NCBI GenBank assembly: GCA_014084085.1 | Contig: NPFB01000016.1 | Span: 67,769 to 131,768, forward strand | Reading direction: 5' to 3' | From: Hondaea fermentalgiana | Lineage: Eukaryota > Sar > Bigyra > Thraustochytrida > Thraustochytriidae | Length of the DNA: 64,000 bases | Shown here: one piece after another, positions 1-64,000 of the stretch | Position numbering within the stretch: position 1 is the stretch's first letter | How the letters are laid out: each line of letters starts with the position of its first letter | Position numbers and translations under genes: made by a program | Notes under the pieces: generated by a model | What the model was told of the DNA's origin: nothing | The model's input: the letters and a program-made list of their open reading frames with translations, nothing else | Databases searched by the model: none

Positions 1-1
1 C

Positions 2-1924
2 ACCAAGGACTCGGACGCACCGCGCTCTCGCGAAGAGCAGTTTGCGCTCCTGGAAAAACAGCGCGAAGAGCAACGACGTCTGCAAGCCGCAGCGAAAAGC
101 GGAGAGGATGGAAAAAGTTCCAGCAATCATGCCGCAACAGATTCAGACGATGACGAGGAAGAGACGACGTGTCTCGTGTGCGTGGAGCCCATGAGGTATG
201 TTAGCGTGGGCGAATGCAATCATCCTGTGAGCTGCGCATTGTGCACGACACGGATGCGACTCATTCACAATGATCGTCGCTGCGTGCTGTGCAAACACGA
301 CCTCGAGCGCGTCTTTGTGACAACAAATCTTTCAAAGCGCTATGAGGAATTTCAAACATGGGGCGATGTGGCCGGTCCCGGCCTAGCCTTTGACAGTACA
401 ACGGGCATGTTCTTTGAGGAACTCTATGGCGGCATTGATCATTTGCGCGAAATTGAATCGCTCCGCGAGCTTCGATGTTCCGTGGAGGGCTGCGTGAACC
501 CGGGACCATTTGCCACGGTCGGAAAGCTCAAAGCCCACCTGCAAGAGATGCATAGCTTGCACCTGTGCAAGCTCTGCTGGGAGTCCCGAGGCGTCTTTCC
601 CATGGAGCAAAAGCTCTACACAAAACCTGAGCTCGACCGACACTGCGCCGAAGGCGAGCCAGACACGGCTTTCCGCGGTCATCCGATGTGTCGCTTTTGT
701 AAGTCGCGCTGGTACAACAAGGACGGCCTTTATGCTCACTTGAAAGAAAAGCACGAAAGCTGTCACATTTGCCAGCGCGAGGGCAAGCCCTATGAGTACT
801 ACCGCAACTACGACAACTTGTACAAGCACTTTGTCAAGGATCACTTTGTCTGTACCGAACCCGAGTGCATCGAAGCAAAATTCAACGTCTACGCATCTGA
901 GCTGGAGCTACGCGGACACATTGTTAAGAACCATCCGCACGTGCGCGTCGATCGCACCGTTCCGGTACAATTCGACTTTGGCTTGCGAGGCGGTGAGGGC
1001 ACCCGGCGAGGGGATGGGACCGGTGCCTCCTCGTCCAACATTGACTCCTTTAGCTTTCAGTACATGCCTGGCCATGTGGGTCACCCGTCAATGACGAATC
1101 AGCAGCCTCTAGCGGCCCCAAGTTTTGACGACTCTGCCTTTCCGACACTCCAGGCAGATGACAGTAGCACAGGTGCAAGCGGCGCCGGTCGAGGCGCGCG
1201 TGGTGGTGGCTCGCAGTATCATGCGGCGCTAGGTGCTAACATGAACTCATCAAGCGTGCTGAACGACGCGTCCCAATTTCCCTCTCTCGGCCCTAGCGCC
1301 GGGTCTTCGTCGAATTCGATCCACGCTCTTCGTCCTGGCCAAGACTTTTCCAACGCTGTCCAGCTTCCGTACTCGAGTTTGAACCCGGTTGTGCAGACCA
1401 AGCAGGGTCAGAAGAAGAAAAAGGGCAAGGGAAAGAAGATGGCTGAAGCCCCGCGTCCTGTCGTCATGTCGGCCGAGCAAGAGATGCGCGAGACAATGCG
1501 GCTCAGTACGCAGCAAGGAAGCAGACCTGCTGCGGCACCCATGCCAGCACCAGCGCATGCGCCTGCGCAGGTGCCGAGGCCTGCTCCTTCGCCGGTGAAC
1601 AGGGACTTTGCAGAACGACGCACTCCGTATGGCGTGCATCCGCAGGCCGATGGTGCACAGTGGGCGCGTCCAAAGGGTCAAACGCAACAACGTCGGGTCG
1701 GAGGCGCCGGCGAGGACTTTCCCTCGCTACCGATGGGGTCCGCTGCGCTGGGTGGCGCACGAGGTGCCACGAGCGCAACGGCCCAATGGGATGCGCTTCG
1801 AGGCTCGAACCAGATCAAGTCAGGAGTGATGATTGGGACACGTTCGCAGGCTGCCAAGCAAACCAAGAAGAAAAAACCCAAGAAAAAGCCTGCAGATCCA
1901 CTCTTTGACTTTACGGGAAGGTAG
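2..1924 (+). CDS. ZNF598: ZNF598/Hel2-type RING E3 ubiquitin ligase (5' partial)
   Basis: The reading frame is open from base 2, so the start lies upstream of the window; the visible 640 codons end in TAG. The first in-window ATG falls inside the RING, so no start is called. A C-terminal-half RING pattern is clear: CLVC, then CNHPVSCALC, then CVLCK. It is followed by a run of C2H2-like fingers (about bases 480-950; for example CSVEGC, CKLCWE, CRFCKSRW, CHICQ, then CTEPEC). The C-terminal half is low complexity and carries three FPxL motifs (AFPTLQ, QFPSLG, DFPSLP) and a Lys-rich end. This order of RING, zinc fingers and FPxL repeats matches ZNF598/Hel2, which ubiquitinates 40S proteins on collided ribosomes in the cytosol. 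The function is from family knowledge. Yeast Hel2 is about 640 residues, so little of the N-terminus is likely missing. Confidence 0.85.
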   Translation, partial: TKDSDAPRSREEQFALLEKQREEQRRLQAAAKSGEDGKSSSNHAATDSDDDEEETTCLVCVEPMRYVSVGECNHPVSCALCTTRMRLIHNDRRCVLCKHDLERVFVTTNLSKRYEEFQTWGDVAGPGLAFDSTTGMFFEELYGGIDHLREIESLRELRCSVEGCVNPGPFATVGKLKAHLQEMHSLHLCKLCWESRGVFPMEQKLYTKPELDRHCAEGEPDTAFRGHPMCRFCKSRWYNKDGLYAHLKEKHESCHICQREGKPYEYYRNYDNLYKHFVKDHFVCTEPECIEAKFNVYASELELRGHIVKNHPHVRVDRTVPVQFDFGLRGGEGTRRGDGTGASSSNIDSFSFQYMPGHVGHPSMTNQQPLAAPSFDDSAFPTLQADDSSTGASGAGRGARGGGSQYHAALGANMNSSSVLNDASQFPSLGPSAGSSSNSIHALRPGQDFSNAVQLPYSSLNPVVQTKQGQKKKKGKGKKMAEAPRPVVMSAEQEMRETMRLSTQQGSRPAAAPMPAPAHAPAQVPRPAPSPVNRDFAERRTPYGVHPQADGAQWARPKGQTQQRRVGGAGEDFPSLPMGSAALGGARGATSATAQWDALRGSNQIKSGVMIGTRSQAAKQTKKKKPKKKPADPLFDFTGR

Positions 1925-2432
1925 TGAAAGCGTGCACAAAAAGACACGCGAGTAGAATGATCAAAAACCACCAAGGAAATCATCTATTGAATTTTGTGCG
2001 TCATGCTCATTTTATGCTCTCCGTCAGACCAAATTTGTTGGCGTGCGCATGCATGGGCGCGTGCGTGCGTGCGAGCGTGCGTGCGAGCGAGAAGGAAATG
2101 CCGAAAAACCAACATTTCGAATCAGGTCAAAGAGGGAATTGATGCAAAAGACCACAGCAATCACATATTCGCTTCTGCGTCATTTCTTGCAAGAACCTAC
2201 AACTTTCCTATGTTTCTTCTTCTTTGGTGAGACCGCGCAAAGATCTCTATTTTTTCTTACGATCCTGCAAATGCGACGCTTTCTTTACAGATAAAAGAAC
2301 AAAACAATACAATTAGCTTATAAGACCGCGACAGGTGCGTTGCCGCTGCAGAGCGCACGCAAGAGTCATGGCGATTAGTTTATAGACCGTGACATATGCG
2401 TTGCCTCTGCAGTACGCAAGAGTGGCGGCAAC
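1925..2432. other. Convergent spacer with GTGC run and duplicated segment
   Basis: This is the 3'-to-3' spacer between the ZNF598-like gene and the small RING gene. It is AT-richer than the coding regions. It holds an imperfect GTGC/GAGC tetranucleotide run (about 2043-2092) and the duplicated segment at 2313-2432. I see no gene in it. Confidence 0.6.
2313..2432. repeat. Imperfect two-copy tandem repeat, about 60 bp unit
   Basis: Two adjacent copies begin with TTAGCTTATAAGACCG (2313) and TTAGTTTATAGACCGT (2375). Both continue through TGCGTTGCC, CTGCAG and ACGCAAGAG. The second copy abuts the stop codon of the small RING gene on the opposite strand, so the repeat lies in that gene's 3' flank. 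Confidence 0.75.
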
Positions 2433-2810
2433 TTAGTTGAGATAAAGGCGGAGTCGTTGGGTCACTGGCTTGCGGCACGCGTAGCACGTATCGATCTCGC
2501 TGCAGGCTCTGCAAGCAGTGTGGCCGCAGTTGAAGGCCATGGCGGCGTGTTTCTTATCGTCATAGTTGTAAAAGCAAATGGGACAGACGGTGTCCATGAT
2601 CTTGCTCTTGTCGCTCTCGCCGTCATCGCTCTCGGCGTCCACCTCCTCGTCCACCTCCTTGCGCTTCTTGCTCTTCTCCTTGGCGGCGCCTTCCTCTACC
2701 ATGTCCGCCGCGAAGAACGAGGCCGCCACCACGGCGGCGCCGGCGAGTACGCCTGCCACCACCGGCAGCAGGCTGCCGCTGCTCCTGTTGCGATCCTTCT
2801 TCTGCGGCAT
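2433..2810 (-). CDS. Small membrane-anchored RING-finger protein
   Basis: The product is 125 residues. The open frame extends upstream only through a TTG, so I take the ATG at 2810, which has A at -3 and gives MPQKKDRNRS. Residues 14-34 form one hydrophobic Ala/Val-rich segment. An acidic/lysine linker (40-70) follows, then a compact C-terminal RING: C76, C79, C95, H97, C100, C103, C109 and C112, which fits the C-x2-C, C-x-H-x2-C-x2-C, C-x2-C spacing. A single-pass membrane E3 ligase with its RING on the cytosolic side is the natural reading. The substrate and membrane are unknown. It has no further domains, so an orthologue cannot be named. Confidence 0.75.
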   Translation of the reverse strand: MPQKKDRNRSSGSLLPVVAGVLAGAAVVAASFFAADMVEEGAAKEKSKKRKEVDEEVDAESDDGESDKSKIMDTVCPICFYNYDDKKHAAMAFNCGHTACRACSEIDTCYACRKPVTQRLRLYLN

Positions 2811-3786
2811 CTTCGCTCCGCGCGAGTACCGACCGTCCGTCGCCCACGCCGGGGTAAAGGTATGCGTGCTCGCGCCCAAGCGGGTTTGCCGGAGCCCTTT
2901 CTTTCATTTTCCTGTTGTGTCTACCTGGAAAAGCCGACTTGCGGAACTCTCCTTCCACTGTCATCCGTCTAGTAGGGCCTAGTTCAACTCTCTCTGCCGA
3001 CTCGGACATCGAAGCAGCTGCTGCTCCGAGGCGTGGACGGGCATCGATCGCAGCTGGCCAGGCGAGCGAGAACCCTAACCAAAGATGAGGCCGCGGGAGA
3101 TCGAGCGGGCATCGCCTTCGCCTGCAGCCTGCAGCCTACAGCAGCAGCAGATTGCCTGCGTCTAGTCTGGGACGTATTGCAGGTGGCTGGCGTGCCTGTG
3201 CAGCGGTGACAAGCACGCACACGCCAGCGACGCGAGTTACTGTCAGAGAATAGAAATAACGTGGGTGGCCGGCGACTCGGTGTCGCAAAGAGAAAACTTC
3301 GAAGATTGAAGTCGTTGTTCAATCTATACCACACGCGAGGATGGATGCACGAAGGAAGTCGTCACGGGAGAACCCGCTGCCGAAATGCGATTACGACGAG
3401 TCGGCATGTGACGCAGCTGAAAGCTCGCTTTTTCTGAGGTTTTTTTAGTGAAAGGCTAGAGTAAAAGGCCAGAGTGGGCCTACAGGCCTTGGTAGGTATA
3501 GGTCTTAATGCCCAGGTCGACTCGTTGCAAAACGAGATTTTTTCACTTTCTCGGAAAGCCAAGAAATGAGTAAAAAGAATGAGAAAGCTTTACATGAGCT
3601 AGCTCGGTGACTGGACGGGTCAACTTGGATCTGCTTCATACTCACGTGCCAGTGCAATGCAATGCAATGCAATCAATGCAGGAAGAGGTAGCATACTGGT
3701 ACACTTGCAACCAGTTGAGCGAGCCAATGGAACAAGAAAGATCTTGGCAGTGCAAGCTTGCTGGGAAAACGAAAGGTCAAAAAAGG
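2811..3786. other. Intergenic region, nothing recognised
   Basis: This lies between the start of the small RING gene and the stop of the T1/BTB gene, both on the minus strand, so it should hold the promoter of the former and the 3' end of the latter. A short TGCAA run sits at about 3651-3673. The short ORFs here have no recognisable domain. Confidence 0.5.
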
Positions 3787-4470
3787 TCAAAAATCGGGAA
3801 CGATGTCAAATAAGGCCTCGTCGAATCGAATCGAGTCCATTGGTGCCTCAGAGCTAATATCAGAGTATGTAGAGTCCTCGGACTGTTCACTTTCCAAACT
3901 GATGGTCCGTCTTCGACGCCGACGACTTGCCAAATTTCGTGATGGCGAATTCTCCAAAGACCCCGCTGCTCTTCCAATCTGTGGCCGCGATGGTGACGAG
4001 GGAGTTGTCGAGGCAATGGACGCGCTCCTTGGCTGATGCGCGGATTTCACAAGCGCCCGCGTAAGTGCAGTCGTGAGCGCTCGCTGGGCCCGTTCCTCCT
4101 TTTCGTGCATGGCGCGCTCGTGAGAGGCTCGAAGTGCACAAATCTCCTCTTTGAGACCCTCGAGAGCAAAGAATTCGGCTTCAAGCAGAAGCGCGTCAAA
4201 TTGGCCAAAAGCATCGCCAACGCAAAGTCGTCCGTCCCGGAGAAAGCTGAGCACATAGCGAAAGAGCTTGCCGTCGCGGTCGATAAAGATCCTCCCATGG
4301 GCGTCGCGCGCCAGCATGGCTTCATTCCTCGGCGCAAACATGCTCCCAAGCATCGAGTCCGGACATTGTGTCAGCGTGTGACGCGTCGTCGCATATACCT
4401 CGCCGCCCACGTTGAGCTCGACCACCTCGCCGCGCCGCCTGGGTCTGGGCCTGGCGAGGTCCGCCTCCAT
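3787..4470 (-). CDS. KCTD-like T1/BTB-domain protein
   Basis: The product is 227 residues when started at the ATG at 4470 (G at -3); the longer frame begins with GTG at 4704 and is Arg-rich filler. Residues 15-112 are a potassium-channel-tetramerisation (T1) BTB domain: VVELNVGGEVYATTRHTL, then a CPDSMLGSMF block, then RIFIDRDGKLFRYVLSFLRDG. A short coiled region (about 113-145) and a basic, Ser-rich tail with a run of six Arg follow. There are no channel membrane segments, so it belongs with KCTD-type proteins, many of which are substrate adaptors for CUL3 ubiquitin ligases; others bind G-protein subunits. Which role applies cannot be told from the sequence. It is divergently arranged with the CFAP20-domain gene. 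Confidence 0.8.
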   Translation of the reverse strand: MEADLARPRPRRRGEVVELNVGGEVYATTRHTLTQCPDSMLGSMFAPRNEAMLARDAHGRIFIDRDGKLFRYVLSFLRDGRLCVGDAFGQFDALLLEAEFFALEGLKEEICALRASHERAMHEKEERAQRALTTALTRALVKSAHQPRSASIASTTPSSPSRPQIGRAAGSLENSPSRNLASRRRRRRTISLESEQSEDSTYSDISSEAPMDSIRFDEALFDIVPDF

Positions 4471-5268
4471 GGCCACTGCTCTATCTTCCTTTCCTTTCTT
4501 TCTTTCCTTCTTTCCAGGCGCGCCGCACCGACGCGCAGGAGCGCGCACGCTCGCGAGGGCTCCCGGGTCAGACGACCGACACGACCCGCGCCTCGGGACG
4601 CGCACGGCAGGCAGACCTTGGCGCGAGCTGCCGCGCCGCGAGCTTAGCTGACTGGCGCGCTCGCGGGTTGGCGTGCTGGTGGGGTCTCGTAGTCCGCGAG
4701 CCACACGCAGGTGAGTGACGAAATGTCGCAGTGATGTGCATGTCGCACATAGCTTGAAACGGCAGGAACCGTTACTGGAAACGGCTACAATAATTCCAAC
4801 TTTTTAGATAGAATTAGGCCTAGGGCGAGCAGAGAGACCCTCGAGACTACCTATCTTCCTCGCTTCCATTCATTCGCTGTCACATGTTCATGGCCGGCCA
4901 TTCGCAGTCATTTGCGAGCGAGTGAGCCCGCAAGCCCCCCCCCCTCTTAAAAATAGGGGGAAGCTTTAATCTTGGGTTGCGCAAATCGAACCGTTGCGAC
5001 AAGTATTAGTTGAGCTAGCTGAGCTCGCCTGCTTGAGTCCTTCAACAGTGAGGGAGTTTGCCTCTTTTCTGGAAAGAGATTAGGCCAAGACATTTTTGTT
5101 CTGATTCATATACATACTCCTGCTTTACCAAATTGTCGAAGCGGCCGCACCCTCGCGTTCTGCCGCCCTACTGCTGTGCTTGACACATCTTTCAACTCTC
5201 GCGCTTCGTGTCTCTTTCTCCCTCTCTCTCGACGCAGTGCGCTTTGCAGTGCAGTGCGTTTGAAAAGG
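4471..5268. promoter_or_regulatory. Divergent spacer between T1/BTB and CFAP20-domain genes
   Basis: This 798 bp region must contain the start sites of both flanking genes. It holds a C9 run (about 4937-4945) close to a TTAAAAATAGGGGG stretch and a CT-rich tract just before the CFAP20-domain start (about 5210-5232). No TATA box can be assigned with confidence. Confidence 0.4.
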
Positions 5269-5895
5269 ATGGCGTCTCGAAGCACATCGCGTGCGAGTCG
5301 ACCTGGCTCGCGCAATGAGGACAGCATTGCAGGCTTTCCCGATACGGTGACCATTTTTCCGCCCATGGAAGGTGAAATGGACCTCACCGAGTACCCACCT
5401 GTCGTTGTAGCACAGCGTGACCTCGCAAGGCTACGCGCGAGCAGCAAAGAGGAGGAAGTGAATGTTATTGTCGATGACGAAGTCGATGATCAGGTCGTGG
5501 AGCTCTTAGGAACACACGCAAATCTCGGCTTTCACCTCGAGGACATCGACCTCCGCTTTCTCGTTTTGCACGTAAAGAACATGGAGCGCTATTTCCGTCT
5601 TGAAGCCGTTCTTCAAGGATCCGACGAAAAATTCTATCAATTGTCGGCCTCGAACCATCAGTCAACGGTTCGCGCACAAAGGCAAGCGGCAAGTCTTCCG
5701 ATTGTTCTTGCAAAGGGCTGGAACCGAATCTGTCTTGACTTTGAAGATATTTGCGCCCGTGCCTTTGGTGTCAAGTACAAGGCGATCAAAGAGTTACGTG
5801 TCTATGCAAATTGCAGAATTTGGCGTCTCTTTTTCCAAGATAAGAATTATGGCGATGCGAGCTTGCCCATTCACCTTCGCATCGTCAATCCATGA
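5269..5895 (+). CDS. CFAP20-domain (DUF667) protein
   Basis: The product is 208 residues from the ATG at 5269 (context AAAGG-ATG-G); an earlier in-frame GTG at 5176 was not used. Residues 76-205 align by eye with the CFAP20/Bug22 fold: VVELLG, then FLVLHVKNMERYF, then SASNHQSTVR, then KGWNRICLDF, then the signature ANCRIWRLFFQDKNY and a LPIHLRIV end. CFAP20 is a conserved inner-junction protein of motile-cilium doublet microtubules. This copy has a 75-residue extra N-terminus and clear substitutions (the usual HANCRIRR is YANCRIWR here), so it is more likely a CFAP20-related paralogue than CFAP20 itself. It implies that the organism makes flagella at some stage. Confidence 0.8.
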   Translation: MASRSTSRASRPGSRNEDSIAGFPDTVTIFPPMEGEMDLTEYPPVVVAQRDLARLRASSKEEEVNVIVDDEVDDQVVELLGTHANLGFHLEDIDLRFLVLHVKNMERYFRLEAVLQGSDEKFYQLSASNHQSTVRAQRQAASLPIVLAKGWNRICLDFEDICARAFGVKYKAIKELRVYANCRIWRLFFQDKNYGDASLPIHLRIVNP

Positions 5896-6143
5896 AGGAG
5901 AGATGCAGACCAATTCCTTGATCCTTGCCAGAATGGCATCCAACCAAATCTTCTCGGTCTCGTCCGATGACCATCGTCGCCTTGGAAGTTGATGTCCGGA
6001 CACTAGTTAAGTTTTGAAAATGTAAGCTTTCCCCTTTTGACGAAATGCCAGAAAACGATGATGGCGCGGGACCCCATGACTGATCTTGTAAGAAGGCGAA
6101 TCTTGGAGCAACACGTCAAAGTTTGAATAAATCCATGAATAGT

Positions 6144-9100
6144 TTAGTTAAGCGATGGGAGAGGTGAAACCTGCGCCGCTTTGCGTTGCGCGAGCGTGCT
6201 TTTTCTTGAAATGATCGACATGGCATTGAGAGTGACCAAAAGCATCCCCCCGACATCGGCGACAATCGCGAGCCAGAGGCGAGAGTAGACTGTAAGCGTA
6301 ATGCAAAGTACCCCGAGCTTGAGTAAGATGGAAAAGGTGACATTCTGTACGATGATGCGAAAGCATTTGCGACCAAGGTCCACAGCAGCAACCAAACTGT
6401 TGAGGTCATCTTGCATGAGCGCGACATCAGCCGTCTCCAGAGCGACAGCAGTGCCAATGCAACCAAGCGAGACGGAAACATCAGCTGCAGCAAGACTTGG
6501 CGCGTCGTTGACACCGTCTCCGACCATTCCCTTGATCCCTGCCAGAGCATGCAGACGGGCTACCTTGTCTTCCGGACGCAAACCGGCAAAGTACTTGTCG
6601 ACGCCAAGATCCTCGGAAATAGCGCGAGCTGCACCCTCGTTGTCACCGGTGAGCATGACCACCTCGACGCCGCGCTGATGGAGCGCAGCGACCGCCCCTT
6701 TTGATTCTGGCCGCACCTTATCCCCGAGCGAAATGAAAGCAATAGGACCGTCCTCTTCCGTCCCTACCCAAACGGCCGTGTGGCCTCGTGCTTCGGCTTC
6801 TGCGAAACCGGCTGCCAAATCTTCGCTCTTTGATGGCCAGGCACGCGCTGCGGCCAATGCTCGATTTCCGACGAGAAGCGTCAGCGCTTGGGCGGCCTCG
6901 GGAGCGGCGTCCACGGCCTCGAATCGCGCCGAAAGGCCCTGACCCGGAAGCAGATCCGTCTGTACAAGACGCCACGGAAGTGAGGTGTCCCCGCCCTGCG
7001 ATTTCGAAGACGCCGCAGTACGAAGAAGAGCAAGAGCAATGGGGTGCGAAGACTGCGCTTCCGCCTCACGAACGAGTGCGAGCGTTTTCGCCTGCGAAAA
7101 GGGACCACTATTTTCGACAACGACATCCAGCACCTCAAACTTTCCCTGCGTAAGCGTGCCCGTCTTATCCATGGCCATTGTCTTGAGACGCCCCAGGGTT
7201 TCGAGGTGAGCCCCGCCACGTACAAGAATGCCCTCTTGTGCAGCTTGCGCCAGACCGCACACATATGCCATGGGAGTGGAAATGACCAGCGCGCAGGGAC
7301 AGGCCACGACGAGAAAGACCAGAGCAATTTTCAAATATTTGCGTCCCTCCTCATGACTGACTGCCCACGGCACCGTCGCGAGCAAGATTGCCACGACAAA
7401 TGTAATGGGCGTGTAAATGCGCGCAATCTTCTCAATGAGCTGCTGCATCGGGGCCCGTGCGGAAGCCGCCTCCTCCACGAGACGCACCATGCGCGCAACA
7501 GTAGAGTCTTCGTGCTCGCGGGATACAATCATCTCCACGTACGTGTCGAGATTGATTGTTCCCGCCGACACCTCGTCGCCTGGGCCTTTGCGGACGGGGC
7601 GGGACTCGCCCGTGAGATTGCTTTCGTTGGCGTGCGTCTCGGCAGCTCCGGCTACAAGACGGCCGTCCATGGGGAACTTGTCGCCTGCGCGAATCCCAAG
7701 TCGAGCACCGACCGGGACAGCTTCCACCCCGACCTGTTCACCGACAGAACCAACCCCTGCAATTGGCTCTGCGAGAAGCGCGACCTCCGGGGCAAGCTCC
7801 AGTAAGGCATTCATCGCAACGCGGACACGCGAGCTCGCAAGATACTGCAGCCACTCGCTCAGTGAAAACAGCGTGACCACAGCGGCCGCCTCCGGGTAGT
7901 CCCCAATCGCGATGGCGCCGACAACGGCAAGAGCCATAAGCATGTTGATATCCAGCACACCATAGCGGAGACGCTTCACCGCAGCAATTGCAATGGGCGG
8001 CAAGCAGAGAGCCACTGATCCCAAGCCAACGAACTTGATCATTTCAAGATTCGGCGCGTAGTGGCACAGCGAGACGATCCAGCAAACAAGAGCCAGCAGG
8101 ACATTCCAGTGTGGCAAATAACCGCTCAGTGTCTTCATTCGAGTATAAAGCGTTGGCTTTTCGTGTTCCATTTCAGGCAATGATCCCGTGATGGGCACCA
8201 CAATTGAGCCGTACGTTGATCTGGATACGACTCGCATGGGCTGCTGGACAGGTGACAAAGATGCGATCGTCGCCTCGATACCGCGTTCCTGGAGCCATTT
8301 GCAGACTTCCTCGGCCGAAGTAATAGGCAACTCGGCCGAAATCTTAACCTCCTTGTCCATAAGGTTGACCTCAACCTGCTTTACGCCAGGAAGCGAGGCG
8401 AGCATGCGTTTGATCTCTCTGCCGTCGGCGTCAGAATTAAGACTCTTGACAGAGAGCTGCATGGCGCGCGCCCTAGAAGCGGTTACGTCTGCGTCTTGAT
8501 CCCGGTTGACCGAAGCGCCACCGTCTCGAAGGATCTCTGCGCCAAGCCCCTCGCCGCTCAGAAGCTTGCAAATCAAGGCACTCGAAACTCGGCTCGGATC
8601 ATGTTTGACAACAAGCTTTTTCAGCACAACGTTGGGGCGAATGGCCTCAATCCCCTCCACAGGTTCGAGAACCTTGACGATTGTTTGCGTCTCGCTTGCG
8701 CAGCACAACTTGGATATTGCAAATGTGCTCGTCACCGTCGCTCGAGCTGAGACGTCAGCCGCAGTCTGGCCCGCCGGAATAATCTTTGGCCGGAGACTCT
8801 TGCCCCTGAGACAAGCAGCTATGGTGCTCGGCGAGATCGTTTGCGGGTTGTACTTGACCGTCATCAACTTTGCAGATACGTCCACGCGGACATGCCGAAC
8901 ACCTCCAAGTGGCAGCACAGTGCGTTGCGCCATGAGGGCCTCGCCATTACAGCAGAGACGTTGGAGGTAGATATCGCACGTGCTAAGACCTTGATCCGCG
9001 GAACTTGCACTGAGCAGAGGTTCCTCCAGATCTTCCCCGGAAATGATGTTCCCGAGTCCCGGTTGGCCGCAACACTCCTCTCCAGGAGGACAACAGGGTC

Positions 9101-9704
9101 CATCGTCAAATCCTTGTTTGGCGAAACATGGCTGGTCGCCACGGCAACAACCGGGCCCGTGGTCGGCATCGGCGACGCAGGCCTTCTTCTGCGCAATGTC
9201 ACACGAGTTATCATGGCAACCATCCTCGATCGTGGACTTGCAGCAAGCATCCTTGCATCCTTCTCCAGATCTCTCTTCTCTCGTGGATGAGCTGCAGCTC
9301 CCTTGATCGTTCTTGTCCTTCTTCTGCGCGTTTTCATACGAGTTATCATGGCAACCATCCCCGGTTGTGGACTTGCAGCAAGCATCCTTGCATCCTTCTC
9401 CAGAGCTCTCTTCTCTCGTGGATGAGCTGCAGCTCCCTTGATCGTTCTTGTCCTTCTTCTGCGCGTTTTCATACGAGTGATCATGGCAACCATCCCCGGT
9501 CGTCGACTTGCAGCAAGCATCCTTGCATCCTTTTCCAGAGCTCTCTTCTCTCGTGAAGGAGCTGCAGCACCTTCTGGACCCTTGATCGTTCTTGTCCTCG
9601 TCATAATGTTCGTGGGTCTCGCCTCCGCTGGCCGAAGGCTCTTCCGGAGCGAGAGGCCGGGCTGCAAACGCCATGCTCGCCGACGACTTGCTCGTCTGGC
9701 TCAT
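6144..9704 (-). CDS. P1B-type heavy-metal (Zn/Cd) transporting ATPase with N-terminal Cys/His repeats
   Basis: The product is 1,186 residues with an ATG start (A at -3). Residues 37-174 are three tandem Cys/His-rich repeats, followed by a further Cys-rich stretch to about 212 (GCC, PCC, CCGQ). Next come three HMA-like modules: about 240-310 (CC at 251-252), 325-392 (CCASE at 334-338, like the CC-x-S-E of plant Zn-ATPases) and 413-480 (no metal Cys pair). The ATPase core has TGE at 698-700, CPC at 802-804, the phosphorylated Asp 846 in DKTGT, SSHPIA, MLTGDN and GDGVNDAPS. The last membrane helix contains ADVGG, the Asp-Gly feature of Zn/Cd/Pb (P1B-2) pumps such as ZntA. It should export or sequester Zn, Cd or Pb at the plasma or vacuole membrane. 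The C-terminus is short, so the metal-rich tail of plant HMA4 is in effect moved to the N-terminus. Confidence 0.92.
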   Translation of the reverse strand: MSQTSKSSASMAFAARPLAPEEPSASGGETHEHYDEDKNDQGSRRCCSSFTREESSGKGCKDACCKSTTGDGCHDHSYENAQKKDKNDQGSCSSSTREESSGEGCKDACCKSTTGDGCHDNSYENAQKKDKNDQGSCSSSTREERSGEGCKDACCKSTIEDGCHDNSCDIAQKKACVADADHGPGCCRGDQPCFAKQGFDDGPCCPPGEECCGQPGLGNIISGEDLEEPLLSASSADQGLSTCDIYLQRLCCNGEALMAQRTVLPLGGVRHVRVDVSAKLMTVKYNPQTISPSTIAACLRGKSLRPKIIPAGQTAADVSARATVTSTFAISKLCCASETQTIVKVLEPVEGIEAIRPNVVLKKLVVKHDPSRVSSALICKLLSGEGLGAEILRDGGASVNRDQDADVTASRARAMQLSVKSLNSDADGREIKRMLASLPGVKQVEVNLMDKEVKISAELPITSAEEVCKWLQERGIEATIASLSPVQQPMRVVSRSTYGSIVVPITGSLPEMEHEKPTLYTRMKTLSGYLPHWNVLLALVCWIVSLCHYAPNLEMIKFVGLGSVALCLPPIAIAAVKRLRYGVLDINMLMALAVVGAIAIGDYPEAAAVVTLFSLSEWLQYLASSRVRVAMNALLELAPEVALLAEPIAGVGSVGEQVGVEAVPVGARLGIRAGDKFPMDGRLVAGAAETHANESNLTGESRPVRKGPGDEVSAGTINLDTYVEMIVSREHEDSTVARMVRLVEEAASARAPMQQLIEKIARIYTPITFVVAILLATVPWAVSHEEGRKYLKIALVFLVVACPCALVISTPMAYVCGLAQAAQEGILVRGGAHLETLGRLKTMAMDKTGTLTQGKFEVLDVVVENSGPFSQAKTLALVREAEAQSSHPIALALLRTAASSKSQGGDTSLPWRLVQTDLLPGQGLSARFEAVDAAPEAAQALTLLVGNRALAAARAWPSKSEDLAAGFAEAEARGHTAVWVGTEEDGPIAFISLGDKVRPESKGAVAALHQRGVEVVMLTGDNEGAARAISEDLGVDKYFAGLRPEDKVARLHALAGIKGMVGDGVNDAPSLAAADVSVSLGCIGTAVALETADVALMQDDLNSLVAAVDLGRKCFRIIVQNVTFSILLKLGVLCITLTVYSRLWLAIVADVGGMLLVTLNAMSIISRKSTLAQRKAAQVSPLPSLN
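9183..9596 (-). repeat. Coding tandem repeat, 135 bp unit, 3 copies
   Basis: Three in-frame units of 48, 45 and 45 codons each begin DKNDQGS and contain TREE, GCKDACCKST, DGCHD and AQKK. Copies 2 and 3 are nearly identical at DNA level (for example TGATCGTTCTTGTCC recurs exactly 135 bp apart), which points to recent duplication. Confidence 0.9.
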
Positions 9705-10917
9705 CTTGCTCGCTCACCTCTCCCTCGTGCAGGAAACCTTCGAAAGAACAGCGCAGGCTCCGCGCGGTCTCAATTACGCGTGTCTCCCGAGCCGCTGGCA
9801 GCCACTTTGGCCCTGCGCCTCCCTCTTGCCGTACTACGAGTTGAAGTCGCTCGCGTGCGGCCAGCGCGCAGGGACGCTTCACGGGTGACAGACAGACACT
9901 CAGCACTGGCTGCACCCGCAGAAAGACGCTGGTCCCTCCTTTATCCACTCCCTGTGCTCGGGCCTGCGAGGCTGGGTTGGCTAGGTCGGCACGCACGATG
10001 CAGGTCTGCTTGGTTGCTCGGCTGGCCGAGACCTCGCCACGGCTGTCGCATTTCTTTGCGACCACGAAGCGACTCGGAGTTGCAAATCGCCGCGATGGGA
10101 CGACGTTTCGACGTTGACGGGCTGCCGGAGATTTAAATCGCCGTGCGCCCGGCATTTCGGGGTTATAAATGCCCGCATGTCCCGGCGAGTGCGAACGGCG
10201 ACACTATCAATGCAGAGCAGAGCAGAGCAGAGCAGAGATGTTTCTACCTCTGTGCTATAGGCGGTCGCTCGAAGATGTCGTGTCTCTGATCAGAATCTCG
10301 CGGCCGGCGATTGACCTGGCTGCGAAGGGAGCCAGATGAAGAACAGCGATTGTCGCCCGCAAGCTGTCCCATTTCGAAGATATATTTGTCCGTAACGACA
10401 ACGACTTGCGAGTGTGGACGGACGTGTAATGGTAGAGCCTGATGAGGCCCGTCGAACAAGGACGCAAAGCGATGTGGACCACCGTCGAGTTTCTCTCCTC
10501 GGTGTTGGCCTGTCAAAGAAAAAAAAAGAATTGATCGCGGCAAACAGCAGCAATGCTGTGCGCAAGAGGGTGAGCATAATTAAAGGCTCACGTCTTGTTG
10601 ACGTCTTGCGCGAAAAGGGCTTCGCGTCGTTCACAACAGTGCAATGTTTGCTCTGCTCGGGGCGCAAGAAGCAAGCTCCCAAATGGCACGTATTGGCCTA
10701 CATGGCCGATGTCTTCCTTCCTTCCTTTCCTCGTTTTTATGATTTTGAGCAACCAATTCGGGTTTGGATCATCGTCGCAGAGCGCGGGCGCGCAGACTGC
10801 TGCGCGAGGTCTGCGGAGCTCGCTGGGTCCGCGGACAGCTCCGCGAAGGGGACGAGCGGCCGCGGGCAGATCCCGTCAGCTCCCTGAAGGACCCGCGCGC
10901 CCCGTAAGACGGCGGTC
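9705..10917. promoter_or_regulatory. Divergent spacer between metal ATPase and giant HECT gene
   Basis: This is 1.2 kb without a convincing gene. It contains a TATAAAT at 10164-10170 on the plus strand, a five-unit GCAGA run at 10211-10237, and GC-rich sequence before the HECT ATG. If the TATA-like element serves the HECT gene, its 5' leader would be about 700 nt or contain an intron. Confidence 0.4.
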
Positions 10918-13900
10918 ATGGCGGGGCGCGAACACGTTGGAGCACAGCGGGTCACAGGCGACGTGGAGATGCGCGACGTCCACGCCAACAGCAATGCCGA
11001 GGGCGGCAGCGGCAGCGGCGGCAGCAGCAGCAGCAGCAGCAGTGCCAGCGGCAGCGGAAACATCAGCAGCAACAGAAGCCGCTTGAGCTCAGAATCCTCC
11101 TCTTCTGCCCCGACTTGGCGCAACGTTGCGTACGGGGCAACTGCCCTCCTCGCTCTGGGCCTCTTGGGGGGCACGGGGTTTGCGCTCGCCCGCAAAATCG
11201 TCAAGTTCAGGGCAGGACGCATGAGCCGCGCAAGGAATGACTTCTTGCAGGCCGCGTGCGATGGTGACATCGACAAACTTGTCGATCATATTCGCGCAGG
11301 TAGAGATCTGTCCTGCGCCGACAAAAATGGCAGCAACGCCCTCATGCTCGCCGCGTGGGCCGGGCGACGCGAGGCCGTCATGATTCTCCTGCACAGCTCC
11401 GCTGACGTACACGCCGTCTCCCAGCACGGGTGGACCGCGCTCACCTACGCTGCTCGGGCCGGTGAGGCAGGAACTGTAGAAGCCCTCTTGGAATGGGGCG
11501 CCGACGTCAACGTTGTTGAGAACACGACTGGGGCCACGCCGCTCATGTTTGCCGCCTTTGTGGGCTCGCTGGAATGCGTGGAACTCCTCTTGAGCTACGG
11601 TGCCAATCCCCTGAGTGGAACGCGTCAGGGTGCTCTCGCCTTTGCATTTGCCGAGGAAAATGGCCACGAGGGCATCGCTGGCATGCTGCGGCATCGCACT
11701 GCCGAGGCTCAAGCAGAGATTCAGGCGCGCAAGGAGCGAGAAGAGGCTCTCGCAGCTCGGCACAAAGCCAAGCAAGCCTTCATGCTGCGCAAAAAACAAG
11801 AACAAGCCTACTTTCGTCGAATCGAGGAACAACGAGAAAAGGCAGCCAAAGAGCGCGCGGCATACCTAGCCTCTTTTGAGGGCCAAATGGAAATGTTATC
11901 AGTCGGATGCTACATCCCCCTCAACCACGCGACGGGGCGCGAGCTCGTGTGGGTCCTCATGGAGAAACGCTGGAACCGGACAGCGGCCACTGCAGCGCAA
12001 GCTCCCTTACGTCCGCGTCTTCAAAGCATGTCCGCCTCGACTGACTTTGAACCAATTCACAAGGATCTCTTGCGTCGACGTGCGCTTAATTCCCTGTCAC
12101 GACCCATGTTGAATAACGTCCAAGCAGCGGACAGCGACTCGGAAGAGGATGCAGAAGAGGATTCGGAAGAGGATCTGTCAGACGAGTCCATGAACGATGA
12201 CTCGGGACAGGAAGACGAAGATCAAGACACGGACGATGGGCAAAGCGCGAAAAGGTCGAACCACGTGCACGTTCGCGCTCCAAGTAGCGGGAGTATTCGT
12301 GCGCATGACAGACATCAACCTCCCCCGAGCAGCCTCGAGGGTCTTCTGGAGCTCGTGCGCCCGGCACTCGAAGAGTGCATGTCAAAGGATCCCCAGACCG
12401 CAGACCCCATCTACTTGGAGCGATTGCAAACAGCCGTCAAGGCCGTGAGTTTCGGAGAAAACGACCTCCAAGGCTCTCCTACATGGCTGGATACCAACGT
12501 TTATTCCACCACGGATCAGGCAGCCTACGCAGCTTTACGTATTCTTTCGGGACTGGGAAGCATGGCGGCAAGCTATTCTGCACGACTCCGTGACACCTCT
12601 GCGCTCTCTGCAGCTCGACTGCGCATGCCGTACTTTCTGCAAGTCGAGGCGCATCTCTTGCCGCCTCTTGCGCAGATTCTCGTGCTCATGACACAACTTC
12701 ACGCCTACAGTCCGCCAAACATGCCTCATGAAATATATCACCGCGCCTTTAGAGGTGCGCTCGAGCTTGTGAGAGCCCACCTGGCCACGATTGCAGTCCT
12801 GCGTCTCGAAACATATACTGTGCGCGAGCTCTTAGCGGTGCTTGGAGATGCGCTTCTTGTTGTTGCTCTTGGCAACTTGCCGGAACCCGGCGACGTAAAG
12901 AGCAATCAACACGCAAGTTCGAGCGCATGTTCACAATCAAGTGCGATGATAACCAAGTCAAGTCTGTCCAGCACGGGGGAATCGAGATCCTTGATTCGGA
13001 ATAGCTCGAGCTCTGGTGAAAATGGAACAGAAAACCTTCAGAGCCCCGCAGCGATGAAACGTAGCACCTCCGGGGAGGATGCTGGCAGCACCAACAGCAA
13101 TTCTTCAAATGAAGAAGCCATCGATGGTGTCAGACCTTCCATACACAACGGAGACACGTCGCGCGATCTATCGGGCGGCGCTAAGTCAAGAAACGCTGGA
13201 GACACGCCAAGGCCAGCTGCTCGGGATAGGGACAGCGATGTAGAGGAGGAGGAAGGTCCAGCTACGCTGGCATCGCGTATCTTTGCCAACTATCTCGCGG
13301 TCATGTCCCGTTCAAGTCAGGAGGAGGGTAGGTTTCTTGCTCGGCTTTGGAAGCCAACCAAGGACAAGCGCAAACTCCTCCTGCGCCAACACATCTCGGA
13401 GGCCTTTCAAGAACAGCGAGCCATCTCCTACTTGGTTTGCGAGGGCGCGGACTGCCCTCGGCCCTCGAGCGATGTCGGCGCTGGTCGCAAGCGCCTCGCC
13501 CGCGTGCTCGGGGTCTTTGACGTGCAGCGTAGCGCTGGCGCCCTTGTAGGTCGGAGGCCAGCGAGCAACGACTTGCTTCGACGCAAGTCCTCCAACCTCG
13601 AGGAGGTTGATCTACGCCACTCTATGACTGCCGGAAGTGGCGCGCTTCGACACCCGCGCACCTCGAGCACGATGCGGCGGGAATCCCTGTCGAATCGCGT
13701 TCGCGTCCGCTCCGTTCTTGGGGAACACAGCTCGGGGACAAACAGCACCTTGCTCAAGAGGCGATCACAAGCACTATTGACAATCCAGCGAGCTGCCAAG
13801 GCCTTTGTGGCTGCGGGAAAGACTCGATCCGAGCGTCGCGCTACCGTAGACTCTGGGGCGGGCGCCGCGCGCCACCACAAGCTCGACGTGCAGACAGGCA

Positions 13901-16900
13901 GCCTCCGTTCGCTTGATATCACCACAGGAACGACCGCCTCCCCGCGCGAGCGCAAGGTGATTCCTTTGGAGGATGTCGAGGCTGCGCTCTGCTCGAGCAC
14001 GGCAAATCTATGGCAGGGGCGTATACCAGGCCGCGTGGCAGAATGGATTCTTGACACACGTGCCATCGTCACTCGCGGAGTTCACGGTTTACTCGTGAGC
14101 GATGAACCACAACGGACCGTACGCGCCGACCTTCGCGAAGACGCACAAGCAATGGCAGACGAACTTGCGATGGGGGGGTTCATGCCTCAGGAGCTGTCTC
14201 TTTGGCAGCTATCTAATCCTCATGTCGATGCATCCTCGGGTGCTTCCTCGTCGTCGTCAGGAGCTGCGTCTTCACGAGCCGGGGGCGCCAAACTTCTTCA
14301 GGTTCTCCTCGACGCCATTGTAGAAAATGACGATGTTGATAGTGCGGTGGTGCTTCGCTGTCTGCAGGACGACCTCATTTCTCGTCTTCTTGTCATCCTC
14401 AAGGCGCGTCGTGAGCGCAATGATCGACCCGGCCCGCCTCTGACGCCTAGCGGATCTGACAAGGTGGAAAAAGTTCTTTTGGACCACTGCAATAAGATCT
14501 TTAGTGCCTGCTTGCAAAAGTGTTCGCGCGAAGGTGGATCTGATCGCGCGGCTCGCGCGCGGCGATCAAGTACAAGTAGTACTCGTGGTCGCTCCTCGCT
14601 CGGCTCCGCGTCATGGCGGCACGACGGCGATAGTGACGTGGCCGAGTCTCGGTGGCAGTCCAGCCAGATTTCAAGGCTTGCAGACCAAGATATCGTCCAG
14701 GGAGAAGACCAAGCGGCCGAAAATGGACGCTGGTTAATTGAAGACGTTGTCTGCGAGCTGATCGAGCGTCTCGTCTCGCTCAAAGACTGGCACGAGGGCG
14801 CAGAGAAGCTCCATGCGCCGCTCTTGGATCTTTTGCAGGCGAGTTACACCCCTGGCTACATTCGAACGACTGTCACGGTGTTGTTGTGCGCATTTGCGCG
14901 AGGGCGCATGCGGGTTGTTGATTTCTCAAGCACCATTAATGAACCCATGGAAAGACTCTTGCGCGGGAAACTCTTTTCGCGACCTGCCCAAGCAAGCCCA
15001 GCCGATCAAGAGGCGGTCGAAGTGTTTTTGCAGGACTTGGCGCGGACGCCCGCCCAGCCCGTGCACCAATCTGATGCCCAGGCTCTGCATGCGCTTGTGA
15101 GTTCTCGCAGCGAAATGCGCCCAATGACCATGCAGTCCCGGGGCAAACCTGCTGTGCTCGAAGACGTCGTGCGCATTTGCGCCGCTGCTTATCTCAAACA
15201 CACGGGTCTCGCCATCTTTGCCTACGACGCAGCTTACGGTCTCGCGGATCTCGAGCCTACCAAGCAGAACGCAAAGGTAAATCTTTTGCCCAAGCCGGTC
15301 ATTGACATTTGGAAAGCTGCTTGGAGTGCAACGCACACCATCATAAGCGTGCATCGGGACCACCAGCGCATTATCTGTGCGCACGAGGGCTGTACGCATG
15401 CTGCCGTTGCCGAAGACGACGGAGGCTGGCGCTGCGAGGTCGGTCACATGAGCGACACGAATAAAGTAGAGGAATCGCAGACTTATCAAGAAATCTGTGC
15501 TGACGTTGCGGCAAGAGCACGTATTCTTTTGAATCAGCACGCGGACTCGCGGGCCATGGCAATGCTTACGATAAGCATGTCGCAGGCTTCAGACTCGGAC
15601 GAGGAGTCGATGGGTAACGATACATCGTCTCGTGACACTCCGGGCCGCATTTCTGGCCTTTCTGGCAGACTCTCCAACGCACCTCAGTTCGAGCAGATCG
15701 CTTTCGACTTTGGCCCGATGCTCAAGCACGCTCAGTACTTTATTGAGTCGTCTGCCTCGGACGGCATCAAGCCCGACAGCCTAGAACTCTACCTCAAGGC
15801 AAAGTTCAGGCATAGCCGCTTCCGTCTTGCTGCGTTGGATTCTGTACAAAGCGTCTTTCGTTCCGTACTCCGTATTCATGCGAGAGCGCAGCGCCAGCAG
15901 AGCGAGTTTAGTCTACGAAGTGCGTCGACTCGCGACCTCGGTGTTGCGCAGAGCAGCAACGTTTTGTCTGTTGCTTCGAGCATGCGAGGCGAGCGGCTCA
16001 GCAAAAAGGAAAGTCTCTCGGACGTCACGCCTGCCATTGGCGCGCCGCAAGCCGCGCTCGATGCCGTTCTTGCAGCAGTGCGCGATATTTATGCAGCCAT
16101 GCCTCGCCCTGCGGGCGTTGCCGGCCATCATCCTCTCGACTACCAAATGCCAACGGACCACGCGGAAGCCATTCAGCATGCGTCAATGGATATTATGGAG
16201 ATGCTCTTGACCGTGGCGGAAAAGAACGAATGCGTTGACGAGATTTCTCTCGTCCTCGAGGTCTTACAAATTATCTCTATCCGCGAGTGCGATCATGAAG
16301 AGGTACAAGACCTTCACATTGTGCCTCGACTCATTGCTCTCCTGAACCGTATCAACGCCGACTTCAATGACCCTTACCTTCAGGGCTGTGTGTGGTCGGT
16401 ATTCACGCGCATTGCGCTGCAAGCCTTCTTCTCGCCCTGGCTGGATTCACCGCTTACCTCCCCGCGCGGAGACGGCACTGCATCGGCCTCGCAAATGGAA
16501 CTTTCTGATGACCTCGACGACGAAGCCGTCGTGGAGGACGGTGCCGCAGCCACCGACGGTTCCGTGGACTGGCAAGCTGGGTTCGATGGTCTACAATGCC
16601 TCCTTGCCCTGACCATGTACCATGAAATCAGCAAGCATGTCACGACGATGCAGGATCCTATGGATCCGAGATACGAAAGCGCCGAGCGACTTTGCCACGG
16701 CTTTGTGTGTCTCCTTGGCAGTCTGTGTTGCAACCGTCGCATTATGCGCATGTTTGCGGGACTCTTTGCTAGCCCCAACGCAGAGGAAGCACCATTTCGT
16801 GCCGGAAACCTCGATACGCCTCGGCGTGCAAGTGCAGAATATGCACCCGCCTCGCACCTTATTCTCGCGCTCATCACGTGCTCGTCTCCTCGTGTACAAC

Positions 16901-19900
16901 AGCTCGCGATTCGGCTTGGATGGCGCCTGCTCCTTTTTTGCGACGCTTCGGACATGACCCCGCGGCTGTTTCGCGTGGCTGGAAGTTGGGCGCTAAGTCT
17001 CAAGCCCCAAACTCCATCCGCGCTATCAGCCGATCTCGCTCTCGAGTGCGCGGGTATGCTTCGGAATTTGGCCGTCAAAGGTCGGTCAACGTGGCGTCCC
17101 GCCATTTTGCGTGCTGCTGGTGCAGCTGCGGAAGAGTACTTGCGCACCGCACCCGACTGCTCACAAGAAGTTCTCTACGAATTTTGGACCACGCTTGCAG
17201 TGCTCGACATGTCGTCGCCCTCAACGCTTCGCCCTGGATGCAGGGTCAAGGTTGTAGCGGACGCTTCCGGGCTCGCGGGCTGGAATGAGTCAAAGCCCAA
17301 TCAGGAATACGGTATCGTGATTCGATCTTCTCGACGCGCGGCAAGCGCGACACGTCCGAATGAGATGGGTGCCCTTGCTGGCGGCCTCGAGCCGCGGAGC
17401 AGTATTTCCAGTTATGCGAGCGAGACCTCCTCCTGCATGGTGATCTTGGACTCGGACGCATACCGCATCCCGGTCAAGTGCGACGCAGAAAAGGTATTAC
17501 CCATCACGATCCTTCTCGAGGAATTTCAGGATCTCTTTGCCTCACTTCGAGGTTCATCGTGGCTCTTGAGAAGTGTGGAGCTGTTCACAACACGCTTCTG
17601 GAGCGTTTCCTTGCAGCAGGATCTGGTATGGAGTGAGCTTAAATCCATGTGTATGAGCGTCTTGCACGCATGGTTGTCAACAGATGCTTCGCACGCAATT
17701 CAAACGATTGCCGCCTCTGGCACCCCAGTGTGGAGAAATCTGGTGGCCATTTGTGCCTGTCCAGCGCCACGCTCTTCGCTGGACAGCGTTGATGATATTA
17801 TCTCAACCCGCCAGGCCATGCACGATATCAAGTCCGTTCTCGGTGAGCTAGCTGTGTCACCGATGGAGGCCATGATGGAGCGAGCTCGAGGCAAAGCTGA
17901 GAGGGACGCTGCTCGTAAAAAGGCGTTTGCGGCCGCGGCAACGGCTGCCGCGCGTTCTGCAACATCTTCAGTGGCTTCCTCCCAAAGTTCCGGAAACGAA
18001 CTGCAGGCACCCGAGCCTGTCACCGGCGTACCTCTGGTTGCCAACGAGGAAAGGGACGCTGGCACCCTTGTGCATGCATCGTCGCGTGGCTCGGACGGCA
18101 GCAAGGCGAGCGACCTAGGAAGCGAGGACGATCCATTTGCTAAAGCGATAGAAACAACGGGCGAGGGCGCAAAGGCGCAGACTCCGTCGAAAGCTTCGCG
18201 CCCGCGCTTGCAGCAGGCTTCTCCAGTGCAGGGCCAGAAGTCTCTTCTTGCTGAACCGGTGCTTGCCAAAGGCCGTCGAGCCGCGCTCGCTCGACAGGCG
18301 AGCACTCAAATGTTTGCGTCAGATATTGCCGAAAGTGACGGCGATAGCGATACGGGTCACAACACCTCAATGCGCGATCAAAAAGAATCTGGACAAGATA
18401 CAGGCGCAAGCGCAGGCGAAGGCGCTCACACAAACGTTCCCCCCATGCTGAATGGATCGTCTGTTGACGACAGCAGTGGAGGTCCTTCGTCTCGTGATCA
18501 TCATACCGAGGACGATAGTAATCGCATTGAGTACGCAAGCACAGCTCCTGGTGCTTTTGAAGATCCGATTTTGACGGATACCACGAGTGCTCAAGGAAGC
18601 GAGCCGAGAACGCCAACATCTCCCGATGGCAGGGAGGTCGAGGGCGCGCCAGCTGATGGTGCTCAGGACAGGGCGCTTGATCCTGTGCTCGCACAACGAT
18701 CGAATCGTACGCTTCGCCGAAGCAGCTCCGCCAACACCCACCGACGCGAACGGCGGCATTCTAGCGGAGCGGGCAGCACTCACTCTCAAACGGGTCGTCG
18801 GCGATCAGGCAGTACAGGGGCCGCAAAGAAGACGGTCAAATTCGAGAGTCCAGCAGCCGCTGTTTTGCAGACGCCTTTTCGCGAGATTGACCGCGAAGAG
18901 CGCATCAATTATGCGTTTGAGCTGCAGGTGGAGCGCAATCGACGCCGCGCTCGCATGGAGCGAAAGCGTCGCGCGGCGCGACGTCTTCGCACCCTTTCTT
19001 CGTCTGTCGCTCGGCAGCAGCTAGCATCGTCTTCGCTGCCACCACGGCAGCTACGACAAAGCCAGAGCGGGCCGCCTAACGATTTTGACGCTCTCGACGA
19101 AGGTGGCCATTTGGAGGTAGATGTGCAGAATGAGATGGATCGTGGGCCTTTCTGCCTCCCTGACACGCCACGAGGCCGTGACGCTGCGGCGCTTCCCCTT
19201 CCTGTCGAGCTTCCAACGGTGGATACCATGCTTTCACTTCCCGTTTCTTCGCAAAAACAGGGAGGCCCGGGTGAACTCGGCTCGCAGTCTCTGCGTTTGC
19301 AACCCTTGCGCGCTGTCGTGCGGGAAGGAACGTTGCTCAGGGTTTCGCAGTACGAAACGGGCGTAGTGAAGCAAGTTGAGCAGTCTACTGGTGGTCAAGA
19401 GCTAGCGCTTGTGCATATCTGCAACTCACTCACGGGCATGCAGACAACGAAGTGGCGAAACATTGGCGACCTTGAACTGAGCGAGGATATTATCTCGGAC
19501 CGCTACTTGCTTTCCCCGCAGGATTCAGGACTTCGTGGCACCGGAGGCACCGGAGGCGGTAGCCCTGGCCTTTCTGCGTTTTCCTCGCCACGCGGTCGAC
19601 GGAGCAGTGATGGGAACGGATCAACGTCAGGAGGCAGTGACGGATCCTCTGTTGGCGCCGGTTCTGAGTCCGCAAAACGCAAGCTGTCCAGCGAGCTTCG
19701 TCAGCTTTTCACGCGAAGTGCCATTCTGAATGCGCGACGCGGTGCCGTGGCCGCCATTTCCGGCTCGGTTGGATCTGCAAGCGATACGGGTCAAATGCAG
19801 CTGCTCCTCGGGGAGGCAGGCGGCGCATCGCAGATTCTCGGCATGCTCAAACTTTGCGAGAGTTCGGCATCGACAGACGTGCCCCAGCAGCCCCTGAGCA

Positions 19901-22900
19901 GTGGGCTCGATGACCAGTCGTCCGAGACCACCTTGGCAGGGATGAGCGACTCGGGAGGCGCCGCCGTAAATGGTTTGTGGCGCGCTGTCGCCATGCTCTT
20001 TCAGACCAATGACGAGTTCGCCGACATGCTCTTGGATGAGGCAATTCTCTATTTGTCCATCACCGCCAAAAATACGCTCTTCTTTGAGACACCGCACCCA
20101 CTATGTCCTGTCGAAGAGCTTGACGTGGGTGTCACCGACGCGAGTTCCGATGATGATATTGGCAGCATGTTAGGTTCCATGGACGGTATGAGTCACGCTT
20201 CCTCCGCTATGCACGTGAGCGAGCTGGTGAGCCCGCCTGCTTCACCGCGTCATCATCATGGCTCGACGCTTAGTCGTCGGTCCGGCTCGGCGGCCTCGGA
20301 TGATGTGCGTCCACCCACGAGCGTTGGGACTGGAGTTGGGTCTTTTCGCTCAAATAGCGGCGGGGCCTCGCCGCAGCCCTCCGACGAGTCAGAGCCTGGA
20401 TTCCCAACCGACGGTCTCCCCGCACCTCCGCCACTCGCACGCTCCAAGCGGCTTTCGGGAAGTCAACGATTTTGCATTCAGGGAGCATCGGGCCTTCTCG
20501 TCGAGTTTGACCGTCGGAGTTCGGTCATTTCCGACGCGACCCAGGTCACCCTCTCGTACGACATTCAGGACCGCGAGGTCATCACTGTCCTTGGCGAAGG
20601 TGGGGCCGACACGTGGCGTCCGGTTGTCGTGAGTGGGGATACCTGCTACATGCACTGGAGCGTAAATCAGACTGATATTCTTGGTGCCCTGCAGCGCCTG
20701 GACGAGCTTGGTGTCGACATTGACGAAGTGGCGTGGGGCGTTGCTGTTCGCGTGCGTAGCCTCGAGGATGTTGCAAACGCCGATGAGATGAAAGTTCTGG
20801 AGCGACCCTTTGGCTGGCGCCTTCTGCAGGTCGTCGCGGAGAACCCGTCTCGCGTGCTCACGCGCATCAATTGCGGGGCGCCCTTTTTCCAAACGGCCGT
20901 CAGCTACTTGCGCACCAATCATCTTGCCTTCAAACCAGAGCTTTGCGAGGTCTTGACGCTTCTCGTTAAAGCTCGAATAAACGCTCGCGTGAACAGCAAG
21001 ACCTCAAGCGCCTGGGACGCAATCATGCGTAAGGGGCTCTACAAGCTTCATCATGACCTGCTCTTGCTCTTTGACGAGGTGGCAGAGGACGGTTTTACTT
21101 CTGTCTCTCCGTACTTTGTGTGCTTGCTTGAGCTTCTCGTACTTTGTCGAAATTTGTGGGCACTTCAAGATGCTCCGCTGCCAACGAACTCGCGCGGAAA
21201 TGGAGCTACCAACCCTGTCTCTCCCTCAACGCAAGGCAATGGCAGGAGCGGGGGTTCCAAGGATGTGACCAGGTCGATCTTGAACGATGCCGGAACAAGG
21301 TCTGGGGCCCCGGCTCTCTTGGCAACACAAGACAGCATGGGGGCTCTCACGGAGTCGAACCCGATGGCAGAAGCATTGGCTGCGGAAGGCGCCCCTCATC
21401 TCAGACCGAATGGTGCGAATGGCAATGGTCATGCGCGTGGTGAAGAGAAAGAGCAAAGCAAAAAGAGTTCCCGTGACGCGGTCCAGGGTATGATATCAAG
21501 CAAGACTCCAAAAGCCCCTCTATGCACTCTTGTCGTCTTCGGCTGTCGAGAAAACTCAAAAATGGTCATGGACTGTGAGACATGTCACCTCACTGGACCT
21601 GACGCCGTGTGTCTCGCCTGTGCAGCCACGTGCCACGCGGGTCACGTGCTCCGGAATGAACGCACAACAACGGCGCCTTGCGGGTGCAGCATGCGGGGAC
21701 CGGAGGCATGCGGGGCTCTGCGGCCTTTTGCAGACGTCTGGAAGATCGGACCCGCCGATCGAACGTGGTTCGATGTGGTGTGCCAGACTGCTGATGTGAT
21801 TGATTGCATAAGCAATCAGACCCGGGCCCTTCCCTTGCCATTCATTCGCGAAGCATACCGAACATGCACAGATGGCAAGCTTTTGCGTCTGTGTCTGCGA
21901 AGTCTCGAAGAGTGCTTGCGGAGCGAGGTGCAAGATACATGGTGGGATCGAGACGCGCGACACATGTGGGCGAGCATGTTGGACCAGGGCATGGATTCCG
22001 TGGCAGAGGTTGCCTTTGGTCTCAAGGTGTTGGCGGGCTCCCTTTTGCCAGCCGCCTTTCAAAGCTGGTGGAAGGACCGCCAACGTGACTGGTTCAACAA
22101 GATCCACACCAATCAGGCGTGGGAGCTCGCCCAAGCCATGGTCCAACTAAACTTTGCTCTGAGCTCGACGGCGTGTTACCCCGAATGGGACGCTCGCCAG
22201 CAGAACTGGATTTCAACGCTCGCTGGCATTGCGGACCTTGGGGACGCCAACAGCTGCACGTACCTGCTGAGCGAAGACTTTCCGCGGCCCCAAGTTTATT
22301 TTCGGTGCACCACGTGCGGTGGGATGGAGGTGTGCGAAACATGCGCGGCCCGACACGCGCAGGCGGGCCACGACTTGATTGAAAACTCAGGTGCAGGCTT
22401 TTGCGACGAGAGAACGCAGCTTCCCCCGGAGCGGCGGAAGCCACGCGTTGCGGACTTTGAGTACCACTCGGGTCCGAATTTCGAGAGACTGCACGATTTG
22501 TATTGGATGAATCACGAAGGCGAAGACGATGTGAGCGATGATCAAGTCCCTACGGAGCCGCGCACGCTTGCGGCGCTTCTCAATGTTCCGTTCGGACCCT
22601 TTGAGAGTTTACACAAAGGCCAAATGAGCTTGTCGCGGCTTCGCCCATGCTCACCAGAGGCGAATTCGAACCTGATGGAACGCTGTCTCGAGGGCATCCT
22701 CATTGAGCTTTTGAGCGTCAAGGAGGGCTGCGATCTGTTGTGCGTATCCTGCGACGCAGATCACGGCTTCTCACTGGCTCTCGGAAGCCTTTTGTCGAAC
22801 GGGCAGCCGCCCTTTGGCAATGCACGGATCCATGGTCTCGTTGCTTCGGACGTTACGGCAAGGCGTGTCCGAAGTAATATGCACGTCCTACGCACAGACT

Positions 22901-25662
22901 TTGCGGTGCCACTCGGACCAATTGATGTTTTCGTCGGGGACCTGTTGCCGCATGCGCGTGCGGTCTCCGACTTTGGTCGACGTGCAAGGAGGCGATATGC
23001 TAAGAAGCATGGATTTGTGCCTGATCACATGCGTGAGAAGCGCGTCATTCCGGGTATGCTCTCTCGATATGATCGCATTTTCGTGACTGGAGTTTGCACT
23101 GAAGAACAGCTTGACGCGCTCTCGTCCTTGCTGCCCTTGGACGGCGCATTGTTGTGTCCCATGGTTGCTTCATTGCGCTATGGTATCTACGTGCAGAGAA
23201 ATCACTTTACGGGCGAGTGTGAGCGCCGCACGCTTGCGCCTCTCTACGAAGACTCGCGTTGGTTCCGACGTGACATCGAGTCGCTCAAGCCAATTCTCCA
23301 AGAAATTCCAGACAACTATTGGGAAGTGGAGGGCGGTGCCTACGACACGCGCGTTGAGAACACTCGCCAGGGAAGGTCACATGGTCACGTGGCTCACCGC
23401 GATTCGCTGGACCTCATCGACATGGAGAGGCGGCAAGAACATGAGAGTCCTCCCGACCGAGAGACAGATGCTGCTACCGGTACTGGTGGCCAGCTTGACG
23501 GCCAAACGTTTGGTCACGATGCTTCTGCGGCTTCTGCTGCTGCTGCTGTGGCTGCTAGTCTTGGTGATAATGATGGTAGTGGAAGTGGTGGTGGTGGTGG
23601 TGGTGGTGGTGGGGTAGATGGCGATGAAGATAGAAACGGCCGCGAAAGGTATGGCACAGAAGATGACAACAAAGAGGGCGATGAGGACGACGACGTTGAA
23701 GGAAGTTTGGTGAATATCGATTCTGAATCAGAAAGCAGCAGCTCTGCTCACTCTCAATCTCATGCCACGCATTATCACAATGCTTCGCTCGACGCCGTTA
23801 CGGACGAAGTTGTGGAGGCAGCACACAGGGAACTTGTTGAGCAGGTGCGAAAAGATGATGCACTCATGGAAAAGATTGCGGAAACTTGGCAGCTCGATGG
23901 CTGGATCGCGCTCGCAGACTTTGCAAACAAGCTCGTGGGCCGTGAGACGTCGACGCTAGGATTTCGCGATTTGAATGCGACGTCACTGCAAGCCTTTCCT
24001 ATCTTGCAAGATGAGGCTGACCTCGAAGTGACGCGCGGCCGTTTTGCAGTGCTGAAAAGAGTGAACGACAGTCTTTCAGAGGTGCTTCCACTCATCAATC
24101 TGACGCCGCGTTACGCTGCGGGCGGAATCGGAAAGCAGCTCTCACGCACCCGCACCAAGCGTCTCATCTTCCTTTCGACCAAGCTAGACGCTTGGTCCAA
24201 GGTTCTTGAGCCCATGTGGAGCGATGCGCCGCAAAGGAGCATTCCTTCGATCACGGTGAGCCGCAAGCTTGCGGACATTGGACTCGTGGAGGATTCACTT
24301 TTTATGCAAACGTACAATCAGGTGCAAACGTTTCCCCTGTGTTCGCTACGCCGACGGGACCAGTCATTCAAGGTGCGCTTTGCCGGCGAGGGCGGCCAGG
24401 ATCTTGGCGGTCTTTACCGTGACCTGATATCGGAAATTTGCTCGGAAATTAGGTCAGGTCGCCCCGCGCTGCTTTTCCAGCCGCCACTTATGGCCAAATC
24501 TCAGGGTGAGGCGATGCTCCCACGGCCTTCGCTGAAAAATCCCGTCGAGCTGCGTCTCTTTGAATTTCTCGGAACACTTTTGGGCATTGCTTGCCTACGG
24601 CATGGTGTGACGTTGGCTCTTGACGTTTCGCCACTCGTGTGGAAAGCGTTGGTACGCGACCGTCTTGTGGAATCTGACCTTCGCTACATTGACGACGTTG
24701 CCCTTCAGCGAGTGTCTTTCGTTCGTCGCTCGACATCGCTTGAGGAGATCAGCTTTGTTCTGGAAGATACAGTCTTTGCTGTGGCTCCTAGCGATGCCAA
24801 TGTTGGCGCAGGTGAAGGTGCGGTCGAGGGCGGAGCCAGCAGCGCCTCTGATGGCAATGGACTTGACTCAGTTGCCGGCACGCCCGGCGCAACGAGCGGA
24901 TGTCTTGATGCGGGCCGCATGCCTTCTGATCTCAGCCCTTCGCGAGACTCTTCCGGGGGATCCGTCGTTGCTGCTTTGGCGCACAACCGGGTAGGAACGG
25001 ATTTGGGTTCAATGGGGATGTCTGGCGAGGGCCTGCCAGCCGCATCTTCGGCAACCAATGTGGTGGAATTGTGTCCTCTTGGCAAAGAACGCAAGGTGGT
25101 ACCGCGGAATGCACTCGAGTATGCCGACCTCTTGGAGTCGTTCAGGCTTTCGGAGGTGAATATGCAACTCGACGCTCTCAAGCGGGGCCTTGCGCCCTTG
25201 GTCCCGGCCCGTCTTTTGCCGATGTTTAACTGGCAAGAGTTGCAAAGCCTTTGCTGCGGCGTGGCGGATGTTGATGTTGAGTTTCTGCACTCGCGCACAA
25301 AGTACATTGGTGGCGTCAGGGTCACTGATCGTGCAGTCAAATTTTTGTGGGACGTTTTGGGTAACGATTTCAGTCCAGAAGACCGCACGCAATTTCTTCG
25401 GTTCGTGTGGGGTCGCGAGCGCATGTCAGAGGTGGACGAGATTACGTTTACGATTGGTCCTCACTTGCAAGCTCGCGACTCGGGAGACCCAGACAAGTAT
25501 CTTCCGCAAGCGCACACGTGCTTTATGAGTTTGTCGCTTCCCAACTACTCTAGCAAGGAGATTTTGCGGAAGCGACTCCACTTTGCCATTTACAACTGTA
25601 ACGCAATTGACGCGGACGACACGGGCGAAGGTAACGCGAATCGCGGCCTCGAGCTTAGCTGA
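10918..25662 (+). CDS. Giant ankyrin-HECT E3 ubiquitin ligase (4,914 aa)
   Basis: This is one uninterrupted frame from an ATG with G at -3. In order: a Ser/Gly run (about 30-55); a hydrophobic segment (about 65-92) that could anchor it in a membrane; ankyrin repeats (about 105-268, with ALMLAAWAGR, WTALTYAARAG and TPLMFAAFVGS); an IQ-like helix (about 945-965); a Cys/His cluster (about 1479-1515); a large alpha-helical solenoid; a segment at about 3180-3275 (GASGLLVEFD, GDTCYMHW, WGVAVRVR) like the beta-sandwich of HERC1/HECTD4/ZZEF1-type proteins; a UBR-box-like zinc finger (about 3536-3592); a ZZ-like half finger (about 3793-3821); a PCMT-like methyltransferase-fold segment (about 3918-4096); an acidic/poly-Gly linker (about 4200-4280); and a HECT domain (about 4430-4914). 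The HECT catalytic cysteine is C4868 in AHTCFMSLSLPNYSS. It should transfer ubiquitin by thioester relay; the substrate is unknown. The nearest relatives by architecture are the HECTD4/HERC group. Confidence 0.92.
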   Translation: MAGREHVGAQRVTGDVEMRDVHANSNAEGGSGSGGSSSSSSSASGSGNISSNRSRLSSESSSSAPTWRNVAYGATALLALGLLGGTGFALARKIVKFRAGRMSRARNDFLQAACDGDIDKLVDHIRAGRDLSCADKNGSNALMLAAWAGRREAVMILLHSSADVHAVSQHGWTALTYAARAGEAGTVEALLEWGADVNVVENTTGATPLMFAAFVGSLECVELLLSYGANPLSGTRQGALAFAFAEENGHEGIAGMLRHRTAEAQAEIQARKEREEALAARHKAKQAFMLRKKQEQAYFRRIEEQREKAAKERAAYLASFEGQMEMLSVGCYIPLNHATGRELVWVLMEKRWNRTAATAAQAPLRPRLQSMSASTDFEPIHKDLLRRRALNSLSRPMLNNVQAADSDSEEDAEEDSEEDLSDESMNDDSGQEDEDQDTDDGQSAKRSNHVHVRAPSSGSIRAHDRHQPPPSSLEGLLELVRPALEECMSKDPQTADPIYLERLQTAVKAVSFGENDLQGSPTWLDTNVYSTTDQAAYAALRILSGLGSMAASYSARLRDTSALSAARLRMPYFLQVEAHLLPPLAQILVLMTQLHAYSPPNMPHEIYHRAFRGALELVRAHLATIAVLRLETYTVRELLAVLGDALLVVALGNLPEPGDVKSNQHASSSACSQSSAMITKSSLSSTGESRSLIRNSSSSGENGTENLQSPAAMKRSTSGEDAGSTNSNSSNEEAIDGVRPSIHNGDTSRDLSGGAKSRNAGDTPRPAARDRDSDVEEEEGPATLASRIFANYLAVMSRSSQEEGRFLARLWKPTKDKRKLLLRQHISEAFQEQRAISYLVCEGADCPRPSSDVGAGRKRLARVLGVFDVQRSAGALVGRRPASNDLLRRKSSNLEEVDLRHSMTAGSGALRHPRTSSTMRRESLSNRVRVRSVLGEHSSGTNSTLLKRRSQALLTIQRAAKAFVAAGKTRSERRATVDSGAGAARHHKLDVQTGSLRSLDITTGTTASPRERKVIPLEDVEAALCSSTANLWQGRIPGRVAEWILDTRAIVTRGVHGLLVSDEPQRTVRADLREDAQAMADELAMGGFMPQELSLWQLSNPHVDASSGASSSSSGAASSRAGGAKLLQVLLDAIVENDDVDSAVVLRCLQDDLISRLLVILKARRERNDRPGPPLTPSGSDKVEKVLLDHCNKIFSACLQKCSREGGSDRAARARRSSTSSTRGRSSLGSASWRHDGDSDVAESRWQSSQISRLADQDIVQGEDQAAENGRWLIEDVVCELIERLVSLKDWHEGAEKLHAPLLDLLQASYTPGYIRTTVTVLLCAFARGRMRVVDFSSTINEPMERLLRGKLFSRPAQASPADQEAVEVFLQDLARTPAQPVHQSDAQALHALVSSRSEMRPMTMQSRGKPAVLEDVVRICAAAYLKHTGLAIFAYDAAYGLADLEPTKQNAKVNLLPKPVIDIWKAAWSATHTIISVHRDHQRIICAHEGCTHAAVAEDDGGWRCEVGHMSDTNKVEESQTYQEICADVAARARILLNQHADSRAMAMLTISMSQASDSDEESMGNDTSSRDTPGRISGLSGRLSNAPQFEQIAFDFGPMLKHAQYFIESSASDGIKPDSLELYLKAKFRHSRFRLAALDSVQSVFRSVLRIHARAQRQQSEFSLRSASTRDLGVAQSSNVLSVASSMRGERLSKKESLSDVTPAIGAPQAALDAVLAAVRDIYAAMPRPAGVAGHHPLDYQMPTDHAEAIQHASMDIMEMLLTVAEKNECVDEISLVLEVLQIISIRECDHEEVQDLHIVPRLIALLNRINADFNDPYLQGCVWSVFTRIALQAFFSPWLDSPLTSPRGDGTASASQMELSDDLDDEAVVEDGAAATDGSVDWQAGFDGLQCLLALTMYHEISKHVTTMQDPMDPRYESAERLCHGFVCLLGSLCCNRRIMRMFAGLFASPNAEEAPFRAGNLDTPRRASAEYAPASHLILALITCSSPRVQQLAIRLGWRLLLFCDASDMTPRLFRVAGSWALSLKPQTPSALSADLALECAGMLRNLAVKGRSTWRPAILRAAGAAAEEYLRTAPDCSQEVLYEFWTTLAVLDMSSPSTLRPGCRVKVVADASGLAGWNESKPNQEYGIVIRSSRRAASATRPNEMGALAGGLEPRSSISSYASETSSCMVILDSDAYRIPVKCDAEKVLPITILLEEFQDLFASLRGSSWLLRSVELFTTRFWSVSLQQDLVWSELKSMCMSVLHAWLSTDASHAIQTIAASGTPVWRNLVAICACPAPRSSLDSVDDIISTRQAMHDIKSVLGELAVSPMEAMMERARGKAERDAARKKAFAAAATAAARSATSSVASSQSSGNELQAPEPVTGVPLVANEERDAGTLVHASSRGSDGSKASDLGSEDDPFAKAIETTGEGAKAQTPSKASRPRLQQASPVQGQKSLLAEPVLAKGRRAALARQASTQMFASDIAESDGDSDTGHNTSMRDQKESGQDTGASAGEGAHTNVPPMLNGSSVDDSSGGPSSRDHHTEDDSNRIEYASTAPGAFEDPILTDTTSAQGSEPRTPTSPDGREVEGAPADGAQDRALDPVLAQRSNRTLRRSSSANTHRRERRHSSGAGSTHSQTGRRRSGSTGAAKKTVKFESPAAAVLQTPFREIDREERINYAFELQVERNRRRARMERKRRAARRLRTLSSSVARQQLASSSLPPRQLRQSQSGPPNDFDALDEGGHLEVDVQNEMDRGPFCLPDTPRGRDAAALPLPVELPTVDTMLSLPVSSQKQGGPGELGSQSLRLQPLRAVVREGTLLRVSQYETGVVKQVEQSTGGQELALVHICNSLTGMQTTKWRNIGDLELSEDIISDRYLLSPQDSGLRGTGGTGGGSPGLSAFSSPRGRRSSDGNGSTSGGSDGSSVGAGSESAKRKLSSELRQLFTRSAILNARRGAVAAISGSVGSASDTGQMQLLLGEAGGASQILGMLKLCESSASTDVPQQPLSSGLDDQSSETTLAGMSDSGGAAVNGLWRAVAMLFQTNDEFADMLLDEAILYLSITAKNTLFFETPHPLCPVEELDVGVTDASSDDDIGSMLGSMDGMSHASSAMHVSELVSPPASPRHHHGSTLSRRSGSAASDDVRPPTSVGTGVGSFRSNSGGASPQPSDESEPGFPTDGLPAPPPLARSKRLSGSQRFCIQGASGLLVEFDRRSSVISDATQVTLSYDIQDREVITVLGEGGADTWRPVVVSGDTCYMHWSVNQTDILGALQRLDELGVDIDEVAWGVAVRVRSLEDVANADEMKVLERPFGWRLLQVVAENPSRVLTRINCGAPFFQTAVSYLRTNHLAFKPELCEVLTLLVKARINARVNSKTSSAWDAIMRKGLYKLHHDLLLLFDEVAEDGFTSVSPYFVCLLELLVLCRNLWALQDAPLPTNSRGNGATNPVSPSTQGNGRSGGSKDVTRSILNDAGTRSGAPALLATQDSMGALTESNPMAEALAAEGAPHLRPNGANGNGHARGEEKEQSKKSSRDAVQGMISSKTPKAPLCTLVVFGCRENSKMVMDCETCHLTGPDAVCLACAATCHAGHVLRNERTTTAPCGCSMRGPEACGALRPFADVWKIGPADRTWFDVVCQTADVIDCISNQTRALPLPFIREAYRTCTDGKLLRLCLRSLEECLRSEVQDTWWDRDARHMWASMLDQGMDSVAEVAFGLKVLAGSLLPAAFQSWWKDRQRDWFNKIHTNQAWELAQAMVQLNFALSSTACYPEWDARQQNWISTLAGIADLGDANSCTYLLSEDFPRPQVYFRCTTCGGMEVCETCAARHAQAGHDLIENSGAGFCDERTQLPPERRKPRVADFEYHSGPNFERLHDLYWMNHEGEDDVSDDQVPTEPRTLAALLNVPFGPFESLHKGQMSLSRLRPCSPEANSNLMERCLEGILIELLSVKEGCDLLCVSCDADHGFSLALGSLLSNGQPPFGNARIHGLVASDVTARRVRSNMHVLRTDFAVPLGPIDVFVGDLLPHARAVSDFGRRARRRYAKKHGFVPDHMREKRVIPGMLSRYDRIFVTGVCTEEQLDALSSLLPLDGALLCPMVASLRYGIYVQRNHFTGECERRTLAPLYEDSRWFRRDIESLKPILQEIPDNYWEVEGGAYDTRVENTRQGRSHGHVAHRDSLDLIDMERRQEHESPPDRETDAATGTGGQLDGQTFGHDASAASAAAAVAASLGDNDGSGSGGGGGGGGGVDGDEDRNGRERYGTEDDNKEGDEDDDVEGSLVNIDSESESSSSAHSQSHATHYHNASLDAVTDEVVEAAHRELVEQVRKDDALMEKIAETWQLDGWIALADFANKLVGRETSTLGFRDLNATSLQAFPILQDEADLEVTRGRFAVLKRVNDSLSEVLPLINLTPRYAAGGIGKQLSRTRTKRLIFLSTKLDAWSKVLEPMWSDAPQRSIPSITVSRKLADIGLVEDSLFMQTYNQVQTFPLCSLRRRDQSFKVRFAGEGGQDLGGLYRDLISEICSEIRSGRPALLFQPPLMAKSQGEAMLPRPSLKNPVELRLFEFLGTLLGIACLRHGVTLALDVSPLVWKALVRDRLVESDLRYIDDVALQRVSFVRRSTSLEEISFVLEDTVFAVAPSDANVGAGEGAVEGGASSASDGNGLDSVAGTPGATSGCLDAGRMPSDLSPSRDSSGGSVVAALAHNRVGTDLGSMGMSGEGLPAASSATNVVELCPLGKERKVVPRNALEYADLLESFRLSEVNMQLDALKRGLAPLVPARLLPMFNWQELQSLCCGVADVDVEFLHSRTKYIGGVRVTDRAVKFLWDVLGNDFSPEDRTQFLRFVWGRERMSEVDEITFTIGPHLQARDSGDPDKYLPQAHTCFMSLSLPNYSSKEILRKRLHFAIYNCNAIDADDTGEGNANRGLELS

Positions 25663-25923
25663 GCGAGTTTATATGCGTGGGCAAAAACTTGGATGTCGTA
25701 TCACGACTGACAGCCTGCAGCGCATGCAGCGCGCCCATACAACGGTATAGCTGACAACAAGAGTCCGTTTCTTACTCTAGAACCTGATAAGCATTTGAAT
25801 TTACTGTCAATACGCTCCGTCCTATTTCCTCTGTCGCCCACCCCTCTTCTTCCCATAAGAGAAAAACCCAAACTGCTCTACTGCGTTTTGACGAGGGCCT
25901 CAAGTGAACAGCAACTCTTGATT
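25663..25923. other. Short convergent 3' spacer
   Basis: This is an AT-richer spacer between the stop codons of two facing genes. No element is recognised. Confidence 0.5.
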
Positions 25924-26872
25924 CTAAAGTGCATCCTCGTACACGCGGAGCACTCGGTCACAGTGAAGGCGGCCCTTGGTCGCGGCGTCGACAGCCTGTG
26001 CTGCCGCCTTGAGGTGCTCTTCCTTGTCGAAGATGACGCCTTGCGCGAGGAGACCTTGCGGTTTTGGCAGCGAAGAAATAATGTCACCCACCTCGGCAGC
26101 CATGGGCTGACCCTCGTGCGCCTCGCTGAGTAATCGCAAAGAGGGTTCCAGAAGGGAACCACATGCTTCTTCAAAGCTAATGGGCGCAATATCTCGAAGT
26201 GCAGCTGCAAGAATCTCGTGCGGGGCGATCGGCTGGGCAGACTTGAAGACCTTGCCCATGCGAATACTCTGCGCGCACAGCACATCGGCAATCTGGGCAG
26301 CGTCTTCCTCATTCCACGCCGAGACGGCATCCTGAAGGTACGCAAGAGAGTCGGAAGATCCCGCGGCCGAGGACTCGAGTGCACAGGCGAATTCACGGCC
26401 CGCCATGAAATGCAAGAGTCGAGCGTCGAAAATGCCTGTTTTGGACTCGGTCTCTGCCTCGGTGACATCAAGAGCAATCGCCTCTGGGTCCACGAGCACA
26501 TGCGTGGGCGTTAGCTCCGGGGCCGAAAGCACGAGACGACGCTCTTTGTCGTAGTCTGAGAGGGCGACAACAGGGCTCGATTCCACACCTCCGCATGGCA
26601 AGGTGGGCAGCGCGACAAGCGGCAGGCGAATATCCGGAATGCTGGCGGGCTTGCTGGAGCCCTTGCGCGGCGCCCTGCCATCAATGATTGGGGTCATGTA
26701 GCTTGCCACCTCGGTCTCGCTCCGCGGCATCTCAAAGGCCAGCATGCTGAGCACCTTGGCGACGTGGATCGTGGAGGCATTCCCGTGCGCCAGCACGAGA
26801 TCTGCGCCGGTCCTGCGCAAGGTATCGAGACCCACGAGCACGCTGCTGAGCTGCGGCTCGGCGCCGGCCGCC
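25924..26872 (-). CDS. Unrecognised protein, 5' end lost in assembly gap
   Basis: About 316 codons are open on the minus strand from the gap edge to a stop at 25924. The protein is Ala/Leu-rich, mostly helical-looking and soluble (no membrane segment). It contains GADLVLAHGNAST and MTPIIDGRAP near the visible N-terminus and ends in CDRVLRVYEDAL. I recognise no family. The frame stays open on the far side of the gap into an Arg/Glu-rich stretch with two ATGs (near 27084 and 27087). Because the gap is a placeholder of 100 N, joining the two sides in frame is not justified. Its convergent neighbour is the HECT ligase gene. Confidence 0.6.
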
Positions 26873-26972
26873 NNNNNNNNNNNNNNNNNNNNNNNNNNNN
26901 NNNNNNNNNNNNNNNNNNNNNNNNNNNNNNNNNNNNNNNNNNNNNNNNNNNNNNNNNNNNNNNNNNNNNNNN
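26873..26972. other. Assembly gap, 100 N
   Basis: Exactly 100 unknown bases, a conventional placeholder for a gap of unknown length. Both flanks are extremely GC-rich (GCGCCGGCCGCC on the left, GCGGCCTGCGCCACGCC on the right), so sequencing drop-out is the likely cause. It interrupts the 5' part of the minus-strand gene. Confidence 0.95.
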
Positions 26973-27790
26973 GCGGCCTGCGCCACGCCGCGCCACGCGC
27001 CGCGCGCCACGCGCTCCATCTCTCGCCGCGCAACTCCTCCTCCTCCTCGCCCCCGCGGCGCTCGTTCCGGATCTGCTGCACCATCATCAATCATCATCGT
27101 CATCATCGACCATCACTCATTCATCATCACCACCACCACGAGCAACCTCATGCGCGCACGGTCGAGCTCGGCGCCCGAGTCCATCGCTCGCACGACGACA
27201 GCGCAAGAGCGGGGACGATCTTCCTGACTTGCTCCACCTCGAGCAGCGGAGGAAGGCTCGCTCGAGGCCTTGCAGGCGCGAACAGGACAGGGTCTTCTAG
27301 GAGCGCCCTCCGTGCGAGCTGGAGGCCCTCGCGAGAGGGCACGCGCTGCGACACTTGGCGAAGAGCAAAGCTCGTTTTGCTTTTGCAAGCAGCACTTTCG
27401 AGGCACTTGCTTGCTCGCTCGCTCGCTTGCTCGCTTGCTTGCTTCCCAAGAGCAGAGCACGATCTCGAGCACGATGCTTGGCGTGCGCTGGCAGCTCACG
27501 CAAGTAGTAGCCCACGTCGTCGTCCTCGTGAGGTCGTGCGGGGCGAGGCCGGGTTGAGCGGCGAGTCGAGACGTGCTCGACCTCCAACTCGTGGCCCGGC
27601 CTGGCCTGGCAAACTCATGGAGCAAAACCTCGACACAGCAAGGCACGCCGGAACCACCCGCCGCGGCGAAGAAGGTGCGCGCGGGCGAGAGGTCCTCGTC
27701 GCTGGCTCGCGTTCTCTCTCGTGCTCTTGCGTCTTGACGCCCGCTCTCGCTGGATGAGCCCGCGCTTCGAGCGGCCACGGAGCTCGGGCT
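26973..27790. promoter_or_regulatory. GC-rich divergent spacer with CAT and GCTC/GCTT repeats
   Basis: This lies between the gap and the start of the cytochrome-b5/TPR gene. It contains an ATC/CAT trinucleotide tract (27081-27142) and an irregular GCTT/GCTC tract (about 27407-27450). ORFs crossing it are Arg-rich products of high GC and show no domains. It should contain the promoter of the downstream gene. Confidence 0.45.
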
Positions 27791-29053
27791 ATGCGGGCTC
27801 GACACGCGAGGACCCTGGCCGTGGCGGTGGCGGTGGTGGCGATGGCGGCAGCGCGCTGGACGTGGACGCAAGGCGGTCTGGAGCTGGCGCTGATGCGCTT
27901 TTTCAGAGACGTGAGCCGCGCGAAGTCGAGAGCGCGTCTGCAAGGCCGCCAAGGAGCCATCGCGACGCTTTCGGCGCTGCGCGACCTGGTCCAGGATGAC
28001 GAGGATCCGCAGCGCGATTATCCCGTGCCTGAGCGAGACGACGGCCTCACCATGACCGCAGAAGAGCTTGCGCAATTTGATGGGAGCGACCCAGAAGCAC
28101 CATTGTACCTGGGTATCATGGGGCGAATCTATGATGTAACGTCGGGTCGCGAGTACTACGGCGTGGGGCGTAGCTATCATCATTTTGTAGGACGAGATGC
28201 AACACGAGCCTTTTGTACCGGTTGCACCGCCAAGTACTGCCTTGTTAGCACGCTTGCTGGCCTCGATCCGCTCCTCAAGGTGGAAGCGCGTCGGTGGCTC
28301 GAGCTCTACGAGCTCCATGATGAATACACTTTCATCGGGACCCTTGTCGCAGATCCGGTCGAGGGCGCATTGCAACGCGCACAGGTGGAAGAGCAAATGC
28401 TTTTGCATCCCAACGGCCAGCGCATGAATGTCGATGACCTGTACCAGTCGGGCGTCCGGGCGTACAAATCAGGACGCATTGACGACGCGCGGATTTTTTG
28501 GCGTGGGACACTCGTATCGCTCGGGGAGGCTCAAGAGACCACCACCGCGCTCTCGAATCGAGAAGAGCTTCGTGCACGGACGCTTGAGATGCTTGGAGCT
28601 ACGGCATTGAAGCATAAGGAAGTCAACGACGCCATCGAGCACTTTGAAGAGGCCGTGGACATTTTACGCAAAGTGCTTACGCCCACCGCATTTGCCTCAT
28701 CACAGCTTGCCGGGACCATCTTGTCCGATCTTGGCGCCGCATATTTTAGTGCGACCTATTTTGAGAAATCAGCAATTCGATTTAAAGAGGCTCTTCAGTG
28801 CTACGAAGCATCAAAACAAGACCACGACGCCTCGCACACGCTTTTGCTCGCCAACACACGATTTAATCTCGCGCGCGCCCTCTCCAAGGGTGGCGAGCAA
28901 GGTGCTGCAAGGTCCGTGCTCGAGGAGCTCGTCACGTTTCTGAGCGATCTTTTGTCTGCGGACGATAAAGATAATGACAAACTCAGAGCTGTGCGCAAAC
29001 CGCTCGAGGCCATTCTCTCTGCCACACAAGAGGGGCAAAAGAGGTTACAGTAA
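27791..29053 (+). CDS. Neuferricin-like cytochrome-b5-fold protein with C-terminal TPR region
   Basis: The product is 420 residues with an ATG start. Residues 1-22 are a signal-anchor-like hydrophobic segment after two Arg. Residues 88-185 match the MAPR/neuferricin (CYB5D2) heme-binding fold: LYLGIMGRIYDVTSGREYYG, then YHHFVGRDATRAFCTG, then RRWLELYELHDEYTFIGTL. The GRDATRAF block and the W-x3-Y-x5-Y ending are closer to neuferricin than to PGRMC. Residues about 205-415 form helical TPR-like repeats (KSGRIDDARIFWRG, HKEVNDAIEHFEEAVDILRK, YFEKSAIRFKEALQCYEAS), which known neuferricins lack. The likely location is the ER or secretory membrane, and heme or steroid binding is the family role. 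Whether heme is bound is not shown by the sequence. Confidence 0.82.
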   Translation: MRARHARTLAVAVAVVAMAAARWTWTQGGLELALMRFFRDVSRAKSRARLQGRQGAIATLSALRDLVQDDEDPQRDYPVPERDDGLTMTAEELAQFDGSDPEAPLYLGIMGRIYDVTSGREYYGVGRSYHHFVGRDATRAFCTGCTAKYCLVSTLAGLDPLLKVEARRWLELYELHDEYTFIGTLVADPVEGALQRAQVEEQMLLHPNGQRMNVDDLYQSGVRAYKSGRIDDARIFWRGTLVSLGEAQETTTALSNREELRARTLEMLGATALKHKEVNDAIEHFEEAVDILRKVLTPTAFASSQLAGTILSDLGAAYFSATYFEKSAIRFKEALQCYEASKQDHDASHTLLLANTRFNLARALSKGGEQGAARSVLEELVTFLSDLLSADDKDNDKLRAVRKPLEAILSATQEGQKRLQ

Positions 29054-29299
29054 AGTCCTTGACAACGAAAGGATAACTAAGTGTAAAAGTGTAGCGTATT
29101 CACTCCCACGTACATTAGCCACGAGCAAGAAATGATTCGCTGGTCACTGTATCCTTTCCATTCCTTTGGTGTTTGAAATCTTCAAGCATATCCTCGTGCA
29201 GTCGGTCAGAGCGGGCATCCTATCTACCAATCTCTACCTACTATTTTCAGCAAACTTCAACAAGCAAAGGGGGGGTGAAAGGCAGCATGTATTTACGAG
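29054..29299. other. Short convergent 3' spacer
   Basis: This spacer lies between two facing stop codons. It contains a G7 run near 29270 and no recognisable gene. Confidence 0.5.
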
Positions 29300-32200
29300 C
29301 TACGTTGACGTGGGTTTCGTTGACGTGGGTTTCTGTTGTCCATTTGCATGCTTCTTCTTCCGTTGGAGTTCGCGTTGTTTCCACTTGCGCCAATTTAGCG
29401 GTGACCTTGGAGGCGGATCCTGGAATTTTCCCGCGTCCAAAAGCTCCACGAGTTTTGGTTCAATTGCTTTCTCGAGCAGTTTCGAGTAACAAGGGTGTAG
29501 ATGCACCCCGTTAAGTCCATACTCTTCGTGCTTGAAGCGCGTCCCGTTGTAAGAAAAGCAAAGTGGCTCCTCTTCCTCGAGAATGTCCGACGAATCAGAG
29601 TCCTCAGCTTCATCTTCGTTTCCATCGCCATTCGCGTCGTCTGCATTGCCATCGGCATCGTTGTTGGCATCGACACTGGTGGACTTCTTCTTCTTGTCAG
29701 CGCTTGAAAGAGCTTGCGATGTCGATTTTGATGAGTTCGCTGCATCAGAAGAAGGTGGTGCTTTCGCGGAATCCTTGGCATCTCCATTATCCCTTGTGCT
29801 GCCAGAGTCACCGTCAACTTCAACCTTGTTATCGCGGCCATTTGCCGTGGTCTCGGGTGTTTGCGGAAGTGGATCTGTGGTGAGTAGGGATGGGAGGATA
29901 TCAATCCAGGTAAGGTACTTGCTGTAGTGCAAAACCTTTTCTTGAAGGACTGCATTAAATTTGTCGACGAGTGGACGCACCACGGGCGTTGCAGGCGGCA
30001 CAGGGTGAACGAGCGGAATGAAACCATTTTTGCGGCTGAGTTGAATCATCTTGGTGATATAGAAGGTGACGCATGTCTCGATGGCGTCGAGCACAGACTC
30101 ATGCTCGTCCTTGCGCACGGAATTCAAGAGGCCTTCCCGGCAGTCCATGTCACCAAAACAAAAGATGACCACCGACCCATCTGGAATGAGCTTGATGAGC
30201 TCCTCGAACTGCGCTCGAGAAGGGTGCTTGGAGCCATTGCGCAGAGACCAGCACCGAAGACCTGACGAGACACGAGGCTCAAAAAGGTATGGCTTTCCCC
30301 CAGCGGAACCTTCTTGCCACGCAGCTGAAAGCACATGGTTGTCTCCGAGCATGTAAACGCGGCGACGCGGAATGCGAAAGCTATAGGGCTCCATGAAGCG
30401 CCCGAGGGATGGCAACACGGTCGAAATCTGCTCGTAGCAGGCAAATTCTGGATATGCCTCGGAGGAGAAAATCTCGAGCGCCATGACTCGCACAGGCTCC
30501 ACCCAGGCCATAAGCGCCGGAATAAATCGTATGAAATTTGGCCCCAAGAGAAAGAGCGACTTGATGACGAGAAACAGACTTGACAGAAAATACGTTTGCC
30601 CGAGGGAAAAGGGAGGGCGGTTTGCAGCATGCGCCATGTCATCCTCCGTCAGTTCGGGAGGACGTTTGGTGGTCTTGTAATCCTCGCTGTCGAGATCTCC
30701 GGACGGAAAAGCGCCAGGGTGGCGCTGCGGAAGGACAAGGGGCGCGGCATGGCAGTCCCGAAGCGTGAACGCGGAGGCCATCGCGGCTGCGTCGACAACA
30801 TCAGAGATCTCATTGGGATCAGCGATAGCTGTATCCATGACGGCAATGCCGTACCGCCACACGACTATTGCGGTCGCGGAGCCCAGAGCGTCCTTCTGCG
30901 GGACAGGCTTGAGCTTGTACGCATATGTGTTGCGTGTGCGCGGTCCCGGAGCGCCATCGGCCAGAGCAAAGCTAAGAGCACGGGAAATGACCTCTCGAAC
31001 CCCCATGTAGGGCGTAGGGAAGGGCTTCCCGGCAGCCTCACTCTCCACTGTCTGCCCGTCGAAAAAGTCAAACGCCTGCTGCAACAAGTGAACGTACTTT
31101 GCGCGGAGTTCGAGCACCCCGACCTTGGCACGGAATACCTGGATACGACCTGGCGTGGTGAGCATTGCATGCTCAAAGACACCCTCGGCGACATCCAAGA
31201 CGCCGAATTTGCGAGCGACTTCCGCAATGAATGAGGTAGCGCTCGAAGAAGACGGCAGCTGCATGGTGCTCTTCAAGACTTCGTCAATGACATCCGCGCA
31301 GGCGTGCGGGTTCTTTCGCATGTCATCAGCAACGCGCTCGCAGAGAGCCATGTTTAAGGGTTCGGCGGTCAAAGCTTGGATTTTCAGCTTGAATCCGTCG
31401 CCAAATAAACCTGTTGCAATCACAACGTTACCGTAGGTCTCAAGAGCCTTGGCATTGTCATTACCGTTGCGTTCCTTGACCAAAAGTCGCTGCAAAATTT
31501 GCGTAGCCTTGGTTACTTGGCTTGGAATATGGCGCAAAGCATTGGCTTGTCGCGCTGCAAAAACGTGCTCGCGAAGCACGCGTTTCGACCCGGCCTCTTC
31601 ACGGTAGGCAAACCTTTGAACGTTAGGAGGCAAATTCCTGGCCAAGTATTCGGACGCACATTCGAATTGGAATGCAGCAGTAGCCCAATTTCCCTTTTGC
31701 GTTGCAATCTCGCCCAAAATCTCGGCCATGTCGGCGTTCTTCTGATTCATCAGGTCGCGCACACCCTGCATGACTACGTGAGCCTTATCGGGACGCCCTA
31801 GTTGAAGTAAGAGTCTCGATAAAATGATGCGGCCAATATCGCTTTCTACAGAGTCACCAGGATTTTGCGCCAAAAACTCCTCGCCCAGGACGCGTGCGCG
31901 TCGAACGTAGCCTGCGCCGACCGCCTCTGAGATTTTAGCAAATACGGGATGAGTCTCAAAACCGGGAGGAATCAAATCCACGTAAGCATTGGTCAAAGGC
32001 TTGGGCTTTCGCCAACGCATCAGCGCGGCATCAGCGTCCACGAGCGCGGCTATCGCCGAGTCTTCCACGTAGAGAGAAACAAAAGCAGTAGACTCGGTTG
32101 AGTGGCGCGGCAAGGCGTCAATCACATTTTCTCGCAAAAGCTTTACTTTCCGCCATCCCGTGGCAGCCAGTCTCTGCGAAAACGTCGTCAAGTTGACCCC

Positions 32201-32632
32201 TAGTCGCACTGAATACGTGGTTGCAACGTGCCGCGTGAATCTGTCCAAAGCGCCGCCGACTGTCTCCCCCCGTACGGCCGGCAGAGTCACAACAAAGGTC
32301 AAGGTTTCACCGGGACGAGTTTGCCTTTGTAACGTCTTGAGTTTTCTATGTTTGCGTATCTCTTGCAGCTCTTCCAGGTCTACAACGTCGGCGGCAGAGC
32401 GCATGGCCGGTGAACTGCTGATGATCTCTTCCTCTTTGCTGCCCCTTTTCTTGCCCTTTGCCCGCAAAATATCCAGTGCGAGGTTCGCGGAAACTTTTTC
32501 CCCCTTCGTCATGACCTTGAGCACGATTCCGATGTAAACAAACCGCACTTGGTTGACGAGCTTGCCATTCGCGGACGCCGGTGCAGAAGACGACGACGAA
32601 GACGCCGACGTCTCGCCATTTTTTTTGGTCAT
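29300..32632 (-). CDS. Large TPR-like protein with degenerate SGNH-hydrolase-like C-terminal domain
   Basis: The product is 1,110 residues with an ATG start. It has a Ser-rich N-terminus, an uncharacterised region to about 230, then TPR-like helical repeats (about 235-340: RARVLGEEFLAQNPGD, LGRPDKAHVVMQGV, KGNWATAAFQFECAS). A hydrophobic stretch lies at about 675-710 (SSLFLVIKSLFLLGPNFIRFI). The C-terminal part resembles the SGNH-type domain whose bacterial members have GDSH, GEIDCR and a late D-x-x-H. Here these read GDNH (763-766), GDMDCR (827-832) and NGVH (1041-1044). The would-be nucleophile Ser and catalytic Asp are both Asn, so hydrolase activity looks lost. A Ser/Asp-rich insert (about 935-1020) splits the domain. 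The function is unknown; a binding role is inference. Confidence 0.65.
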   Translation of the reverse strand: MTKKNGETSASSSSSSAPASANGKLVNQVRFVYIGIVLKVMTKGEKVSANLALDILRAKGKKRGSKEEEIISSSPAMRSAADVVDLEELQEIRKHRKLKTLQRQTRPGETLTFVVTLPAVRGETVGGALDRFTRHVATTYSVRLGVNLTTFSQRLAATGWRKVKLLRENVIDALPRHSTESTAFVSLYVEDSAIAALVDADAALMRWRKPKPLTNAYVDLIPPGFETHPVFAKISEAVGAGYVRRARVLGEEFLAQNPGDSVESDIGRIILSRLLLQLGRPDKAHVVMQGVRDLMNQKNADMAEILGEIATQKGNWATAAFQFECASEYLARNLPPNVQRFAYREEAGSKRVLREHVFAARQANALRHIPSQVTKATQILQRLLVKERNGNDNAKALETYGNVVIATGLFGDGFKLKIQALTAEPLNMALCERVADDMRKNPHACADVIDEVLKSTMQLPSSSSATSFIAEVARKFGVLDVAEGVFEHAMLTTPGRIQVFRAKVGVLELRAKYVHLLQQAFDFFDGQTVESEAAGKPFPTPYMGVREVISRALSFALADGAPGPRTRNTYAYKLKPVPQKDALGSATAIVVWRYGIAVMDTAIADPNEISDVVDAAAMASAFTLRDCHAAPLVLPQRHPGAFPSGDLDSEDYKTTKRPPELTEDDMAHAANRPPFSLGQTYFLSSLFLVIKSLFLLGPNFIRFIPALMAWVEPVRVMALEIFSSEAYPEFACYEQISTVLPSLGRFMEPYSFRIPRRRVYMLGDNHVLSAAWQEGSAGGKPYLFEPRVSSGLRCWSLRNGSKHPSRAQFEELIKLIPDGSVVIFCFGDMDCREGLLNSVRKDEHESVLDAIETCVTFYITKMIQLSRKNGFIPLVHPVPPATPVVRPLVDKFNAVLQEKVLHYSKYLTWIDILPSLLTTDPLPQTPETTANGRDNKVEVDGDSGSTRDNGDAKDSAKAPPSSDAANSSKSTSQALSSADKKKKSTSVDANNDADGNADDANGDGNEDEAEDSDSSDILEEEEPLCFSYNGTRFKHEEYGLNGVHLHPCYSKLLEKAIEPKLVELLDAGKFQDPPPRSPLNWRKWKQRELQRKKKHANGQQKPTSTKPTST

Positions 32633-33574
32633 CTTTCGCGAGCACGAGCGTCAGACTTTGCGCGTTAGCCTTGAGGCAGCAGCACCTTGCTGCGCCTCGC
32701 CTCGCGTCGTCTTCGTCCTCGCGCGCGGAGGCCTTTCGGCGTCGCTCGCCTTGCTCCGCAGCTGCGAGCTAGCCAGCTTGCGACCTCCTTGCGCACGCAG
32801 CCCACGGAGACAGCTGGATGCCGCCGATGCAAAGCAGACTTCGCTTTCTTCGCGGACAAGCCTGCGCGGCTGCTACGTCGGCGCGCCTTCCCGTGCCGCC
32901 TCTGTGCGGCGCTCGTCCTCGGGCCCGCGTGCGCCCTGCCTGCCAGCCGTGCGTCCTCACTCGCCTCAATTGTTTGCTTGCTTGCTTGCTTGCTTGCTGC
33001 CACTGTTGAGAGAGAGAGAGAGAAAGAGAGATCAATCGCTGCGGAAAAAAATAAATAAAAAGTTTTGGCCGGCTGGGATGTGACGTCCACACCATCCACC
33101 TAACCATCCGCAGAACGCATTGCGAGGAAGGGGACGATACGATTTCGTTATTCTTTCTTGGGGGTAGGTCAGGACGGGCCGGGAGGTGGGGAAAGTGAGG
33201 AGAGTTGTAGAGAGGTCTTGGCACTTTAGAAGGAAAATGGCTTGGTGGATGGTTGGTTGGTTTTAATGAGACAGTAATTTCCCAGCACAAACGTCGCATT
33301 GTCTACGTGCTTGTATACTTTACTTGCGTTTGTTTGTGATCCGGCATTGCCTGCTTCTCGGCTTCCAAAGGAACCTGACTATTACCCGAGAGGCATAAAC
33401 TCTGTGTGAAAGAACTAAGATAAGCAAAGGCAGTGCTTCAGTAGGACACTATAACTGTAATGTACAGAGGCGATGGTGCAAGAAGGCCTTGAAGTTTTTC
33501 CATTCCCTTTTTCTCCTTTTTCTTTTATTTCCGCCATCACCGCCATGATTTGCGCAATTCAAGACGAATCGCCG
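32633..33574. promoter_or_regulatory. Upstream region of the SGNH-like gene, with GCTT and GA repeats
   Basis: This is 942 bp between the start of the SGNH-like gene and the stop of the UBE2J gene. It contains a GCTT tetranucleotide run (32975-32998) followed at once by a GA run (33008-33030). No gene is recognised. Confidence 0.45.
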
Positions 33575-34633
33575 TCAAAACTCTTCGCGAAACGCGTGGA
33601 GGGCCTTGCGATAGAGAATGCCGAAAATGATCAGTGCGAGTGCAATGGCGTAGTAAAGCAGCCAGTCTGTGTACGGCTCGTCCTCGATTTCGTCCACTGC
33701 GTTCGCGTCGTGACTCGCGTCAGTTGCTGCATTACTCGCCACCTGTGCCGGGGGCTCAGCAACATTCGTTCTGTGGCGTAGTCCCGTCTCAGTCATTGGC
33801 TCTACCCTTTGCCCTTCTTGGCCTGCCTGCACAGCGAAAGTTTCACCCTCGGACGCGAATGCAGCAGCTTCCTGAGAAGGAAATGAAGGGGCTGCACGGG
33901 GAGCCGGGATTGGGGTGGCGGCGTCTCCTTGTGCACCAACATATTGTTCACTCGCACTCGTACCCGTTCTTTCCACTTGCTCATGCTCATGCTCGTGATT
34001 TTGCTCTGTTTGCTCTTGTTGCTTGGGTCCTGGGGCGCTCTGCTGCGTTTGATCACTAGCATCCTTGGGTGTTTCGAGACTGACAATGTGCATCTTGGCG
34101 ATTTCGCTTTGGTATTTGTTTGGTCCTGAAGATGGCGTACTGGAAAGAGGGGGGAGCTCGGGCATACATGGGTGCGTATAGGAGCGAGAGGCGACTGCAA
34201 GACGACGTCGCTCTTGCGGTGTGTAGTCGAGAGCACCTAGTGCACCCTCGCCGGGGGTCACCATGAAGCTGATGAGTGCCTCGAGAATCGTACGAATGCC
34301 CCAAGCAGGTTGCCATTCTTCGGGATGATATGCTGAGATGGACAGACAAATCTTGGTATTAATCTCCCAGCGCCCATTCTCGGTTAGAAGCATGATGCTG
34401 GGCGGTTTGAACGGATAGTCATTGGGAAGAATGATGCGGCCATGATACACGCCTCCTTCAAAGTCTGTGCCAACGGGACCTCTGATGACAAAATGCCAGT
34501 CAAACATGTTATCCTCGAGTGGTTTCGCTGCGTACTGATCGCTTGGGTCTCGCTGCAGCTCGCGAATGTCGGCCATGATCCTCCGGATCGACGGGCTGTT
34601 GCGATTCCACGTTGGCACCTCGCCGCTCGCCAT
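33575..34633 (-). CDS. UBE2J1: Tail-anchored UBE2J/Ubc6-type ubiquitin-conjugating enzyme
   Basis: The product is 352 residues with an ATG start. Residues 10-160 are a UBC fold of the non-canonical UBE2J class: MADIRELQRDPSDQY, NMFDWHFVIRGP, YHGRIILPNDYPFKPP, and active-site C96 in INTKICLSISAYHPEEW, followed by WGIRTILEALISFM. A long Gln/Glu/Pro-rich linker (about 165-315) leads to one membrane helix (about 324-341, WLLYYAIALALIIFGILY) and a short lumenal end, giving a C-terminal tail anchor. UBE2J enzymes sit in the ER membrane and serve ER-associated degradation; they can ubiquitinate Ser/Thr as well as Lys. Whether it is J1- or J2-like was not resolved, so the symbol marks the family. It is divergently transcribed from the C2HC/CAP-Gly gene. 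Confidence 0.92.
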   Translation of the reverse strand: MASGEVPTWNRNSPSIRRIMADIRELQRDPSDQYAAKPLEDNMFDWHFVIRGPVGTDFEGGVYHGRIILPNDYPFKPPSIMLLTENGRWEINTKICLSISAYHPEEWQPAWGIRTILEALISFMVTPGEGALGALDYTPQERRRLAVASRSYTHPCMPELPPLSSTPSSGPNKYQSEIAKMHIVSLETPKDASDQTQQSAPGPKQQEQTEQNHEHEHEQVERTGTSASEQYVGAQGDAATPIPAPRAAPSFPSQEAAAFASEGETFAVQAGQEGQRVEPMTETGLRHRTNVAEPPAQVASNAATDASHDANAVDEIEDEPYTDWLLYYAIALALIIFGILYRKALHAFREEF

Positions 34634-35345
34634 CGTCTTTTCTGATCGGTCGGTCGCCGCGTCTCGATTGCCTTATCCTGCACGGTATGCTCCTTTTCCA
34701 GACCTGCACGTGGACTACGAGCCACGCTCTTTTCTCAACGCTCGCGAGAGCGCGAGAAGGTCGTGGCAAGGGGTTCAAGAAACACGGGTCTGAGCGCCTC
34801 GCCTGGCTCGGTACGGGCTCCTTCTTCTTACTTCTTCTTCTCCTTCTTCAGTGCCGACGCTGCGCGCCCTTTCTTCGTTTGCTTCCGCGCAGGTCGTCCG
34901 ACGATTACTTGCGCCCCGCTCGCTTCAGCCCCTCGGCGCTGCCCGTTCCCGCGTCCTCGTTCGCCACGTGCCTCGCCGCGCGCGACCGTGCGTGCGTGCG
35001 TGCGTGCGTGCGCAGTGCAGCCCACTATCGTTGTGGATTTGGGTTGTCCCGATCTTGAAAAGGGTTGCGCTAAACTGAAAAGGGTTGCGCTAAACTGCGT
35101 TGCGCGGGAATGCGGGGCACGGACCAACGGCTCTTCCTTCGCCTGCACGACGATCATCGATCAGACGCATGATCATCGAGAGCGCAACAATTGCGAAGCT
35201 AGCTAGCAAGTCTTGGCGCGAACAAGCGACCGGTTCTTGAAGCAAGTCGCTGCCAGACCGACTGAGACAGAGACAGAGAAAGTGCAGCCGTCGCGGGGCC
35301 GAGAGACGCGAAGAAACCCCCGCGTACGCGAGCGATTGGAAAACG
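34634..35345. promoter_or_regulatory. Divergent promoter region, UBE2J / CAP-Gly genes
   Basis: This is 712 bp. It contains a GTGC run (34988-35013) and a perfect two-copy 20-bp duplication (35057-35096). It must hold the start sites for both flanking genes. Confidence 0.5.
35057..35096. repeat. Perfect 20-bp tandem duplication
   Basis: The unit GAAAAGGGTTGCGCTAAACT occurs at 35057-35076 and again at 35077-35096 without a mismatch. It lies inside the divergent promoter region. Confidence 0.95.
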
Positions 35346-37271
35346 ATGCCGCCTCCGCAGGCAATTCTGTGCGATCTGTGCGGACAAAAGTTCTTTAAGC
35401 GGTCTTTGCCAATTCACCGCAAGCAGTGCGAGAAAAAGTACGCGGCAGCGTTCACCGAGTGCAAGAAATGTCTGCGCAAGGTGAGCAACGACGAGTACGA
35501 AAAACACGCATCCGAATGCAAGGTTGTGCGTACGCAGCGCGTCGCTAAACCCAAGGTCCAAAAGGAGCGGCCTATTGGGGGTTCGGGCAAGCAAAATCCC
35601 CACGACCAGGCCAAGGCGGGTGAACAGGGGCAAAAGAAGAAGCGCGAAAAGGAACCAGACTCCGGATCTGAGTCCGAGTCCGAGTCGTCCTCCGATGAAG
35701 AAGACTACCGCGAACAATGCGGTTTTTGCGAACGCAAATTTAATCCAGATCGCATTGCCAAGCATGAGCAGATCTGTGCCACGAATGCAGAGCGCAAATC
35801 GCGCAAGCAGTTCAAGTCTGCGAGCCAAACTCGTCTCGAGGGCACCGATTTCGAAAAGTACATGGACCCCAAGATGCGCCGCGAAGTCGAAAAGCCATCC
35901 ACTCGCTGGAGGAGCGACCACGAGAGACTTCAAGGCATTGTGGAGCAAGGCAGGCTTGTCACTGCTTTCAAGGATGCTGGCATCCCCTTGTCAGAGCTCC
36001 CGCGACAGGGAACGGATTTGAATGACCTTCTCCAAGGAGATGGCAGCGGGCGTCCAGGATACTCCAAGCCCGAAGATGCGCCCGTGCCGGAAGGCATGAA
36101 GCGCTGCCAGCACTGCAAGCGCTCATTCCGTCTCGAGACGGCGGAGAAGCACATTCCAAAATGCAAGAACACCGTGAATAAGCCGAAGATGCTTGTGCGC
36201 AAGTCAAAGCCCGTGCTGGACAAACCAAAGCAGGACCATTCCGAAGTCATTAAGGAGGCCATTCGTCGCGTGCTACGCATGAAGAATAAAAAGGATGACT
36301 TTTTCGAGACCAAGGAAGCCTCCATGTTTCACGATGGAGAAATTGCGTACACCGAGGACGGTCGGCGCGGAACGGTGCGGTACGTGGGTCGCGTCGGCGA
36401 GCTGTATCCAGGGTATTGGATTGGCCTCGAACTCGATGAGATTAAGGGCCACAACGACGGGTCCGTGGAAGGCGCGCGCTACTTCAAGTGCGAAACTGGC
36501 AAGGGCCTTTTTCTACGCCCGAGCAAACTTACCAAGAATCCACCCCTGGCCAAGGTGCACGCGGTCGAAGGTGTCGAAGCGCCAGACGCCAAGAAGCAGA
36601 CGAAAGCGCCGGCAGCATCTTCGAGCAAGGCTTCGCAGCAGGACTCGCAGCCCACTGCTCCTTGCACTCCCGAAACGGATGAAACCGAACCCGTTGCGCC
36701 CAAGCTCAAGCTCAAACCTACTTCCAAGCCTGGTCTCGTGGAAAAGCTTCGTGAAGAGGTTCGTAAGAATTCTCCAAGGCCTACGAACCAGGACGACGAC
36801 GAAAAGCCGCAAAAGGGGAAAAAGAAGACATCCCCGCGACGCCAAACGTCGCGTGGCGCTGAACGTTCGCAAGGCTCAAAGCAAGAGCAGGCGCAAGACA
36901 AAAAGGTTTCGCCACGGGCTAACGAAAAGAAGAAGTCCACGCACGGAGGTGTCATGCAAAAAGCCAAAAGCACCGAAAACAAGAGAGCAAGCGCTGCTGA
37001 GGCGGCGCGTCAGAAGCGTCTCGCCAAAGATGTCGAAATGCTCGAGGCTCTGCACGGAAAAATGGCCAAGGGTGAGCGTGGAATCGGGTCCCGTGAGGAA
37101 ATCGGTTCAGGGCGTCGTTTGGGAGGCGCGTCGTCAACCGCTGCCAAGCAAGTGAAAAAGCCGACAGCTGCATCAACGGGAGGCGGCGAGGCGCAGCGGC
37201 CGGATCGCGAAGCTCGCGCAGCATACTTTGAGAAAATGTTTGCGCAAAAAAATCAACAAACTGCGCAGTAA
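35346..37271 (+). CDS. C2HC zinc-finger and CAP-Gly domain protein
   Basis: The product is 641 residues with an ATG start. Four C2HC (ZC2HC1-type) fingers are visible: C9/C12/H24/C28; C39/C42/H54/C58; one near 122-143 (CGFCERKFNPDRIAKHEQIC); and one near 257-277 (CQHCKRSFRLETAEKHIPKC). A CAP-Gly domain follows at about 335-395 (GTVRYVGRVGELYPGYWIGLEL, GHNDGS, YFKCETGKGLFLRPSKL). The usual GKNDG of CAP-Gly reads GHNDG. The C-terminal 240 residues are Lys/Ser-rich and disordered, ending in a short helix (EARAAYFEKMFAQ). CAP-Gly domains bind the C-terminal EEY/F tails of alpha-tubulin and EB proteins. ZC2HC fingers are frequent in flagellar proteins, so a microtubule or ciliary role is likely but inferred. 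Confidence 0.85.
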   Translation: MPPPQAILCDLCGQKFFKRSLPIHRKQCEKKYAAAFTECKKCLRKVSNDEYEKHASECKVVRTQRVAKPKVQKERPIGGSGKQNPHDQAKAGEQGQKKKREKEPDSGSESESESSSDEEDYREQCGFCERKFNPDRIAKHEQICATNAERKSRKQFKSASQTRLEGTDFEKYMDPKMRREVEKPSTRWRSDHERLQGIVEQGRLVTAFKDAGIPLSELPRQGTDLNDLLQGDGSGRPGYSKPEDAPVPEGMKRCQHCKRSFRLETAEKHIPKCKNTVNKPKMLVRKSKPVLDKPKQDHSEVIKEAIRRVLRMKNKKDDFFETKEASMFHDGEIAYTEDGRRGTVRYVGRVGELYPGYWIGLELDEIKGHNDGSVEGARYFKCETGKGLFLRPSKLTKNPPLAKVHAVEGVEAPDAKKQTKAPAASSSKASQQDSQPTAPCTPETDETEPVAPKLKLKPTSKPGLVEKLREEVRKNSPRPTNQDDDEKPQKGKKKTSPRRQTSRGAERSQGSKQEQAQDKKVSPRANEKKKSTHGGVMQKAKSTENKRASAAEAARQKRLAKDVEMLEALHGKMAKGERGIGSREEIGSGRRLGGASSTAAKQVKKPTAASTGGGEAQRPDREARAAYFEKMFAQKNQQTAQ

Positions 37272-37536
37272 ACGAGCCCAAGAGTTGACTCTTCTTTTCA
37301 CCCACCCAACAAAAAAAGTAGAGAAAGCAAACGAAGAATTTTGAGGAATGAAGATGAAGAAGGAAGGATAAAGAGCACAAGTGCTGCTGGCAATGTTTCG
37401 GTCAGAAAATTACTTTTTGCGTCCGCGCTAGAATCACTTCCAAGGCAGCGCGAGATTCCAGCTGTCTCTAGAGGGAGAGAGAGAGGGAGAGAGAGAGAGA
37501 GAAGATAAAGCAAAATATTTCCTACTTCGTCCCGAG
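37272..37536. other. Convergent 3' spacer with GA-rich tract
   Basis: This short spacer lies between two stop codons. A purine GA tract runs at about 37470-37503. No gene is seen. Confidence 0.5.
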
Positions 37537-40470
37537 TCATGCTTCATTCCCTTTTGTAGAAAGCACTTGCTCGAAGATCTCCTTGCCGAGCGGCGAAGCT
37601 TGCGCCCAGCTAATGAATTGCAATCGGTCTACAGAGTCTGCTTCAAAGCTGGTTCCCTTGAGATCAAAGGCAGCAAGCTCCAGCGCAGCACCTTGTAGCG
37701 CTTCCTTACCTTCAAGCCTACTAGGCTTGTCATGTATGCGGGAAATGGCTTTGCAACAGCATCGTAGCATTGTTCGCGCAACCGGAATTTCTAAGTGACC
37801 CCTTGACTTCACATCAAAGAGCCCAAAACAAAATGAAAGCTTGTCTTCAGTCGTCGACGAAGTGGTGAGAAGTGTCATCGCAACAAATACATCCCATGCA
37901 TTCGCTACATCATTTCCCCCTTTCATGGCCTCGTAAATTTTGCGGAGATGTGCACTGTCTCCTTGCTGTGCGAAGGTTTTGTCAAAGACATCGTCCGTCA
38001 TTTTGCTGCTCGTCGTCACCGAAGAGAAGGTCAGCAGCGATGAGCGCACGAAAGCGAGTGATAGTTCGTCATGACCATGATGTGCGAGACTGACGGGAGC
38101 GGTCTCTTCTGCACTGCTGCGCGAAGCCTCTGTGTCCTCTGCTGCCACGGGAATAAAGCTCTTTGACCACTTGCGCGCAGCCAAAAGATCCCTCTCCTTT
38201 TTCGGCACATGTCGGGCCTCCCCCTCTTGGTTCGGGGACGCAAGGGCCTCTTCGCCGCCTTGCTGGCGCGGGGAACGGGTGGGCTTGCCGAACTTCTTCT
38301 CAAAAAATGCTGCTCGCGCCTGCCGTGCGTTCACGGGGTTAACAGGGCCACCACCGTCAGGCATGGGCTCATCATCTCTTGGCGATCCGCGCTCGCGTTG
38401 CTCGTTGAGGACTTTTTCTTCGGCAACTTTGGGGGTGATTTCGCTTTCGGGCTTGTGGTCGACTGACGCGTCCTCGAGATCTGCGGGAATAGTATCTTGT
38501 TCTTTGGCGCTCTCTGAAATGCTCATGGTAGTACTTTCTGCAACAGCTGTTGCGGCTTCCTCTTCATGCAAAAGCGGCGCTGGGGACGCTGGCGCGGGAG
38601 CTGGGACCGGAACCTGAGCTTCTGGCGAAGTCGAGCCAGCATTTTGCGTGAGATCTGCCTCGTCGGAGTTACTGGCGTTTAAGGGATCATCGCGTGAAAG
38701 TCCCTGCTGCTGACGCGAGAAAGCGAGCGTCACGGCTGCTTGAAGCGCATCAATATCACTGACAAGAGTGTCAATCGTCGCTTTCGACTTGGCAATATCT
38801 CGATCCTTGCCCTCGGCTGTGTCGCTCATGCATGATATGCGCTCTTGCTCGAGCGCCATGGAGGCCAAGGCAGCAGGTTGCTGCGGCGGGTGCGGATTTT
38901 TATCCTTTTTAGAGAGAAGTCGATCCATTGCGCTCTTTTGCTTCTTTTTCGATTTTCGATTGCGTGCCTTTTCGGTGGTTAGTTTGTCAGCGCAGAATTC
39001 GTCGAGGAGTCGCTTGATCGCCATGTGACCATTACGCTGCGCCATAAAGGGTGCAGTGGTACCAAAGTTTGTTTGATGGAGCACATTTTCGCGCGTACAT
39101 GCCGCAAGCAGCAACTTTACCACCTCGGTGTGACCATTTTCCGTGGCGGCGTAGAGCGGTGTTTTGTTGAGAAAAGTCGGTTTGTTGGTGTTTGCATGAC
39201 CGTCCATAAGAACGCGGAGCAGAGCGGTGTTTCCTCGCTCCGCCGCGACAAAGACGGGCGTTTTTCCGGTGTTTGAGGCAAAGTCGATGAGCACTCCTGC
39301 ACGTCCGGGATGCACATTCGGAACCTCAGTTTCAGTTTCTGCAAGCGCCTGAGCAGCCTCTCTACCGTCTCTTGGCCTTGCCTGGAAGAGCAAATTGGCC
39401 ATCTTTTGCATTGTGAGCGGAGGGCGCTTTTCGAGCAATAATTTGGTGGTGTTAAGCGCACCGCGCTCGACAGCACAAAAGAATGCCGTACGGCCGTCCT
39501 CGGTGGTACAATTCACATGAGCCTGCGCATCGAGAAGGCGTCGAACAATCTTGGATTGGCCCGTGCGGCACGCAGTGCAGAGAGGGCTGCCCCGCTCAAG
39601 AGTACCAAGATTAAGATCTAGAATTGCCAACTCTTCTCCTGTTTCCTGTTGAATCATTTCACCCCAGTCCACCAGTTTGACCACCACCTCGACGAAACCT
39701 TTGTCACACGCGACAAAGAGTGCTGTGCGACCCGCGCTATCTTGCGTATTGACACTAAGCGCGCGACCACACTTTTTCAATAAGAGATCCACAATGGCCG
39801 GGTAGCCATACTCGCACGCGAGAAGTAGCGGCGTTTGGCGAGACTTTGTGAGGCAAGCTGGGTTAGCGTCGAGGTCGAGAAGCGCGCGAACGAGCTTTGC
39901 GTTGCCTTGGCGACAGGCAACATGAAGCGCAGTGGCAAGGTCCCACTCCTCGGAGCCTGACGTGTTGACGTTGATTGCGCCGCGCTTGTCTGTGAGAAGG
40001 CGAATGACGTAATCGTTGTAGCCATTGAATGCTGCCCAAAGAGCAGTTTCGATGGCTGTTTCCTTTTCGTGAGTGTTGCGCAGTCGATGCACGAGCTGAA
40101 GCTCGGCACGGCGCATAAGTCGGCTGCGCCCGCGCGCGACGCCAACAACTTGTGCGAAAATAGAAGCAACAGCGCCTTGGTAAATATGGTTCCATGATTT
40201 GCAGACCGCGCACGCCATGCCGATCTCATTGGCGGGGAGATAGCGAAGCACCATTTCCTGGATGTCAAAGGGGAGCTCGGCAAAGTTAAAGGCATTGGCA
40301 GCGATGATTTCTTTGCGCTGTTGCCTTTTACGAGCCTCTGCAAGGCGCTTTCCCTCGGCGGCTTTGCTAAAGACGGCTTGAGCTAGCGCCAGACTGCTGC
40401 TGCTGCTAGTGCCGCTACTGCTTCGCCGTGCAGCCTTGCTTCCCGAGGCTCGTCGCTGCTGCTGCTGCAT
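37537..40470 (-). CDS. F-box, ankyrin-repeat protein with EF-hand-like C-terminus
   Basis: The product is 977 residues from the ATG at 40470 (MQQQQRRASG); the longer frame starts with GTG and was not used. Residues 62-100 are an F-box (FAELPFDIQEMVLRYLP, ACAVCKSWNHIYQ). About ten ankyrin repeats run from 140 to 520 (TALHVACRQGNAKLVRALL, TPLLLACEYGYPAIVDLLL, TALFVACDKGF, TPVFVAAERGN, TPLYAATENGHTEVVKLLL). A long disordered region (about 525-800) follows. The last 150 residues resemble a calcineurin-B/recoverin-type EF-hand unit (KLSFCFGLFDVKSRGHLEI), but the loop lacks the bidentate Glu, so calcium binding is doubtful. F-box proteins recruit substrates to SKP1-CUL1 ligases, here presumably through the ankyrin repeats. 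Confidence 0.85.
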   Translation of the reverse strand: MQQQQRRASGSKAARRSSSGTSSSSSLALAQAVFSKAAEGKRLAEARKRQQRKEIIAANAFNFAELPFDIQEMVLRYLPANEIGMACAVCKSWNHIYQGAVASIFAQVVGVARGRSRLMRRAELQLVHRLRNTHEKETAIETALWAAFNGYNDYVIRLLTDKRGAINVNTSGSEEWDLATALHVACRQGNAKLVRALLDLDANPACLTKSRQTPLLLACEYGYPAIVDLLLKKCGRALSVNTQDSAGRTALFVACDKGFVEVVVKLVDWGEMIQQETGEELAILDLNLGTLERGSPLCTACRTGQSKIVRRLLDAQAHVNCTTEDGRTAFFCAVERGALNTTKLLLEKRPPLTMQKMANLLFQARPRDGREAAQALAETETEVPNVHPGRAGVLIDFASNTGKTPVFVAAERGNTALLRVLMDGHANTNKPTFLNKTPLYAATENGHTEVVKLLLAACTRENVLHQTNFGTTAPFMAQRNGHMAIKRLLDEFCADKLTTEKARNRKSKKKQKSAMDRLLSKKDKNPHPPQQPAALASMALEQERISCMSDTAEGKDRDIAKSKATIDTLVSDIDALQAAVTLAFSRQQQGLSRDDPLNASNSDEADLTQNAGSTSPEAQVPVPAPAPASPAPLLHEEEAATAVAESTTMSISESAKEQDTIPADLEDASVDHKPESEITPKVAEEKVLNEQRERGSPRDDEPMPDGGGPVNPVNARQARAAFFEKKFGKPTRSPRQQGGEEALASPNQEGEARHVPKKERDLLAARKWSKSFIPVAAEDTEASRSSAEETAPVSLAHHGHDELSLAFVRSSLLTFSSVTTSSKMTDDVFDKTFAQQGDSAHLRKIYEAMKGGNDVANAWDVFVAMTLLTTSSTTEDKLSFCFGLFDVKSRGHLEIPVARTMLRCCCKAISRIHDKPSRLEGKEALQGAALELAAFDLKGTSFEADSVDRLQFISWAQASPLGKEIFEQVLSTKGNEA

Positions 40471-41023
40471 GGTGTGGAGATTGTGAGTGCGTGAGTGAAG
40501 CAAGTGAGTGAGCGACACGCCTCGTGTCAGTCACCTTTGAACGGCACGGCACGTCGAGAATCGAGCTCGTTCGCTCGCGAACCTTCGAGCTCGTCTGCAA
40601 GCCTCCAAGCAAGCTTTCCCGCAAACACACTCGCCCGACGCACTGCGACCCTTTTTCGCTCGCGCGTACCGCAATTTTGCAGTGCTCGCCCGGCCGCCCG
40701 CTCGCCCCGCTTCACCAAGCCCGAGACGACCCGACGGGAAAAATGGCCGTTGACGCCTTCAGTTCCGACTTTGTTCCTTTTTAGTTCTAACATGGTTCTT
40801 TGGACGATCCGTATCGGTTCCGCAAGATTGCGGAGCCTCGCCTCGATCTAACGAGCACAGGCGACCATTCTTGCAACCCCTCCATCGCTTTTCGTCCGCA
40901 ATCTGCCGCGCGGCGGGGCGGGGTGCAGCATTGTCGTAACGCTGTCGAATAGCGCGGCTTTGCCTGCAGCGCGGGCGCGAGGATAGCGTCGCAGCCAGCA
41001 CAGCCAAGAGCCAGGCGCCCGTC
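40471..41023. promoter_or_regulatory. Divergent promoter region, F-box / Nei genes
   Basis: This is 553 bp of moderately GC-rich sequence separating two divergently transcribed genes. No TATA element is convincing and no extra ORF is supported. Confidence 0.45.
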
Positions 41024-42703
41024 ATGGTGGAGGGACACCATGTCCATCGTCTTGCGCACAGCTTCAACAAGTTGCTGCGCGGGAAACGCTTCCGCGCGAC
41101 GTCTCCGAATGGGAGGTTCGCGGACGGGGCCACGGCTGTCGATGGCAAGCTGCTGGAAAGGATGGACGCCATAGGAAAGAATCTCTTTGCCTTTTTCGAA
41201 GGCAATCACGTGGTCCATGTGCATTTTGGGATGAGCGGGCGGTGGGCCGTCTTTGACCTGAAAGACGCCCCGGAGCCAACTCCTGCAACGCGGCTACGAC
41301 TGGAGCACAAAGACAGCGCGATTGTAACACATCTTTCGGCCATGATTGTCCAGCTCGGCACCCAGGAGCTCTTTGATAGCAAAAAGGCGGCTCTAGGCGA
41401 AGACCCGCTCCGCGAAGACGCTGATCCCGATGCTTTGTGGCCCCGCGTTAGCAAGAGCAAAAAGGTGATTGGCCGATTGCTCATGGATCAGGGCATGTTT
41501 CCTGGCGTAGGCAACATTTACCGCGCTGAGATTCTGTTCAAGGCAGGAGTGCACCCGAACAGGCTCGCCACCATGTTGACACGCGAAGAGTTTGACCGGA
41601 TCTGGATGCACTCTGTAGACCTTTTGCAACGAGGTTTTCAAAGCGGGAGCATTCTCACCGTCGACAAGGACGAAGGAACGCGTCTTGGGCGGCCCAACAT
41701 GCGCCGATACATTTACAACCAGGCCAAGTGCGGTCGTTGCCAGGGCACGGTAGTGTCCTGGAGCATGGACACTCGAACATGCTATGCATGTCCGCATTGC
41801 CAACCGCTCAGAGCCGAGGAGTCACTGGAGTCGGAAACGATGGAGGTTCGCGTGTTCAATTCACACTGCGCCCGCGAATCGCTGCAGGAGCGTCTGAAAA
41901 CACCAGAAAAGTTGACCGTCAATGAGCTGCGCTCCGAGCTTGCAAATGCTAGCATCAAGATTGACGGCAAGGCAAACAAGAAAGCCGACCTTGTCCGCCT
42001 GCTCAAGGCGCACCAGGATGCCGTAGCGGAAAAATCACAAGCCCGAAATCCCAAGTCTGCCGCGGCAACGGCGCCAGAGGCGAATACTGAGCCCGAGGAC
42101 CTTGCTCGGCTGCGCGTGGCGGAGCTGCGGGAGCGCCTCAAGGCAGCAGGGCTCGATACACGAGGGAAAAAGGATGAGCTTGTCGCTCGTCTGAAATCCA
42201 ATGTGGAGGAGATGCTCGTCATCAAAGTCGAGGACAAGAGCCGTGCATCAAAATCACAAAGCAAACGGAAAGCCGCCAAACCGCGGCCGGGCACAAAGCA
42301 TCTCACAAACGTTGCAAGTGCTGCCGAGGCTGCCAAGGAAAAGGTGCTTGCTGGCGAGAAGCGAAACGTTGAGCATATTGCCGAGGACGATTTCCGCGCA
42401 GGGATCAAGACACCTGATCGTAAAAACATGCTCAAAGCAGGAACGAGCCATTTGAACATGAACCCTGCGACCGAAGCGGGAGATGCGGAAGAACGCCGAT
42501 TAGTGAGTAAATCCCGGGGCTCAAAGGCTAAGGCTTCTCCTGTCAAAACCAAGAAAGAGCGTACGGCAAAGAAGATTTCGACGCCTGCCAAAGCTGCTGC
42601 GACAAAGCGTCGTAGGGGCGAGAAACGTGCCGTGGAGCATGTGGCGGAAGAAGCAGACGTTCGAAGACGTTCCACGCGCCGTAGACGCCAGGCGCAAGCT
42701 TGA
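41024..42703 (+). CDS. nei: Nei/endonuclease VIII-family DNA glycosylase with two SAP domains; Val2 variant
   Basis: The product is 559 residues. The ATG at 41024 fits exactly because family catalysis depends on residue 2. The N-terminus is MVEGHHVHRLA: Glu3 is kept, but the usual Pro2 is Val, as in animal NEIL3. Next are the phosphate-binding loop Lys52 (GKNLF), VHVHFGMSGRW, the H2TH segment 161-178 (GVGNIYRAEILFKAGVHP) and an Fpg zinc finger with C236, C239, C256, C259 and Arg251. Overall similarity is to bacterial Nei, for example actinobacterial Nei with MPEGHTLHRLA. The C-terminal half adds two SAP DNA-binding motifs (about 297-331 and 361-395), two copies of GEKR-x-VEH-x-AE (444-453 and 532-541) and a basic end suited to nuclear import. 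It should excise oxidised pyrimidines in base-excision repair. Confidence 0.9.
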   Translation: MVEGHHVHRLAHSFNKLLRGKRFRATSPNGRFADGATAVDGKLLERMDAIGKNLFAFFEGNHVVHVHFGMSGRWAVFDLKDAPEPTPATRLRLEHKDSAIVTHLSAMIVQLGTQELFDSKKAALGEDPLREDADPDALWPRVSKSKKVIGRLLMDQGMFPGVGNIYRAEILFKAGVHPNRLATMLTREEFDRIWMHSVDLLQRGFQSGSILTVDKDEGTRLGRPNMRRYIYNQAKCGRCQGTVVSWSMDTRTCYACPHCQPLRAEESLESETMEVRVFNSHCARESLQERLKTPEKLTVNELRSELANASIKIDGKANKKADLVRLLKAHQDAVAEKSQARNPKSAAATAPEANTEPEDLARLRVAELRERLKAAGLDTRGKKDELVARLKSNVEEMLVIKVEDKSRASKSQSKRKAAKPRPGTKHLTNVASAAEAAKEKVLAGEKRNVEHIAEDDFRAGIKTPDRKNMLKAGTSHLNMNPATEAGDAEERRLVSKSRGSKAKASPVKTKKERTAKKISTPAKAAATKRRRGEKRAVEHVAEEADVRRRSTRRRRQAQA

Positions 42704-42799
42704 TCACGAGATGCTATTTTTTTGAACAACAAAAAAACCGAATCTAAATTCTCTTTTGGGGTGCGGACAATGGGCTTATGGTGGTATGACGAACTGTGA
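42704..42799. other. Very short convergent spacer
   Basis: Only 96 bp separate the stop codons of the Nei and ADAT3 genes, so their 3' untranslated regions must be short or overlap. Confidence 0.7.
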
Positions 42800-43867
42800 T
42801 CAACTTTCCTTTGGTTTTGGATCTGCGCAAGTGAAAACTTGGAAATGGTGGTTGAGCTGTTCGTGACAGTGAATTCGCGCGCAGGAGCCCAGCGCACCTC
42901 GACGCGGGTTCGGAGAGGCATAAAAGACGCGACGGACACGACTGTGCAAAAGAGCCATGGCACACATGGGACATGGCTCCATGGAGAGATAGGCGTCAAG
43001 TCCCGTGCAAAGATAGGTGTTGACGGGGTCAAAACCAGGGAAGTCGTCGTTTTCAAGATCCCCCGTTTCTTTGGCAAGAGAATCATGTTTCTCTTCATCT
43101 AGCTTGGCTCGTTTTCGCGATCCTGCTGCAGACGCAGGCGATGGCACTGCGTCGGCTTGCTTGGACAGCCTCGTTTGAAGAATGCGAGCACAGGTGCTGT
43201 TAATACAGTTCATGGCAGCGTGGCGCAAGGGGTGTCCTTCCTCGGTTGTTGTATCGAGACTTTTGGCAACCACAACGTCTGCATTTGGTTCTACGATTAA
43301 TGCAGCGTCCTTGCCTTGATGACTTGCGCTGAGTGCTGTGACCTGGCGCAAGTATTTTCCGGCTTGCACGCGATCACTTTGCGTGAGATCGAGGACTTGC
43401 AGCCCAGGTTTAAGACTTAGGCCTGCCCGAGATTTGATGAAGTTGACTGGCCAATAACGCATTGTCCACGACCGGGCCTCTTCGTAGCTGACAGGTGTGC
43501 TTTCCGGGATCTCTATGACCTCGGGGTCTCCGAGCTTGTCGCGCATAGCTTCGAGGCCCTGTGGTAGGGTACAGTCGTTTGGGTTTTCGCTGCAACATAG
43601 CAAAAGCTTTACTGGTCCATCGTTCGGTGTCTTGAAAATGCGGCGCAGGTGGGCCAGGTCCTCGGGCAGTGCGCAGGACGGTGTCTCGCGCAGGGCGCGC
43701 AGGAGAATCCCCGTGTCTCGTTTGTCGAGGAGTGTGGCGCAGAGCGCGAGACGGAGCTTTGGTGGAGCTGTCTCCAGCCCCGCCGCAGCGCGGCGCCTAC
43801 GCTTCTCTAGGGCCTCGTGCTCGCGCGAGAGAACCTGGCGAAAGTCGTCGTCGTTGGCGTCCGGCAT
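42800..43867 (-). CDS. ADAT3: tRNA-specific adenosine-34 deaminase subunit ADAT3/Tad3
   Basis: The product is 355 residues, close to the size of human ADAT3, with an ATG start. The deaminase fold at about 165-350 has H216 in HPLRHAAMNCIN, where the catalytic Glu expected after HA is absent, and zinc ligands C299 and C302 in SMEPCPMCAMALLHSR. VRRVFYASPNPRRGALGS and LNHHFQVF follow. Loss of the HAE glutamate and the CTGLDAYLSMEPCPMC block are ADAT3 hallmarks. ADAT3 pairs with the catalytic ADAT2 to convert A34 to inosine in tRNA anticodons, in the nucleus and cytosol. The N-terminal half (1-160) is the ADAT3-specific tRNA-binding part. A disordered insert lies at about 236-278. A tiny ORF ends 42 bp upstream on the same strand. 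Confidence 0.92.
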   Translation of the reverse strand: MPDANDDDFRQVLSREHEALEKRRRRAAAGLETAPPKLRLALCATLLDKRDTGILLRALRETPSCALPEDLAHLRRIFKTPNDGPVKLLLCCSENPNDCTLPQGLEAMRDKLGDPEVIEIPESTPVSYEEARSWTMRYWPVNFIKSRAGLSLKPGLQVLDLTQSDRVQAGKYLRQVTALSASHQGKDAALIVEPNADVVVAKSLDTTTEEGHPLRHAAMNCINSTCARILQTRLSKQADAVPSPASAAGSRKRAKLDEEKHDSLAKETGDLENDDFPGFDPVNTYLCTGLDAYLSMEPCPMCAMALLHSRVRRVFYASPNPRRGALGSCARIHCHEQLNHHFQVFTCADPKPKES

Positions 43868-43909
43868 GTGAGCAGTTTTTTGGGTGGTGGACAGGATCCC
43901 TTAGGACAC

Positions 43910-44161
43910 TCAGCGCTGGCGCTGGCGCTTGGCAGCGTCTACCTCGCTGGCGTGCGGGGCGCGCGGCCCAGGGTGCGTGGCTGGCGCGAGGTCAGCGTCC
44001 TCGAATGCTTCGAGTGTTGCGGCGAGCGTCGTCGTTTCCTTTTCTGCAGCCGTCAAAGTTTCCTCTAGCATTTCGTTCATGCTTTGCACGTTGGCGCTAA
44101 TGCCGCGCAGCGCGCCGGCCACCTCGCGCAGCGCCGTCACCGTGGTGAAAGGTACGCTCAT
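43910..44161 (-). CDS. Small coiled-coil protein (83 aa), possibly DASH/Dad1-like
   Basis: The frame is open further upstream (an ATG at 44314 lies in a CCTAGG repeat, a GTG at 44329), but the ATG at 44161 (MSVPFTTV) starts the plausible part. Residues 8-52 are one amphipathic helix with heptad-like Leu/Val/Met spacing (ALREVAGALRGISANVQ, NEMLEETLTAAEKETTTL), followed by a Pro/Arg-rich tail. The helix pattern recalls small DASH/DAM kinetochore subunits such as Dad1, but that is only a hypothesis from length and pattern. The stop is 42 bp before the ADAT3 ATG, so a shared transcript is possible. Confidence 0.45.
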   Translation of the reverse strand: MSVPFTTVTALREVAGALRGISANVQSMNEMLEETLTAAEKETTTLAATLEAFEDADLAPATHPGPRAPHASEVDAAKRQRQR

Positions 44162-44282
44162 GTCTTTACTCTTCCTCGCTACGCTACGTGTGCCCACGCG
44201 TTTCTCTGCAGCACCCCGCTTCTTCAAGGTGCGGGACGGGAACGGTTTTTGTTCATCGTTGATGGTCGCCAAGATAGGCAGA

Positions 44283-44305
44283 CCTAGGCCTAGGCCTAGG
44301 CCTAG
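44283..44305. repeat. CCTAGG hexanucleotide array
   Basis: Nearly four perfect units of the palindromic hexamer CCTAGG, directly followed by GTGCATGCATGC, another alternating palindromic stretch. Confidence 0.9.
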
Positions 44306-44410
44306 TGCATGCATGCGGTGGATGAGCACGAGCAGATAATCGCTCTAACTGCAAATGCTCTCTCTGCAGCGACAAATGATTCATCTGCAAAGGTCCAAGT
44401 TTTGGGATAA

Positions 44411-44450
44411 GAATCGAGGCAGTTTCCTCGGAATCGAGGCAGTTTCCTCG
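44411..44450. repeat. Perfect 20-bp tandem duplication
   Basis: The unit GAATCGAGGCAGTTTCCTCG is present at 44411-44430 and repeated exactly at 44431-44450. It has the same unit length as the duplication at 35057, but its sequence is unrelated. Confidence 0.95.
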
Positions 44451-45082
44451 TCACTGGACATTCATCCTGCGAGCGTCACCTTCAAGAAGCTCGACTCGAC
44501 GATCTTTTCGCACACTGGCCGACCCCTTTTGCTGCATGCTTGCTTGCTTACTTGCGATTGACCATCTCAAGCCGCAAGCCGCAAGTCGCAGTCGCTGTCG
44601 CCCACTATGTCGCTCATCGCATCACGCCCTGGAAGACGCCTCGTAGCTGAACCGGTGGCATGTGGGCGCGTGCAGCCAACGCCTTCTTTCTTCACCTTTC
44701 GACGTCTCCTCCGTCAGTGATCCATCCATCCCTCCGCTCCCCCTCCTCCTCGTCCCCGCCCCATGCGACTCGGCCATCGCCACATCCCATCGCCTCGATC
44801 TCGCCTCCTCCATCCCGATCCGAGCCCCCTCGTCCATTCGGTCGCTCTCGGGCCCCTCATCATCGGCCATGGCGGGTCGCGGCCTCGTCTCCGTCTACGC
44901 GCATCACGATGGCGCCCCGCCGGTTCAGAGCCGCCGCCCTTGCGCACGGTCCGCGTCTCCCGCTGCGCTGCGGCCTCGCGTCTGCGCCCGCTGCGAGCCG
45001 GGGCCGCGCCGCGCGGCGAGGCGGCGCGGCTGGCTCGGCCTGGCTGGCTGGCCTGGCGCGGGAGGGAGTCGCGAGGACCGGG

Positions 45083-45138
45083 ATGGAGTGGAGTGGATGG
45101 AATGGAATGGAATGGAATGGAATGGAATGGAGTGGAAT
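45083..45138. repeat. GGAAT-type pentanucleotide microsatellite
   Basis: Perfect TGGAA units run through about 45097-45130, with degenerate TGGAG units on either side. Confidence 0.9.
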
Positions 45139-45153
45139 CGGAGTGGGACCCGG

Positions 45154-45194
45154 CTGATCTGATCTGATCTGATCTGATCTGATCTGATCTGATC
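45154..45194. repeat. CTGAT pentanucleotide microsatellite
   Basis: Eight perfect CTGAT units, only 16 bp after the GGAAT array. Each unit boundary creates a GATC. Confidence 0.95.
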
Positions 45195-45429
45195 GTGCGC
45201 GGCGGAGTCCCTCCCGGCCTGCGTCCCCTTCGCAGGCGGCCTGCGCCGCCAGCCCTGAGGTCCAGGTCTCTCACCGCGTGGCCGCGCCCTGGATCCGCCC
45301 TCCCGAGGCGCCGCCGCCGGCGCGCGAAGTGGGGCGAAGTGAAGAGTCGCGCGGAGCACGGTCTCGGCTCTCTCCCTCTCTCTGCGTAGAAGAAAGGCCG
45401 AGTGCGACCAGCAAGCGAGCGAAACAATC

Positions 45430-45678
45430 AAGCAAACAAGCAAACAAGCAACCAAACAAACAAACAGGAAACCCGGGTGACTCTTGTCTTTCTGTCTGTC
45501 TGTCTGCCTGCCTGTCTGTCTGTGCGCAAGCAGGCGCCAAGCACGCGAGCAGCAGACCCGAGTCCGCGACTCCAGCCGGCGCCTCGTCACGGACCCGCGC
45601 GAGCCGCTCGAGCGCGACGGCCTGCGACGGGCGAAGCCGCGGCGGACTCCGCTCGCTCGCTCGCTCGCTCGCTCGCTC
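45430..45678. repeat. Cluster of tetranucleotide runs upstream of the LRR gene
   Basis: Three runs follow one another: CAAACAAG/CAAA (45430-45468), CTGT/CTGC (45489-45524) and GCTC (45651-45678, seven units). The last ends about 70 bp before the LRR start codon, so the cluster probably lies in the promoter or 5' leader. Confidence 0.85.
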
Positions 45679-45746
45679 ACGCGGCGCGGGCAGGGCCGGG
45701 AGACAGGGTCGCCGAAGAAGGTGGACGACCGAGGTCGACGAGGAGG

Positions 45747-46748
45747 ATGAGGCCGACGAGGCTGCTGGCGGCGGCGACGGTGGCGGCGGCGGCCGCGCTG
45801 GTGCGCGAGGCGAGCGCGTACTGCGTGTGCGCGGACGTGGACTGCGGGAGCGTGTCCACGCTCGAGGACCTCGTCGAGCTCAACGCAGAGTCGACGCTGA
45901 CCTCGGTCACCTGCGTCTCGTACAACGCGAACGACGTTCGCCTCGCGCTCACAGGCACGCTCTCCGAAAGCATCTCGCAGCTTTCAGACCTCAAGTACCT
46001 GCACATCCAAGGCGCAGACTTTCAGTCAGCCATTCCAGACGCCATCACCTCCCTGACAAACCTCGAATTTCTTTGGCTCCCCAACAATGGCTTCACAGAC
46101 TCAATACCCGAGGGTATTGGCGCGCTCACAAAGCTCACGCAGCTTAACCTGAACATCAACAACCTCGAGGGCAGCATCCCCAGCTCAATCGGTGACCTCA
46201 CCAACCTCGTCTCCCTGGAACTGTACAGGAACTCACTCAGCGGCGAGATTCCGACTTCGCTTGGCAACCTCGAGTCGCTCACGAGCCTGTGGCTGAACCG
46301 CAATGAGCTCACGGGCGAGATCCCCTCGTCTCTCGCCGCGCTCCCTTCACTTCGAAACTTTGTTGTCTCCGACAACAAGATTTCGGGCACCGTGCCTGAC
46401 TTTTCGAGCACTTCGCTCAAGAGCCTCTACGTGCGCTCGACGCAAGTTTGCGGCGACGCGCCCTCCTTCAGTGCCCTCTACTCGGACATCACCTCGGACA
46501 CCCTCATTGTTGACTGCTCCGAAGTAGAGACCGCTCGGCCCACGTCCAAACCCACGCCTCAGCCCACTGAAAAGGGCGAAACAGCCTCGCCCACGGTCGA
46601 GTCGGTCCCCACGAGTAGCCCGACCCCTGATGTCAATGGAACGGATTCGGGCGAGACCCCGACGTCAAGCGCACCCACGTCTCCTGTGCCATCTTACATG
46701 GCGCTGCTCGCAGTCGTTTTTGCTGCCAACCTGCTTCACTTGCCCTGA
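45747..46748 (+). CDS. Secreted, probably GPI-anchored leucine-rich repeat protein
   Basis: The product is 333 residues from the ATG at 45747; the frame is open further upstream but that part is repeat-derived Ser/Arg filler. Residues 1-24 are a clear signal peptide (MRPTRLLAAATVAAAAALV, cut near ASA-YC). A small Cys-rich cap (C26-C56) leads into plant-type LRRs (about 72-235: LKYLHIQG, LEFLWLPNNGFTDSIPEGIG, LTQLNLNINNLEGSIPSSIG, LVSLELYRNSLSGEIPTSLG, LTSLWLNRNELTGEIPSSL). A Ser/Thr/Pro stalk (262-314) has one N-glycosylation site (NGT, N297). The last 17 residues are hydrophobic with no following charge, which is the form of a GPI-attachment signal. A cell-surface recognition or wall-binding role is inferred; there is no kinase domain. 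Confidence 0.85.
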   Translation: MRPTRLLAAATVAAAAALVREASAYCVCADVDCGSVSTLEDLVELNAESTLTSVTCVSYNANDVRLALTGTLSESISQLSDLKYLHIQGADFQSAIPDAITSLTNLEFLWLPNNGFTDSIPEGIGALTKLTQLNLNINNLEGSIPSSIGDLTNLVSLELYRNSLSGEIPTSLGNLESLTSLWLNRNELTGEIPSSLAALPSLRNFVVSDNKISGTVPDFSSTSLKSLYVRSTQVCGDAPSFSALYSDITSDTLIVDCSEVETARPTSKPTPQPTEKGETASPTVESVPTSSPTPDVNGTDSGETPTSSAPTSPVPSYMALLAVVFAANLLHLP

Positions 46749-47477
46749 TTGTGATCCATTAAAAACCTCGAGACAGATTTTTCTTTGCACCTTTTGACAT
46801 TCTCCCCATGCAATCTGCCGCCACATACGTGAAGCTAAGTTGTGTAGTAGTAGAGTGATTCGTCAACGAATGCAAGAGCTGTTCTTCGAAGATCTCGAGC
46901 GATATGGCCGAAAAGCTGTGTTGAAAGCAAGTGTCGAAGTTTGTATGAACTATGTCAACAAGAAAGTAGGCCTACGAGGTAGACCTACTACTATCTTGAC
47001 GCGCCCCTCCGCGTATCTTCGGAAGGTGGATGTGTAGGTCTTAGCTCTGGGGGATCGGGCTGTGACCTTTATGCTCTGCGATGGGGTTTGTTTGTACTCT
47101 TCGTTCCATCTATCAAACATGTCATCCCCACGACTGAAGCAAATACGATAGCTGTCATTTGTAAAACTGATGTGATGTGCAACAGCCTCAGCCTCGTCCA
47201 AAGTGTCTTGCCCTCGTACTCCTCCACATTGTGCCTTGGCATGATGACCATCGAAGTCACTGTCGAGATAACCATTCTCCACTTGCGCGCGCCTCTTTTC
47301 CCACTTGCCCTGCCTTGAACGCAAGTGCGGAATCGGCGCCGGCGGATGACTGGCGACCAAGCAAGCGAGCGACGGGCGAGGCGCCAATCGCGAGACAGAC
47401 AAGACCTCGAGCCAGACGGAGCTCGCGCAGACGCTGCAGACGAGGGGCGCAGAGCAGACAGACACAGGCACGATACG
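46749..47477. other. Intergenic region between two plus-strand genes
   Basis: This is 729 bp. It holds the 3' end of the LRR gene and the promoter of the acidic nucleolar-protein gene. A perfect 10-bp palindrome GTAGGCCTAC occurs near 46966. An upstream in-frame ATG at 47346 has poor context (C at -3) and was not used as a start. Confidence 0.4.
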
Positions 47478-48491
47478 ATGCCGGTGACGCGGTCCCGGAG
47501 GCGGCGCGCAGAGTCCGCGGAGAGCAGCGACCTGGAGTCGGACACGAGCATGGGCATGCCCAACAAGAAGTCGCCGCCCGCGACGCGGAGGCGGACCCGC
47601 GGCCAGGTCGCCAAGAAGGCCATCGAAAAAATCGACGAGGGCGACGAGGAGCACGACAGCTCTGATGAAGAGGAACAAATTGCAGGAAAAACTCAAGAGA
47701 ACGACGACTCGCAAGAGAGCGATGAAGAGGAGAACGACAACGAGGACGAAGATGAGGCAGATGAACAAGAGGAGCAAATCGATGACGAGTCGTCGGATGA
47801 AGACCAAGCCAACAATGAGGAAGTCGCCGAACAAGTCGAGGACGAAGAGGCCGAATTAATCGAATCCTCGGATGATGACGAGGCGCCCGAAGAAATCGCA
47901 CAAGTCACCGTCCGGGAGGAACTCGACGATGAAAAACAGGTAGCCGAAGAGCCAGAGCGACAGACCAAAAAAACCAAGCGTGGAAAGCGAAGCGCAGTTT
48001 CTCGCGCCAAGCGAATTGTCGATACACAGGACACCGACGCTCTTGACGAGGAAGAGCTTCCGGCCGATGTTCTTGCCGCCGTGCTTGAAGTAAAAGAGTC
48101 ACAAGCAAAAGCACAGGAGGAGGCGGACCAGAGCGACAAAAAGCGACGCAAAAAGGAACCCGTCGTTATTGGAGGCTCGCGTCCCGAAGACGAGATCCGC
48201 CAACCGCCATCACGCAATGACAACATTCAACTCGCTTACACAACCACGCAAAATGGCCAAGAAGTTACCATTTACCAGGATGCGCGCCAACGAACCGTGT
48301 TTGACGAGGACGATGATGATGAAATGCTTGACTCCGACGACGATGATGGAGTACCTAATATGGATGATAGCATGCAGGCGTTCGCTGCCCATTTTCTCAA
48401 TGGTGGACGAAGGGAACGCGTTAGCGCAGCAGCGCTGCGCAAGCCACACAAGGAAAGACGAAAACAGATCATGACACGACGCATCCGCTAA
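47478..48491 (+). CDS. Acidic nucleolar protein, Utp16/Bud21-like (U3 snoRNA-associated)
   Basis: The product is 337 residues from the ATG at 47478 (A at -3). It has a basic N-terminus (RSRRRR), then a long Glu/Asp-rich region (about 52-165) with casein-kinase-2-like SD/SE sites. The motif SSDDDEAPEEIAQVTVRE (130-147) resembles the conserved DDDAPEEVS block of the Bud21/Utp16 family. A Lys/Arg segment (163-181), LPADVLAAVLEVKES (194-208) and a basic C-terminus follow (KPHKERRKQIMTRRIR). Utp16 is a component of the small-subunit processome that acts with U3 snoRNA in 18S rRNA maturation. The motif match is short and the rest is low complexity, so the family call is tentative. Confidence 0.55.
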   Translation: MPVTRSRRRRAESAESSDLESDTSMGMPNKKSPPATRRRTRGQVAKKAIEKIDEGDEEHDSSDEEEQIAGKTQENDDSQESDEEENDNEDEDEADEQEEQIDDESSDEDQANNEEVAEQVEDEEAELIESSDDDEAPEEIAQVTVREELDDEKQVAEEPERQTKKTKRGKRSAVSRAKRIVDTQDTDALDEEELPADVLAAVLEVKESQAKAQEEADQSDKKRRKKEPVVIGGSRPEDEIRQPPSRNDNIQLAYTTTQNGQEVTIYQDARQRTVFDEDDDDEMLDSDDDDGVPNMDDSMQAFAAHFLNGGRRERVSAAALRKPHKERRKQIMTRRIR

Positions 48492-48867
48492 AAAAAAAAA
48501 GCTAGTCTGCACCTTTCGGAATAGAAATTTTAAAAATACTGTGCCCAATTTCCTTACTATTGACGTTTGTTTCCGGGGTTCGCCAAACTGACAAAGGATC
48601 TCCTCTGGCATTCTGAATACCACTGCAAAAAAAAAGAAGAAAAAAAGACACAAGGTCGGTCTCTCATGATTCTCGTAATAGATGGGTCTCAAGCAATAAA
48701 GAGCCTCGCAGAACACCAGACATCATTGTTACGCCACCCCAAATGTAAAGACCAAGGTCTTGGATCATGACGAATGTGCCGGTCAAGAAGCCTGATCAAT
48801 CAAATACACAAGAGCAATTAATTAATTTCGATTCTGTGTCTACTTTCGACATCCAAAAGTCTGTCTT
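48492..48867. other. Convergent 3' spacer
   Basis: This is 376 bp of AT-rich sequence with A10 just after the stop of the acidic protein gene and a short A-rich stretch near 48625-48650. No gene is seen. Confidence 0.5.
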
Positions 48868-49830
48868 TCAGGGCATTGGTCCACACAACTTTCCAAACAA
48901 AGAACTTCGCGTATCGCGAAGACCGCGAACCAGCTTTTTCAAAAATGTTTCCAGGGCCTTTCCACCCATCTGAAAAGATTGAACCTCGCCATGAGCTTTT
49001 TCAAGGGCATCCTCCCACGCCCGCTTGTCATCAATGGAGGCTTGCTCCGGTGCCTTCCAATTCATAATTTCTGGTGAAGTGTCACAGGCAGGTCGCTCAT
49101 CATTAGTTCGCTTCGAGGTTGCCTCAGACAAAACCTCGCGCCCGTCGGATCCCACACTCGTTTTCGTCGTCTTGACGGTAACCTCCTCATCGTCACAAAC
49201 ATCACCGAAAAGGGTGTCACGGAGATCGTTCAGGTATCGCGAACGATCCTTGAGAAGCGCAAGCAACGGAGCACCACCTGTGGTCATTCCGCTAATCTGC
49301 GCACGAACTTGTTCGACGGCATCTTCCCATGCGTAGCGCGCCTTTGTCTCCGCGGACGAAGGCGCCCGCCACTCCAAAATCGTGTTTGAAAAAGGTCGCT
49401 TGACTCCCCTGCATGCTTTCTTTGAAGCAGACAAGCTAGCAAGAGACTCAATCTGAGATGCATCGAGCACTTCTTCTCTCTCGTCCAATGCAGGGGTTGA
49501 CTTTGCTGCGCTGTCGATCCCACGACCACCAACACGCTTCTCTTTCCGCAATGGCTGATCATTTTCTTGCTGGGCTGCTGCTCCTCCGATTGACCGACGA
49601 AGAGAACAAGGCTCGCCGAACAGGCGGAGGCGATGCTCTACAAGTTCGGCTCGAATCGAGCGATCCAATGCGCGCTGTTTGCCTGGCGGCGCCTTTGACA
49701 GCCGCAGCGTGTGCTTGTGAACGAGCTTTTGCCACTCTTCGAACTGCTCGCTTGACACAAATGACCCAGTCGGGCGCCAGTCCAGAATACCCTCCGTATC
49801 ACGAGCAGAGAAATCAAGACAGCGAGCGCT
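48868..49830 (-). repeat. Three protein repeats, ILxW ... LFGxxC
   Basis: Copies lie at about residues 883-956, 1022-1092 and 1128-1198. Each starts with I-L/M-x-W-R/K (ILDWRP, ILEWRAP, IMNWKAP), has a conserved mid-repeat Trp and a helical stretch, and ends 58-60 residues later with LFGEPC, LFGDVC or LFGKLC. Copies 2 and 3 share WEDA-x-E and RDT-x-x-LFG. Confidence 0.75.
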
Positions 49831-52470
49831 TGCGTCTACTGGACGCGGGCCGTCTTCCGCAGCGTCGTGAGTCCATTTCCTCGTGAGCCATTGGGTCACC
49901 ATGCGGTCGTGATCATCCGTTAGAGCAGTGGCAAAGGTCAGAATTTCGCCAATGCCGCCCAAGAACTCGCAACCTCCGTTTGAACCGCCCACAGAGAGCT
50001 TCTGGTTCACTGAGAAGAGCATGTCGTGGTGCACGCCGACTTGAAGAAATCCAGAGTTCCCCGTTCCAACCTCGACGCCCGATTGCATACCAAGGCGATA
50101 CTTGGCAAGGACGAACTCCTGGTCTGCAATGGGCTCGTCAGCACCTCGTAGGCGCTTCTTCGATGACATTCGAGGAAACAGAAAACCGTGCTTCGACTTG
50201 AATCCAGCCTTTTGACCATCGTACAAAAAGCCCCCGTTCGGAAAATGACCAAAAAGACGCTGGTACGTTGCCTCAGGGTCGGCAGCAGATGGCCGCAATA
50301 CCACATACGCCGTCATGGGCGCAGATAGCTGCATCCCTGGCACCGTGAGACTGCATCCGAATTCGACAAACGAGAGGCACGAATCGCTCTGCGCTTTTTG
50401 CATGCGCGGCAAATTCCGGCCGTGTACCGGACTCGAAAATGATACGAGCTTGCCAGGATGCAGCGTATCCCACTGCAGCACGCTTTGACCATCGGGGGCC
50501 AGCGTAATGCCTTCGCTCGCTTTCAGCCAGACCATCGGATGGAGCTGAGGCGCATGCTCATGAACGAAGTCCATCAGGCCAACATCCTGCGACGACGTGT
50601 CGCACACACGTGTCGAGGACTTTTCCGACCCAAGAACCTGGTGACCTTCCTTGTCATGACTTTGCTCGATGCTGGCGTCCTGGACCATCAAGTGGTCCTT
50701 TGGACCCGCACCATTGTTGACTTCTTGCATGACGCTGTCCATATTCACCGAGAAGTCAGACCACCAGCGTTTCTCAAGGTAGTTTTCCACACGCTTCATC
50801 TTGTCATCGGCAATCTTGCCTTGGAATACAATTACTTCCGCGATTCCACCACGGAATCCGCAGCCGCCGTCAACTCCACCAATGCTGAGACGCGAGTCCT
50901 TCGAGATTTGGACAGGTTGTGAGCTGACGCGAAAGAGCGGATCGTGATTTACGCCCACGGAGACACCTTGTTTTCCGGCGAGCCTGTACTTTAGCAAAAT
51001 GAGACCATGTTGTGCCCGGATTTCACTCTTTAACGCGTGCCGCTGTAGTTTGCGGTCGCCTCCAGAGTAAAAGCTTGGACTTGCGTCCACAAAGCGGAAC
51101 TGCCCATGCGGATAATGACCAAAGAAACGCTGGCCTCGCGCCCACTGCCCAAACAGGAACGCTTCGGGACGAAGCACAAAGAATAGCGTTGCCTCATCCG
51201 TCAACTTGAGCTTGGAAGATTCCAGAGCACATGGAAACTCCACAAGAGGTAATTTACGCAGCTTATCGTGACTCAAAACGGGCTCGCCATCTGTAGAGGC
51301 GTGGTCCTCGTGGCCGAAGAACTCGTGTACGTGCGTGCTTGGGTCAGTCGGCACAAAGTCCACATTTCGCGTCAGATCACTCCATCGCTGCACAGCATTC
51401 TTTTCGTCGGTGTACACGCCATGATCAGCACGAAGCCAAAGCATCATATTCGTGTCTTTGTCAAGCTCTTCTTGAAACGCTGCGGTGTTCATGTCGCCAG
51501 TTTCAACGAGCTTTTCTTCGGAGAGACTTTGAGGGGCATCCCCTACTTGCTCGACGAGCTTTGGCGCATCTGCGTCCTCATTAAAGGCACCAGTCTGGTC
51601 ATTCATGGGCAGTTCATCTCGAGTCGACAAGGTGGATTCGTGCAATTCCTCTTGAGAGGAATGCTTTTTCTGTAAAGTAGATACCTCCGGTGAAACGACC
51701 GGAATTTCGTCTTCAGCGAAAACATCGGTGAGCTTCTCATCATTCAGATGGGCCGCTGCAAGGCCTTGTTCGTGCTCCGCTTGTTCTTCGAGCGCCTCCC
51801 CGAGTTGCTCTTCGATCTGTGCAGGAGATACAGGTTTCTTGTTTGCCATTTCGAAAGCCTCATCCTCTCCATTGGCGCGAGTCTCTTCGACTGCTTCTTT
51901 CAAGTCCGATGCTTCTGCAGGGCTTACTTGCAGCGAATCTAATCGGGCCTGCAAAGCTTCTGTAAAGGAGGATTGTGGCTCGGATTGAAGCTTGGGATGG
52001 TCTGTTTCTGTTGCCAGAGGACTTGTCTCTGCGGAGGTTTGAGCACCGTCGGTCGTCTCAACGACGGTCTTCAGCTGTTCTCTTTCTCCTCCGTCGTCTA
52101 CACTGCAAAATTCTAGACAGAATTTGACCTTTTTCCCGTCGCCCAAACTCGCTGGGGCGTGGAGGATGCATCGATTAAGACAAGCTTTGTCCTCCATGAG
52201 GTTTACTTGACGCAACCTTCCATCGACAAATGACATGTTTTGGCCAAAGTTGTAGAGCTGCAGAGACAAGAGCATCATGCACAAGATCGTGATGCTAGTC
52301 ACGACCGTTACGAGCAAGGTCATGCCGCGGCAGAAAGGTCTTTTCCTTCGGGGTTGCGCATTCACTCTGTGACCTTGCACCACAACAGGCTTGCGAGGCT
52401 TGAATTCCGCCGTCACATTCTTGCCCACTCCCGACGCTTCCCCCGATACGGGCACGATCGCGCGCCGCAT
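48868..52470 (-). CDS. Type II membrane protein with two LamG-like domains and three C-terminal repeats
   Basis: The product is 1,200 residues from the ATG at 52470 (MRRAIVPVSG); a TTG further upstream was ignored. A basic cytosolic N-terminus (1-49) precedes one membrane helix (about 50-73, MTLLVTVVTSITILCMMLLSL), which suggests a type II topology with the rest outside or in the lumen. A Cys cluster (C97-C124) and an acidic, low-complexity stalk (about 130-330) follow. Two concanavalin-A/LamG-like units lie at about 342-568 and 642-863; each has MLWLRADHG or MVWLKASEG, an internal W-D, RFFGHYPHG or RLFGHFPNG, and GGCGFRGGIAEVIVF or GGCEFLGGIGEILTF. The last 320 residues hold three copies of an unnamed repeat. 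Glycan binding at the cell surface or Golgi is plausible but inferred. Confidence 0.75.
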   Translation of the reverse strand: MRRAIVPVSGEASGVGKNVTAEFKPRKPVVVQGHRVNAQPRRKRPFCRGMTLLVTVVTSITILCMMLLSLQLYNFGQNMSFVDGRLRQVNLMEDKACLNRCILHAPASLGDGKKVKFCLEFCSVDDGGEREQLKTVVETTDGAQTSAETSPLATETDHPKLQSEPQSSFTEALQARLDSLQVSPAEASDLKEAVEETRANGEDEAFEMANKKPVSPAQIEEQLGEALEEQAEHEQGLAAAHLNDEKLTDVFAEDEIPVVSPEVSTLQKKHSSQEELHESTLSTRDELPMNDQTGAFNEDADAPKLVEQVGDAPQSLSEEKLVETGDMNTAAFQEELDKDTNMMLWLRADHGVYTDEKNAVQRWSDLTRNVDFVPTDPSTHVHEFFGHEDHASTDGEPVLSHDKLRKLPLVEFPCALESSKLKLTDEATLFFVLRPEAFLFGQWARGQRFFGHYPHGQFRFVDASPSFYSGGDRKLQRHALKSEIRAQHGLILLKYRLAGKQGVSVGVNHDPLFRVSSQPVQISKDSRLSIGGVDGGCGFRGGIAEVIVFQGKIADDKMKRVENYLEKRWWSDFSVNMDSVMQEVNNGAGPKDHLMVQDASIEQSHDKEGHQVLGSEKSSTRVCDTSSQDVGLMDFVHEHAPQLHPMVWLKASEGITLAPDGQSVLQWDTLHPGKLVSFSSPVHGRNLPRMQKAQSDSCLSFVEFGCSLTVPGMQLSAPMTAYVVLRPSAADPEATYQRLFGHFPNGGFLYDGQKAGFKSKHGFLFPRMSSKKRLRGADEPIADQEFVLAKYRLGMQSGVEVGTGNSGFLQVGVHHDMLFSVNQKLSVGGSNGGCEFLGGIGEILTFATALTDDHDRMVTQWLTRKWTHDAAEDGPRPVDASARCLDFSARDTEGILDWRPTGSFVSSEQFEEWQKLVHKHTLRLSKAPPGKQRALDRSIRAELVEHRLRLFGEPCSLRRSIGGAAAQQENDQPLRKEKRVGGRGIDSAAKSTPALDEREEVLDASQIESLASLSASKKACRGVKRPFSNTILEWRAPSSAETKARYAWEDAVEQVRAQISGMTTGGAPLLALLKDRSRYLNDLRDTLFGDVCDDEEVTVKTTKTSVGSDGREVLSEATSKRTNDERPACDTSPEIMNWKAPEQASIDDKRAWEDALEKAHGEVQSFQMGGKALETFLKKLVRGLRDTRSSLFGKLCGPMP

Positions 52471-53388
52471 GTTCCCGCTCCTACAGCCAGCCAACTAACC
52501 AGCCAGCCAGCCAGCCAGCCAGCGAGCCAGCCAGCCACAGCCGACTCGCCCGAGGTGACGCGAGAACCGCGCTCCACGGTGAACAAATTCTGCTCTCGGT
52601 CTCGCTCTGCTCTGCTCTTCTCCATTTCGCCTTACGTCTCCTCTTCCTTCCCCCACCCCAACAACAAAGTGGAGACCGCCGTGCTCCACATCGCCCGGCA
52701 TCCACGCTCTCGAGAGCGCGACCGTAACGGTCGCATCCCTACTTGCTAGGCGCGGACCGCGCTCCGCCCCCTCTGCGCCCGCGAGGTGATCGCGGAGCCG
52801 CGTCTCCAAGCCGTTGCACACCTGAGTCTCTGCTTGGCGCGCGATCCGCGCCTCGGCGCGTGTGCACATTGGTGTCGACGATGCACAAGCGGCGCGCGGC
52901 ATGTGCGCGCTCGGCCTCCTGGAGCTCGCGCACAAGTTGATCGAGCTGCAGCAAAGCCGAGTTGGACGCCGCGCGCGGAGCGGCAGGCGGGCGCGAGGGC
53001 CGCGCATCGCCGCGGACCGGGCGACGGACGCGGCGCGAGGAGGAAAGCGGCGGCCGAGGGCGGCGGAGGCGCCGCGGCCGGCGCGAACGGCGGATCCCCG
53101 GCGGCCGGAACGGNNNNNNNNNNNNNNNNNNNNNNNNNNNNNNNNNNNNNNNNNNNNNNNNNNNNNNNNNNNNNNNNNNNNNNNNNNNNNNNNNNNNNNN
53201 NNNNNNNNNNNNNCGGAACGGAGCGGGTGCGCGCACGCCCTCCCTCTCTCGGACGGCGCGCGCGCCTCGGCTGGGGGCCACGCGCTCGTCGCCAGCCGCA
53301 GACGCGGGCGCCGCGCTGTCCTCCCTGGGCGTGAGCAGACGCGGAAGATCTCGAGCGAGCTGCATCTGTAGTGGACAGCGTCGTGAAG
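52471..53388. promoter_or_regulatory. Divergent GC-rich spacer with CCAG run and assembly gap
   Basis: This separates the LamG-like and kinase genes. A CCAG tetranucleotide run (52499-52538) lies about 30 bp upstream of the LamG-like gene's ATG. The centre is very GC-rich and broken by gap 2. The long ORFs running through the gap have no domains. Confidence 0.5.
53114..53213. other. Assembly gap, 100 N
   Basis: Exactly 100 unknown bases in a GC-rich promoter region. The eight bases before the gap and the eight after it are identical (CGGAACGG), so the two contig ends may in fact overlap and the gap may be spurious. Confidence 0.95.
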
Positions 53389-56300
53389 ATGTCTGGCGGT
53401 ATGGACACCGCGGCCCTGGCGAGGCACCTCGTGGCGCGGCAACAACAGCATGAACAGCAGCAGCGGCGGCAACAGTCCGAGGAAGGCCAAGACCATGACC
53501 AGACGACTACGTCGACGCAAGCCCAAGCACATCGGGCAAGCGCAAGTCGCGCGAGTTCGTCCCACCGTCCTGGTCATCAGAGGAACAGCACAGGGGAGCT
53601 CTCTGTAGAGACGCCTCCGCGCACAGGGTCGTTGTCGAGCCACACATCGGGAGAAGAGAGCCCACCGGTGACTTCAGCACGCCCTCGTGGTGCTCGTCAT
53701 GCGCGTCGAGCATCCACACCATTCTCACGAGCTGCGGCTGCTGCTACAAATGCGATCGCATCTCGAGTCATGCGTATCGCTTCACGCGGACACTCGCCTT
53801 CTTCGGCGGCAGACGAGAGCCCTCGACGGCTGGCTCGTAATCACTCCAAAGATGAGGATGCTCTGCTTCCTGAGAACGTTCCGCTGCACGGTACCAAAGC
53901 TGGTCAAGACGGTCCTGAGGAATCCTTTCCGAATCGTGCAGCGACGAAGATCGACAACAAACAAATCACGCAGGATCCTTCTTCGTTTTCGAAGTCTTCT
54001 GTAGGCCCACCATTTTTATCAGAAATTACGCAGGGCCGCGCGCGGCAGGACACTGGCTTTGACTCTGCCGAAACTCAAAATGGTGACAACGACACCAACA
54101 ATGGCGATTATTCCCAGGGCCTGAACATTGCCAAGGCGCGCGCAAGTGCGGCTGCGGCAGCCGCAGCAGCAATGCATAACAAGAGAGTCATGGATAAGGA
54201 CAAGCAGAATCGCGGCGAAGAATTTCGTGCAGCGCTGAATTTGCCGTCCATCTCACAGGAGCAAACCTCGCGCGTCGGCGGAAACAGCTCGTCGCCCAGC
54301 ATTGGCGGCGAGCGGCCGATGTCGCTCCCTCCATCGGCACTCGTTCGTAATCATGTGCTTCCTCGTCCACCAAGCCGCGTCAGCGCCGGCGGGCAAAATG
54401 AGATTGACCCGTCGCTCAATGAACTCGGCAGAGGTATTCATGTGGCGCTAACATTCTTGGACGCGAGTGACCGCGACATTCGCCTACACAGCGGAGAAGC
54501 GATCGCTCAGCTTCTCAAGGACTGTGGTCGCCGTGATATTCACAACGCTTCATCTCAAGGGACTGGGGGCCAGCAGAAGGCAACCTTTGCGGAACTGACC
54601 ATGGACGAAATGAGCGCCCTCAAGGTTTTGGCAACCTCGAGAGCGTCCTCGCTGCGTCGGGTTGCGGCCGAGGTTCTCGGTGAATACTCGAGCAGGTCCG
54701 GCATTCCGCGTGGCAAGACGACACTTAGGTCCTTCTTGAAGGACGCAACAGATCTCGTCAAATCGTCAGAATGCGCTTTACAGATCTTCGCCGTGCGCGT
54801 CGCCATTGACTTTGCTTCAAAGGGAACCATTTGGCAAAAGCGACTCGTGGAGATGCACTGGTTCCAGCTCATTGTTGCTGTGGTGAGCAAGACGCTTCAG
54901 GATGCGACCACAACGCGACGACTCCATCCGCACCGCACGGACTCGCCGACACCTGCCGACGACGCAGGTGTGGCAAGTGGCACCGATCCCTCAGGAGCAA
55001 CATCGGTGTCTACGGGACTTGATGCCGACGACGTTGCAGATGGCGACGGTGAAGGTGACGGTGACGCGAGCAGCTCACGCAACGTCGGCCAGACTGAAAT
55101 TGTGCTCAATTTTTCGGAGGAGCAGCGACGCCTGCTCAAGCTTGCATTTGAGTTTATCGGCAAGCTCGATCTGGATGATGTGGAAAAGAGCATGAAACAA
55201 GGAAATCGAAGTGATTTGCTTGGGGAGATCCGCGAAGGCCGCAAGAAACTCATCAACTTGTTGACGGACATGTGCATGGGCTCAAGTCTACACGTCCACG
55301 TGTCACTGCTAAAGCTACTCTTCAATGCTTTTGGAGGCCTTGTGCGCAATTTGACCAAGGATCATTGGCAGGATGGTCTCGAGGAGCAGTTCATTGAACG
55401 CGCACTAGGCATTATTTTAGAGCGCGCCGAGGAGGCCGCCCATCAACATCAGTCGCTGGTGAGTGCGATTCTTTCTCAGAGCATGATGCAAGGCGACGCC
55501 GATGACATGATCCCGGACATGTACGATGAAGCCTATGAGGATGGCGCGTCTCACTTGCAGGCCACCGAAATGCTTAATGGTTTAGCCTCGCCAATGACAC
55601 CGTCGACGCCATCTGCAATGCCAGGCATTGTTGGCTTTTCGCAACCAGGCCTGGGCACGAGCCCGGCAACGCAAGCGGCGGCCACGGAGGCCACAGCAGC
55701 CTTGACGCAGCTGCAGCTTGCACAACAACAAATGTATCGACAAACGTCCAGCTTGACGTCTTCGACGCTTTCGTACATGTCCCTTGGTGGATTTCGAAAT
55801 GGGGGCGGCGGCGGCGGCGGCGGCGGCGGCGGCATGGCTGGGACGCCAGCAGCTGTTGCGGGAACCCCACGGCCCTCCGTGCTGGCTGCCGAGCTTGCTG
55901 CAAATGAGTCAAGATGGGCTCAGTCGCAGCGCAATGCGCAGCAGTCGAATCAGCTGCTCGTCAAGAAGCTCCATTTGGTGGCACTGACGATGGGGGCGCT
56001 CGAGGTTGTGCAGCACGCATGTGTAAGTTCGCGCGCAATCGCAAATGCAACCGTGGAGCTTTTCGAGATGCGCGGTGTTATGCGCGTGCTCAATATGCTC
56101 TACCGCAGCGACGTGCCCGGCGCCAAGGCGCAGATCGCGCAGTTTTTGTGTACGCTGTGCGAAAACGTGAGCGATCGTCACAAGGTGCAGCTGTGCGAAA
56201 GCGGTGTGATCGTACGTCTTCTCCGCCTTGCCTCGCCAAGTTCTGTGTATGGCAAAAAGAGTCCTGGTGGTCTTGCTAGTAGTGACGAAGCAGCCTTTGT

Positions 56301-58656
56301 GCCAAGTATCAAAGCCATCACCTCCCTCGCGCAAGTAGACGTTATCGGAGCACGCATCGTCATTGCTGGCGGCGTCGGACCTCTCTACAGTCACGCCAAT
56401 AGTACGCGGGACTCCCGCATGGCAGCAAAGGAGGCCCTGGAGGTTCTTGGGGTTGGCAATTTGAACGATCTTGTCGAAGTGTGGACAGCGCATCGGCGCA
56501 AAGGTGCTTTTCGCGAGCTCCGCGACGACGAGTACGTTGTTGAAGACAAGCAGGTGGATGAGGAAGAAGACGATGACCATCCTGTTGTGGATCCGCAACC
56601 TCTTATTCCCAGTTCGCATCGGCGGTCGATTCGAAAGCCTGAAGAGGATGGCGGTTCATCGCTCAATCGACGCAGCTCGACCGCGGCTGCCCTTGCGGCA
56701 AAGGCAAACGCGAGGAACGGCGGCAAGCGCGGTGATCGGCGACGGAATCTTCTGCTTTCGCAACGGTCGAATTCCATAAACTCGACACGCTCGTTTTACG
56801 AGCCCTCCCAGGCGCAGACTCCGCGCGTGCAGCGTGTTGTGAATCTGCTGACAAAATGGCGACGCACGGATGGCTCGAGCTTAATGGTTCGCTTGGACAG
56901 TTTGCGTGGGGACCCGTCAGGGTCGCGGCCTTTCCACAATGATGTTATACTTGGAAGCGGCGCGTTCTCGACCGTGTACAAGGCGTTCATGGTTCGCGAT
57001 GACATGACGCAAGAAGATCCCGATGATACCGATGGCGGCGGTGGCAGCAGCAGCGGCAGCGAGGACGCGCAGCCGCGATACATTCCGGTGGCCGTGAAGC
57101 GACTCACGGATGCAGCATTTGCGGACAATTCATTCCTGGATGAGATCAAAATTATGTCCAAGCTTCCGGCACACGGTAACATTTGCAACTTGCACGCGGT
57201 GGCGATGGCAGAGAACACGGCGTACATTATTAGCGAGCTTGGGGGGCCTCACACGCTTGCGCATCATCTTGCGTCAGCGCGCTCAGAGAATCCTGAAGCT
57301 GTGAGCCCGCTCTGTAAAAGCTGGGTGGCTCGTCTCAAGGTGGCGATTGGCATTTCCGAGGCACTCAAAGCCCTGCAAAGCTTGAATCCGATCATCGTTC
57401 ATTTGGACCTCAAGTCCTCAAACGTGTTGCTGACGGATTTGGGCGGCGGCAGGTATGTGCCAAAACTCTGCGACTTTGGTCTTGCAATTGAGCTCAAGGC
57501 GGGTTTGGAGTTTCTGAGTCCAGCCAATCACGGCACGCTGCAGTATATGGCACCCGAGGTGCTGCGCAATGAGGAGGTGGAGCTTTCGAAGGGTTTTGAT
57601 CAGGCTGCTGACACGTACTCCTTTGCGATTGTGCTCTGGGACATGGCGCACCCAGGCCGCGTCCCATGGGATGAGCTTGCGGTGGATACCGAGCTGGACT
57701 CGATTCAGGACCGTATTCGCGAGATGGTCTTGTCGCAGCGAAGGCCGACGCGTTTTAGCACGGAACACTGGCCCAAGGGTTACGAGCGTCTCATGCGTTC
57801 GTGCTGGAGGCACAAGCCCGAAGACCGGCCACCATTTGTCCGTAGTTTCCTCACTGACCCCGATTCCCTGACCTTTGCTTCAAGCAAGTCCAAAGACGGC
57901 GATGTCGCTCAAGAAACCATTGGCACGACGCTCAAGCGGATCATGTGGGACTACAAATCGGCGCGTCGCGTGCGCCGTGGACGTCATGACGCCTTCGAGG
58001 ACACGAGCAACGACGACTTTGTGAGGAGCGTGCGCGAGTCAGATAAGAACCGCGGATCCATCGATCACACCACTGATGGCCTTCAGGAATCACCTGCACG
58101 CTCTCGCCGGCCGACGCGACTACGCCGGCAGTCTTCTGTGCTCACGCACCGCCATTTGCCGCCCGAGATGGTAATCGATTATCACGATCACGATGACGAG
58201 TCTCACGCCGTCCATCCAATGCACGACAGTAGCGGCAATGGTGGTGGCGTGGGCAGCGCGTTCTCAAAGGCTTCCATCGTGGGCTCACCCCTTCCCCTTT
58301 CGCCCGTGCTTTCACAAGGCGGACTCTACTCGGCTGAGGAAAGTCCGGGTGGGACACGCCTTCAAGGTACTCAAAGCGTGACAGATCTTCGTGATGCATT
58401 GGGTCAAGCTGGCTCCAACAATGACCGGATTGGCGGTAGCATGCGGGATGTCTCGATTGGGAATAGTTTTACCGGGAGCACGAGAAGTCTTACGTACGGC
58501 GAGAGCAGAGGCTCGCTTTTCCGGCTTCCTGGGTCCGACTTTGCGTCAGGCCGCGTGACTCCGCCGGCGCGTCGTGTCTTCCGGCGTCACGTCTCGAACT
58601 CCGTGGATGAGTCAAGTCTAACTTCGAATTCCTCGCGGAGGCTCAACCTTGTGTGA
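53389..58656 (+). CDS. Armadillo-like repeat and TKL-type protein kinase (1,755 aa)
   Basis: The start is the ATG at 53389 (A at -3); the frame also contains a GTG at 53371. Residues 1-340 are Ser/Gln/His-rich and disordered. About 345-1040 is a helical armadillo/HEAT-like solenoid (LTFLDASDRDIRLHSGEAI, LRRVAAEVLGEYSS, AKAQIAQFLCTLCENVSDRHKVQLCESGVIVRLLRLA), interrupted by a poly-Gly run near 805-817. The kinase domain spans about 1183-1491: Gly loop LGSGAFSTVYKAF, Lys1237 in VAVKRL, Asp1340 in HLDLKSSN, Asp1362 in DFG, Glu1390 in MAPE. The HLDLKSSN loop and overall pattern point to the tyrosine-kinase-like group. All catalytic residues are present, so it should be active, but the HRD arginine is Leu (a non-RD kinase). 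The C-terminal 260 residues are Ser/Arg-rich. The partner and pathway are unknown. Confidence 0.88.
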   Translation: MSGGMDTAALARHLVARQQQHEQQQRRQQSEEGQDHDQTTTSTQAQAHRASASRASSSHRPGHQRNSTGELSVETPPRTGSLSSHTSGEESPPVTSARPRGARHARRASTPFSRAAAAATNAIASRVMRIASRGHSPSSAADESPRRLARNHSKDEDALLPENVPLHGTKAGQDGPEESFPNRAATKIDNKQITQDPSSFSKSSVGPPFLSEITQGRARQDTGFDSAETQNGDNDTNNGDYSQGLNIAKARASAAAAAAAAMHNKRVMDKDKQNRGEEFRAALNLPSISQEQTSRVGGNSSSPSIGGERPMSLPPSALVRNHVLPRPPSRVSAGGQNEIDPSLNELGRGIHVALTFLDASDRDIRLHSGEAIAQLLKDCGRRDIHNASSQGTGGQQKATFAELTMDEMSALKVLATSRASSLRRVAAEVLGEYSSRSGIPRGKTTLRSFLKDATDLVKSSECALQIFAVRVAIDFASKGTIWQKRLVEMHWFQLIVAVVSKTLQDATTTRRLHPHRTDSPTPADDAGVASGTDPSGATSVSTGLDADDVADGDGEGDGDASSSRNVGQTEIVLNFSEEQRRLLKLAFEFIGKLDLDDVEKSMKQGNRSDLLGEIREGRKKLINLLTDMCMGSSLHVHVSLLKLLFNAFGGLVRNLTKDHWQDGLEEQFIERALGIILERAEEAAHQHQSLVSAILSQSMMQGDADDMIPDMYDEAYEDGASHLQATEMLNGLASPMTPSTPSAMPGIVGFSQPGLGTSPATQAAATEATAALTQLQLAQQQMYRQTSSLTSSTLSYMSLGGFRNGGGGGGGGGGGMAGTPAAVAGTPRPSVLAAELAANESRWAQSQRNAQQSNQLLVKKLHLVALTMGALEVVQHACVSSRAIANATVELFEMRGVMRVLNMLYRSDVPGAKAQIAQFLCTLCENVSDRHKVQLCESGVIVRLLRLASPSSVYGKKSPGGLASSDEAAFVPSIKAITSLAQVDVIGARIVIAGGVGPLYSHANSTRDSRMAAKEALEVLGVGNLNDLVEVWTAHRRKGAFRELRDDEYVVEDKQVDEEEDDDHPVVDPQPLIPSSHRRSIRKPEEDGGSSLNRRSSTAAALAAKANARNGGKRGDRRRNLLLSQRSNSINSTRSFYEPSQAQTPRVQRVVNLLTKWRRTDGSSLMVRLDSLRGDPSGSRPFHNDVILGSGAFSTVYKAFMVRDDMTQEDPDDTDGGGGSSSGSEDAQPRYIPVAVKRLTDAAFADNSFLDEIKIMSKLPAHGNICNLHAVAMAENTAYIISELGGPHTLAHHLASARSENPEAVSPLCKSWVARLKVAIGISEALKALQSLNPIIVHLDLKSSNVLLTDLGGGRYVPKLCDFGLAIELKAGLEFLSPANHGTLQYMAPEVLRNEEVELSKGFDQAADTYSFAIVLWDMAHPGRVPWDELAVDTELDSIQDRIREMVLSQRRPTRFSTEHWPKGYERLMRSCWRHKPEDRPPFVRSFLTDPDSLTFASSKSKDGDVAQETIGTTLKRIMWDYKSARRVRRGRHDAFEDTSNDDFVRSVRESDKNRGSIDHTTDGLQESPARSRRPTRLRRQSSVLTHRHLPPEMVIDYHDHDDESHAVHPMHDSSGNGGGVGSAFSKASIVGSPLPLSPVLSQGGLYSAEESPGGTRLQGTQSVTDLRDALGQAGSNNDRIGGSMRDVSIGNSFTGSTRSLTYGESRGSLFRLPGSDFASGRVTPPARRVFRRHVSNSVDESSLTSNSSRRLNLV
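55801..55834 (+). repeat. In-frame GGC run (poly-Gly)
   Basis: About eleven consecutive GGC/GGG codons lie inside the solenoid region of the kinase gene. They are likely length-variable and encode a flexible loop. Confidence 0.9.
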
Positions 58657-58834
58657 GCGTATTCCAATACCGTCCCAACCTTTAACCTATGTTTCTATTT
58701 GTTTTTACTCATCCCTCCGACAGGCGCCAACCGTTCGCATCCGAGCGCCTCGCAAAGAAACATAAAAGATCTTCATACTTTCTTCACCATGGTCTCCACT
58801 TCTCCATACTTTCTGTCTGTCCTGCCACCTCGGA
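58657..58834. other. Short convergent 3' spacer
   Basis: This is 178 bp between the stop codons of the kinase and TPR genes. It is AT-rich and no gene is seen. Confidence 0.5.
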
Positions 58835-60640
58835 TTACTCGAGCAAGTCACGCTCGTATTTCTTCGTTTCTGGATGGTCGGCACCAAGGACGTCCGTGAG
58901 GAGCTCGAGGCCACGTCGCGCAGCCTCTTCTTGCATTTCATGTTGTTGCTGCTGCTTGTATACCTTGGCAAGCTCAAAGAGGGTCGCGGCCACCGACTCA
59001 TGGTGACCAGATCCATCGTCGCGGGTGTGATTGGTCTCGATGTCATAAACAGTGGCAAGGTCATCAATGACTAAAGAAAGTTCGGGATCGTTCTCGTCCA
59101 CCTCACGCGCCTTTTCAAGAATGCTGAGAGCCTCAAGGAGACTCGTTTTGGCCGCGTCAATGTCCCCGAGCTCGGTCTGCACTGCGCCAAGGTGCCGAAG
59201 CGCCAGAGCAACAGAAACGGAGCCCGCTCCGAAGGCAATTGTGCGCAGTTGGACCAAGCGGCGGAGCATGCTTTCAGATTCCTCTAGGTCTCCCAATTTT
59301 TCCAGGATGGTAATGAGATTATTGACGAGTTTTGAGCACGAGCTCTCGGCACCATCGGTCGCTTCGAGAATGGCAATTGCCTCGCGTAACAAGGGAACTG
59401 CGGACGCCAGGTCGCCTTTGCGCTCGAGAATGAGCGCCTTATTATTGAGGGAATAAGCAAGCAATGGATGCGATCCGCCGCCGAGACGCGTGAATTTGAT
59501 GACAAAGTCAAAGAGCTTGAGGGCCTCGTCCCACTCTTCATTGCGTGAGTGCATGACTGCAATGCGGTTGATAGCCTTGGCCGTGGGTCTAAATTGAATG
59601 TCCTTTTTCTCGGCAAGTCTGGGCACCTCGTGCGCAAAGGTGTGCATGAACCAGATCCCGAGCTGCTTGACAACGACCCTGTCGGTGAGCTCTGCGCGTC
59701 GCGCGATGATATCTTCGTCATCGGCCTCGGCATCATCTTGTTCGCTTTCCGAGTCACTGGCATCTGCTTCTGCCGACTCTCGGAAGATGTCTGCCAAGTA
59801 CGATAAACCCCAAGCAGAGCTGATGGAGATTGTGGCCATCATGTCGTCGAAGTAAGTGAGACCGTGCGATCGAAATGACGCGAGAAGGTCGCGCTTGGCT
59901 TCGGGTGGGAGAATGACGATCGTATCAAGGTCTTCGTCTCGTGCACAGGCGATTTCCCAGAGGATCTTGGCGTGTCGGAATGATTCGTTGGAAGGCTTGT
60001 GGGCGTCCTTGAAGCCCCAGGTCTCGACATATACGAGGTGCTCCGAGCAGGCGCCAACTCGGTCAACGATTGAGAGCTCATATTCACGCATGAACTCCTC
60101 GTTACCTTCGTCCAAAGAAAAGGGGTCCACATTGAGGGGCTCAAACCAAAAGTAGACGGAGGTAGGATCGTCGTCTTCGCCGTCAAAGAAAGCTTGCAGA
60201 GCTGCCACGAGCTTGCCTAGAGACGCGTGCGGAGGTGCACTGAGATAGTAGCACTTGAACTCCTGGTTTGCCACGTGACGGTCGTCGAGGACGTTGGCAA
60301 TTGCCGTGTGGCGGCCGGCCACGGAGGGCTTAATGGCGAACTCGATGACATCTTTGATGGTCCAGTGCGAGCGTCTCTTGAACTCGATTTTGGACCTTGG
60401 GATCTCAAACACCTTTTCGGAACCTGGGAATCGCACCTTGGGCATGGACAAGAAAGTACCGCGCTTGACCAGCTCAAGCGTCATGCCTGGCGAAAGGCTT
60501 TCGCCCTCGTCCGTGACCACGTGGCCCCTGACGGTCATGAGCTCAGTATTTTTGCAGAGAATGTTCGTGTCAATGGTGTTGAAGAGCTCCACGAGGTAGT
60601 TGAGGTTGACGCCTCGTCTGGCGACGAGAGTTGGGTCCAT
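58835..60640 (-). CDS. TPR (kinesin-light-chain-like) protein with TIR-like front domain
   Basis: The product is 601 residues with an ATG start. Residues 1-110 are unassigned. Residues about 125-255 resemble the short alpha/beta domain that precedes TPRs in many stramenopile proteins: FKCYYLSAPPHASLGKLV, SVYFWFEPLNVDPFS, RVGACSEHLVYVETWG, then HAKILWEIACARDED. This is the FW-D-x-F-S-V ... W-C-L-W-E-I pattern, here with the key Cys replaced. Residues about 345-600 are KLC-type TPRs (ALKLFDFVIKF, LAYSLNNKALILERKGDLASAVPLLREAIAILE, ALALRHLGAVQTELGDIDAAKTSLLEALSILE, and the ADHPETKKYERDL ending). The function is unknown; TPRs bind proteins and TIR-like domains are often signalling modules. Its convergent neighbour is the kinase gene. 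Confidence 0.8.
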   Translation of the reverse strand: MDPTLVARRGVNLNYLVELFNTIDTNILCKNTELMTVRGHVVTDEGESLSPGMTLELVKRGTFLSMPKVRFPGSEKVFEIPRSKIEFKRRSHWTIKDVIEFAIKPSVAGRHTAIANVLDDRHVANQEFKCYYLSAPPHASLGKLVAALQAFFDGEDDDPTSVYFWFEPLNVDPFSLDEGNEEFMREYELSIVDRVGACSEHLVYVETWGFKDAHKPSNESFRHAKILWEIACARDEDLDTIVILPPEAKRDLLASFRSHGLTYFDDMMATISISSAWGLSYLADIFRESAEADASDSESEQDDAEADDEDIIARRAELTDRVVVKQLGIWFMHTFAHEVPRLAEKKDIQFRPTAKAINRIAVMHSRNEEWDEALKLFDFVIKFTRLGGGSHPLLAYSLNNKALILERKGDLASAVPLLREAIAILEATDGAESSCSKLVNNLITILEKLGDLEESESMLRRLVQLRTIAFGAGSVSVALALRHLGAVQTELGDIDAAKTSLLEALSILEKAREVDENDPELSLVIDDLATVYDIETNHTRDDGSGHHESVAATLFELAKVYKQQQQHEMQEEAARRGLELLTDVLGADHPETKKYERDLLE

Positions 60641-61169
60641 TGTGCCCGGAAAGGCCTGAGGCTCGCCTCAGATGGGTCCCGTTGGGTCCGGGCGGGGCAG
60701 TAAAGTCAATCTCGCGATCAGCTTTCGCCGTACTGCCGGAGCGAAAAGGCGGAGGCGAGAAGGGAAAGAAAGAAAGGGAGGGAGGAGGCGAGCGAGATAC
60801 GTGCCTTGAGCGTGCTCGCGGCTCCTCGCTCGCCTACTCACTCGCTCGTCCGTCCGTCCGTCCGCCCACGGCCGCAAAAAGCAAAACACGCGCAGTTTGC
60901 TGTCTAGGCAAGCGCAAACCGGCAGCGAGAGGCGCGCGCGTGCCGCATGATTAGCCCCGGCAAGGGCCGAAAAAGTGTGTGCATCCATGTGTAGAAGGCA
61001 AAGAGGCCCAAAGTAAGGGCCTATTGCACGGCCGCGGCGGACGGGCCCTTGTAAACAAACGATGGCACCTAACGATGACACTAACGATGACACCCACCCA
61101 TCCATAGTGACATTAGCCTTGTTAGGACGACATCAGGGATGTCATTGCGTTTCGCTTTTCGTTTGTTGA
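60641..61169. promoter_or_regulatory. Upstream region of the TIR-like/TPR gene
   Basis: This is GC-rich sequence with a GTCC tetranucleotide run (60848-60866) and a tandem ACTAACGATGACA pair (about 61066-61091). It should contain the promoter of the minus-strand TPR gene. No gene is seen. Confidence 0.4.
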
Positions 61170-61538
61170 GGATCGACGCGTATACATCGCAGACGTGTAG
61201 GCGCAAGCGTGTGGATGTGGTGTAGGCTTGGGATTTTGTTCTTTTATGTCATTCCTGCCGTGTCCTTTTCTCTTCTCTACCTCGCGATCGACCTTTTCCC
61301 CAAGAACCAGATGCTGCTCATGATCCTCTTTTTCGAGGGTTTTGTCCCGACAGCCAACATGTGCGCCATTTGCGCTCTGTGCTTGACAGTGTGTTTCGAT
61401 TATCTTTACGAGCCTGAAAGCGACTTCGTTAGGGAATCGCTCTTCCATTTGGAATTTGCTTTTCGCTTCACAGTCAGAGACCAAGACATGACAAAGACCG
61501 ATGAGACTTTGGCGGCAATCGTTTGCCTATCACATTAA
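61170..61538 (+). pseudogene. Relic of a PIN/auxin-efflux-type membrane carrier (C-terminal part)
   Basis: The frame is open from 61170 to the stop at 61538, with an ATG at 61215. The translation reads RLGILFFYVIPAVSF, LLYLAIDLFPKNQMLLMILFFEGFVPTANMCAI, then ESDFVRESLFHLEFAFRFTV. The order of an Arg-led hydrophobic helix, an acidic/Pro loop, a helix with E-x-x-x-P-T/S-A-x-N, and a later E-x4-R-x-x-LF block fits the end of Mem_trans (PF03547) carriers. The N-terminal domain and any credible upstream exon are missing, and Phe/Cys content is high. I read it as a decayed gene copy, though a 3' exon of a spliced gene is possible. Confidence 0.4.
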
Positions 61539-62290
61539 CTAACAGTAAAATTAATTTGAGGGCCAATCAGCGGACGGTTATCGTCACAATTCTTTTTTAA
61601 CCTGATGAATCCATACACATCAGAGCGTGCAGCCAGAATTTGATCTTTTGTCTCCGAATTTATGATCTCGGTCCCACGTATGCTATCGAGATACAAGTCT
61701 GACTCCAATGATTTCACGAACAACGAAAAACGTTCGCCAACAGCAGGAACGAGGGCCAGTCAGCGCACGCGCGACCCGCTCCTCCACGTTCGTTTATCAT
61801 CACCCGTCTTTTTCTCTTTGCCTGACTAACGTTGAGAACATGGCAATACCCGGTCCTTGTTCTCAAACACATGCACGCTGCAGCTGGCCGTGCCTGACAT
61901 GCCGCTGCCGGTGTGGAGACCTCGCTTGCCTGGATTGCGTGCACACAAAGGAACCTGAAGTTTGCGAGCAATTCGCGGGGGCGTGTATAGTCTAGCGAGC
62001 AGTTGCGCGCCAGAACCTACATGCATTGCTTCTACTCCAGGCGCACGGCGAGGTGAAACCTGGCGCAGGCGATGTCGCTCGCCCCCCACCTTCCTCTCCT
62101 CCCTCAGCAACCGATCGTTGCTGGCGTCATCGTTTTCTCGCCGGCGATCCGGCCGGGGTTCCTGGGCCTCACTGCGCGTTGCCTTGTAGTAAGTAGTATG
62201 CGCCATCCATGAATTAGTTCCTCGAGTTCTGCGTGCTCACGGCCACGTCGAGTGGAGCCAGGCAAAGCAGGGCTTGATTGTGAAGCAGGC

Positions 62291-62320
62291 CTGGGCTGGG
62301 CTGGGCTGGGCTGGGCTGGG
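62291..62320 (+). repeat. CTGGG pentanucleotide array, G-quadruplex-capable
   Basis: Six perfect CTGGG units give six G-triplets separated by two bases, which meets the canonical G3N1-7 quadruplex rule. Confidence 0.9.
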
Positions 62321-62907
62321 ACCGCGAAAGTGGAGACCTTGGTGCTTGGCCAAGAAAACCCTCGCGATTGATTCTTGATCGATCGATCAATCATCGCGAT
62401 CGGCCGACCGGCCCTCCGTCTGCTGCCATCCGTCTGCAATATGCTGCCGTCCGCCCGTTGCGGATGATCTTGAATCGTGCGGCATTCGCCATCGAAAGCA
62501 CGGCAAGAAGGACGAAGAACCGGAAAATCGAAGAAAGGAAGGATTCGCACGGCGGCCCAAGCCACCCATCCAGCCTGAGACCAGCCCGACAGACAGACAG
62601 CCCGAGGGAAAGGAAGGAAGATGGCGCGCTCGCGACAGCGAGCAACACCAAGTTCCGCATCGTGCGGGATGATGTCAGCCCGCACACGTTGTTCACGTTG
62701 GTCAGTGCATGAGCGCGCAATCGGGAGCAGCCAAGCGCACCCGCGAACGTAGAACCGGTCCAGCCGCGCGTTCCAGTTCGCGGATGCGGCTTCGGCTGGC
62801 CTTATTTACTACATACTACATGGGCCTCGAACAAGCAAGCCCAGCCAAGCTGGTTTTGCCGCACACCGAGGCACCGATCAAAGAACGACTGCACGCCGCA
62901 CAGAGTG

Positions 62908-62944
62908 CCTCGCCTCGCCTCGCCTCGCCTCGCCTCGCCTCGCC
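62908..62944. repeat. CGCCT pentanucleotide array
   Basis: Seven CGCCT-type units followed by a degenerate copy. Confidence 0.9.
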
Positions 62945-63352
62945 GCGTCCGGCCGCGCCTCGCCCGCCTCGTTGCTCGCGCGGGACCCGCGAATTCCTTC
63001 TTTTTGTTGGCGTTGGCTTTTGCTTTTCTCGCATTCTTTCTTTTGTTTTTCTCCTTTCTCGGCGGGTCTTTCACGCTCCCGCGCGCGCACCCGGTGTGCG
63101 CGCGGGGACACCTAAATCTGGACCCGAAAGGTGTGCGCCGCACGCGCCCACTGCGGCGCCGTGGCGTCGCTCCGTCGCGCCGTTGACGCAGCGCGCGGCG
63201 GTCGAGGCCGCCGACGACGGCATGCCGGAGGGGCTGCGAAGGCTGGCCGGCATTGCACGCGGCAGGCGCGGCGTTGTGCCCGGCCCCGCGCGTCACGTCG
63301 CTGTTGTCCGGAAGTCTTGAAGATGATGATGGTGCGCGGGGAAGAGCGCGAG

Positions 63353-63386
63353 AGAGGACGGGAGGGATGGAGGGAGGGAGGGAGGA
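63353..63386 (+). repeat. GGGA-rich tract
   Basis: GGGAGGGATGGAGGGAGGGAGGGAGG-type sequence, also able to form a G-quadruplex. Confidence 0.8.
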
Positions 63387-64000
63387 CTTACAAGCTCGAC
63401 AACTGTGTCATCGCCGACGATCCATTGACACAAGACAGAACAACACGCCACACGAAGGAAGGCCTCGAATCGAAACATCGCATCGGCGTACGTCACTGTT
63501 CAATGGACATGTGATGCAGCGAAGAAACCTTCATCTTGCCGCCGCTACCCTTCATGTCCAGTAAACCTCGGGCTCGGTCCAGCCACGGCTTGACGCGGCG
63601 GGGCGGACTTGCTTTGCTCATTCCTAGCTTTACTTTTCAGGCTACTTTCGCTGCCTCGCCTCGTGTCTCTCTGCCTGCGCCTTCATCCGAGTCATCTCTG
63701 CCCACTGCTCGAGCCTGCACTGCTCGCGCGAGCTGCCTGCGTCGTCGCCGCAGCTGCTTCCCGGCGGCCAAAGATGCGCGGGGCAGCTTGAGGGCGAGGC
63801 AAGGTCGAGGGCTCCTGGCTGTTTGTACGTGTTGCAGTGCCGTGCGTGCTCGTCTTATCTAGCTCGCCTTCCTCGCAGCCGCTGCAGATCAGCAATTGCC
63901 GCGCTCTGCGGTCACGGTAAGCGCTTTCTTGCGGACGGGCCCGGCGCGCACCCTCGCCCGCCCGCTGGCGGCGCGCGGGCAGGCGTCCGGGCGGACGGGC

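Follow-up and report, generated by a model that had tools for sequence, protein, structure and literature searches.

The 64,000-nucleotide stretch of Hondaea fermentalgiana DNA analysed here (the window) carries a giant HECT ubiquitin ligase gene, and structural models indicate that a segment of the encoded protein very probably is a degenerate protein-isoaspartate methyltransferase (PCMT) fold. On balance, we slightly favour the reading that this domain, some 285 residues long, is a PCMT fold that is no longer capable of methyltransferase chemistry and survives as a folded module of the giant HECT E3. Since its catalytic and cofactor-binding residues are lost, a binding or structural module is the most likely explanation, rather than a methyltransferase. 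Prediction and alignment together point to the fold, to its place after a UBR-like box and ahead of the HECT domain, to six homologues and to the loss of ligand residues. From the N- to the C-terminus, the protein consists of ankyrin repeats, a long middle part, UBR-like box 1, a conserved part, UBR-like box 2, the PCMT-like domain, a linker and the HECT domain (Table 1).

Table 1. Features of the HECT ligase gene, with positions in the window.
Feature	Residues	Position	Strand	Basis
Uninterrupted ORF, 4914 aa		10918..25662	+	translation
Ankyrin repeats	111-232	11248..11613	+	Pfam Ank_2 2.6e-21
UBR-like zinc box 1	~3536-3600	21523..21717	+	zf-UBR E 0.0018, 18.8 bits (cut-off 25.2); Cys/His pattern 6/6
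UBR-like zinc box 2	~3780-3832	22255..22413	+	zf-UBR 19.4 bits alone (cut-off 25.2); pattern 6/6
PCMT-like (pseudo-methyltransferase) domain, predicted	~3848-4133	22459..23316	+	AlphaFold, Foldseek, VIA, profile-profile alignment
PCMT-type N-terminal helix TLAALLNVPFGPF	3883-3895	22564..22602	+	hhalign; aligned with VLNALAAVPREKF of E. coli Pcm
Pre-motif I TISxP site, degenerate	3918-3922	22669..22683	+	Thr 0/6, Ser 0/6, Pro 3/6
Replaced cofactor loop LCVSCDADHG (PCMT: LEIGTGSG)	3941-3950	22738..22767	+	family alignment
Ribose-binding acid site (E. coli E104), Val3975	3975	22840..22842	+	V, V, V, T, A, A in six sequences
Basic insertion of variable length, b3-b4	4010-4045	22945..23052	+	family alignment
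YDRIFVTGVCTEEQLDALSSLLPLDGALLCPM, b4-helix-b5, most PCMT-like stretch	4051-4082	23068..23163	+	profile score of 56-column piece as high as whole
HECT domain	4527-4895	24496..25602	+	Pfam HECT 1.1e-50, 173.5 bits (cut-off 23.9)
HECT catalytic cysteine C4868 in AHTCF	4868	25519..25521	+	(A/S)HTCF in 6/6

The PCMT-like domain, missed by Pfam, lies inside a public gene model labelled just 'HERC2'. This model (P0003, E3 ubiquitin-protein ligase HERC2 of H. fermentalgiana) is 100% identical to residues 2754-4914 of the ORF. It is 283 residues shorter than the ORF and shows scattered differences within residues 669-2753, a mismatch that possibly reflects introns predicted inside the open frame.

A sequence-only reading had placed the PCMT-like segment at 22669-23206, a region that translates to residues 3918-4096 and contains the peptides quoted in that reading. 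Although these peptides are real, the limits cut the domain, because VIA alignments span from about residue 3848 (22459) to about residue 4133 (23316), and the N-terminal helix falls outside them. The PCMT order of elements that had been proposed was recovered in the AlphaFold model of the window protein; a second model was built of its most diverged homologue, P0008. In the AlphaFold order, numbered from residue 3826, a helix is followed by strand b1 (115-118), a helix, b2 (146-150), a helix, b3 (177-181), helices, b4 (228-231), a helix, b5 (252-258), b6 (263-269) and b7 (276-280). The predicted fold of both models is that of a seven-strand Rossmann methyltransferase with a PCMT-type N-terminal helix and C-terminal strands. 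The C-terminal sheet is conserved in the family as LCPMV..L.YG(I/V)(Y/F)V.RN......E.RTL.PLY. AlphaFold confidence was moderate, with best mean pLDDT values of 69.6 (window) and 59.9 (P0008); pLDDT was mostly below 50 in the first 57 residues of the window model (before residue 3883) and in the first 106 or so of the P0008 model. The underlying alignments contained 6 and 5 sequences, all five rows of the second being contained in the first.

The structural comparison that the sequence-only reading had suggested gave a Rossmann methyltransferase fold whose best matches are PCMT and PCMTD1. For the window model, these two proteins filled the ten top Foldseek rows and the 13 top VIA rows, and for the P0008 model the 11 top Foldseek and 13 top VIA rows. 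The narrowest margins of PCMT/PCMTD1 over the next family in VIA were 1.9 and 1.7 Z units for the two models. PCMTD1 (9oma) was the best Foldseek match of the window model, in line with the comparison to PCMTD1 that had been drawn from the sequence. The top rows for this model also included 8qby_t, a chain named PCMT in an entry titled complex I; this entry, from Paracoccus complex I, is a precedent for the presence of a PCMT chain in a large assembly of another kind.

At the sequence level, the PCMT kinship was much harder to detect. The single segment matched nothing PCMT-like in Pfam, the PDB sequences or NCBIfam. The PCMT family PF01135 did not match the whole protein (E up to 1), nor the segment or any of the six family sequences (E up to 10), and a profile of these six sequences retrieved just two unrelated receptors from the PDB (E 0.64 and 0.8). 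With HMMER, a PCMT profile gave nothing significant against 122 proteins, the best domain row being P0001 (E 0.58). When the six-sequence profile was aligned locally by hhalign with a profile of 30 PCMTs (29 of 31 extracted loci plus E. coli Pcm; L088, the same gene as Pcm, and L001 were dropped), 175 columns matched collinearly, with a score of 28.8, an HH-suite probability of 13% and an E of 0.0022. This path pairs TLAALLNVPFGPF with VLNALAAVPREKF, then YDRIFVTG of the family with FDAIIVTA of the PCMTs, then LLCPM with LVLPV. The score exceeded the best of 200 column shuffles (24.7) and that of the reversed family (17.2), and adding three archaeal PCMTs (PDB chains) to the PCMT profile changed it to 27.7. 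Among 46 windows along the family alignment, the three covering all or part of the segment scored 28.8-29.5 and the next best 20.0; two further windows reaching into the domain scored 19.6-19.7 only. In two of the three top windows, the match was a 56-column piece from b4 to b6.

The 175 columns were found in local mode only, since the global comparison of the family with the PCMTs gave no alignment of worth (score 0.8), and the single PCMT sequence of the genome itself aligned with the family over just 16 columns (15.6). Other methyltransferase profiles scored lower than PCMT against the family (PrmA 21.8, UbiE 16.1, TrmB 12.1), whereas the PrmA and TrmB profiles reached 61.3 and 34.5 against PCMT, above the family's 28.8; the scores of these three profiles are rough yardsticks, the PrmA, UbiE and TrmB alignments having been made untrimmed from the longest ORF over each locus centre. 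Because PrmA and TrmB match PCMT better than the family does, the profile score alone indicates no closer kinship than that of other methyltransferases. Profile comparison with PCMT had been put forward as a check on the segment, and its outcome is mixed: the local score stands above every shuffle, but the 13% probability and the global failure, together with the better scores of PrmA and TrmB on PCMT, leave the sequence evidence suggestive, near the limit and not decisive.

The residues of the domain were then compared in six distinct sequences, namely the window protein and five homologues (P0003, identical here, was left out), with those of 33 PCMTs, the pairs being taken along the hhalign path and numbered as in E. 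coli Pcm. T57, S59, E81, G83, G85 and E104, which we take to be cofactor or substrate contacts of PCMT, are each present in 33 of 33 PCMTs. In the family, G83 is retained in one of six sequences and the other five residues in none. The arginine after VP, invariant in the 33 PCMTs, is lost in all six as well. The cofactor loop reads L(C/V)V(S/G)C(D/E)xDHG, with DHG invariant in the six sequences, and it had been noted from the sequence alone that the D-x-G-x-G-x-G motif is lost. Indeed, the full motif occurs in none of the six: the acid is absent throughout, the first glycine is kept once and the second never, and the last glycine alone is kept in all. To judge from its sequence, the replaced loop with its invariant DHG may form a new binding site, e.g. 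for a metal. The pre-I and AdoMet motifs of PCMT are named in a passage of PMC7859441.

Residues of the fold are better preserved. L3884, A3886, P3891 and F3895, the Pro and Phe of VP..F and the leucine of b1 occur in all six sequences, as does the glycine of the GD after b3, its aspartate being present in five. The G...P before and in b5 (G166 and P171 of Pcm, here G4076 and P4081) is likewise found in six of six. The domain thus resembles PCMT (PF01135) in predicted fold, element order and the VP..F, GD and G...P positions, and differs from it in being without the cofactor loop, the ribose acid, TISxP and a Pfam match, and in having the basic insertion between b3 and b4. Elsewhere in the genome, another gene of PCMT type, L001 (E 7.6e-14), has the glycine loop and could serve protein repair.

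In all six sequences the PCMT-like domain directly follows UBR-like box 2. This box ends in an invariant FCDER, whereas the UBR box of P0010, a HECT protein with UBR outside the family, has FCDCG, so one zinc ligand seems to have been exchanged. In other proteins, the function of UBR boxes is to read degrons. The sequence-only reading had described a degenerate PCMT fused to a HECT domain, and the predictions agree that both lie in one polypeptide. The catalytic cysteine of the HECT family is kept as C4868, so ligase activity is expected. A further motif near the protein end, CNAIDADDTGEG (25597-25632, residues 4894-4905), is conserved in five of the six sequences and altered in P0007. No SOCS box was among the Pfam matches of the whole protein. 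Other ubiquitin-system genes near the HECT gene, probably chance neighbours, are a ubiquitin-conjugating enzyme (UQ_con 1.6e-20, 33578-34633, minus strand) and a protein that combines an F-box and ankyrin repeats (37540-40518, minus strand). The window also contains, at 41024-42703 on the plus strand, a formamidopyrimidine-DNA glycosylase, which has the Fapy N-terminal domain, H2TH and, outside the glycosylase core, two stretches of SAP domain.

A search with residues 3840-4170 among proteins at a length ratio of 0.55-1.75 yielded six homologues with E of at most 1 out of 1490 candidates. All six carry HECT and are 46-100% identical to the segment; precomputed ankyrin matches are present in four, P0007 and P0008 showing HECT only. 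P0005 carries an MMETSP transcript name, and a member of the family is therefore transcribed. The label of the family as thraustochytrid rests on P0003 and on similarity. A second search, with residues 2580-3459 of P0008, provided HECT relatives, of which the best 120 of 135, including named oomycetes, were used. Against 122 proteins, the segment profile matched nothing besides the window protein, that protein's own piece and its six homologues, the next row having E 0.56, and the PCMT-like segment was not detected in P0010. It had been suggested that oomycete HECT proteins might share the insertion; none was found in the best 120 of 135 relatives, among which a copy that had diverged strongly would go unnoticed. 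Among the 7994 candidates scored, at 0.55-1.75 of the query length, no relative that stands alone or is a fragment appeared at E up to 0.1, and the genome yielded no second copy. As no match appeared in other HECT relatives, in shorter proteins or elsewhere in the genome, the domain appears confined, within word-based searching and among the matches listed, to this thraustochytrid-type HECT family.

Mean pairwise identity is 0.55 in the PCMT-like part (residues 3843-4125) and 0.27 in the linker (residues 4130-4300, 10 of 15 pairs). It amounts to 0.66 in HECT, 0.69 and 0.61 in the UBR-like boxes, 0.71 in the part between the boxes and 0.52 in the whole protein. The PCMT-like part is therefore conserved less than HECT, the two UBR-like boxes and the stretch that separates these, and hardly exceeds the mean of the whole protein.

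Among known proteins, UBR5 is an example of a HECT ligase with a UBR box. HECT ligases with UBR boxes, such as P0010, share with the window protein a C-terminal HECT in one chain with a zinc box of UBR or UBR-like type. P0010 differs in its UBA matches and in that no PCMT-like domain was detected in it, while the window protein has ankyrin repeats at its N-terminus and two UBR-like boxes that score below the cut-off. PCMTD1 and PCMTD2 resemble the present case in that a PCMT-fold domain (here a predicted fold, with HECT) serves a ubiquitin ligase. They are separate proteins that join a cullin-5 ligase through a SOCS box, whereas here the domain is in the chain of the HECT protein itself. According to passages of PMC10798966, PCMTD1 binds S-adenosylmethionine, in contrast to the loss of the cofactor residues here. 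It had no detectable isoaspartyl methyltransferase activity in the parts consulted of PMC10798966 and PMC11514484, and PCMTD2 with CUL5 is described in PMC10798966 as recruiting IL2RB and CD247, which makes it a PCMT-fold substrate receptor of an E3. A literature search with HECT and PCMT terms together found no HECT-PCMT protein, which does not establish its absence in print. None was seen in the broader literature either, judged by titles and by passages of PMC4327156 and PMC2408969. Caenorhabditis elegans WWP-1 was the only match, by title, in one broader query, and the words 'PCMT' and 'methyltransferase' do not occur in the main texts of the surveys examined. A PCMT fold in an E3 is known; the case predicted here differs in that the E3 is a HECT, that both are in a single chain, and that the fold is apparently cofactor-dead.

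Several other explanations were weighed against that of a module that has lost its chemistry. That the domain is still an active methyltransferase with an unusual cofactor loop is scarcely conceivable: the GD after b3 and the last glycine of the loop are kept, but the motif acid, two of the three glycines and the ribose acid are gone from five or all six sequences. A Rossmann methyltransferase-like domain of another lineage, merely resembling PCMT, is very unlikely, as the 13 best VIA rows of either model all belong to PCMT or PCMTD1, at least 1.7 Z units ahead of the next family, as the N-terminal helix, with its VP..F, and the G...P step on the C-terminal side align in PCMT order, and as the PrmA, UbiE and TrmB profiles score below PCMT against the family.

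The sequence-only reading had proposed a reader of isoaspartate or C-terminal damage. Such a reader would still bind ends that are isoaspartyl or otherwise damaged, would not methylate them, and would hand the proteins to HECT. The presence of a PCMT fold inside a ubiquitin ligase, PCMTD1 as the best Foldseek match of the window model and the reading of degrons by UBR boxes of other proteins would fit such a role. Nothing found speaks for it positively, however: the pre-motif I Thr and Ser, found in 33 of 33 PCMTs, occur in none of the six sequences, the Arg after VP is lost in all six along with the cofactor loop and ribose acid, the ligand residues being lost in five or six of six, and the genome has its separate PCMT-type gene. 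We therefore regard this role as improbable. A structural scaffold only, i.e. a rigid spacer that fixes the distance between UBR-like box 2 and HECT and recognises nothing, has a better but still minor chance. It would agree with the loss of the six PCMT ligand residues, with the constant place right after UBR-like box 2 in all six sequences and with the fact that the flanking modules are better conserved, whereas the invariant DHG and the strong conservation of the C-terminal sheet speak for a function beyond spacing.

In the preferred reading of a folded module without methyltransferase chemistry, the PCMT-like domain would no longer bind S-adenosylmethionine, and its remodelled groove and conserved C-terminal sheet would bind a protein partner or substrate. 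Such a protein-binding, substrate-recruiting role has, in our estimate, an even chance of being correct. Alternatively, the domain might pack the UBR-like boxes against HECT. Bound substrates would thereby be presented to Cys4868, which would accept ubiquitin from an E2 in a thioester bond before transferring it. It is also conceivable, though rather doubtful, that in the thraustochytrid lineage a HECT ligase took up a repair methyltransferase and made of it a quality-control reader, so that aged or damaged proteins are recognised and directly ubiquitinated; if so, two UBR-like boxes and a dead PCMT groove in one chain would converge on the cullin-5/PCMTD1 arrangement. With an apparently cofactor-dead PCMT fold inside a HECT, there would be a second way in which this fold has come to serve a ubiquitin ligase, a hint that what is useful for recruiting proteins is the fold and not methylation. 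The family may thus provide an apparently cofactor-free natural test case for what the PCMT domain of PCMTD1 and PCMTD2 recognises.
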